From a virus, in IMG/VR virus record IMGVR_UViG_3300025849_000087, positions 1 through 38,738 of that record: a DNA stretch of 38,738 nt, one strand, 5' to 3'. The notes below the pieces were generated by a model, which was not told the DNA's origin, searched no databases, and saw only the letters and a program-made list of their open reading frames with translations. The position numbers and the translations under genes were made by a program. Position 1 is the stretch's first letter. Each line of letters starts with the position of its first letter. Of this stretch, positions 1 through 38,738 are shown in pieces.

Positions 1-148
1 CTTTATATAGGTCGGCCTTCTCATGTACATTATCTTCATAGCCGCCTATAAGAGTATCGTTACCAGATACTGTATGTCCTAGTTCGATAAATCTATCTGC
101 TAGATGGCTTCCGAGAAATCCAGCAATTCCAGTTATAAAAATGTTCAT
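1..148 (-). CDS. NAD-dependent sugar epimerase/dehydratase, N-terminal fragment
   Basis: The gene runs off the left edge of the window, so only the first 49 residues are present. They open with MNIFITGIAGFLGSHLADR. This is the Rossmann dinucleotide-binding start of extended short-chain dehydrogenases, with the GxxGxxG glycines at residues 7, 10 and 13 and a following HLADR helix. Family members (NAD-dependent epimerase/dehydratase, for example GDP-mannose dehydratase, UDP-glucose 4-epimerase and GDP-fucose synthase types) interconvert nucleotide sugars in the cytoplasm. The exact substrate cannot be told from this fragment. Its ATG overlaps the TGA of the radical SAM gene by four bases (ATGA), so the two are probably translationally coupled. 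It is the last visible gene of a glycosyltransferase/radical SAM cassette, which fits a role in supplying a modified sugar. Confidence 0.85.
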   Translation of the reverse strand, partial: MNIFITGIAGFLGSHLADRFIELGHTVSGNDTLIGGYEDNVHEKADLYK

Positions 149-1509
149 ACAGTATCTCTACACAAATTAAAAAAGTTTTCCATTTCAGGAAATGTTTCTA
201 AAAAGTTTACATTGCGTCTACGATCATATTCAGTAAACCAATTATAAAAATCTTTACGTCCTTCTAAAATGCGCTCGTTGCTATAACTGGTTGTTGCAAA
301 GTAATCACGTACTCTACGAAAACGTTCATATTCTAAATCGCTAAATTTTCTTGTATCAGCATCGTCTTGGTTTGCTTTTATAAAATCTAAAATTTGATCC
401 ATATAAGGCAAAAATTCTTCTTTAGGTAAAATATGCATATCGTATTGTAAAGGCTCCTTTAAGTAAGGAGTATCAAATCTAATACGTCTACGCTTACCAT
501 CATAAAATTCTTTGCGCCAATCTAACACCTTTTGCAAAAATAATGTAAAGTTTGTTACACTTAAAATGTTAAAAGTACACATAACTGTTAAGTCTGACTT
601 TGTGCTATTAAGAAAGTTTTTCATGTTACTTTCCCATAGTTCTGTGTTTAACCCAGTACGCATATATTCTGCTCGTTTGCCGAAAGAGTCCATACTAGTA
701 TATACTTTAAACTTTTTAATCTTATTTCCTTCTATTAGTTCGTTTACATTATCTGCAAACTTACTAATGATACGAGGACTAAGACCCATGTTACTATTTA
801 GATTAAGTTCTATATGCGGACGTGGATTTGCTTTTAGTTCATCAAATATACGCCAAGTGCTTTTATGCATTAACGGTTCTCCGCCAGTAACACGTAATAT
901 GTTTAATGTTTTACTAAGTTCAGGCCACCAATCCCACCATGCCTGAATATAAGGATTATCGTCTTCTGCCATAGGTTTAAACCAGTCAATATCTAATGCA
1001 TGATTGTTTACACCTTCAACTTTACCAAACTTCTTAATTTCAGCATGGTACGAACTACTTGCCATAGGATGACAATATCCACATTTAAAATTGCATTCAT
1101 TACTAAATGCAACTTCAACATACTCTGGGTTTACATTAAAGTCCCAAGGATTGTCTAATATCTCTTTTACACGCTCAGGTTTATATATAGACTGGTTACG
1201 TATCATTCTGTCACTAATATGATCGTCTTTCATATCTTCAACGTTCCAGCAATACTGACATCCTACACAGCGTTCACCTATTAACATCTTAGCACGTTCT
1301 TTTTTCTTTTCTAACGTGTTATGTAGTGCGCTTGGATTATTACGTATTTCTTCAATAGGTATATGATGCGGAGATGGATGATAACAACTATGTGTATCAC
1401 CTGTATGCAAATAGATTGTAACATGGTGCCATTTTGCTAAACAAAACGTTGGACTTATGTCATCCATTAATTCCATATTTTCTTTTATAAGTTGAGTTTC
1501 TGATTTCAT
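145..1509 (-). CDS. Twitch-type radical SAM enzyme
   Basis: This 454-residue protein carries the radical SAM cluster motif CNFKCGYC, with cysteines at 139, 143 and 146. These would hold the 4Fe-4S cluster that cleaves S-adenosylmethionine. A GGE motif at residues 209-211 (RVTGGEP) matches the usual SAM amino-group contact. A second cysteine group lies N-terminal to it, CVGCQYCW at 81-88 (Cys81, Cys84, Cys87). It resembles the extra cysteine motif of 'twitch domain-containing radical SAM' proteins, which recur in marine T4-like phages. The substrate is unknown. The gene overlaps by ATGA with the glycosyltransferase-like gene before it and with the sugar epimerase after it. Chemistry on a sugar, or on a peptide or protein linked to a sugar, is a reasonable inference but is not shown by the sequence. 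Confidence 0.85.
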   Translation of the reverse strand: MKSETQLIKENMELMDDISPTFCLAKWHHVTIYLHTGDTHSCYHPSPHHIPIEEIRNNPSALHNTLEKKKERAKMLIGERCVGCQYCWNVEDMKDDHISDRMIRNQSIYKPERVKEILDNPWDFNVNPEYVEVAFSNECNFKCGYCHPMASSSYHAEIKKFGKVEGVNNHALDIDWFKPMAEDDNPYIQAWWDWWPELSKTLNILRVTGGEPLMHKSTWRIFDELKANPRPHIELNLNSNMGLSPRIISKFADNVNELIEGNKIKKFKVYTSMDSFGKRAEYMRTGLNTELWESNMKNFLNSTKSDLTVMCTFNILSVTNFTLFLQKVLDWRKEFYDGKRRRIRFDTPYLKEPLQYDMHILPKEEFLPYMDQILDFIKANQDDADTRKFSDLEYERFRRVRDYFATTSYSNERILEGRKDFYNWFTEYDRRRNVNFLETFPEMENFFNLCRDTV

Positions 1510-2435
1510 TCTGGATCAATTACAAATTGTTGATTAGGGTTTCTACTTGGATTTTGATATACTGTTTTAAAAAATTTACTTTGTTCAGCATCTAAAGGTT
1601 CAAGTGCTATAGGGATGTCTAACTCTTGTTTTAGTTTATTACCAAGTTCTTCAATAGAGTCTTGCAGTCCTTCTATCGATACTTTTGGTTCGATTTCGTT
1701 CCAAAGACTATTTAAGTATTTAAAGTCCCTAACTTGTACATAATCCCAATCTGTACACATTGTTTTATACAGTCCTTCACGAGCTCCGTAAATTGCCCAA
1801 CGTCCGTTTTCAACGTCAGCTCCCACCATTAGCCATATCCAAAGTCTATGCAAGTTTTTCCAATGTCCTTTAAGAAAGTCTTCTTGTGTAGGTTTGACGC
1901 CTTGGTCTAGTGTCATTTTTACACCTTCACGAAATCCTGCTCTCCAAGCCTGCTGTGGAGTTGCATTATTATACACATTACTATAACAGCTATTTTGTTG
2001 AATGTATTTTAAATCCCAGCAAAAGTCTACTTGTGCATGTGGGTTGTCTGGATCTGCGTTTTCATGTGTACGCATGTTTAGTACATAATCTTTTGGCCAA
2101 CATTTAAGTCCGCCATTACCATACAGTAATCCGTTAATAACATTCTTACCGCACCAACTAATAACACTATGTTCTAAGTCAGTATGTTCTCCGAAGTCTA
2201 TTTCTTGTGACAGAAATTCAGATATAATTTTATTATCGCCATCTACTGTAATAAATCTATCTGTTTCACTTAGTTCTGCACAGGCTTTGTGTGCAGCATC
2301 TGAACCTTCTACACCATGTACACGTTTAGCCCAAGGAATTTTACTGCATAAGTCTGCGTAATTTTCTTCAGCATTTGGCTCATCGTAACTTAGATAAATG
2401 ATATCGTAGTCTAATACTCTAAATTTTTTATTCAT
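1506..2435 (-). CDS. Glycosyltransferase-like protein (GT-A type)
   Basis: This 309-residue protein begins with a beta strand and loop (LDYDIIYLSYDEPNAEENY) typical of a nucleotide-diphospho-sugar fold. It then has FITVDGDNKI with a DxD-like pair at Asp65 and Asp67, the expected metal/nucleotide-sugar site of GT-A enzymes. Tryptophan-rich stretches follow (for example WKNLHRLWIWLMVG). It is unlike the two glycosyltransferases further upstream, so it is probably a different transferase and not another duplicate. The start codon lies inside the end of the preceding gene, with a GAGG ribosome site seven bases upstream. The end overlaps the radical SAM start by four bases. Assignment to a precise GT family, and even catalytic activity, is uncertain; a sugar-nucleotide-binding protein of other function is possible. 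Confidence 0.6.
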   Translation of the reverse strand: MNKKFRVLDYDIIYLSYDEPNAEENYADLCSKIPWAKRVHGVEGSDAAHKACAELSETDRFITVDGDNKIISEFLSQEIDFGEHTDLEHSVISWCGKNVINGLLYGNGGLKCWPKDYVLNMRTHENADPDNPHAQVDFCWDLKYIQQNSCYSNVYNNATPQQAWRAGFREGVKMTLDQGVKPTQEDFLKGHWKNLHRLWIWLMVGADVENGRWAIYGAREGLYKTMCTDWDYVQVRDFKYLNSLWNEIEPKVSIEGLQDSIEELGNKLKQELDIPIALEPLDAEQSKFFKTVYQNPSRNPNQQFVIDPE

Positions 2436-3030
2436 TTGTTACCTCGTAAGAATATGTATCGAATCTTCTTATAGTATATACACTTAACGGCATTCCGTCA
2501 AACTCGTAATCTTCCGAAAACGGTAGTACAATATAAAACTCATTTCGTAATTGGTTAAGTGAGAAAGAAAGAGTTTTATGCAAAACATTAGGATTGTTTT
2601 TTTCTGTAATATGAAAATAACAATCTACATTTAATGTTACCTTTTGTTCGTTTAATTTTGCTTGTAATTCTTTGCCTATATAAAATTTCCAACATGTATT
2701 TTTTAAATCTTGTATAATTTTTATGTCTGCATTTACATCGTCATTACATTCATATAACCAATTATTAATATTATACACGGCACTATCTAACACGTTTCGA
2801 TCTAATTCATATAGTTTAGATTGAGTGTTATAAGTAACTTTTATATCAGTAATTGATTCTTCACCTGTAAGTATATCTTCAACATCTTCATATGTTGTTT
2901 CAATAGAAGGATTATCATCTGGTATATCAGGATCATTTGTAACACTTATAATGCTACCTGTAACAGAATCAAAAACTACTCTATAACCAGTTGCTACTTT
3001 AGGTTTAGGTGCTTCCCATATTACAGACAT
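2428..3030 (-). CDS. Conserved-looking protein of unknown function in the sugar cassette
   Basis: I do not recognise this 200-residue protein. It starts MSVIWEAPKPKVATGYRVVF, is acidic, and looks mostly beta-stranded in its first and last thirds. There is an acidic stretch around residues 30-60 and a central helical, asparagine/aspartate-rich part (YNINNWLYECNDDVNADIKII). No membrane segment or signal peptide is seen. It is embedded in the cassette: its start overlaps the end of the upstream glycosyltransferase by ten bases and its end overlaps the next start by eight. GAGGATG just upstream of the ATG is a good ribosome site. A beta-rich protein between sugar enzymes could be an acceptor, a binding subunit or a small structural protein; nothing in the sequence decides this. 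Confidence 0.7.
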   Translation of the reverse strand: MSVIWEAPKPKVATGYRVVFDSVTGSIISVTNDPDIPDDNPSIETTYEDVEDILTGEESITDIKVTYNTQSKLYELDRNVLDSAVYNINNWLYECNDDVNADIKIIQDLKNTCWKFYIGKELQAKLNEQKVTLNVDCYFHITEKNNPNVLHKTLSFSLNQLRNEFYIVLPFSEDYEFDGMPLSVYTIRRFDTYSYEVTNE

Positions 3031-3854
3031 AATACATCCTCATACAATTTTAATATTTTTGTTGTAACAAAATTATTTTCTGTATAATGAAATATACCGT
3101 CTTGTTTATGATTACCTATAATTAATTCTAGGTTAGGTTTAAGATAAACTCCTACTCGTTCTTGCCAAGTCTCTGTTATTGTGTTCCAACCTTGATTATG
3201 AGGTTTCATATGCGTAAAAGTCGGATATGTAGATTTTTTGTTTGTAATTTGTGTTTCACAATCTAATAATTTAGTTACAATAGCAGCACTAACATCCATG
3301 CTCATACGTTTAGGATAATGTTCTTTTACATATTGTCCATAAAATAAATTCCAATTATTTGATACAAGTTCTAACCATTTATAAAAATTATGTGCAAAAT
3401 CACATTTTTTAAAATAATGTACACCTACATATATATCAGGAAGATTATTGCTACGAAATGCTTTTCTATAATATGTATCGTTAATTAAGTTACGCCGGTA
3501 GTCATAAACATTACTAACAAAATACATTTCGTAGTTAGACAAAAAAGTCCACCAACTATCTATATTTTGTAATACTAGCATATCTGTATCCATTACAATA
3601 GTTTCATCGTAAGGTGTTACATGATATGCCTTCCATCTATTTTGTACTTTCCAGTCCTCTATTTTAGCAGTATCTTCCCAAGGTATAGGAATAATATGAT
3701 CAAATAAATTTTGATATTTTTTAGGAACAGGATCATTAGTTACTATTGACACACCTGTATTGTTAGTTGCCTTTATACTCATTGCACAAAGACATGCTTG
3801 TGTAACATAATTGTCTTGGCTATTTTGTGCAACCATTAAAAATCCTTTAGACAT
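3021..3854 (-). CDS. GT-A glycosyltransferase, second of a tandem pair
   Basis: From the start I choose, the protein has 277 residues and begins MSKGFLMVAQNSQDNYVTQA. It has a DxD motif at Asp89 and Asp91 in IVMDTDMLVLQNID, as in GT8-like retaining transferases, where the aspartates hold a divalent metal and the nucleotide sugar. It aligns along its length with its upstream neighbour (shared MSKG start, YxETIxxDTD, tryptophan-rich middle), so the two arose by duplication. A start 15 bases earlier, at 3869, is possible. The ATG at 3854 is preferred because it is preceded at normal distance by GAAAGGG, it matches the start of the paralogue, and no ribosome site precedes 3869. With this start it overlaps the preceding gene by eight bases. 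Confidence 0.75.
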   Translation of the reverse strand: MSKGFLMVAQNSQDNYVTQACLCAMSIKATNNTGVSIVTNDPVPKKYQNLFDHIIPIPWEDTAKIEDWKVQNRWKAYHVTPYDETIVMDTDMLVLQNIDSWWTFLSNYEMYFVSNVYDYRRNLINDTYYRKAFRSNNLPDIYVGVHYFKKCDFAHNFYKWLELVSNNWNLFYGQYVKEHYPKRMSMDVSAAIVTKLLDCETQITNKKSTYPTFTHMKPHNQGWNTITETWQERVGVYLKPNLELIIGNHKQDGIFHYTENNFVTTKILKLYEDVLCL

Positions 3855-4689
3855 TAATGACCCTTTCAAGACTAAATTTATTCATTACATGTACACTAGA
3901 ATTTTGAAATCTAATCGGAACATATTCTCCTAAGTGATCTTTCTTTTCAACTAAAAATAAAAAACGTTCATCTTGCAATTCTATAATTATATCTTTATCA
4001 GTAGTGTAAAATAGTTTTCCTGGCATTGATCCAGCAAAGTTACCAGATTGATATCCGTTCATTATATGGATAGCAACACTAAATGCATGATCATTTCTAT
4101 ATGTTACAGAATTAATTTGATACACTGCATTATAATAACTCCAGTTTTCTTGTATATGTTTTATTAAATTAAAGAAAATATTGTTAGTTTCTGTCTTTCT
4201 AAAAAATACACAAGTTGCCCAATAAAAATCTACACTAGTGTCTGATACATAATCAAATTCTGTATAGTCTCTAAAATTTGCTAAATCATATGCATCTTTG
4301 TATATAAGAAAATCTAAATGCTGATCAAAACAATTATTTAATACGTTATCAGCAATTACAAAATCTGTATCTAATAATATAGTTTCAGTGTAAGGACTAA
4401 TATCAAATGCTAGACATCTTGAATCATTTTTAAATTCTAAACGTTTTTGTGTAATACTGCCGTCATAAAATCTTTTAAGACTGTGAGTTTCTGACCAGTC
4501 AAGTTCAATTACTGTATCAAATATATCTTTATAGTCTGGATATGCTTCCGCAAGGTAATCAAGACTGTCAGTTGCTACAGTAGTTGGTAGATTTAAATAT
4601 TTACGTACTCGTTTAGCAAGAAAAATTGCTTGTTTAAGATAATCAACTTGTGAATTGTTTCTAGCAAACGTAAGGACACCCTTACTCAA
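3847..4689 (-). CDS. GT-A glycosyltransferase, first of a tandem pair, TTG start
   Basis: This 280-residue protein begins MSKGVLTFARNNSQVDYLKQ and carries a DxD motif at Asp107 and Asp109 in TILLDTDFVIA. That is the usual metal and sugar-nucleotide site of GT-A transferases of the GT8-like kind. It is paralogous to the next gene downstream, but the two have diverged strongly apart from the start, the DTD strand and the pattern of aromatic residues. The start codon is TTG, read from bases 4689-4687. It is supported by a strong GGAGGG ribosome site five bases upstream and by the match of the resulting MSKG start to the paralogue. No in-frame ATG occurs before about residue 210. It overlaps the preceding gene by eight bases. 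Donor and acceptor sugars are unknown. Confidence 0.72.
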   Translation of the reverse strand: MSKGVLTFARNNSQVDYLKQAIFLAKRVRKYLNLPTTVATDSLDYLAEAYPDYKDIFDTVIELDWSETHSLKRFYDGSITQKRLEFKNDSRCLAFDISPYTETILLDTDFVIADNVLNNCFDQHLDFLIYKDAYDLANFRDYTEFDYVSDTSVDFYWATCVFFRKTETNNIFFNLIKHIQENWSYYNAVYQINSVTYRNDHAFSVAIHIMNGYQSGNFAGSMPGKLFYTTDKDIIIELQDERFLFLVEKKDHLGEYVPIRFQNSSVHVMNKFSLERVINV

Positions 4690-5026
4690 TAATACCCTCC
4701 ACAGATCTATTGTTCTTTAACTTTGTATATTCATTGAAATATTTGTTAGATGATTCAAAATACTTTGATAGTATTTCTTCTAAAAATGCTTTAAGATCTA
4801 AAATTTCAATCGGCATGTTATTGTCATCAATTAATACAGTTGTAGTTTGCATCGACGATACAAGTGTATGACAAAAACTTATTAATTCTTGTGTGACTGT
4901 AAATTGCCCACCGCAATAATAGTGAATAATATCTTGTTTAAATTGTTCTGTTAATACCCTTTTTTGATTGTTAAGGGTAACCATATAATTAGAAAAGTCT
5001 AATGCTTTTTCAAGTCTTTGGTCCAT
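4682..5026 (-). CDS. Small protein of unknown function, first gene of the sugar cassette
   Basis: This 114-residue protein looks mostly alpha-helical: MDQRLEKALDFSNYMVTLNN, then a conserved-looking HYYCGGQFTV stretch, then a long C-terminal helix (LKAFLEEILSKYFESSNKYF). No signal peptide, membrane segment or known motif is visible. It is the first gene after a strong sigma70-like promoter and has an AGGAGC ribosome site inside the 8-base palindrome GAGCGCTC. Its end overlaps the TTG start of the glycosyltransferase by eight bases. I cannot assign a function. A small cytoplasmic partner of the sugar enzymes, or an unrelated small protein carried at the head of the operon, are both possible. 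Confidence 0.7.
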   Translation of the reverse strand: MDQRLEKALDFSNYMVTLNNQKRVLTEQFKQDIIHYYCGGQFTVTQELISFCHTLVSSMQTTTVLIDDNNMPIEILDLKAFLEEILSKYFESSNKYFNEYTKLKNNRSVEGIIE

Positions 5027-5050
5027 ACGAGCGCTCCTATAGTTAACACT

Positions 5051-5079
5051 AGTATATAACCATTATTTTGTTTTGTCAA
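5051..5079 (-). promoter_or_regulatory. Sigma70-type promoter for the sugar/radical SAM cassette
   Basis: On the minus strand, TTGACA (5079-5074) is followed after exactly 17 bases by TATACT (5056-5051). The -35 box is perfect and the -10 box matches TATAAT at five of six positions. It lies in the 66-base gap before the 114-residue gene, about 25 bases upstream of its ATG. The late-promoter octamer ATAAATA is absent here. The cassette is therefore probably transcribed early by host polymerase and not with the late virion genes. Confidence 0.7.
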
Positions 5080-5092
5080 TAGATATCTGAGT

Positions 5093-6067
5093 TTATTGTA
5101 ATGTAGTATCGTTAGTATATGTTGGTGTTGCAACTGCAACATACGATCCAGTTGCTCTATACTGACTTACTGTACTAGTTAATGTACTTCCAACATTTTC
5201 ATCAACTGGGCCACCTAATCCTGTTTGGTCACCGCTATCATCGTCTCTAAAATAAATTCTAAACTGTAATGTATCAGTTCCTACTATTCTAGCTTCTACA
5301 ATGTAATCGTTTTCAGCATATACACCACTACCTGTTTTTCTAAAAATTTGTTGATAAGTTGAAGTTATATTTGCATAACCGATAGCCGAAGTAGTTCCTG
5401 TTCCAGTTGCAGTTGTGCCGCTACGACCAAACTTAATAGTACCCATGTTAGTTACCATATTATTCCAGTCATTAAATTTTGCTCCGCTGCCACTTGCAAA
5501 CGAAGCATTAAAACGAATTTCACCGCCGGAGTTAAAGAAGTAACGCATATGATCTGCACCGCTTGCTGTATGATTAGCACCGCTTGTTGTCTTTGTAGAT
5601 TGTCCACCTGGAAAATTTACAGATACAACATGTTGAATAACATCTGGACTGTTGCCCCAATTAGTAGTTCTTGTGCTTGTAATTTTATTTTCAGCACTCA
5701 TTTGGCCTGCTGCTGCTACAAGCCTATTTGTTTCTGTTAGTCCAATTACAGCGTTATAGTCATTGTGTCCTTTGACTGTTTCATTCGGACTGTTACTTGC
5801 ATCTGCACCAATAATTTCTGTAGCACTTAACTGTGCAATAGTTGTTGGCACAGTACCACTTTGATGAGTACGTGCATCAACTGTATCTGAATATAAATCA
5901 TTCATATGTGATGCTAAAACAGTTTGTGTAATTGCTACTGATGATGATTGTATAGCTTGGCCATATCCGTAATCGCCGGTACCATTACCTAATACTTTTT
6001 GTATTCTTGTTTGCAGGTCATTATACTGAGCTGCTGTAATTATATCTCCGACGCTTACGGTTGACAT
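5093..6067 (-). CDS. Virion structural protein, probably fibre or baseplate decoration
   Basis: This 324-residue protein starts MSTVSVGDIITAAQYNDLQT, an N-terminal motif that recurs in structural proteins of marine T4-like phages. It is rich in Gly, Ser, Thr and Asn and almost free of cysteine, typical of beta-structured tail proteins. The middle has SGADHMRYFFNSGGEIRF and the C-terminal third is a threonine-rich beta region. It has its own late-promoter-like octamer upstream (TATAAGTA at 6097-6090) and an AGATGGAGAGA ribosome region. It is the last structural gene before the sugar cassette. A peripheral tail or fibre-associated role is inferred from composition and position; no enzymatic motif is seen. 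Confidence 0.7.
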   Translation of the reverse strand: MSTVSVGDIITAAQYNDLQTRIQKVLGNGTGDYGYGQAIQSSSVAITQTVLASHMNDLYSDTVDARTHQSGTVPTTIAQLSATEIIGADASNSPNETVKGHNDYNAVIGLTETNRLVAAAGQMSAENKITSTRTTNWGNSPDVIQHVVSVNFPGGQSTKTTSGANHTASGADHMRYFFNSGGEIRFNASFASGSGAKFNDWNNMVTNMGTIKFGRSGTTATGTGTTSAIGYANITSTYQQIFRKTGSGVYAENDYIVEARIVGTDTLQFRIYFRDDDSGDQTGLGGPVDENVGSTLTSTVSQYRATGSYVAVATPTYTNDTTLQ

Positions 6068-6089
6068 GTTTTATCTCTCCATCTTTAAA

Positions 6090-6097
6090 TACTTATA
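6090..6097 (-). promoter_or_regulatory. T4 late-promoter-like octamer
   Basis: TATAAGTA on the minus strand matches the T4 late consensus TATAAATA at seven of eight positions and lies 23 bases before the ATG of the 324-residue structural gene. The TAA stop of the preceding fibre gene (6095-6093) is inside the octamer, so promoter and stop codon share bases. Confidence 0.5.
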
Positions 6098-7556
6098 CTT
6101 TAAGTACACATTCTATTAAGCACTCTGAGTCATCATTACATGATTCTAACGCTATTCCTACTAATCCAGTAGTTGCAATAGTTGAAGCAATACCATCTTG
6201 CCAAGCATAAACTGCCATGCCTTTTGAAACAGGGCCTTTTACTCTTACCGGAACACGACCTTTAAGTGCAACTGCTTGGCCTTCTGCTGCACTGTTCATT
6301 AAGTACGCCGGTTCTGCAGATATAACACCTACTACTATATCACTTGCTTTTGCTGGACGTACTTCTGCTGTGCCACCTACAGCAACAATAGTGCCTGTTG
6401 GTAACTCGTCTTCTGTTGAATAAACCTCTGCTAAGTCAGCATACTGTGTTGAAGTAGCAATACCTCTAAAGTATCTTGCTTCCATATCGCCATTTGCATC
6501 ACGCAATGCTACAGTGTTTGCTGTATCTTGTGTTGTAGGATAATATACATTACCTGTAAGTTTTAATCCTGATGCGCTTGTTGCATTTCCATCAAAATCG
6601 TCTGCATATACAGTTGACCATTTGTTAGTTGTTGTTCCTAATGTTATACCAAGATCTCCAGGAGCAACACTTGATTGTTTTATATTCATTGGATTGTAAG
6701 TTATGCCCGCTGCTTCAACATATATTCCTATAGTATTGCCAACTTTTTGTGTAATTTTTGCAGTATTACCGTCTATGTTAACTAGTAAATCATCATCGTC
6801 ACCTACTGTAAATCCAGCATCTACAAAATCAACAACGGATGTAAAATTTAAATTTGTTGTAGTTAAATAATCACTAGCAGGTGAGCCGCCTAATCTATCA
6901 GAATTTGTTGCTGTTCCCCAAAATCTTGCTGATGAACTAGTAACTCCGCCTACTGCATTTTGTGTATCAACTAATGTAATACCTTGATTAATTCTATCAA
7001 ATCCGGTTATTGCATCTGCTGATGCAATTGTAAATGTATCACTACTAATAATTGCAGTTGTTGTATCATTAACAGTTGCAGCAATAACACTGTGTTGAGT
7101 ACTAGGAGTAGCAGTATCATTAAGTACTAAACTACGCATCTGTGTTATATTACCTGCACCTGTACTTTGTGGGCCTACAAGGACAAACCCGCCTGAACCT
7201 TTTGCATATAATTGTTCGTTTGTTGTATCCCACCAAAAGTCGCCTTGGACTAAGCCTACTGGTCCTGGTTGTGGTCCTACTTCTGCGCCGCCTGCTGTTC
7301 TCCAAGCTGTTCCGTCATAAAATTTTAATTTTTCTGCACCTACAGATGCATCAAACCATAGCTGCCCTTGTATAGGTTTGCCAGGTGATTGGCTGCTTGC
7401 AAAATTTTCTAATAAATGTACAAAATTTTCATTTTGTACTTCGCCGTATCCAGCATAGTTTTTACCTACAAGTTTAAGATCTGTGGCATTATTAATAGTG
7501 CCATCATCTACTGTAGTTATGAATTGTCCTCTAAAGTTATCTATTTGATATGCCAT
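6093..7556 (-). CDS. Tail-fibre-like protein with a peptidase G2-like C-terminus
   Basis: This 487-residue protein has three visible parts. Residues 1-130 are the module shared with the next two fibre genes: GKN-x-GYGE, then ENFVHLLENFAS, GQLWFD and a second GDFWWDTT with a YDGTAW strand. The middle is a Thr/Asn/Ser-rich beta region with a repeat-like character. Residues from about 365 to the end (QYADLAEVYSTEDELPTGTI, then VVGVISAEPAYLMN and GRVPVRVKGPVSKGMAVYA) resemble the peptidase G2 / intramolecular-chaperone type C-terminal domain found on some phage fibres and tail spikes. Such domains can cleave themselves after helping trimer folding; cleavage here is an inference. It would form part of the host-contact periphery. 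It has its own late-promoter-like octamer upstream. Confidence 0.75.
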   Translation of the reverse strand: MAYQIDNFRGQFITTVDDGTINNATDLKLVGKNYAGYGEVQNENFVHLLENFASSQSPGKPIQGQLWFDASVGAEKLKFYDGTAWRTAGGAEVGPQPGPVGLVQGDFWWDTTNEQLYAKGSGGFVLVGPQSTGAGNITQMRSLVLNDTATPSTQHSVIAATVNDTTTAIISSDTFTIASADAITGFDRINQGITLVDTQNAVGGVTSSSARFWGTATNSDRLGGSPASDYLTTTNLNFTSVVDFVDAGFTVGDDDDLLVNIDGNTAKITQKVGNTIGIYVEAAGITYNPMNIKQSSVAPGDLGITLGTTTNKWSTVYADDFDGNATSASGLKLTGNVYYPTTQDTANTVALRDANGDMEARYFRGIATSTQYADLAEVYSTEDELPTGTIVAVGGTAEVRPAKASDIVVGVISAEPAYLMNSAAEGQAVALKGRVPVRVKGPVSKGMAVYAWQDGIASTIATTGLVGIALESCNDDSECLIECVLKV

Positions 7557-7580
7557 TTTTTAATGTACCCCTGTATAGTG

Positions 7581-7588
7581 TATTTATC
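7581..7588 (-). promoter_or_regulatory. T4 late-promoter-like octamer
   Basis: GATAAATA on the minus strand matches seven of eight bases of the T4 late consensus and lies 25 bases before the ATG at 7556. The TAA stop of the preceding 601-residue fibre gene (7591-7589) directly abuts it. It would give the 487-residue fibre its own late transcript in addition to readthrough. Confidence 0.55.
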
Positions 7589-9394
7589 TTATGATTGAAA
7601 TAGCCAAGTCGTGCCATCCCATAAAAACGTTTTTAAAATCGTATTTGTTGTTGCAGATACAGTAGTTACTGCATCTGAAAATGTAACTGTTTGCACAACA
7701 GTCTGTGATTCTGGAGAGCCAGCTTTATCAACACTAACATTAATAACTGATTTTGCGTTTTCTACCGCAGTTGTTCCTGCATAAGTGTATTGGTATGCTA
7801 ATACTCTAGCTTTTCGACCTAATGTATTATCAGGATATAATAAATCTAAATAACCTCTAATATCAGTGTTTGACATTCCACTAGCGTCCATTGTAATTGC
7901 CACGTCAGAATCTTTTATTTGTGCATCAACATAACTTTTTGTTGGTACACTACTTGGAACGTTGCTATCTATAACTCCTCTAATTATACTGTTGTTAACT
8001 ACTAAGTCACCTGCTGGACTTAGATTTAAATGTTGTCCATTTGTAGTTGTAATAGTACTACCTGATATTGTAATATAATTAGTTTGTAAACTATTCATTA
8101 CACCTAATGATGTTATGCCTGGAGCAGATGTTACCGAAGATCCTAATGAAGTTTCAGTTAATACTGTATTACCGTTAATTTTATATTCTTTACCATTACC
8201 TAAATCTATATTTTGATTACTGTGAAAAGATTGGTTTGAATTTTGGTATAGAAAATCTTTACTACCTTGACTAGATTGTACAATTATACCAGCACCGTCT
8301 ACTCCTGCATCGTCAGTAACAGTACTATCTTCTAAAATACCTAATTCTAAATTTTTATCTTGGATACGTAGTGTTTGTGTTTCTATAAAACTGTTTGACC
8401 CTTTAACTGTAAGATCGCCCTCAATAATAACGCTACCTGGTAATACAGATGTACCTACGTGTAACATTGCATCAGGAGCTGAATTATATATACCTACTCT
8501 AGCTGTTGCTGCTTTTATTTTAATTGCATCAACTAAGCCTACACCTGTTGCACTTCCTGAAACTCTAAATGACATATCATCATTAAGAACTAAATTTTGG
8601 TATTGAAAATTACTACCTGCTCCGTCTATTTTTTGTTGATGTATACTTGTAAATTTAATACCATCGTTGCCTCTAACTATTAAACTTGCATCAATTGTAC
8701 TTGTAATATCTGTTCTAACAAATTTTGTTACATTAACTCCGCCGATGCCATCAGCATTAGTTGCAGTGCCATGTATTTTATATTCACTGTTAAGAATATT
8801 AAATCCACGCTTTACTAAACGATTGCCATTTATGTCTGTTGCTAATCCTTCAATTGCAGCGTCAGCATTTGTAGATGCAATATAAAATTCTAAATTACTC
8901 CATACTCCAACTAAATTTCCACCAACATAATGTTTAATTACTGATCTTTCAAAACCTTGTGTATCAACAATAGTGTCAGGAATTTCTCCAGTAATTCCTT
9001 GAGTACTTTTATAAAGAGGACCTAATAGTTGTAACTCATCTCCGTCCCAACTATACAGTTGTTTATTTGATGTATTATACCAAAGATCTCCTTGAGACAT
9101 TATAGGCTGAGATGGTTGTACATATGCGCCGCCAGCTGCTTTAAAGTCTGTACCGTCGTATACTCTTAATGTGTCAGTAGTAGTATCAAACCAAAGTTGT
9201 CCTTCTAATGGTGAAGACGGTGCAGCAGTAGATGCAAAATTTTCAAGCATTTGAATAAAGTTTTCGTTCACTGCTTCACCAAAGCCGGTGCTGTTTCGGC
9301 CAATTAAAGTTATATCAGTTGCACTTGTGTTTTTAACACCATCTATAAGATCTATTAAAAGTGATCCATCTGTTTTGTTTAACTTATAACTCAT
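7589..9394 (-). CDS. Tail-fibre-like protein
   Basis: This 601-residue protein has the shared fibre N-terminus: IGRNSTGFGEAVNENF, MLENFAST, GQLWFDTT with VYDGTDFKAAGG, then GDLWYNTSNKQLYSWDG at about residues 30-125. The rest is a Ser/Thr/Asn/Gly-rich beta region. It includes a stretch resembling long-tail-fibre and haemagglutinin-like proteins (GSVIIEGDLTVKGSNSF, then TQTLRIQDKNLELGI at about residues 320-350). This pattern is common in large phage structural proteins and suits an extended trimeric shaft. No chaperone or collar domain is seen at the C-terminus, in contrast to its two paralogues. The ATG overlaps the TGA of the preceding gene by four bases, so it is probably translated from the same message. 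Confidence 0.75.
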   Translation of the reverse strand: MSYKLNKTDGSLLIDLIDGVKNTSATDITLIGRNSTGFGEAVNENFIQMLENFASTAAPSSPLEGQLWFDTTTDTLRVYDGTDFKAAGGAYVQPSQPIMSQGDLWYNTSNKQLYSWDGDELQLLGPLYKSTQGITGEIPDTIVDTQGFERSVIKHYVGGNLVGVWSNLEFYIASTNADAAIEGLATDINGNRLVKRGFNILNSEYKIHGTATNADGIGGVNVTKFVRTDITSTIDASLIVRGNDGIKFTSIHQQKIDGAGSNFQYQNLVLNDDMSFRVSGSATGVGLVDAIKIKAATARVGIYNSAPDAMLHVGTSVLPGSVIIEGDLTVKGSNSFIETQTLRIQDKNLELGILEDSTVTDDAGVDGAGIIVQSSQGSKDFLYQNSNQSFHSNQNIDLGNGKEYKINGNTVLTETSLGSSVTSAPGITSLGVMNSLQTNYITISGSTITTTNGQHLNLSPAGDLVVNNSIIRGVIDSNVPSSVPTKSYVDAQIKDSDVAITMDASGMSNTDIRGYLDLLYPDNTLGRKARVLAYQYTYAGTTAVENAKSVINVSVDKAGSPESQTVVQTVTFSDAVTTVSATTNTILKTFLWDGTTWLFQS

Positions 9395-11448
9395 GTTGCG
9401 TCCTTACCGGTATAGATAATATAATTTGTAGTTAAAAATGGATTCATTATATCCATTGGTGTTTGGGTTGTATAATCTTTAATACCGCCAACATCTAACA
9501 TTGCACTTGAATTTTGTACATCAGCTAATCCTGATGCTGTTGGTATCTGAACTGTTCCAGTTGTTGCACTTTCAGGTGTTGTCCTTGTTGCATAGTATTG
9601 TCTATTATTACTATCGTTATATAAATCGTGTGTATGATCAGGCAATTCAGCTTGTGTGATAGCATGTGTTTCGTTACCACCTGTAAATCCTACAGAATCT
9701 GCCGCAGGGTCTACTACTACGTTTGCACTAGTGCCACCCATATTATCCGAACCCATGGGCATACGTCCACGCATATCAGGTAATCCAAAATGTGCTGCTG
9801 CTGGCGATGCTTTAAATTTATTACCAATTACCTGATATAATAATGGATATGAACTAATTAAAACTTCACGCCCGTCACATAATAACCATACGCCGCCACC
9901 AACGGTTGTTGGATCAGGATCATTATCGCCACCGTAAGGCATAAACACACCTGGTGGAGTTTTAGGAATACTAGATAGTAACTGAGCATGTGTTACCTTT
10001 TTCAAAGGTTCGTTAACATCACCTGGTTGGTTAAGTAATACTTCATCTTCAGCATTTATGACTGTAGCTGAATTTTTATTATTAATAAATCCAGTATCTA
10101 TTTGTGTTGTAAATGTTGCTACGCCGCTAGGTTGTTGTCCATTAAAACTAATGCTGTTACTAGAGACATCTCCAGTTAAACTAAACACTGTAGGACTTGC
10201 TAGTTGAGTAGCTGGGCCATTCATTACACCTGTTACTGTTCCTGAAATATTACCTACAAAATTTCCATAAAAATTACTTGCGTAAACACTACTAAATGAT
10301 TTTATTGCACTTCCTAAGTTTACTGTGTTATTTGCACTTGGCAGGATATTACCGGCAGCTGTTATTTGTCCATTTACGATGCTATTACCGTGAACATATA
10401 GGTCTTGAGATATTCCAATTCCGCCTAATGTTTGTATGCTACCTGTTGTAGCACTAACACTATTAGTGTTATCAGTAACTAATAATCCTTCATTTGTTTG
10501 AATTTTACCATTTACATCTAATGCCTGTGTCGGATTTGTTTTATTAATACCAACTGTGTTATCGGCATTTACACGCATTATAGTCGATACTGATGTTCCT
10601 GTATTTAATCTAAGATCAATACTAGATGTAGGCGTTGTATTTGTAATTGAAGCAGTCCCTGCATCAACTGTTAAATTAAAATTTTGTGCTTCACCAATTT
10701 TTAAACCAGAATTATTTCTAATTTTAAATTGTTCAGATACTGTATTCTGAATGTCATTTCTTAAAAAACTAGCTGCCGGAATAACATCATTACCAATAGT
10801 TAAATTATTTGCAGTTTTGGCAGGTCCTATATATTCTGCTGCACCTTGTAAACTTATATTTTGTGTGCTTAAATTAATACCTGGTTCAATTTTTGCAAAC
10901 CCTGTAATTGATGCTTTTGGTTCAAAACTATTTGTACTAATTATTACTGTAGGTTGACCTTTTATTTCAATTGTCATAACAGTGTAACTTATATTGTCTT
11001 TACCAAGAATATTTTGTATTTTAAATCCTGTACTAAGTCCTTCACTAAACTCCGGACCTACTAATATCCAGTTACTACCTGTATAAAGATAAAGCTGTTG
11101 GCTTGTTGTATTAACCCATAAGTCGCCAACTAAACTATTTGCTGCAAGAGGTTCATCTGACGAACGTTTTACACCTCCACTTGCTATCCAAGTAGTACCG
11201 TCATATATTTTTAATGTATTAGCTGACGGGGTAGTGTCGTACCATAATTGACCTGTTACAGGCGAAATTGGAGCAGATGTTGCTGCAAAGTTTTCCAACA
11301 AGTGCAACATGTTTTCACCGATTAATGTTCCGTATGCTGTTACATTTTTTCCCGGAAACTGTAAACTTGTACTCGTATCTACTGTTCTATCTTCAATTAT
11401 AATAGAACCGTTGTTTGCCTCGTCTGTATGTCGTAGTGTATATGGCAT
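9391..11448 (-). CDS. Tail-fibre-like protein with a tail collar domain
   Basis: This 685-residue protein starts with the same module as its two downstream paralogues: PGKNVTAYGTLIGENMLHLL, ENFAATSAP, GQLWYDTT, IYDGTTW, then GDLWVNTTSQQLYLYTGSNW. The middle has fibre-like strands (VGINKTNPTQALDVNGKI at roughly residue 300). From about residue 497 to 575 it has a phage tail collar domain: PPGVFMPYGG, GGVWLLCDGRE, YPLLYQVIGNKF, then GLPDMRGRMPMGSDNMGG. This domain (as in T4 gp12 and many tail proteins) sits at the receptor-binding end of short fibres. The remaining C-terminus (ETHAITQAELPDHTHDLYND) continues the same fold, with the HxH pattern found in metal-binding fibre tips. It is the best candidate for a receptor-binding fibre in the window. 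A GAGGGG ribosome site precedes its ATG. Confidence 0.85.
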   Translation of the reverse strand: MPYTLRHTDEANNGSIIIEDRTVDTSTSLQFPGKNVTAYGTLIGENMLHLLENFAATSAPISPVTGQLWYDTTPSANTLKIYDGTTWIASGGVKRSSDEPLAANSLVGDLWVNTTSQQLYLYTGSNWILVGPEFSEGLSTGFKIQNILGKDNISYTVMTIEIKGQPTVIISTNSFEPKASITGFAKIEPGINLSTQNISLQGAAEYIGPAKTANNLTIGNDVIPAASFLRNDIQNTVSEQFKIRNNSGLKIGEAQNFNLTVDAGTASITNTTPTSSIDLRLNTGTSVSTIMRVNADNTVGINKTNPTQALDVNGKIQTNEGLLVTDNTNSVSATTGSIQTLGGIGISQDLYVHGNSIVNGQITAAGNILPSANNTVNLGSAIKSFSSVYASNFYGNFVGNISGTVTGVMNGPATQLASPTVFSLTGDVSSNSISFNGQQPSGVATFTTQIDTGFINNKNSATVINAEDEVLLNQPGDVNEPLKKVTHAQLLSSIPKTPPGVFMPYGGDNDPDPTTVGGGVWLLCDGREVLISSYPLLYQVIGNKFKASPAAAHFGLPDMRGRMPMGSDNMGGTSANVVVDPAADSVGFTGGNETHAITQAELPDHTHDLYNDSNNRQYYATRTTPESATTGTVQIPTASGLADVQNSSAMLDVGGIKDYTTQTPMDIMNPFLTTNYIIYTGKDAT

Positions 11449-11451
11449 CTA

Positions 11452-12054
11452 TTACCCCTCATTAAATCCTGTTAAACTTTGTATTCTTACAGTATAATCT
11501 ACTTGCACTAATCTGTTTAATGATTTTTGTACAGGATGGAAAATAACATGAGTAATTAATTTACCTTCTCCGGATGCACTATAACTTTTTAATCCTAGTT
11601 CATCAAAAACATATAAACTTTCATTACTGTCAGTTGTATCAAATGCAGCCTGTGCAGATGGTTCACCATAATCTAGTAAACATGTAATGAACACATCAGT
11701 ATAGTTAGTGCCATTTACATGTCTTGTTTCTATTTTGTTTCTAACCTTATCAGTATTTGATGGACTATCTGCAACTACTTTACTAAAGGTTTTATTATAT
11801 AAACTTGCATTAGTTCCTGTACTATTAGGTGTTAAATATGTAATAACACCACTTGGATCTAAGTTAGTTCCGCCGTTGCCAAAGTCCATACTCCAAACAA
11901 ATCCATTGCCTTGGTTAGCAATACTTTCTGCTAATGCAATACTCATATTTTCATAATGAATAGCATTACGTTTGTTAATCAAAATTTCACCAGATTCAGG
12001 ATCGTGGATTTTGATGTGTCCTTGGACCATTACTCCGTGTTCATCTTGCAGCAT
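11452..12054 (-). CDS. Virion structural protein, probably baseplate-associated
   Basis: This 200-residue protein begins MLQDEHGVMVQGHIKIHDPE and continues with GEILINKRNAIHYENMSIAL. I recognise this pattern from structural proteins of marine T4-like phages, without a proven role. It is beta-rich with a mixed alpha segment near the start and no catalytic motif. It ends with NRLVQVDYTVRIQSL. The gene sits between the giant structural gene and the three fibre genes and ends three bases before the ATG of the collar-domain fibre. It may link the baseplate periphery to fibres, but that is inferred only from position. It has a late-promoter-like octamer and an AGAGAGA ribosome region upstream. Confidence 0.7.
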   Translation of the reverse strand: MLQDEHGVMVQGHIKIHDPESGEILINKRNAIHYENMSIALAESIANQGNGFVWSMDFGNGGTNLDPSGVITYLTPNSTGTNASLYNKTFSKVVADSPSNTDKVRNKIETRHVNGTNYTDVFITCLLDYGEPSAQAAFDTTDSNESLYVFDELGLKSYSASGEGKLITHVIFHPVQKSLNRLVQVDYTVRIQSLTGFNEG

Positions 12055-12083
12055 ATTAATTCTCTCTTTCGGTTTATCAATTG

Positions 12084-12091
12084 TATTTATT
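12084..12091 (-). promoter_or_regulatory. T4 late-promoter-like octamer
   Basis: AATAAATA on the minus strand matches seven of eight bases of the T4 late consensus, 30 bases before the ATG at 12054. The TAA stop codon of the giant gene (12089-12087) is part of the octamer. It would let the fibre genes be transcribed independently of the 15.5 kb gene. Confidence 0.55.
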
Positions 12092-15000
12092 CGGGTAGCT
12101 TGGTTGTGCTTTCTCTCAAGAAACTACTAATTGCAGTTTTACTTTCTTTTAGAGCAACACCCTCTTCGCGCCACTGTGTTCCTATTTTTCTTACTACTTT
12201 TATTTTTTGACCATCAATTGGAGTGTTTAATAATCTCAAAATATTATCTTCTGTACCATGTACGCTAAATTCTGCAAGTAATGTTTCATCAGCAGCTGGA
12301 CTTGTTTGATCTAACAAATGGTTAAATTTTTGTAATGTTGTTTTACGTAAACGCTTGCCTCCAACAAACACTTCAAATTGATCTACTCCGTATTGTGCGG
12401 AGAAATTTAATGTAAAATCAGTAGTTGATCCATCACCTTCAAACTCTTGAATAAGTGTTTTATCTTGGTAAGGTATAGTTTCTATAGCACCTTGATTACT
12501 TACTGTAGAGCCTGCTTTTACAAATGTGTTAACACCTGTACCTAATGTGCCTCTACGTAGTTGACGCAGTACGTTATCTTCTTTAATAAAATATTCTATT
12601 CTTTCTCCGTTTATAAAAATTATACCAGGTAAGTTTAGTGTTTTATTTGGTTCATCTAATATAGTTCCATCAATTACTTCAATACGAAGATCTGTATAAT
12701 TTAAATCTTTACTTAATATTGTTTCAGTATAACTGTTAATGCGCTTGTAGTGTGTTCTATTAAGAACATCCTTAAATTGTCTATAACCAAAACGCTTTGT
12801 AGATACTGGTGATGTATAATGAATAATGTCAAACTTATCATTGTTAGCAATACTTCTAGTAATTTGCACACTTTCACGATCATCACGTACTATATAATCT
12901 ATAGTCGGACTTAATAATTCTCCGTTTAATGCAATCCAAATATAGTTTTCGCTTAAAATATTAGTTTTTAAATTTATTATACCTAATGATGTTTCAGCAT
13001 ATTCTTTCCAATCATCGCTACCAACAACTAAAGAAGAACGTTTAATTGAACTTACTGTTTTACGTTCTGTTTCTAAAACGTTGTGTTCACTGAATTGATA
13101 CACTAAAATTTTACCATTATCTGGAACATTAACTAATCTTATTTCATTACCAACTAATTCATAAGATTCATTTTTTGTATACAATTCAACTGTATCACCT
13201 ACATTATAAAAATTATTAAATAATTCTAATGTACTAGATTCAGATAACCATCTATAATCAATTGTGTTTGTTTTAAGCTCGCCATTAATATATACACTAA
13301 TATCGTTAGATGTTTGACTTAGGTATGGTACGTGCCAATTACTAATAGGATAGAAATTTGCAATTGTTGCTGTAAATTTTGTTTTATATCCTGTATGTAA
13401 TACATTGTTATTATCAATTACTAGTATGTTTACATCTAATGGAATACCAGTAAATGGTATTTGTGATAGTTCAAAATTTGTTGTACTGCCATCAGCTGTA
13501 AATTCGTCAATTGTAATTTCACTAAATGTTTGTGTATCACTGTCATATAAAGTATAATTTATTAAGGCACCATCTGCAGGAGCTTCACCAAATTCAAATA
13601 TTACAGTACCTTCGTATGCATACTCTGCTGAACTTTTTACAATTTTAACATCTGCAACAGTACCTTGTGCAGTAACCGTACTTCTTTTTTCTCCATCTAC
13701 TGATACAAACGCACTCATTTTATCTTGATGTTGAATCTTTGTAAGGAATTGTGCTGTGCTACCGTCTCCGATAAATGTACCTGTATCTAAAATCTTAGAA
13801 CCGTTTGTACCTACTACCATTGTTGTAATGGTTGTACCGCTTTCTAATACATTATTAAACAATATAGTTTTATTAATGTAATCAATACTATATTCTTCTT
13901 TACCTACAATTCTATTTTTTGTAACTAAATTACCGCCTGTTATTCTAACAATTAAGTTATCATCTTTAATCGGAGTTGCACCTATATCTAATGGTACATT
14001 TAATGCATCAATTACTGCTTGTGCAGCATTAATTTCAAGTTGTTTGTTATCTTTTGCTATTTGTAGGTTAGCAATTACTGTATTTTGATTATCTACTTGA
14101 GATTGTTTTGTACTAACTAAACCGTTTTGAGCTGTTACTTCGCTTTGTTTATTAGTTACAAGTACCACATAACTATTATATTGTATTTCATAAGCATCAC
14201 GCAAGTCTTCAGTGCTGGATTTTTGACCTTGATAGTTAATTATATCTGAATTTAGTGCAATTATTTGCGATCCTAATGATGACGATTGACTTTGTAAACT
14301 GCTAAGTTGGCTTTGTAAACTGCTAAGTTGACTTTGTAAACTGATAAGTTGACTGTGTAAACTGCTAAGTTGACTTTGTAAACTAACACGTTGACTTTGT
14401 AAACTATTAATCTGATTTTGTATAGATATATACTCACTTGACCCTGGTAGATAGTTGCCAAGATCGCTAGTTAGACTAGAAATTTGACTATCTATACTAG
14501 AAATTTGTCCTTCTAGACTAGAAATTTGTGATTGTAAACTAGAAATTTGTGATTGTAAACTAGAGATCTGCCCTTCTAAAGTAGAAATTTGTCCATCTAT
14601 ACTAGACTTTTGTGACTGTAAACTACTAAGTTGACTTTGTAAACTAGTAATAGTTGATGTTAAATTATTTATAGTTGTTATGTAACTTTGGTATTGTGAT
14701 GTTGTTAAATCATTAGCATCACGCTGAGCTTCTAAAGATACTAGTTCAGATTGTAAACTTGTCAATTCTTGTTGTAAACTAATAAGTTGAGTTTGTAAAC
14801 TATTTAAGGTAGAATCTTGTGCTATTGCATCTAATTCTAGACTTGATAATTCGCTGTTTCTTGCTGCAAGAGCTGCGTACTCTGCATCAGCATTAAATGT
14901 ATGTGTTCGAGTTACAATTATTCCTTGTCCGTCACCTGTTCTATCAAACACCTTAATATCTACTGTGTCCAATACTTGTCCAGGCACATGTTCATCTGTA

Positions 15001-18000
15001 CTACGAGAACTAGATACAGTAACAAACCCGTCACCATCTATAATTATTTCACCTGCATCATGTCCTGATGCGTTACCGTATGAAAAATTACCGCCTGATA
15101 ACTGAGTATCAAAACTTAATAAGTCAGGAACAAATGCACCGTCGCTTGTAGATTTTCTAACAACAAATACATCGTTTTCTACAATATTATAATCGCTAAC
15201 ATCAAGTTCAGTTGTTGTTCCGTCACCTGTAATACTGTTTGTAATAGCATAAACATTAGTAGCTGATGATCCTGCTACAAAATCAGTTGCATCAATTCTT
15301 ACACCGTTCTTGTACAGGTTATAAACAACGCCATCTTCTAATGCTTTTGAAAGCTGTACAGTAGATGTAGATCCATCTGCCCTAAATACTTCATCTTCGA
15401 ATGTGCTATCATATTCGTCCCAAGAATCATTATACCATCCGCTTGCGTCCCAGCCTGCTTCAGTGTCAAAATCAAAACTTGTAATTTCAACGCCGCCATA
15501 ATCTATACCATCAAGTACTTGACTTAAATCTTGTATAGTTGTATCGTATCCCGGCATTTCGCTTGTTGGTTTATAAAGGTTGTGTATTCTGTCACCTGCT
15601 GTAAGCATTGCCGGATCTATTTTATAATTAACAACAACTATTGCACCGCCAGCAACTCCAGTTGCAAATTCTATTGTTCCTTTATATATTGTGTAGCCTA
15701 ACGAAGTGTCAATAACATTACTATATGTATATTCACTTACTAATGATTCTTCACCATTGACAGAAATAGATACAGTAAGTGAATCTAAATCCATTGGCCA
15801 TTTTAAAGTAAATGTAGTCTGCTGTGAAAGACTTGTAAATGTTTGTGATTTATTTAAATCCAAATATTGTAGTTTCCCACTAACTCTATCAAATTTAATT
15901 GTAGTATTAATTTTTCTAATAGTATCATTTTTAATAATAGCAGTAGCGTTTGCTGCTTTGCCGCCTTCTGATTGGCTGCCATTAAACACTACCTTAGGAG
16001 CACTAGTATATCCTGATCCTGGATTAGTAACATCGATTGCACTTATTTTACCTCTGCTTATATAAGCAATAGCAGTAGCGCCTGTGCCGCCGCCACCTTC
16101 AAATGTAATTATTGGTGTTGATGTATATAAAGTACCTGTTTCTGCAAGTTCAATTTTATCAATATAATAAGTTGCATTATCAAACCATGATTTCCAAGGA
16201 TACTTATCTCCGTCTTGTAACACAATACTACCATTTTCTATAGTAGCAGTTTTAGGTGTAATTTTTCCTGTATTAGGATTATACCACGGCATAAGGTCAA
16301 AGTCTGTAATCTGACTTTGTGATTTTTCTAATTTAGAATACGAACTTACAAATTCTCTAATTTTAGTTTTAAATGGTTTTACTTCATTAATATATTCTTG
16401 GTAATTTTTTAAATTATCATTTTGATAATTTATACGCTGTTCTAGTTCTCCAAAATTATGTTTTGCTTTTACAAAACTTGTTTTAAATAGCCAGTCTGGT
16501 TTTTGTCCTTCGCTTAAAATATAACGTATACTTGCAAAGAATATCTTGTTATATTCTACAGCTAGATTATCTACAAAAATATTATCAAACAATACTGATA
16601 AAATATTTCTAGTTTCACTAATAGGAACTCCATCATAAATTGTAGTGTCAAAAGCATAACCGTCAAATCCACTTATAGTGCCAGAAAAATTATACAATCC
16701 TTTATCAATTTCAATAGTTCCGTTTTCTCTACCAACTGTTTCATAGTTAATGCTATAGTCAACACTATTTTGATCATCTATCTTTTTAAGTAATAACCAA
16801 GTGTTATCACTTGTATTATTAATTTTTACAATATCACCAATTGCATCATTAAGTGATTCAAGTTCATAGGAATATTCTAGTGTATGATTTGCGCTAGTAA
16901 ATTGATTATAATTAGTAGCATACCAATCAACATATTTCCAATACAATGTTGTATCAAAATTCTGTGTTTTAACACGCTGCCAAGACATAAGTACTGGATT
17001 GTATTCTAATATTGACCATTTATTTGCAATAGTACTATCACTATCTACTAATGCTCTAAGTCCTCTTACATTAATTATTGTATTGTTATCGTACCCAGAT
17101 CCGTTACTTGTAACTGTAGCAGTTATAATTTGACCTTGTGAATTAATTGTTGTTTCAACTTGTGCATTTGTGCCTGTTCCTACAACAATTACGTTAGGAC
17201 CTTGTCGTGTACCAGAGGTATACGATAGATCAATATAACCAAACCCAGGATCTGTAATAACAACATTTATTAATCTTCCATTATCAAGCACTGGTGTAAG
17301 AACTGCCTGTTTAAATTTATTAGTTCCAATAAACTGTACATCTATTTCAGCATCAACGTTATAATCATATTCTCTAGAATAGATACTAGGTGCATCATCT
17401 CGTGTGTTTAGACCACTAAGATCAAAATCATCAATAATTATTTGTTTTCTTAGTGCCATGTTAGCACGTTCAATTACAACTTTAAGTGCTTCTAATCTAT
17501 TTACAAACCATGTTTGTCTTGGGCGTGTTAGATTACCGTACCTTAGTTTAGGACTAATATTTGGATCTGGAACTTCTTTTAGATTTTTATCAAATCCGAC
17601 TAAACTATCAAACCATTTTGTTTTTAATTCTGTGCTAGGCACACTTGTATACAATCCATCACTAATAATTTGATACTGGTTATGTATATTTAATTGTTGG
17701 TTGGGAATAGTCCACCAAGTAAAGTTAAGTATAGTATCTCTGCCTTTAATATCTAATAAAGAATTATTAATAACATACCTATTTGGTGATTGTAATTCTA
17801 CATATTTGTATCCAAACAATCTAGGATCAGAAATATACTGTGTGACATCATATGATGTTACTTGTCTTTCTTTTACAGTAGGTAACGTTTTTTTATTTTT
17901 AACCCAGAAATAATATAAATTACTAAAACTCTGTAGTATACTATCGTACTTTTTCTTTAATACATAAGTATCATTATTATATTTAGGTATTCCACTTATT

Positions 18001-21000
18001 CCATTAGATAGCCCGTCTTCACTATCTGCAATTTCTCTCCATTCACTAGGACTTAAATTGCTTTCAACCCATTCATAAACATCAATTGAACTTCCTGCAA
18101 ATTGTGTATTCCAAGTATTTGTTTGATACTGAGGATTACCTTGATAAGGATTTTTAAATTTAGCTGTGCTAATATCCCACCATAATTCGCCTACTTGAGA
18201 TATTCCCCAAGATTTAAATGCATCTACAGTTACACTATCATTTTCGTCAACATTTGTGTATATTGCTGGATCCCATTTTGTTTTATATCTTAATTCTTGT
18301 TCTGCTGGTCCTGCAATACGTCCCTGAATTGGATCGATTATATCAATATAATCAATAAACTCTTGCTTTGATTTATCATATAAAAACGGTCCTTTAAACT
18401 TGTTTATATCAACAACTGGTAATGCTTCTCTATGTTTAATCCAATTAGCAACACCATTCCACTTATAGTTTACAAGTGTATTATTAATTTTAGAATACAA
18501 ATGATGACCATTTACTTTAAAATCTTTACTAATGTCTAGTGCGTCTTCTAATATACCTGCATATAAAAATTGATCTTCAATGTTTTCAAACAAATATAAA
18601 TTACCTACATTATATTGCGTTTCAGTAAACGAAGTAAAGTTGTTATCGAAATAAGTACCGTCACTAAACTTTCTTGTAACAGTTTTATCACCGTAAAGAC
18701 TAGATATTAAAAGATTACTTCCAATAAATTCTACGTTACGCCCAAATGCTTCGTTACTTTCATGCAAAGGACTTGTAATAGTATTAGTAAGTGTCCACAC
18801 ACCATTTGTATATTTGTAAACTTTTACTAATCCACCGTTTACAATAGATGCCCCGTCTGCATTTTCTTTATGAAACCCAATAGCAACTTGTGTGCCATCG
18901 TTACTTAGAGCAAAACTATGTTTATATTCTTCGTCATTAATACTATTATCTACAATTGTAATAGTTTCACTCAATCTGTAAGAATTATTAGAATATCTAT
19001 ATACAGATACTTCATCATCAATAGTAACACTAGTACTGCTATCATCTCTACTAACATAAGCAGCTAATACATTTCCATTTTCAGAAAGTTGATAATCATT
19101 TCCAAATCCGTTGTATCCTATTGCTATTGCAGTGTCTGTTCCGGCAGTAACAGTACTTCCGTCTGGTGTAATACGTGGAATATATCCTGTGTAATCAATA
19201 TCGTTATCTACTATTGTCCATTGTGCAGCATTAAATGCACTTTGGCTAATATTTGTTGTTGCAACATATAGTTGATTATTTACTAACACAATGTCACCTG
19301 TATAATAATCTTGTGAGTTTGAATAAAATCCTCTAAAGTTTTTATCTAAACTAACTTCCCAATCATAAGTAACATTATTTTCAGTACCCTTTTTAACAAA
19401 TATTATTTTATCAGATGCACTTACATATAAAACATACATGTCATTAAAGTATGCAAATTTTAATTGGGCACCTACTGCATCGAATCCTAACGGAATGACA
19501 AATTGTTTATCTAACTCATATGCGCCTGCTTCGATTCTTTCATAAACAGAAACATAACCAACACCATCATATAAAGTACCACCAGACGATGTTACTGGAA
19601 TACTATTTGTAAAGACCCAGTTACTATTAGTTGATAAAGGTTCGTCAGCAGGGCGACCTGCACCTACTTCTACTCTTGTTTCTGGAACAATCCAAAATTC
19701 GTATCCTTCAACTACATATGTTTGTGATGGGGGGAATGCATATGATGGCGGAGCACCTAATTCATCTCTTGAATCAAATACTATTAATTTACTAATATCG
19801 TTTGTAGCAGTGTAAATACTTGACTCTACTAAAAATCCTGCATCTCTATCTACTAAGCCAGCTCTTTTACGAATAACACGAGTACTGTCTGCATAATCTG
19901 ATCCTAAACTTGCAGTACCTGATATATAATTTACATATAATGTTTGTGTTTGAAATCCTGCATCCCAATCAGCGTAAATAACATCAAGCAATGCACCTGT
20001 GTTTGCATCTTCTAATGTATCACCTTCTTGGAATGAATGTGTACCAGCAGCATCTGTTTGTATTTGTACCTTTACATAACCGTCAATATATTCTCTTACG
20101 AGGTGTACACCTTCAAATATAGGAAGATTTACATTGTTAACTAATTGTAAATTTTCCCATGGAGCTGTTTGTAAAAATGTATTTTCAGCTAATCTAATAG
20201 TTTGGCCGACTAGTGTATAATTAGGTGCAGTAGGTCCTAATCGAATAAACCATTTTGATCCATAATCAGTAATATTAGTAACAGATACATCATCAGGTGC
20301 TTTAAATCTACCAATTAATGATAATTTGTCGTTTCCATTTTGAATAGTACCTTTAGAACCAATGTCATTACCTATACTATAAAATCCATTTAGGCCTCCA
20401 ACATAATTGCTTGGTCTGATATCACTTATAATTAACCCCGGAGCGTTATCTACAATTACATCTCTAAATAATACAGATGATCCAATATCTATTTTCCAAT
20501 ATCCACCTAAATCACTATGTGTGCTATCCGGAGTTTCGTATACATACTCGCCAATTTCTACACCGGTAGTAAGTGTTAATGTTCCTGTTGGAGTAAACAC
20601 ACCAGATGTTGTATTAAGATATATTATAAATCCATTTCCGTCTGGATACAGATATGAAATAGTTCCTTTACCTGTTCCAGTATCTATTATATCTCCTACA
20701 GTAGGTAAGTTAAGTGCAAGATTAACACTTAAAATCATATCAACTTTATCTGCTATTATATGCTCACCTGTTAAAAATGCTCCATCTAATCCAATAACTG
20801 TATTTTCAAAAGGTTCTCTAGCCAATAAAGGATTAATATGCGAAACACTATACTGGAGCCAATTTAAGTTTATTTTACTTCCTACAAATACAGCAGCATA
20901 TTCTGCTTGTGTTGCTCTTAATAAAAAGTGATCACCTAAAGTATTTGTTTTAGGATAATTAGCAGCAAGTAAAAACCCTGGCTCTGTACTATCATCTAGA

Positions 21001-24000
21001 TTATCTTTAATATCTGGATATGCTGCAAAGCTACTGTAATTTTGTGATGCAATTTCTGGTAGTGTATTTCGTATTGCACTCCAATAAGAATCATTATGTT
21101 TTACAATTTGACCTGCAGAGTAAGCAGTTGCATTATTCCAAGGACCTACTAGATTTGTTTTTATTTCTGTATCGTCGGGACTGCCAACAGCAATATATTT
21201 GCTGTCTGGAGATATGGCAACAGCTTTACCAAAACTATTACCATTAGATAAATTAGATTGTTTTTCTATTACACCTTCTAGCTGCATAGCAATAGAATCT
21301 GTGCCTCGAGCATAAACTTCAACAGTTCCATCTAAAGGAGAACCTGCAATTGTTATTGTATTTCTTTTATCTGTATCATAATCTATTGCCCAGGCGGTTG
21401 ATCCTTCATCATTATCAAAATTCCAAACTTTTCTATAATTTTCATATTGACGTTTGTATACAGCCCAATTATTGTTAACAGAATCTATCCAGACAGTTGC
21501 ATCTTGCAAATCTGAACCCATAACAGTTGCTAATGCTGATATTGTTTCAAATCTATGAGAAATAAATTTTCTTATAGGTAAAAATTCTATAGTTATATCG
21601 TCAAGTACATTAACGTATACACTATTATTCTCGACCTTTTTAACAGTTCTAAGAACTTCTGTACTATCTGTTGTGGGGATTATAAAAATATCATTAACTG
21701 ATAATCCATGTGCATTATCAAAGTTTAATCTTGTTTGAACACCATCTTCTACTGCTGTAAATGTTAAACTAGTATTTTCTACTTTTACTACATCCCAAGT
21801 ATTATTTAAATTGTTTCCAATCCAAATATAATCATCTAATTGTAAATCAGAAGCAGTAAGTGTTAACAAATCACTGTAGTTAGCAATTTCATACTTTACA
21901 TCATCACTATGTACATAACCTGCTGTTGCTATTACTTCTTTAGGCGAAGTAGCATGTACTGGAAATACTGATGCAGGGTTATAATCGTTGTCTGACAAAT
22001 AGACATCATCTTTAGATTGTCTGTAAATTAAATCTAAATTAGTGCCGCTATCACGGTTTACCAATTCAATAGGTTGAGGCGACAATTGAAATTTCTTTTC
22101 GTCTAATACAAATTCAGTTTCTTTTATGCCATCAATAGCGCCGTATGTACCTGCGTTAAATGCCCATTCTTCGTAAAATTCTAAACTATTTGTACTTGTT
22201 CCTATACTATCAAACAATTTAGTTAAAGCGTTTAGTGATCCTTTTTCTTTAATGTATCCTTGATAAAACTTATATTGTGTTACATCATCTTTTAGAATAT
22301 TTTCTAAATAACGTCTTTTTTGGTATCCTATTAAATGCTGTGCAAGTCGTTGTTGTTCAACATCAAAATTATCAGTATCTAAATCGTAAAAATCAGCAAA
22401 TTGGTTTGCTTTGTATTCAAAGTTTGGAAACATTCCAGGTTCTGGTTTTTTATCAAGTATAGTCCATGTATCTAAACTAAAATTAGTAACACCCGGTGCA
22501 TGTTGTTTAGCAACATAATAATATTCTTTATATTTTACAATAGTACCGATTGTATAATCAGTATTAGGTTCCCAATCATAACAAATTGGGTCATCTATTA
22601 TAAATCCTGGAACGTTTGTGCTGCCGTCCCAATCGCTTGATCTATATCCTAAAACTTTAATACGTTCTTGTCTATACCCTGGTGCAGGATTATAAATTAC
22701 ATCTTGAAATATAGTTGTATTATCAAGAGTAACAATATGCTCTTTTTGTGTTAAAGGAAGTTTAGCAAGATAAATTCCTTCTGCTGTATCTTTTGGTTGT
22801 AGTATAAATTCTTTTTCTATTCTGCTATAAGAAAGGTTAGCTGGATTAATCGGCTTGCCGTTACTGTTAAGAGGAACTGTAGAATACAATTCGTTAAAAA
22901 TATTATCAACAATAAAGTCTTCTTTATAAAACTTTAAAGTTTCAGCAGCCGGGCTTAATGTAATAACACTATTTTCTTGCCAGTTCTGAGTAGTCCAGAA
23001 TAAAAAGTCCTTTATACTCATACGCCAGTTTTGTACTGTTTCTGTTTCAGGATTAAACGATTCAAATATAAATCCGGATTTTTTAAGATAATATTCGTAA
23101 CCAGCTAAAAAGTCTATTACTTCTTGAATCGATGCATACGTTGTGCCATAATCAACATATGAAGGCTGAGTGTTAAACTCTCTAGCAATTGTTGCTGATA
23201 CTCCACCAACAATCGGAACTTCAGAAATTACTACATACAACGTAGTATCAAATGTTTCACCTGATGTGTGATCTGCTTTTGCTCTATAAAATCTTCCTTC
23301 ATATCTTATTAAATTACCTTGTAAATATGTTTTACCACTATTCCACTCAACAAAACTTTCGCTTGTGCCGCCTTCACTAATAACAAGATCTTTATTACTT
23401 GATATAGGAGTATGTATTGTAAACACAGGGTTAAATCTGTCATATCCTCTTACAACAAACCCTGCTTGTTGTTTTTCGATAATCACACCACTGTATGTTG
23501 CAATATCAAATGCTGTACTTTTGTTTAAATGAATACTGTAATTTTCTGTTGGAACAAAAACATTTCCTTCATTTAACGGAGTTCTTGAATCTAAAATTAA
23601 ATTAAATTTATCTTTATTTGTAAATCCTGCAACTCTAAGTCCTAGTTTGTTTTCTAACCCTTTAAAAGTTTCTTGATATTGTGCATAAGATGTATTAACA
23701 TTACTATGAATTAAGTTTGCAACAAAGTTAACTAGTCCGGCGGTCTGTACTCTTGATAGATCCGAAGTTGAATTTGGAAATAGTAAACTCTTTAATGTAA
23801 TACGTTTATTAGTATCACCGTATACTAGCTGTCCTGCAAAGTTTCTACTTATTCTACTTCTGTCAAACCCTATTCCAAAAACATGCGCAGGTCTGTTTAT
23901 TATTAAACTTTTTATTAATGCATACGGATAATCTGAACTTCTTCTCCAAGCACTTTCAATTGGAGCTAAATCACCAAATTTAAACTTAGTCTTAATTAAT

Positions 24001-27000
24001 GTATTACTAAAGTTTTTAATATATCCACTGTTTAACGGAGTTTGTATTTTACCTTGCGATGTTGCAGGTGGAAAAGATGCTAATCCTGGTCTTGCAAATT
24101 TTTCACGCACAACTAAAGGCTTGCCTGGCTCTCTAACAAATCCTTTTTCAAGATCTGACCACATTGGAATGTTATCACTTGTATAAGGTGCAGGACCGTA
24201 CACTTTATTCCACCAGTTAGGCTTAATACTAAATCCTAAAATTTCCCAAGGATGTGTATGAGGACGATCTGTATCATATGCATCTTTATAAATACCTCTC
24301 CAAAATCCTAACAATGGAGTGTCGCTTGGACTTGTACTTGCAAAATAATTAAATGTAAATGCATTAGCACTTGAATAAAAATCATTATTAGTATAATCTG
24401 GATTGCCTACAAGTCCTAACCAATCAATAAAATCATCTACATATGCATTATCAATTTGTTGATGATTAAATTTAGTTTTTCTAAATTCGCCGCCTACATA
24501 ATCATATATGTTAAAAATACTTTCGTCGTACTTAACTTTAATGTTATTGTAAATACGCATTTCTAGTTCAAATAATAAGTTATCTCTAAAATCATTATAT
24601 CCAATTCTTATACTTCCGTCATGACCTTGGATAACAGTTTGAGGTTCTAAATATGTTTCATCTATATAGATACTAGGAACATATGCTGGATATAATCCTA
24701 ATTTACTAGGTGTTGGAGGGATAAAACACCCATCAGTATTACTATATTCACAAATAGTAAGTATATCATCATACGCTACAGTATAATCATCTTGTAGCAC
24801 AACAAAGCCGTCATCATTAAATGTATAATCTTGCATATATGCTAGTTGAACATTATTATGATATACGTTTACACTTCGTATACTAAGTTCTGTTAAATTA
24901 AATTTTGTGTTTAACGGATAAAATCTATTATTTGTATCAAATACTGTATGATCAGTTGAATAACATGGACCATACCCTAACATATCACTAAAGAAGAACG
25001 GCATAGAATTATTTTTATTGATATTGATAGCTTCTAACACTTTATCAACATGTTCTTTTACATCGCCGTCCCAGCCTAAATTATTTGCAACATCTAAAAA
25101 GTGTCTTTTAAATTTTCCGTATTCACGTTTGTTAAATTCTATTGCAGTAATAATATTAGCACTTTCATCATTTAAATGAAAATTTGCAAAATTAATAGGC
25201 GCACTATGTTGTACAAAACGCTTACCGTGTTTAGCAACTAGTCCTGCATCTCTTAATTTACTTACACCAGGAAAATTACCTTTAAGCTCAAGCTCTTCAA
25301 AAATTGTTGATACATGATCATTCATTTCGCCAAATGTAAATCTCTCAATATTAAAATTATCAGGATTGTTTGATAAATTAATAGGTGTTTCATAATGACC
25401 ATTGTCATTTTTAGGTGAAGCACTATGAGTTTTTATTAACACAATATCATCTTTAGTTGCAGGGGTACTAAGTATAACATTTGCAGTATTGTTAATTGAT
25501 GTAATTGTATAATCAGTTATAAGTTTATTATTTTTGTATACTCGTGTCCACAAATCAGATATGTTTGCACTATTATCATAAACATCTATAGGAAATATAG
25601 TTTGTAAATCTTCTGCAATAGTCTGATTTATTACCGGCTGTCTACTTAGATAAGGTGCCTTTTCCCAAGCATTTTTATATTCAAACGTATCACGGCCGTG
25701 ATATTTTCTAATTAACAAATTATCTGTTGACACAGTTTGCTGAATATTCCTTACAGTATATTCTATAGTATCTGAAAGTAAGTTAACATCAAATTCTATA
25801 TCGCCTATATTTTCAATACTTCTATATGATAGAGCAAACCCAAGTTCGCTATCAACTACACCACTACTAGTTTTATAAGATATTATCTTTGTACCAATTT
25901 GAGATACATTTTCTAAAGTTTGTGTACTTTCACCTTCTTGTGTAAATAGTTCAAAAAACGGTGCTTGGTTAACTGAATTTTTATTTTGTGATGCAACCCA
26001 ATCTGTACCATTAAAATAAAACATCCTACCTTGAAAATTTATACCACTTTTTATTAAAACAGTTTCATTTATTAATGGGTCTGTATCGGTAGTTTCTTGA
26101 AGAGATAATTGTATGTTATTAATAAATTGTAACTGTTTAACTTCGTAAATTTTATTTTTTACTAATACATCAGTGTCACCTGTAAACAAAATACGCATGC
26201 CAGGAACAATATCAATGCCGTCGATATTATATGACGACTTACCTTCAATGATACTGAATACATCTGTAGTTATGTTATCAATTAAGTCAACATCTTTTTT
26301 AGTAATAGTACCAAAGTTACTTAATTTAAGATTAGGTTCAAATTCAATAATAGGTTTTTTTGCTTTTAATGATTCGTTAATAATCGGTATCTGATTATTA
26401 GCAGCAGCAGAAATTTCTATTACTGATTTATGAAACCATTTATTACTTCTTGCCCAATAACTTTTATCTTGGCTAGCTCTGTTACTTACAATATAATCTT
26501 TTGTGCCAGCGTATCCACTTGCATCATCAAATGGTAATCTATCAAATAGTTCGCTATCAAACGGAACATTAACATCTGTATTATAAGTAGTCGGAATATA
26601 TAAATCTTCTTCAGCTATTAATGTAATTTTGTTACCAACACCTTCAACATACCATTCTTTAGTAGCATATGTTTCGGGATACACTGTACCTGTAAATCTA
26701 ATCTTCATACCATTAGATAATTCAATACCGTTACCACTTGTATATTTTTTCTTTCCTATAACTTCATCTAATACATTAATCTCAGATGCATCTTCAACAT
26801 CTATTATTTTAAAAATGCCGCTTTGGTTTATATCGTTTTGATTTACATAGTATAATACTTCAGGAGCAGTTGTAGAAACTTTAATAGTTAGTGTTTGACT
26901 ACCGTCCTCATGAAAAACACTTGTTATACCGTCAGTATATTTAAATTCATCAGTGCCCGGGCGCTGAGTTCTAATTTGCATCGGCATGCCAGGAGTATTA

Positions 27001-27617
27001 ATTTCAAATACATATGTTTGACCTTTAAGTAATTTTAAATCAGGATTACTTGTGATTCCATTTGGAGAAAATACATATGAATAATTATCAACATTATCTT
27101 TTTTAGTAACAGTATAAGTGCTTGTATTTTCAATGCTGTTGCCTGCAATAGGTACAGTCTGTGGACCATAAGGTAACCAATAATATTCTCTATAATTTAT
27201 AAATTTATCAAAATCAATATGAGGATCAAATGAATAATATTCCTGTTCATTTAAATTAGAATGATTTGAAACAGTACCTTTTAAGTTTTTAATTTGATTA
27301 ATATAATCGATATAATCTTTATAAAAGTTTACATTATCTAATTCGTCAACACTAATTGTTGCTGGTCCGAATTGATAATTATTCCTTAAACTATTTGTTT
27401 CAGTAGCATAATTATCTGTTGCTGTAAATGCTTTAGCTGTTTTTAATCCATAATATGCATTTAACTTTTCAGCAGTACCTTGTTGTATTAATTGATCAAC
27501 TGTTGCTGATAAAAACTTTTTGTTTGGAAGGGTTCTAAAATACTTAGGAATAAACTTATCTGATTTGTTATTGTCATCACTAATCGGATATTCATTTTGA
27601 TTATTATCGTATGCCAT
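12087..27617 (-). CDS. Giant virion structural protein (5176 residues)
   Basis: This single uninterrupted reading frame fills 15.5 kb. The N-terminus (KFIPKYFRTLPNKKFLSATV, then DQLIQQGTAEKLNAYYG) is of the kind seen at the start of very large structural proteins in marine T4-like phages. By eye it has: four short W-x(6-9)-Y-x-x-G-(D/Q/N/T)-(I/L)-V modules like small carbohydrate-binding repeats near 1425, 1682, 2160 and 2763; strands resembling FG-GAP-type propeller blades (for example AVAISPDSKYIAVGSPDD, GSNLLISS) between about 2126 and 2977; GSGY/GGGGTGATA modules near 3446-3518 and 3820-3883; a Leu/Ser/Gln coiled coil at about 4250-4543; and five (G/A)DG(S/T)TxxF-type modules near 4077, 4130, 4612, 4705 and 5057. 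The gene follows gp6 after two bases. It probably forms an outer baseplate or side-fibre component that contacts the cell surface. Only a weak ribosome site is seen, so coupling to gp6 is likely. Confidence 0.85.
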   Translation of the reverse strand: MAYDNNQNEYPISDDNNKSDKFIPKYFRTLPNKKFLSATVDQLIQQGTAEKLNAYYGLKTAKAFTATDNYATETNSLRNNYQFGPATISVDELDNVNFYKDYIDYINQIKNLKGTVSNHSNLNEQEYYSFDPHIDFDKFINYREYYWLPYGPQTVPIAGNSIENTSTYTVTKKDNVDNYSYVFSPNGITSNPDLKLLKGQTYVFEINTPGMPMQIRTQRPGTDEFKYTDGITSVFHEDGSQTLTIKVSTTAPEVLYYVNQNDINQSGIFKIIDVEDASEINVLDEVIGKKKYTSGNGIELSNGMKIRFTGTVYPETYATKEWYVEGVGNKITLIAEEDLYIPTTYNTDVNVPFDSELFDRLPFDDASGYAGTKDYIVSNRASQDKSYWARSNKWFHKSVIEISAAANNQIPIINESLKAKKPIIEFEPNLKLSNFGTITKKDVDLIDNITTDVFSIIEGKSSYNIDGIDIVPGMRILFTGDTDVLVKNKIYEVKQLQFINNIQLSLQETTDTDPLINETVLIKSGINFQGRMFYFNGTDWVASQNKNSVNQAPFFELFTQEGESTQTLENVSQIGTKIISYKTSSGVVDSELGFALSYRSIENIGDIEFDVNLLSDTIEYTVRNIQQTVSTDNLLIRKYHGRDTFEYKNAWEKAPYLSRQPVINQTIAEDLQTIFPIDVYDNSANISDLWTRVYKNNKLITDYTITSINNTANVILSTPATKDDIVLIKTHSASPKNDNGHYETPINLSNNPDNFNIERFTFGEMNDHVSTIFEELELKGNFPGVSKLRDAGLVAKHGKRFVQHSAPINFANFHLNDESANIITAIEFNKREYGKFKRHFLDVANNLGWDGDVKEHVDKVLEAININKNNSMPFFFSDMLGYGPCYSTDHTVFDTNNRFYPLNTKFNLTELSIRSVNVYHNNVQLAYMQDYTFNDDGFVVLQDDYTVAYDDILTICEYSNTDGCFIPPTPSKLGLYPAYVPSIYIDETYLEPQTVIQGHDGSIRIGYNDFRDNLLFELEMRIYNNIKVKYDESIFNIYDYVGGEFRKTKFNHQQIDNAYVDDFIDWLGLVGNPDYTNNDFYSSANAFTFNYFASTSPSDTPLLGFWRGIYKDAYDTDRPHTHPWEILGFSIKPNWWNKVYGPAPYTSDNIPMWSDLEKGFVREPGKPLVVREKFARPGLASFPPATSQGKIQTPLNSGYIKNFSNTLIKTKFKFGDLAPIESAWRRSSDYPYALIKSLIINRPAHVFGIGFDRSRISRNFAGQLVYGDTNKRITLKSLLFPNSTSDLSRVQTAGLVNFVANLIHSNVNTSYAQYQETFKGLENKLGLRVAGFTNKDKFNLILDSRTPLNEGNVFVPTENYSIHLNKSTAFDIATYSGVIIEKQQAGFVVRGYDRFNPVFTIHTPISSNKDLVISEGGTSESFVEWNSGKTYLQGNLIRYEGRFYRAKADHTSGETFDTTLYVVISEVPIVGGVSATIAREFNTQPSYVDYGTTYASIQEVIDFLAGYEYYLKKSGFIFESFNPETETVQNWRMSIKDFLFWTTQNWQENSVITLSPAAETLKFYKEDFIVDNIFNELYSTVPLNSNGKPINPANLSYSRIEKEFILQPKDTAEGIYLAKLPLTQKEHIVTLDNTTIFQDVIYNPAPGYRQERIKVLGYRSSDWDGSTNVPGFIIDDPICYDWEPNTDYTIGTIVKYKEYYYVAKQHAPGVTNFSLDTWTILDKKPEPGMFPNFEYKANQFADFYDLDTDNFDVEQQRLAQHLIGYQKRRYLENILKDDVTQYKFYQGYIKEKGSLNALTKLFDSIGTSTNSLEFYEEWAFNAGTYGAIDGIKETEFVLDEKKFQLSPQPIELVNRDSGTNLDLIYRQSKDDVYLSDNDYNPASVFPVHATSPKEVIATAGYVHSDDVKYEIANYSDLLTLTASDLQLDDYIWIGNNLNNTWDVVKVENTSLTFTAVEDGVQTRLNFDNAHGLSVNDIFIIPTTDSTEVLRTVKKVENNSVYVNVLDDITIEFLPIRKFISHRFETISALATVMGSDLQDATVWIDSVNNNWAVYKRQYENYRKVWNFDNDEGSTAWAIDYDTDKRNTITIAGSPLDGTVEVYARGTDSIAMQLEGVIEKQSNLSNGNSFGKAVAISPDSKYIAVGSPDDTEIKTNLVGPWNNATAYSAGQIVKHNDSYWSAIRNTLPEIASQNYSSFAAYPDIKDNLDDSTEPGFLLAANYPKTNTLGDHFLLRATQAEYAAVFVGSKINLNWLQYSVSHINPLLAREPFENTVIGLDGAFLTGEHIIADKVDMILSVNLALNLPTVGDIIDTGTGKGTISYLYPDGNGFIIYLNTTSGVFTPTGTLTLTTGVEIGEYVYETPDSTHSDLGGYWKIDIGSSVLFRDVIVDNAPGLIISDIRPSNYVGGLNGFYSIGNDIGSKGTIQNGNDKLSLIGRFKAPDDVSVTNITDYGSKWFIRLGPTAPNYTLVGQTIRLAENTFLQTAPWENLQLVNNVNLPIFEGVHLVREYIDGYVKVQIQTDAAGTHSFQEGDTLEDANTGALLDVIYADWDAGFQTQTLYVNYISGTASLGSDYADSTRVIRKRAGLVDRDAGFLVESSIYTATNDISKLIVFDSRDELGAPPSYAFPPSQTYVVEGYEFWIVPETRVEVGAGRPADEPLSTNSNWVFTNSIPVTSSGGTLYDGVGYVSVYERIEAGAYELDKQFVIPLGFDAVGAQLKFAYFNDMYVLYVSASDKIIFVKKGTENNVTYDWEVSLDKNFRGFYSNSQDYYTGDIVLVNNQLYVATTNISQSAFNAAQWTIVDNDIDYTGYIPRITPDGSTVTAGTDTAIAIGYNGFGNDYQLSENGNVLAAYVSRDDSSTSVTIDDEVSVYRYSNNSYRLSETITIVDNSINDEEYKHSFALSNDGTQVAIGFHKENADGASIVNGGLVKVYKYTNGVWTLTNTITSPLHESNEAFGRNVEFIGSNLLISSLYGDKTVTRKFSDGTYFDNNFTSFTETQYNVGNLYLFENIEDQFLYAGILEDALDISKDFKVNGHHLYSKINNTLVNYKWNGVANWIKHREALPVVDINKFKGPFLYDKSKQEFIDYIDIIDPIQGRIAGPAEQELRYKTKWDPAIYTNVDENDSVTVDAFKSWGISQVGELWWDISTAKFKNPYQGNPQYQTNTWNTQFAGSSIDVYEWVESNLSPSEWREIADSEDGLSNGISGIPKYNNDTYVLKKKYDSILQSFSNLYYFWVKNKKTLPTVKERQVTSYDVTQYISDPRLFGYKYVELQSPNRYVINNSLLDIKGRDTILNFTWWTIPNQQLNIHNQYQIISDGLYTSVPSTELKTKWFDSLVGFDKNLKEVPDPNISPKLRYGNLTRPRQTWFVNRLEALKVVIERANMALRKQIIIDDFDLSGLNTRDDAPSIYSREYDYNVDAEIDVQFIGTNKFKQAVLTPVLDNGRLINVVITDPGFGYIDLSYTSGTRQGPNVIVVGTGTNAQVETTINSQGQIITATVTSNGSGYDNNTIINVRGLRALVDSDSTIANKWSILEYNPVLMSWQRVKTQNFDTTLYWKYVDWYATNYNQFTSANHTLEYSYELESLNDAIGDIVKINNTSDNTWLLLKKIDDQNSVDYSINYETVGRENGTIEIDKGLYNFSGTISGFDGYAFDTTIYDGVPISETRNILSVLFDNIFVDNLAVEYNKIFFASIRYILSEGQKPDWLFKTSFVKAKHNFGELEQRINYQNDNLKNYQEYINEVKPFKTKIREFVSSYSKLEKSQSQITDFDLMPWYNPNTGKITPKTATIENGSIVLQDGDKYPWKSWFDNATYYIDKIELAETGTLYTSTPIITFEGGGGTGATAIAYISRGKISAIDVTNPGSGYTSAPKVVFNGSQSEGGKAANATAIIKNDTIRKINTTIKFDRVSGKLQYLDLNKSQTFTSLSQQTTFTLKWPMDLDSLTVSISVNGEESLVSEYTYSNVIDTSLGYTIYKGTIEFATGVAGGAIVVVNYKIDPAMLTAGDRIHNLYKPTSEMPGYDTTIQDLSQVLDGIDYGGVEITSFDFDTEAGWDASGWYNDSWDEYDSTFEDEVFRADGSTSTVQLSKALEDGVVYNLYKNGVRIDATDFVAGSSATNVYAITNSITGDGTTTELDVSDYNIVENDVFVVRKSTSDGAFVPDLLSFDTQLSGGNFSYGNASGHDAGEIIIDGDGFVTVSSSRSTDEHVPGQVLDTVDIKVFDRTGDGQGIIVTRTHTFNADAEYAALAARNSELSSLELDAIAQDSTLNSLQTQLISLQQELTSLQSELVSLEAQRDANDLTTSQYQSYITTINNLTSTITSLQSQLSSLQSQKSSIDGQISTLEGQISSLQSQISSLQSQISSLEGQISSIDSQISSLTSDLGNYLPGSSEYISIQNQINSLQSQRVSLQSQLSSLHSQLISLQSQLSSLQSQLSSLQSQSSSLGSQIIALNSDIINYQGQKSSTEDLRDAYEIQYNSYVVLVTNKQSEVTAQNGLVSTKQSQVDNQNTVIANLQIAKDNKQLEINAAQAVIDALNVPLDIGATPIKDDNLIVRITGGNLVTKNRIVGKEEYSIDYINKTILFNNVLESGTTITTMVVGTNGSKILDTGTFIGDGSTAQFLTKIQHQDKMSAFVSVDGEKRSTVTAQGTVADVKIVKSSAEYAYEGTVIFEFGEAPADGALINYTLYDSDTQTFSEITIDEFTADGSTTNFELSQIPFTGIPLDVNILVIDNNNVLHTGYKTKFTATIANFYPISNWHVPYLSQTSNDISVYINGELKTNTIDYRWLSESSTLELFNNFYNVGDTVELYTKNESYELVGNEIRLVNVPDNGKILVYQFSEHNVLETERKTVSSIKRSSLVVGSDDWKEYAETSLGIINLKTNILSENYIWIALNGELLSPTIDYIVRDDRESVQITRSIANNDKFDIIHYTSPVSTKRFGYRQFKDVLNRTHYKRINSYTETILSKDLNYTDLRIEVIDGTILDEPNKTLNLPGIIFINGERIEYFIKEDNVLRQLRRGTLGTGVNTFVKAGSTVSNQGAIETIPYQDKTLIQEFEGDGSTTDFTLNFSAQYGVDQFEVFVGGKRLRKTTLQKFNHLLDQTSPAADETLLAEFSVHGTEDNILRLLNTPIDGQKIKVVRKIGTQWREEGVALKESKTAISSFLRESTTKLPE
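14286..14411 (-). repeat. Tandem 21-base repeat, six units, coding for coiled-coil heptads
   Basis: Six direct units of 21 bases stand head to tail, with few differences between the first four. On the plus strand each begins TTGACTTTGTAAACT or a close variant. Each unit encodes one heptad LSSLQSQ, at about residues 4403-4444 of the giant protein, with leucine at positions a and d. Because the unit is a multiple of three, gain or loss of units keeps the frame. Confidence 0.9.
14488..14655 (-). repeat. Second block of 21-base repeats, eight degenerate units
   Basis: Eight 21-base units, more degenerate than the first block, share the plus-strand core CTAGAAATTTGT. They encode heptads such as ISSLQSQ, ISSLEGQ and ISSIDSQ at about residues 4322-4377 of the giant protein. 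A Gly/Pro-containing break (LGNYLPGSSEY, about residue 4387) separates this block from the first. Both belong to one long coiled coil. Confidence 0.85.
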
Positions 27618-27619
27618 TC

Positions 27620-30600
27620 TTAATTATATTCCCCGGAGCTAAAATTTGCTGCTGAGCTTTGTATGCCCACTATAGAACTTGTATCACTAGTAATAACGTT
27701 GCCAGATGCTTTAAGTCTTGTTGCTGTTATTGCAGATATAACTTCAACATCGTCAACTTGTGCTGCATTTACAAATATTTCATCATCTTCTGCCTTTATT
27801 TCAAACAAACTACCAAATGTTTGATCTACACTAGTTGGAACAATAACAAAAGTTTTTAAATTTGGAGCCATTTGCTGTGTTACATATGCTGACAATTCTT
27901 GGAAATAAAATGTATCTCCAAAGTCCCAATTTTCTAATGCAAAAAATTCATTCACATATGTAATTACATCTGCTTTTAATTGGTTATCTGTTATGACTAC
28001 ATTTTCATTTTTTACTATTTTAAATTTTGCTTGTAACAATGTAGGTGCCTTTTCTCCGAACAAAGGTTTATATTTTACAGGATGATAAATTACTTCATCA
28101 CTAAGTGATTTTTGTTGATTTATTATTTGTCCAAAGTTTAAAAATAGTTGATCTGAACTTAACGGCAAAGGCGCAGTTTCTATCGATCCTTTTAAATATT
28201 TTCTATATTCAATATCGAATGTTTTTGTTAGTAAGTAAGTATCAATTATATTAGTACTGCTAGGATCAATTCTATAATTTTGATCTGCATTATGTATATA
28301 TTGGAATTTAATATTAGATCTACCAACATATGATTTATAGTCATTTGTTATTTCTAATATACCATTTTCTATTTTATAAAAAGCATTTGTTGATGTATTA
28401 TAAAAAACATCACCTTCGTTGTAACCTGCAATTATAATATCTAAATTATTAACTTTATAAACATTTGTACCAGGTGTGTATCTATAATCTTCTACTTCAG
28501 AAGATGGATTATATTTTTCTAACATAATAATTTTTTCAGATGCATTAATATTTGGTAAAACAATTTGTTCAAATATATCAGGATCGTCAACTACACCATC
28601 GTCGTCATTATCAAAAAAGTTAACTTCTATTTTTTTACTACTAATGTACCCTTCGCTATCCCTATATGACTCAGATATTTCCCAATCAAAATCTGTTGTT
28701 AATGGGTTAATTTCTTGAACATCTAATTTAGTGTTAATGTTTAATACTCGTATAGTATCAATTATTGTATTACCAGTTTTATTGTTATATATTTTATCTC
28801 TGCCATCAAAGAAAAATCTTACTTCTTCGTCTGATTCAAAAATATATCTCATAGAGCGTGTAGTAATTGTGTATGTATTACCATTAGTTTCAAATAATAA
28901 CAACCAACTTGCGTCTAAATTTTGTGATGCAGTGTCACCGGCTCTACCTAGCCCAAATTCGTTTACAAAATTAATATTGTCTTCTGTAATAATTTTCCAT
29001 CTTTCAACAAGATAATCATATCTTAATGCAAATGTCTTGTAAGTAAAAATTCTATCAATCATTTGTGATTTAACATCTGAACTGACTACTGTTGTAAGTG
29101 CTGGTATAATTTCTGCAATCGTTGGATTAATATTTGTCAACGACGGTATAATTTCGTTAAAAACAATATCTCCAGCATTGCTGCCATCATTTGCAACACT
29201 GATTACTTTAGCCCAAATATATTCAACCTGGCCTGCGTGTGGGTTGGCGGTGTTTGACATTAATGTAACATTGTTAGAAGTTTTCATAAAATGGAAGCCT
29301 GCAGGAGGAACAAATTTTACCATAGATCCAACAGTAAGATATTTTAAGCTAGTAGATGTAAACCCTCCAGTTTTTAAACTTAGGCCATCTAAATTTGCAT
29401 CTGAAAATGATCCAGAACTTTCATTAGTACCAGACGAAAACTGTGTCCATATATAATTGTTTAAAGAAAAATCAATTCTTGTAAATTTATCATAATAATA
29501 ATTTCTAAGTTGTTTCTTTGTAAGTATCGGTTGTATTGTATTAATTATTAAATTTTCAATATCATTACGAGTAGTAAATGTTAATCCATTTCTATCTAGA
29601 TAGTATTCTTTATACAACACACCGTCATTACCATATATATTTGTTTTTGAATACTTTCCTGTAGAATCAATTAAATCAAAATATCTACTTATACCACTTG
29701 AAGTTCTATTTACACTTTTTGTTTTTATTATTTCTTGACTTATTGTGCTTGGCACAATATTATAATCTTCAGCCGTAACCATTCTATTTTGAGTATAATA
29801 AACTGCTGGAGCATTTAACTTAATACTTTCGTTTGTTTCAGATGATGCACTATTCAAGACAGAATATTTTAAACTTAATTCAAATGTTAATGTTTCTTCT
29901 ATTCCTTCTGAAGAAAGATAATCAATGTCAATTGTAATTTTTTGCATACTATTAGCAGTAATATTTAATGACGAGTTTGCACTAGTTCTAAAATAACTTT
30001 TAAATGATCCTTGAGGAAGGTTTCCGAATATTCCGTCACTAAAGACTAAATCAATTTTATCATCTAAACGTGTAACTACGCTATAGATATTTTTTTGTGT
30101 ACTTGATAAGTTATTGTAAACAGCATTGTTTCCTGTTGCACTATCAACTTTTTCCCACAAACCAGTTTCAAACCCGGATGTGTTTAATTGGTATAACCAA
30201 ACATCTGTATTATTAACGTTATTAGTTTCAATGCTAATTACTTGATTAGTTGACGGTGTGTCAATTGTAAATGTTCCGTCTTCTAATAACCCTTGTTTAA
30301 AGTGCATAAAGAATCCAGTGTTTGAACTACCGAAACCTTTGTTATCATCTCTATAGATAAATCCTAAATTATTTCCTGCTAATGGTGGTTCTTCGATTAT
30401 TTCATCAGATGTTAGTTCAGCTGAAACAACTTCAAACGGAATATTTTTCCCATCAATAACTTTTGAAAATCTATAGATCGGAAGATCAGTTGACGATCCG
30501 TTTAATTTATACTGTTGCGAAGATATATTGTTTACTTTAGCACTCTGTCTTGGGCGGCCAAATTTATTTGTTGACGGCAATGCTGCATTTAAAATTTTTG

Positions 30601-31069
30601 TAAATTGCTCGTACCAGTCAGGGTTAGTATTATCATTCCACAACACACTTTGACGACTAATATTTGATCCATTTGCATCTATAACATCTTCTGTAGTTTT
30701 AATTGACTCGACTTTTAATAAGCCACTTGCAGCTAAATTACGTTTTGCATTATAACTTAACAGCCTAGCTAATCTTAATATAGATTCCCTACGTTCTGCA
30801 AGCTCAAGAAAGTTTTCACGAGAATTTAGATCAATACGGAACGAAAGATTTTGACCTAAAAAACAAATCATATCAATTAACGCAAGATATTCAGATGACT
30901 CAATATAATCGTTAAAATCTTCTGGATAGTTTTCTCGTAGATAACTAATCATAGTTCGTCTTAGGTTATCAAAATCATAACTTTTAAAGTTTGCATTACG
31001 GAAAGATTGGTAAATTCTCTTCCAATCTTCAGCAACTAAAAGTCTGTTTTGTCTATCGGTTGATGACAT
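27620..31069 (-). CDS. gp6: Baseplate wedge protein gp6
   Basis: This 1149-residue protein is the T4 gp6 homologue of the baseplate wedge. The first 110 residues are highly characteristic: YDFDNLRRTMISYLRENYPE, DFNDYIESSEYLALIDMICF, then LGQNLSFRIDLNSRENFLE and AERRESILRLARLLSYNAKR. The central part (VYYTQNRMVTAEDYNIVPST at about residue 420) matches baseplate J/gp6 family proteins. The C-terminal third has the ALENWDFGDTFYFQELSAYV stretch near residue 1055. gp6 dimers join the wedges into the ring that surrounds the hub. At 1149 residues it is much longer than T4 gp6 (660), mostly from extra beta-rich insertions. A GAGGA ribosome site and a late-promoter-like GATAAATA precede it. Confidence 0.95.
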   Translation of the reverse strand: MSSTDRQNRLLVAEDWKRIYQSFRNANFKSYDFDNLRRTMISYLRENYPEDFNDYIESSEYLALIDMICFLGQNLSFRIDLNSRENFLELAERRESILRLARLLSYNAKRNLAASGLLKVESIKTTEDVIDANGSNISRQSVLWNDNTNPDWYEQFTKILNAALPSTNKFGRPRQSAKVNNISSQQYKLNGSSTDLPIYRFSKVIDGKNIPFEVVSAELTSDEIIEEPPLAGNNLGFIYRDDNKGFGSSNTGFFMHFKQGLLEDGTFTIDTPSTNQVISIETNNVNNTDVWLYQLNTSGFETGLWEKVDSATGNNAVYNNLSSTQKNIYSVVTRLDDKIDLVFSDGIFGNLPQGSFKSYFRTSANSSLNITANSMQKITIDIDYLSSEGIEETLTFELSLKYSVLNSASSETNESIKLNAPAVYYTQNRMVTAEDYNIVPSTISQEIIKTKSVNRTSSGISRYFDLIDSTGKYSKTNIYGNDGVLYKEYYLDRNGLTFTTRNDIENLIINTIQPILTKKQLRNYYYDKFTRIDFSLNNYIWTQFSSGTNESSGSFSDANLDGLSLKTGGFTSTSLKYLTVGSMVKFVPPAGFHFMKTSNNVTLMSNTANPHAGQVEYIWAKVISVANDGSNAGDIVFNEIIPSLTNINPTIAEIIPALTTVVSSDVKSQMIDRIFTYKTFALRYDYLVERWKIITEDNINFVNEFGLGRAGDTASQNLDASWLLLFETNGNTYTITTRSMRYIFESDEEVRFFFDGRDKIYNNKTGNTIIDTIRVLNINTKLDVQEINPLTTDFDWEISESYRDSEGYISSKKIEVNFFDNDDDGVVDDPDIFEQIVLPNINASEKIIMLEKYNPSSEVEDYRYTPGTNVYKVNNLDIIIAGYNEGDVFYNTSTNAFYKIENGILEITNDYKSYVGRSNIKFQYIHNADQNYRIDPSSTNIIDTYLLTKTFDIEYRKYLKGSIETAPLPLSSDQLFLNFGQIINQQKSLSDEVIYHPVKYKPLFGEKAPTLLQAKFKIVKNENVVITDNQLKADVITYVNEFFALENWDFGDTFYFQELSAYVTQQMAPNLKTFVIVPTSVDQTFGSLFEIKAEDDEIFVNAAQVDDVEVISAITATRLKASGNVITSDTSSIVGIQSSAANFSSGEYN

Positions 31070-31094
31070 ATTCGTTCCTCATTTTAATTACTAA

Positions 31095-31102
31095 TATTTA
31101 TC
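31095..31102 (-). promoter_or_regulatory. T4 late-promoter-like octamer before gp6
   Basis: GATAAATA on the minus strand, seven of eight matches to TATAAATA, lies in the 51-base gap between gp25 and gp6, 26 bases before the gp6 ATG. It is the clearest of the late motifs here because it is not embedded in coding sequence. It would drive gp6 and the giant gene. Confidence 0.6.
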
Positions 31103-31120
31103 GTATTAAGTTAAGTGCTA

Positions 31121-31558
31121 TTATATTAATCCGTTGTTTTGATCAAATGTAAAACGTAGAGACTCTGTAATATTATACGGCAGATATGTAAGCGTTGTTT
31201 CAATTTGCAACCCATTTTCATAATCAGTTACAATTACTTCTTCTATTGTAACTCTAGTGTCATTTTGTAACACACGGTTTACATCATCTATAACTGCTTC
31301 TTTTAGCTCTTCAGTTAACGGCTCAAATAAGACATCCCAAATAATTGTTCCAAAATTAGGATCACTTAGTTTTTCTCCCTTACGTATATGAAAATGATTT
31401 ATAATGTCTTGTTTTATAAGTGCAATATCGTTTAATCTGTAAGTTTTATTGTTAGGATTTATTGTGCTAAATCCTTTATACCAAGATTGTACAGATTGAT
31501 CTGGAGTACTATTATTTTTAGTAACTTTTACTGTTTTGTATAAATTTTTCTGTGGCAT
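31121..31558 (-). CDS. gp25: Baseplate wedge protein gp25
   Basis: This 145-residue protein is the T4 gp25 / GPW family wedge component, also related to the TssE sheath-initiator of type VI secretion. The identifying stretch is IKQDIINHFHIRKGEKLSDP followed by NFGTIIWDVLFEPLTEELK. The second half has the VTIEEVIVTDYENGLQIETT strand pair. gp25 sits where the wedge meets the first ring of the sheath and starts sheath assembly; its length is close to T4 gp25 (132). An AAGGAAG ribosome site precedes its ATG and it begins nine bases after the end of the peptidase gene. Gene order gp25 then gp6 is the usual T4-like arrangement. Confidence 0.95.
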   Translation of the reverse strand: MPQKNLYKTVKVTKNNSTPDQSVQSWYKGFSTINPNNKTYRLNDIALIKQDIINHFHIRKGEKLSDPNFGTIIWDVLFEPLTEELKEAVIDDVNRVLQNDTRVTIEEVIVTDYENGLQIETTLTYLPYNITESLRFTFDQNNGLI

Positions 31559-31567
31559 TTTACTTCC

Positions 31568-32368
31568 TTAAACTGTACTATCTTCTGCACCAGCACTAAT
31601 AGTTGATCCGTCTATAGGCACATCTAACTCTGCTGGTATTGCCCAGTTACGTCTAATAGTTAGTGTGTATTGACTGTTTGATTCAAATCTATAGTTTGAT
31701 ATTTTTGCATTGTCACCTTGGTTGCCGCCAAGCACTTTGAAACGTTTATTTTTTGTATCTACTTCCCAAACAAACCCTACATGGCCGCCGCCTCTAGTTT
31801 TTGATTTAAATACAACAACATCTCCTTTACGAATCTGTGATGTATTACGCCAAGCAACTTCTGTACCATAATTTTTGTATGCTTGCGAACTCATAGATTT
31901 TAAACCGCCTATTCCTGCTTCTTCTAAGGCCCAACTTACATAAGCAGCGCACCAAGCAAATGCCATAGAACTACTATCTCTTTCGTATGATTGATTACAT
32001 ACTCTATATGTTTGCAATATTCTTGGATTACCTGGATTACCTTTTTCAGTCCAATCCTGTGATAAACAATTTTGTAATAACGCCACAAGTCTTTCATATC
32101 CAGGATTTTGCGGAACAGGCCCTGTAACTTCTGCACCTGGAATAGTGCCTTGTTCTTGACCCGGAATGCCTCCTGATTCTATATCTTGTCTTCCACTTTG
32201 ATTAGAATAAGATAAAAATTGTTGGTTAGTTACAACGTCTCCTTCGAGATTTTGTTCAAACTCACCGTCATAATTAAAACGCTGTGATTCTGTATTAGGA
32301 ATCTCATCAGTGTAGATTGGAATGTTAGGACTTATAACTTCACTTGCTGGTATTACTACATTACACAT
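31568..32368 (-). CDS. CHAP/TIGR02594-type cell-wall peptidase or amidase
   Basis: This 266-residue protein carries, in its last 180 residues, a Cys-His peptidase domain of the TIGR02594/CHAP kind. The nucleophile candidate is Cys140 in MAFAWCAAYVSWALEEAG, the histidine is His196 in GGGHVGFVWEV, and the polar third residue is Asn216 in VLGGNQGD. Such enzymes cut peptide or amide bonds of peptidoglycan. The first 90 residues are low-complexity and proline/glutamine-rich (PGQEQGTIPGAEVTGPVPQ), which may tether the domain to the virion. It has no signal peptide. It lies between the spike gene, whose stop it overlaps in a TAATG junction, and gp25. It is therefore likely a virion-associated lysin and not a holin-dependent endolysin, though the latter cannot be excluded. 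Confidence 0.75.
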   Translation of the reverse strand: MCNVVIPASEVISPNIPIYTDEIPNTESQRFNYDGEFEQNLEGDVVTNQQFLSYSNQSGRQDIESGGIPGQEQGTIPGAEVTGPVPQNPGYERLVALLQNCLSQDWTEKGNPGNPRILQTYRVCNQSYERDSSSMAFAWCAAYVSWALEEAGIGGLKSMSSQAYKNYGTEVAWRNTSQIRKGDVVVFKSKTRGGGHVGFVWEVDTKNKRFKVLGGNQGDNAKISNYRFESNSQYTLTIRRNWAIPAELDVPIDGSTISAGAEDSTV

Positions 32369-34956
32369 TATCCAAATCCTCTATCATCTATAGGAGCATT
32401 ATACCAAGTACTATCTGCATCAACTACTGCAAAGAATTGCTGATCATGATCTCTACCTAATTCATATCCTCGTTCAGTGCCAGCAATACAAAGTCTCATG
32501 TTACCTAATATGCCTCTTCCTTTATCTTTATATCTATCTTTCAAATATGCAGCACAAACATCACACGAAAGTTTAAAATTAGAAAGAAGTAATCCTGGAT
32601 CATCTACAATATCAACACCAAATGGATTATTGTCTGTAATCGGTGCATTTGTTAATCCTGCAAGTTTTCCGTAACGCTCATAATTTCCTTTACCGGTTAG
32701 CTGAATAAGTCCTCTACCGAGATAGTTTCCTCCATCACCTTCTACATTATTGCCCATACCTGGTCCTATTGTACTTTGATAACCGTATACTAATTCAAAA
32801 AACTGGAATTTATCTTTTTTAATTTCAGTTAATTGTGAATCGCTTACAGTTCTTGATGCACTAAAAATACTACGTATTCTGTCATTACTTGTTCCGCTGT
32901 AACTTGATTCTTCAGTAGCATTAATTTGACTTTCAGTATTTGCACATGCAATAGCTGCTTTTACAAATTCTTCATTAAATCCTGCTATAGTTCTTAGTGA
33001 AGCTGCAAATATTCTTGCACGTTCTTTTTTGTCTGCAATTTCTTCAGGTGTACCAGTTGGTATTTGTGAGCCGCCTAATGTAGGTGAAGATGTAACACCG
33101 CCGGGTGTATTACTTGCTGCAATTGACCCGTTTGGTGCAACACTTCCAGCTACATTTGCTGCTGTTCCTAAAGGTGCATTTGTACCTGTAACATTACTAT
33201 TTCTTAAAAATGTATCAGGAGTCTGTGGCGGATAACTATCTATAGGCGTTTTACCTGCTTCTGTATTTTCAGGAGTATACGCTGCTGGATTTAAGTTTTC
33301 ATGTTCATACCATGGTTCGTGTCCAGGGCGACGAGTTGTCTGTAATGCTTGTTGTGGCGGAACTGGAACAACTGGAGATGCAGAATCTGCAATTTCTGCA
33401 TCGCCTGCTATAGCTGCTGTGCCAGCTGCTGGTCCGTTTAAGTGTATTTCTGCACCAGTTTGTGTAATGTTTGCACTAGCTCGTAAATCTAAGCCGCCGC
33501 CGGCTGCTGTTACAAGTGCTGCTGTGCCGGCATGTATGTCTGTTTGCTCTCCGGACGATAATTTAGTGTTTGTTGCAGATTTGACATCTATAGCAGCATC
33601 CGAATTTACGATTAAATTACCAACTGCTTTAACATGTCCATCGCCATCAGTTGTAATTTTTAAACCAGCACAAGCATCTATATTCATATTACTAGTTGTA
33701 CCTAAAAATAAATCTTTACTACTCTGTAAAGTCATCTGATCTTGCGAAATTAGGGTTGTACTTTGTTCACTATATAAAGATAAAGTACTTTGTGCATTTG
33801 CATTAAAACTTGTACCTGCACTAAAAGATGTATGTGTTCCTGTTTTTACATTTCGCTGATCGCCTGCAGATTCGCTATGATTTCTACCAACAACAGTATT
33901 CATATCTCGTATTGCAGTAAAATTAATATCTCTATCTGCGGTGAAATTTAAATCTTGCGCACTATGTACACTAATGCTATCTTGTGCATAGATGTCAATT
34001 TTACCGTTTGCTGTTAATTCTATCCAACTACTGCCACTACCATGAGATATGTAAACTAAATCTTCTGTATTATGAAGTAAAATTTGATGACCTGTTCTTG
34101 TACGTATTCTTGTAAGTTCATTTGCAGGTAAAGTTTTATCTCCACCTGATTCACCAGCACGTTGATTGGTATATTCCATAGGCGTATCTTTAGCCGGTCC
34201 TCTGCGTAACTGGGTTTCGTCACCGTCGTCCATTACAAAACTAGAACCGCCTAAACGATTTACAGGTATTGTAGCTTTGTGCTCTTTATCTCCGTATCTA
34301 ACCTTAGGTGCGCCTGGTCTTTTGTCTAACGGCCCGGGTGTATTCCATCCATAAACATTAGATACTGCTCCTCGTCTAGCAGAAGTAGTACTAAGTCCTC
34401 GAACTTCGTCTTTATCTAATCCTTGATCAAACATTCTATTTGCATAATCAACGTTGACTGGTTTGTTATAAGCAGTTGGATGGTCACCTCTTGTTTCTAA
34501 TAGTTTGTTAAATTCACCTACAGGTAATTTTGTACCTGTACTGTTGTAAGAAGTAGAAGCTCTACCGTCAGGAACCATAAAGTTCATATGTGTATCTTGT
34601 ACACATCCTATCCAATATCCTTGATTAATTTTTCCTTCAGCAAATATTACAAGGACTTTTGTTCCAATGTCTGGCGGGACTGCCCAAAATCCGTAACTTT
34701 TTTGTGTAGCATTGTATTGATCTTTTTTGCCGCTTCCTGCAAGAGGACTAACTCCGTAAAACGGACTTAGATATTTTACCGTTACTAACTGTCCTGACTT
34801 TTCAGGACTATTTCCTGATGATGAACTTTTTAGTAATTCAACTTCTAAACCACCTCCGTAATACGGATCTAGATGACTTACTATAAGTGCTTCGTAAGGT
34901 CCAGCATTATGTAAATCAGGCGTCAGTGCTTTTTTATTACTGCGTTTATCTTTCAT
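32368..34956 (-). CDS. gp5: gp5-like baseplate spike with C-terminal GH19 hydrolase
   Basis: This 862-residue protein is arranged as an N-terminal OB-fold (about residues 20-130: YGFWAVPPDIGTKVLVIF, then GYWIGCVQDTHMNFMVP), a beta-helix-like repeat region (about 295-510, with HSAQDLNFTADRDINFTAIR type repeats like gp5 and VgrG needles), a Pro/Thr-rich linker, and a GH19 domain (about 655-862). The GH19 features are Glu675 in ACANTESQI, Glu682/683 in ATEESSYSG, and GGNYLGRGLIQLTGKGNYER near 745. GH19 enzymes cut beta-1,4 links of peptidoglycan or chitin. In T4 gp5 the lysozyme is of the GH24 kind and sits between the OB-fold and the needle, so here both the enzyme family and its place differ. 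It would puncture and digest the cell wall at the tail tip. It is joined by TAATG overlaps to the genes on both sides. Confidence 0.85.
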   Translation of the reverse strand: MKDKRSNKKALTPDLHNAGPYEALIVSHLDPYYGGGLEVELLKSSSSGNSPEKSGQLVTVKYLSPFYGVSPLAGSGKKDQYNATQKSYGFWAVPPDIGTKVLVIFAEGKINQGYWIGCVQDTHMNFMVPDGRASTSYNSTGTKLPVGEFNKLLETRGDHPTAYNKPVNVDYANRMFDQGLDKDEVRGLSTTSARRGAVSNVYGWNTPGPLDKRPGAPKVRYGDKEHKATIPVNRLGGSSFVMDDGDETQLRRGPAKDTPMEYTNQRAGESGGDKTLPANELTRIRTRTGHQILLHNTEDLVYISHGSGSSWIELTANGKIDIYAQDSISVHSAQDLNFTADRDINFTAIRDMNTVVGRNHSESAGDQRNVKTGTHTSFSAGTSFNANAQSTLSLYSEQSTTLISQDQMTLQSSKDLFLGTTSNMNIDACAGLKITTDGDGHVKAVGNLIVNSDAAIDVKSATNTKLSSGEQTDIHAGTAALVTAAGGGLDLRASANITQTGAEIHLNGPAAGTAAIAGDAEIADSASPVVPVPPQQALQTTRRPGHEPWYEHENLNPAAYTPENTEAGKTPIDSYPPQTPDTFLRNSNVTGTNAPLGTAANVAGSVAPNGSIAASNTPGGVTSSPTLGGSQIPTGTPEEIADKKERARIFAASLRTIAGFNEEFVKAAIACANTESQINATEESSYSGTSNDRIRSIFSASRTVSDSQLTEIKKDKFQFFELVYGYQSTIGPGMGNNVEGDGGNYLGRGLIQLTGKGNYERYGKLAGLTNAPITDNNPFGVDIVDDPGLLLSNFKLSCDVCAAYLKDRYKDKGRGILGNMRLCIAGTERGYELGRDHDQQFFAVVDADSTWYNAPIDDRGFG

Positions 34957-37340
34957 TAAAATCCTCGTATAATACCACGGTTAATATCTGCTAAACGATT
35001 ATTAACATTTTCTGTTCGAGCTGTTTTTGCTAAAGCTACTTGTTCTTTAATTGTAGGGTTATCTTGTGCATTTGCTGCTGCCGGAGTTCCTGTTGCTCTA
35101 CCTGTATTATCTAACACTGCGGATTGGCCGTTAAATTGTTTGTATACGCTTTGTCCTGTTGATCTTCCTTCTTGATTAATTCTACGTATGCATTCTAATT
35201 CTTGTGTAAATTTTCCGCCAGCCCATCTTGATTGAACTTTAATTACCTTATATAACCCACTAAACGGTTCTACAGGAACTGTATCTTCTGGAAAATCCAT
35301 AAGTCCTGTATTATCATTATAATCAATTGGAGTTCTAAAATTTATAATAATATCAACTTCACTTCGTTGATAATCCATTTGTCCGTCTTGTGTAATATTT
35401 AATGTTCCAGGTCTACTATTATAATTTCCCATTCCGCTGTCAGACAGATAATAAGGATCTCCCATAATATTAAAAGTAATTGTAACTAAATCAACCCGGC
35501 TGTTTACTATACTATCATGGAAAGATCTAGCAACTCTAGTAGCAACGCTTTCATTGCTACCGCCTCCTATGTTACCAGTACCGTGTGTTCCTGTTCTACG
35601 TATACCGCCGCCGTTTTGGCCTGCAGAACCGCCTTGGCTAACTGTTGCTTGAGCTTCTCCGGTTGCACTTGTACTAGATTTTGTAGAAGTAACACTAGTT
35701 GCTGAAAGTGCATCACCGTCAGCACTTACTGCACTAAAAAATTGATTATTTAGATTAATTTCAAAATCTAATATATCATTATTTGCACCGGTATAGATAT
35801 AATCATATTGTTTATTAGCAAGTTGTTTTAATCTTTCAAATCCTGGAGCAGTTTGTGTTGGACTAGAAATTGTTGCTAGATGTACTTTATATGGTACAAC
35901 TTTATATACATAAATTTTTGGTGTTGTACCTGTTCGACGTTGTTCTTCAGCATCTGCTATCGGATATACTTCGGTTTCAATTTTAAACCAATCAACCATT
36001 CCAACAGAATCAGGACGAGGTTCGGCAAATTTTTTACCGTAATCACTAATAATTACAAGTTCTTCAATAATATCTTGTATTTTTGAACCTTTAGGAAACG
36101 TATAAGTTCTTAAATCATGACTTACACTCATTTTATCATTTTCAAATAATAATGTTTCTTCGTTATAAGTTAAACCTGCTTTATTTAAAGGATGATTTCC
36201 TGGAACATCAATACTATCTGCAAGTGTAGATTTACCAATACTATTAACATTGCCACCTATATTCTCTTTTAATTTTCCCGATATGTTTGATTTACGTGCA
36301 ATATATTCTTTTGAGCTTTGAGTAACTGCTGCTCTATTAGTTGAATTTCCGATTCCAATGCCTAAATCTCCAATATTAAATCTAGGTACACTAGGAGCAT
36401 TGCCGTTTTGTGTCATATCATAAAGTACACTCTGTATATTACCTCTGCTATCTGCTGATCCTGCGCTACCGCTGGTAGATGCAACATCTTCAGGAAAAAT
36501 AATTACAAATTCACTAGGTCTAGCTCCTTGTCCTACTTGAATTTGTTCTAACAGTTGTGAATTAATTGTAGCGGATAAACTTTGGGGACCTGACTCTAAA
36601 ATTTCATCTAATGTAGATCCTGTTAATTCGACATCATTAGTCATTGTTTGTATTGCATTAGTAAGACTAATTTCATTATACGGAACTGCGGTGACATCAT
36701 ATACAGTGCCGCCGCCAGTAACATTCATATCCATGTTTACTATTTTAAGAGGAAAAAATCTTTTACTTACACTACCAATAAAATTGCCATCTTCATCTTG
36801 ACCTAAAAATTCTAAAGTAAGCAATAGAGGAGTTTCGAGATAATTTCTATATTCTTCAGCAGCAGCAATTTGTAGAGTTTGTAAAAATAAACCCATGCTA
36901 TACGGTTCCATTACTTTAAACTGAATGTTAGTAGCATTTGTAGCTCGCTGAGAAGTAGTTGGTGCAATAATTGCTTCAATGTCTATATCATCTATAAAGT
37001 ATTCTAATCTTCCAGATTCGCCTTCATATGCAGTTATAGCTTTTGTTGCTGCTAATCCTCCGCCACTTTGTAATATTGTCTTTACACTTTGACCTGCTCT
37101 ATAAGTTTTTTCAGGATATGCCATTTGAGTACTTGATAATACTGCTAAAGTAAATTTAAATGTTCCGTTTGAAAATTGTTCTAATTCGTTAGATTGTTTA
37201 CCCGTGGTACCTATACTACTACTAAACTGCGGTATTATAGATTGTTCATATTCGCCGTCATTAAATTCTCGTGCTGTTTGATTGAGCTCGTTTGTTCTGC
37301 CTGCAACATACGCTTTGATAATATCGTCACTTGATACCAT
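34956..37340 (-). CDS. Baseplate hub candidate (gp27-like by position)
   Basis: This 794-residue virion protein is probably a hub component. It starts MVSSDDIIKAYVAGRTNELN. Residues up to about 240 have a mixed fold including EYFIDDIDIEAIIAPTTSQR and GLFLQTLQIAAAEEYRNYL. The part near 650-730 (VTITFNIMGDPYYLSDSG, then PFSGLYKVIKVQSRWAGGKF and TQELECIRRI) has the 'short beta domain after a precursor' pattern seen in hub proteins of the gp27/gpD kind. A Ser/Gly-rich stretch (about 550-600) separates these. It lies immediately before the gp5-like spike gene and its stop overlaps that ATG. T4 gp27, the partner of gp5, has 391 residues, so this would be an enlarged version. I infer the role from context; sequence similarity to gp27 is not obvious by eye. 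Confidence 0.6.
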   Translation of the reverse strand: MVSSDDIIKAYVAGRTNELNQTAREFNDGEYEQSIIPQFSSSIGTTGKQSNELEQFSNGTFKFTLAVLSSTQMAYPEKTYRAGQSVKTILQSGGGLAATKAITAYEGESGRLEYFIDDIDIEAIIAPTTSQRATNATNIQFKVMEPYSMGLFLQTLQIAAAEEYRNYLETPLLLTLEFLGQDEDGNFIGSVSKRFFPLKIVNMDMNVTGGGTVYDVTAVPYNEISLTNAIQTMTNDVELTGSTLDEILESGPQSLSATINSQLLEQIQVGQGARPSEFVIIFPEDVASTSGSAGSADSRGNIQSVLYDMTQNGNAPSVPRFNIGDLGIGIGNSTNRAAVTQSSKEYIARKSNISGKLKENIGGNVNSIGKSTLADSIDVPGNHPLNKAGLTYNEETLLFENDKMSVSHDLRTYTFPKGSKIQDIIEELVIISDYGKKFAEPRPDSVGMVDWFKIETEVYPIADAEEQRRTGTTPKIYVYKVVPYKVHLATISSPTQTAPGFERLKQLANKQYDYIYTGANNDILDFEINLNNQFFSAVSADGDALSATSVTSTKSSTSATGEAQATVSQGGSAGQNGGGIRRTGTHGTGNIGGGSNESVATRVARSFHDSIVNSRVDLVTITFNIMGDPYYLSDSGMGNYNSRPGTLNITQDGQMDYQRSEVDIIINFRTPIDYNDNTGLMDFPEDTVPVEPFSGLYKVIKVQSRWAGGKFTQELECIRRINQEGRSTGQSVYKQFNGQSAVLDNTGRATGTPAAANAQDNPTIKEQVALAKTARTENVNNRLADINRGIIRGF

Positions 37341-37341
37341 G

Positions 37342-37638
37342 CTATAATCCTAAAAGTTCACGTAAAGATGGTCCGTTTAGTAAGTATATTTGTGTGCCTG
37401 CTTTAAAATCAAAAACAGGATCGATTAATATATCCATATTTCGCTGTGCAAACACCCACCATAATTTATGATTATTATATATGTAATTTGCAGCTAGATC
37501 AGGACGTTGGTGAAATATTGGTTCAATAGTATATAACACATCACTTGTTGTTTTTGGCACTGGTCTGACTTGTAACAAATCTAAATAATTTTCTGTATAC
37601 GGAGTTGCTGCATAAGGACTAGATGAATTGTACGCCAT
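37342..37638 (-). CDS. gp53: gp53-like baseplate wedge protein
   Basis: This 98-residue protein matches the start of the gp53 family: a strand (VLYTIEPIFHQRPDLAANYI), then YNNHKLWWVFAQRNMDILID and PVFDFKAGTQIYLL. This pattern (xRPD..., LWWVFAxxN, DPxxDFxAGTxIxLP) is shared by T4 gp53 and LysM-like small baseplate proteins of other contractile tails. T4 gp53 has 196 residues, so this is half that size, and the missing C-terminal part may be supplied by another protein. It is placed between the tube/baseplate gene, with which it shares a TAATG junction, and the hub gene, and has a GGAGGA ribosome site. A LysM-containing protein of the phage-tail X kind is the main alternative. Confidence 0.65.
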   Translation of the reverse strand: MAYNSSSPYAATPYTENYLDLLQVRPVPKTTSDVLYTIEPIFHQRPDLAANYIYNNHKLWWVFAQRNMDILIDPVFDFKAGTQIYLLNGPSLRELLGL

Positions 37639-38375
37639 TACATGAATCCTCCACCTGTTTTAAGATAGCCGCCACTTATAAACTTATCTAGACTAAATTG
37701 CTCTACCTTACGTCTACTATATTGCGGTACTAATGTAAGTGCAATTTGACACTTAACAGGTACAAATGTTTTTCCACCGCCGCCAAATGTTGTTTCAATA
37801 TAATCAACATCAGACGGTAAGTCAATCATAAATGTTTGTAATAATACTGGAATATTATTGAACACAAATTGCCCGTATCCGTTTAATTTTAATAAAGGTG
37901 GTGGGTTACCTTGGTTAGATGTTTCGCCGTATGCCATTTTTGTTGCACTTCTTAAAAAGTGCATCACAGCAACCCAATATTCTGCGTCAGCTTCTGTCTG
38001 TTGAACAAAGTCTCCTGTGATTGTCATTTGATCAACTTGGCTATTTTGATAAGCATAAAATGGATAATTACTATGTACAGGATGCATTGCATCATAATTT
38101 GCTGTATGATTAACAATAACTGTAGGAGTATAAGGAAAAACTACACCACCGGTAATAGATAACGGCGCCATTATATCAGTATAAGATCCTTTCTTATATC
38201 CAAGTTTAACACGCCAATCAGAATTATAACCTGACCAAACTGCATTAGAAGTTGTGCGTTGCTGCATAACACCGTCTCTTGGTGCTGACGACATTCTTCC
38301 GTATTCTATAAATTCACTTATTTCTTTGCCATTTTGATCAGACGCTTGGTAAGATCTAGTACTTCTAGTGGTCAT
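37638..38375 (-). CDS. Tail tube/baseplate cap-like structural protein
   Basis: This 245-residue protein is probably a beta-barrel protein of the tail tube/baseplate junction. The middle has QMTITGDFVQQTEADAEYWV, then AVMHFLRSATKMAYGE and PPLLKLNGYGQFVFNNIPVL, followed by a conserved-looking DLPSDVDYIETTFGG. The pattern 'HFLRSATKM ... LNGYG ... NIPV ... VDYI' is shared by structural proteins of many T4-like and Vi01-like phages, often annotated as baseplate or tail tube cap. It is the first gene of the leftward baseplate operon, with an AGGAG ribosome site nine bases before its ATG. Equating it with T4 gp48 or gp54 would be a guess. Confidence 0.6.
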   Translation of the reverse strand: MTTRSTRSYQASDQNGKEISEFIEYGRMSSAPRDGVMQQRTTSNAVWSGYNSDWRVKLGYKKGSYTDIMAPLSITGGVVFPYTPTVIVNHTANYDAMHPVHSNYPFYAYQNSQVDQMTITGDFVQQTEADAEYWVAVMHFLRSATKMAYGETSNQGNPPPLLKLNGYGQFVFNNIPVLLQTFMIDLPSDVDYIETTFGGGGKTFVPVKCQIALTLVPQYSRRKVEQFSLDKFISGGYLKTGGGFM

Positions 38376-38396
38376 AATAATAAACTCCTATACTAC

Positions 38397-38404
38397 TATT
38401 TAGT
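38397..38404 (-). promoter_or_regulatory. Weak late-promoter-like octamer for the baseplate operon
   Basis: ACTAAATA on the minus strand matches the T4 late consensus at six of eight positions including the whole TAAATA core. It lies 21 bases before the ATG at 38375. One end touches the -35 box of the divergent sigma70-type promoter. Confidence 0.35.
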
Positions 38405-38432
38405 TGACAAAATTAAGTATGTATATTATAAT
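38404..38432 (+). promoter_or_regulatory. Consensus sigma70-type promoter for the plus-strand gene
   Basis: TTGACA (38404-38409), exactly 17 bases, then TATAAT (38427-38432): both boxes are perfect matches to the bacterial consensus. The -10 box lies in the palindrome ATATTATAATAT (38423-38434). The gene starts 33 bases further on. An early, host-polymerase-driven transcript is expected. Confidence 0.8.
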
Positions 38433-38465
38433 ATATAGTAAATACAATCTAGTTAGGAACTATAA

Positions 38466-38738
38466 ATGAGAAGACAGAATTATCTAAACAACAAAGATAT
38501 GCTAAAAGAAATACACAAATCAAAGATGAGTTTTTGTAGTTATTTAGAAAAAGATTATGCACAATTTGACATCATTTTACCCGGAATTGAAAAAATCAAT
38601 GTTAGAACTATTGCAGAAGCAAAACGCAATAAAGCAAAACGTTTGGGCAATGCTGATTACGAAGCACGTAAACTAGCTGGAGAAAAAGTAAAACAAGCCG
38701 AATGTGAGATCGATTATAGAAAAATTACAAAAGAAGAA
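38466..38738 (+). CDS. Unknown protein, partial, only plus-strand gene
   Basis: The gene continues past the right edge; 91 residues are visible with no stop. The protein begins MRRQNYLNNKDMLKEIHKSK, then MSFCSYLEKDYAQFDIILPG. It ends in a strongly basic helical stretch (EAKRNKAKRLGNADYEARKL). The start ATG is supported by TAGGAA at seven bases and by a perfect sigma70-type promoter. The N-terminal motif NNKDMLKEIHxSKxSFCSY is familiar to me from marine T4-like phages, as a protein of unknown function. It looks cytoplasmic, small and nucleic-acid-like in charge, but function is not assignable. It is transcribed away from the virion genes and probably early. Confidence 0.75.
   Translation, partial: MRRQNYLNNKDMLKEIHKSKMSFCSYLEKDYAQFDIILPGIEKINVRTIAEAKRNKAKRLGNADYEARKLAGEKVKQAECEIDYRKITKEE

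Follow-up and report, generated by a model that had tools for sequence, protein, structure and literature searches.

The baseplate gene block of this virus encodes a gp5-like spike with a predicted GH19 muramidase behind the apex of its needle, followed by a separate gene for a CHAP-type peptidase, and we consider it probable that both proteins act as entry enzymes of the tail spike complex. This reading draws on the GH19 fold with its two acids, the profile, triad and model of the CHAP protein, the baseplate setting, the varied tips of related spikes, one gp5–CHAP fusion and the single tree branch that holds the CHAP-bearing loci. It also draws on the listing of the phage CBB spike and of a 95.9-kDa phAPEC6 protein as virion proteins.

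The window (the whole stretch analysed, 38,738 nucleotides of IMG/VR record IMGVR_UViG_3300025849_000087) carries the spike gene at 32368..34956 (862 aa) and the CHAP gene at 31568..32368 (266 aa); these and all features below lie on the minus strand. The initial annotation had frames, coordinates and strand of both genes right, and the frames are not due to chance, since they are conserved in relatives and under strong purifying selection. It had also described a TAATG coupling, which is found at 32366..32370 as the overlap of the gp5 stop and the CHAP start (GGA-TAATG-TGT). A second TAATG couples the upstream gene to gp5, so this arrangement is ordinary here. The upstream gene (34956..37340) encodes a virion structural protein (phrog_11190), and a ‘structural protein’ holds the same position in Paride, RaK2, 121Q, GAP32 and Atu_ph07, jumbo phages that have this baseplate gene block in common with the window. 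The next gene past CHAP encodes the gp25 baseplate wedge (31121..31558; PF04965, 1.7e-7; phrog_261 and phrog_43), and a gp6-like wedge lies at 27620..31069 (phrog_10646, 8.9e-279; tblastn matches to jumbo phages).

Window gp5 has the OB domain and beta-helix of a gp5/VgrG spike. Its N-terminal region including the OB domain (residues 23–207; 34336..34890) matches phrog_13211 (1.7e-51). The beta-helix stalk spans approximately residues 290–510 (bounds set by eye; 33427..34089) and matches DUF2345 in three stretches, the best at 309–358 (7.7e-11; 42.5 bits, above the cutoff of 30.7); Phage_base_V (3.5e-4) scores 21.3 bits, below its cutoff of 23.8. The apex motif HEPWYEHENLNP follows at residues 546–557 (33286..33321). 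Among 54 distinct complete relatives EPWxxHE is kept in all and the full HEPWxxHExx[ND]P in 53; in Paride and SCTP-2 the form EPCxxH starts 11 and 13 residues, respectively, ahead of the C-terminus. Behind the apex, a low-complexity linker of 81 residues (558–638; 33043..33285; 73% P, G, S, T, N and A over residues 557–638) leads to the GH19 domain (residues 639–855; 32392..33042).

The placement of a GH19 domain at the gp5 C-terminus, past the helix, is borne out by phrog_181 (‘endolysin’, 2.3e-14), a profile built from 20 relatives, which retrieves solved GH19-type enzymes, and an AF2 model (pLDDT 93.6, pTM 0.89). PF00182 is not among the window gp5 matches at E ≤ 0.1; relatives L077 and L047 reach 26.2 and 23.6 bits against a cutoff of 25.5. 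Phage_lysozyme has no match in window gp5, which rules out the T4-style order with a GH24 domain before the helix. Structure comparison supports the GH19 fold: the seven best matches (Z 14.4–16.2) are a putative phage protein, the C-terminal part of TseP and five phage endolysins, one of them titled GH19. Only these seven discriminate, since GH19 chitinases (Z 8.3–10.3) score no differently from the lytic transglycosylase MltE (8.8–9.1). The predicted general acid Glu675 (32932..32934), already singled out in the initial annotation, and the predicted second catalytic acid Glu683 (32908..32910) align with a Glu pair in 9ms6 and 8xcl; the loss of the catalytic acid that had been raised as a possible objection is thus not seen. 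When genome contigs were searched with the GH19 profile, partial matches (28–63% over the best segment) came up at 80 loci of bacteria or archaea. The match in LR756502, translated with table 15, lies inside an 883-aa protein that, judged by eye, is not of the window gp5 family, and was set aside.

The initial annotation had further suggested that the lytic domain is exposed first and may be released on contact. That it is exposed first is not compelled by the data: the linker between apex motif and GH19 makes the enzyme a tethered domain rather than the rigid point of the needle, and in some relatives the corresponding slot is taken by a gene for a PAAR-like protein. By Pfam, PAAR was seen in one of 16 records, below cutoff; similar genes were later found in that slot of other relatives. 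A phmmer search with the L014 protein recovered no PAAR-like gene in the window, which may be a fragment. Release of GH19 on contact found no support.

The CHAP protein begins with a predicted disordered tail (residues 1–72; 32153..32368; pLDDT < 50) in which M1, I6, P7, P14, G43 and D44 are invariant in 22/22 sequences. Its catalytic domain (residues 88–250; 31619..32107) holds C140 (31949–31951), H196 (31781–31783) and N216 (31721–31723), the residues and positions first proposed. The original label, ‘CHAP/TIGR02594-type’, stands for CHAP (PF05257, 9.9e-11; 42.4 bits, above the gathering cutoff of 26) and fails for TIGR02594 (1.7e-16; 60.7 bits, below the NCBIfam cutoff of 70.55). The model is moderate (mean pLDDT 70.1; best Foldseek E 0.011), which we count against an entry role. 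It has the papain-like NlpC/CHAP fold, with a Z of 10.5 to LysIME-EF1, followed by NlpC/P60 and CHAP enzymes. Two CHAP matches were set aside, one in ICP1 (a small standalone protein with a hub annotation) and one in CRP-804 (an unannotated autographivirus protein). On domain evidence, the proposal of two enzyme classes side by side, predicted to cut glycan and peptide bonds, holds.

Both domains might instead be binding or scaffolding relics and not active enzymes. The CHAP homologue of L217, in which Cys and Asn are replaced (G, D), fits such a history and also weighs against an entry role, but E675 and E683 are each present in 72 of 73 distinct GH19 sequences including the window (the remaining one has a gap), and among 58 CHAP sequences, again with the window, C140 is kept in 57, H196 in all and N216 in 57. 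Between the window and L005, moreover, dN is far below dS, for GH19 (0.098 and 0.855) as for the CHAP domain (0.032 and 1.299). We regard relics as very improbable.

The CHAP gene appears, from the tree, to be of single origin and to persist while tip modules change. All 21 CHAP-bearing rows (19 contigs) and L272, whose contig stops inside gp5, are separated from the remaining rows by a single branch of SH-aLRT 100. In L032, gp5 runs on in frame into the CHAP protein, which stands where a tip enzyme would be, and gp25 follows directly with no standalone CHAP. The CHAP part is colinear with the CHAP proteins of L031, L036 and L037 from CHAP residue 4 to the end, and its first 50 residues beat 500/500 shuffles for each of the three. 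With L043 CHAP the alignment begins only at residue 41, and L032, L172 and L198 are the same, so that the fusion represents one contig; both points weigh against an entry role.

It is possible, though unlikely, that only GH19 is a spike-borne entry enzyme, and that CHAP stays out of the virion and acts in assembly or, as an extra endolysin, at lysis. Of CBB_238, 239 and 240, the CBB paper (PMC5259590) gives structural confirmation for 238 and 240 alone; CBB_239, a non-homologous lysozyme in the slot of CHAP, is not, and CBB_240 is the spike (three peptides). The phAPEC6 protein table, as shown, likewise jumps from gp241, the spike by size, to gp244, leaving two products between them unlisted. 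CHAP is also untied to the tip enzyme, which counts against the reading of both as entry enzymes: it accompanies only 5/17 GH19 tips in the motif sample, L259 has an SLT1 tip without CHAP, and L289 has CHAP and PAAR beside a bare needle. A rule that CHAP never stands beside a bare needle applied to the first 80 motif loci (0/41) but fell with L289 on all 120, where CHAP occurs with 1/55 bare needles and 11/43 tip domains; this association comes mostly from one clade, so that its Fisher p is not independent evidence. Against a CHAP protein outside the virion stand its fusion to gp5 in L032 and its persistence beside gp5 since an apparent single origin; nor was a lysis cassette recognised in the window in profile scans (one or both libraries) that covered every minus-strand ORF of 80 aa or longer except that of 5176 aa (18 of 19).

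We retain the reading of both proteins as entry enzymes, although the unconfirmed CBB_239 counts against it, as does the RaK2 spike, which was itself not detected (PMC3622015). The phAPEC6 listing includes a lysozyme-family protein (95.9 kDa, seven peptides) that corresponds to this spike by its size and gene position. At the level of sequence and predicted structure, the domain order, intact active-site residues, purifying selection, varied modules on the same needle and one CHAP–gp5 fusion are established. The spike would form a needle, presumably trimeric, each chain bearing a GH19 muramidase behind the apex on its 81-residue tether. While the needle passes through the wall, up to three GH19 copies could then gain access to glycan strands and cleave them. 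The separately encoded CHAP protein is predicted to cut peptide cross-links and would probably be carried on or near the spike, docked via its disordered tail.

The layout is less unusual against T4 than first thought: the papers on RaK2 (2013; PMC3622015) and CBB (2017; PMC5259590) already describe C-terminal lysozymes on the same gp5 family and, for CBB, a further lysozyme gene before gp25. RaK2 gp078, CBB_240 and the GAP32 and 121Q gp5 are homologous to the window spike, with a common gene order up to gp5 and the lytic domain C-terminal to the beta-helix. The second lysozyme gene of these Rak2-like phages lies before gp25 (GAP32, CBB), before a ‘baseplate’ gene (121Q) or a few small ORFs further on (RaK2). 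Their tip and second enzymes are both GH24 (Phage_lysozyme), in contrast to GH19 and CHAP in the window; RaK2, GAP32 and Vibrio 2.275.O also show a sub-cutoff M23 match in mid-gp5. T4 gp5 likewise joins OB domain, beta-helix and muralytic domain in one protein, but its lysozyme sits between OB and helix (PMC3622015), not past the helix on a linker. The A-1(L) baseplate hub gp15 has endoglucanase and peptidase domains shown to be active on host cells; they lie inside the hub, not behind a needle apex (PMC10966104). The T6SS effector TseP (8XCL; Z 16.0 to the GH19 model) combines amidase and lysozyme in one protein, the lysozyme having the fold of the window GH19, where the window uses two genes (PMC11893102). 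Erwinia phage Bue1 (Ackermannviridae) has a CHAP domain in gp5 and gp25 as the next gene, but at 189–264, past the OB domain, its placement is T4-like, unlike the window. ‘Evolved’ T6SS VgrG proteins such as VgrG3 are spikes with a C-terminal lytic extension, and window gp5 resembles them in bearing an effector-like domain past the spike, behind helix and apex motif. Evolved VgrG proteins are T6SS effectors, whereas the neighbours of window gp5 are phage baseplate genes, with no T6SS genes around it, so that it works like an evolved VgrG at most.

At least 597 stretches in IMG/VR are related to window gp5. Among 105 spikes chosen solely by HEPWxxHExx[ND]P, 60 finish within 80 residues past the motif and 41 carry a recognised lytic module there: GH19, two transglycosylase-like types, VgrG3-type, tail lysozyme, M15/VanY or CHAP. 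Five IMG/VR spikes were classed as having VgrG3C-type tips, with PF21277 above cutoff in both that were scanned (L201, L247). Parsimony on a quick 113-row tree gives 19 state changes of the tip module. By sequence comparison, then, the same needle is found with different predicted tip modules across relatives, and its apex is a swap site, where relatives either stop or bear a different lytic module. The general architecture of gp5 with a C-terminal lysozyme is published (RaK2, CBB); the wider pattern of tip-module exchange is new, and in the open-licence literature searched we found no description of it, RaK2 and CBB being nearest.

We see an even chance that this needle serves a large and for the most part uncultured group of phages as a common chassis: just behind the tip would lie an exchange point that receives unrelated wall-cutting modules on flexible tethers, or none at all, with CHAP as a non-covalent second enzyme. 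Phages would then have an equivalent of effector loading by VgrG, perhaps one fitted to the wall chemistry of the host. The comparison locates where evolution swaps lytic domains on a contractile needle and draws a connection between phage spikes and effector loading of the VgrG kind. It also supplies natural chimeras, the same needle with bare, GH19, transglycosylase, VgrG3-type or peptidase tips and with CHAP separate or fused, a set that could test the part of the tip enzyme in entry and whether the tip tracks host peptidoglycan.

The baseplate block lies on the minus strand and encodes, in order, a phrog_12050 protein, a phrog_7145 wedge protein, a phrog_11190 structural protein, the gp5-like spike (32368-34956), the CHAP protein (31568-32368), gp25 and gp6; read against the ORFs, the coordinates and residue numbers of the initial annotation are correct. 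Per annotation, the gene order up to gp5 is common to the jumbo phages Paride, RaK2, 121Q, GAP32 and Atu_ph07, and in GAP32 and Paride wedge genes of the gp25 and gp6 kinds come after gp5. The closest matches of gp6 fall in the same group (61 records, the best 15 of 61 at 33-35% over 86-97%). The TAATG coupling of gp5 to the CHAP gene is present at the junction, but is not special, because the gene preceding gp5 is joined to gp5 likewise. After gp6 comes an ORF of 5176 aa (12087-27617, minus strand), perhaps in the same position as phAPEC6 gp245, described as a 382-kDa virion protein adjoining the baseplate wedge gp244 (PMC7247149). The minus strand also encodes a tail-fibre-like protein with a C-terminal match to the Peptidase_G2 autoproteolytic domain (6093-7556) and, at the window end close to tail-fibre-like genes, a radical SAM protein (145-1509).

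GH19 is absent from the Pfam listing for gp5. PHROGs gave an endolysin family match at residues 689-791, phmmer retrieved solved endolysins of the GH19 kind, and a profile from 20 sequences matched 13 PDB sequences, including endolysins, TseP-C and plant chitinases. The AF2 model of the domain (mean pLDDT 93.6) matched seven phage or effector enzymes with Z of 16.2-14.4, GH19 chitinases with 8.3-10.3 and the lytic transglycosylase MltE with 8.8-9.1; by this model comparison only the seven enzymes stand clear, and the chitinases overlap MltE. A set of 73 distinct sequences of the GH19 domain, drawn from the collected loci, counts the window and is not restricted to gp5; in it, E675 and E683 are kept in 72, with one gap, and T754 in all 73. 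For TseP-C, which has the same fold, loss of activity is reported for the mutant E663D (PMC11893102). The CHAP protein scores above the PF05257 cutoff and below that of TIGR02594; in its model, residues 1-72 form a disordered tail, and residues from about 88 to 250 adopt a CHAP/NlpC-like fold. C140, H196 and N216 are found in 57, 58 and 57 of 58 CHAP sequences, the sole exception (L217:9660-10685), with Gly for the catalytic Cys and Asp for Asn, adjoining a gp5 that carries tail lysozyme PF18013 and a module assigned by eye as M15-like. When the window is compared with the relatives L003, L005, L009 and L010, each of the two catalytic domains shows a dN much lower than its dS.

EPWxxHE occurs in all 54 distinct complete gp5 proteins of the homology sample described below and the full HEPWxxHExx[ND]P in 53. 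In Paride, whose gp5 has no lytic Pfam match, and in SCTP-2 (476 aa), EPCxxH lies almost at the C-terminus, suggesting that the needle apex is at the motif. The motif region holds HEPFxxH in Atu_ph07 and HxH, a pattern of metal-binding spike tips, in RaK2, 121Q, GAP32 and Vibrio 2.275.O. The sequence speaks against a rigid enzymatic point, as a low-complexity stretch of 81 residues separates the GH19 domain from the apex; the earlier proposal that the lytic enzyme is released on contact found no support.

A degenerate DNA pattern for the full motif gave at least 120 loci; removing from the 120 listed nine that run off the contig and six duplicate tails left 105, and the gp5 N-terminus is matched by 103 of these. 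Bare tips (tail ≤80 aa) account for 60 of the 105 listed. The others are 17 GH19, nine M15/VanY, six and two of the transglycosylase-like types SLT1 and SLT2, five VgrG3C, one CHAP, one tail lysozyme plus M15, one unassigned class (L192) and three unclassified; names were taken from representatives, several of whose matches (VanY, SLT) are under the Pfam cutoff, and extended to other loci by phmmer, with the L182 module assigned by eye. By eye, the unclassified L294 resembles a GH24 lysozyme and L273 an M15 peptidase. Within the first 80 loci listed, the distance from the motif to the start of the module is 59-133 residues for 28 of 33 modules, the full range being 19-232.

Among the loci listed, 11 of the 43 that have a tip domain (5/17 GH19, 5/6 SLT1 and the single tail lysozyme plus M15) carry a CHAP gene between gp5 and gp25, versus 1 of 55 bare needles (Fisher P = 0.0004, uncorrected for kinship). 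The homology sample, which overlaps this one in some contigs, comprises 63 distinct gp5 rows, many of them close kin and one the window's own fragment; sequence downstream of gp5 is present in 57. CHAP is the next gene in 23 rows with the window-type GH19 (L012 included after reassignment) and in eight with the phrog_27932 transglycosylase-like tip (SLT1). The next gene is gp25 in 23 rows with the other GH19 type, in two with an M15 tip (L050 by eye, L070 by PF13539) and in one where CHAP is fused to gp5. The L050 phage, whose own gp5 tip resembles an M15 peptidase, has an additional 809-aa gene upstream of gp5 (L050:2624-5053) with a GH19-like stretch at residues 492-606. In 13 of these 98 loci listed, PAAR-like genes occupy the slot before gp25, behind gp5 or, where present, CHAP; the queries were partly drawn from the same loci and labelled by eye, a label backed in L212 by phrog_281 and in L014 by a PF05488 match under the cutoff. 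PAAR-like genes in this place include L014:9276-9575, L212:8789-9085 and L180:451-720. None was seen in the window, a 38,738-base IMG/VR virus record classed as 'linear', often meaning a fragment. Five loci (L207, L214, L223, L236, L249) encode Gly/Ala-rich proteins of 402-432 aa between gp5 and gp25.

The fused gp5 (L032), in which no glycosidase was recognized, runs on as the CHAP protein; its alignment with the CHAP proteins of L031, L036 and L037 starts at residue 4 and stays colinear up to the end. The N-terminal 50 residues of CHAP alone scored above 500 of 500 shuffles for each of the three; against the L043 CHAP the alignment starts only at residue 41. Although known from one contig (L198 is the same contig), this fusion is the best evidence that CHAP acts on the spike.

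Spikes with a C-terminal lysozyme have already been published for RaK2 and CBB, and the window spike is a variant of the same kind. RaK2 gp078 was reported to combine a beta-helix with a C-terminal lysozyme (2013; PMC3622015), and CBB_240, 239 and 238 to be a spike with C-terminal lysozyme, a second lysozyme and gp25, of which 240 and 238, but not 239, are confirmed as structural in Rak2-like phages (2017; PMC5259590); phAPEC6 gp241 is a 95.9-kDa lysozyme-family protein (PMC7247149). The Atu_ph07 gp5 (L100:3800-6397) has a C-terminal trypsin-like peptidase domain (PF13365, 6.1e-17); the Atu_ph07 paper lists gp699 as a predicted lysozyme. In the open-licence papers retrieved, as far as their text was accessible, we found no description of module exchange behind a conserved apex.

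Trees were built from the gp5 N-terminal region, modules excluded, by a quick method with SH-aLRT support only; they contain duplicate contigs (L032/L198 and L010/L277), and the very long branch of L289 makes its placement unsure. By parsimony, the module states require five changes among 37 rows, 14 among 79 (shuffled mean 38.6) and 19 among 113; the second comparison indicates that modules are clustered and swaps infrequent. A branch with support 100 separates all 21 CHAP-bearing rows, together with L272, from the rest; rows with a locus that stops short of gp25 were scored as lacking CHAP. The CHAP partner would thus have had one origin and have been retained while the tips changed.
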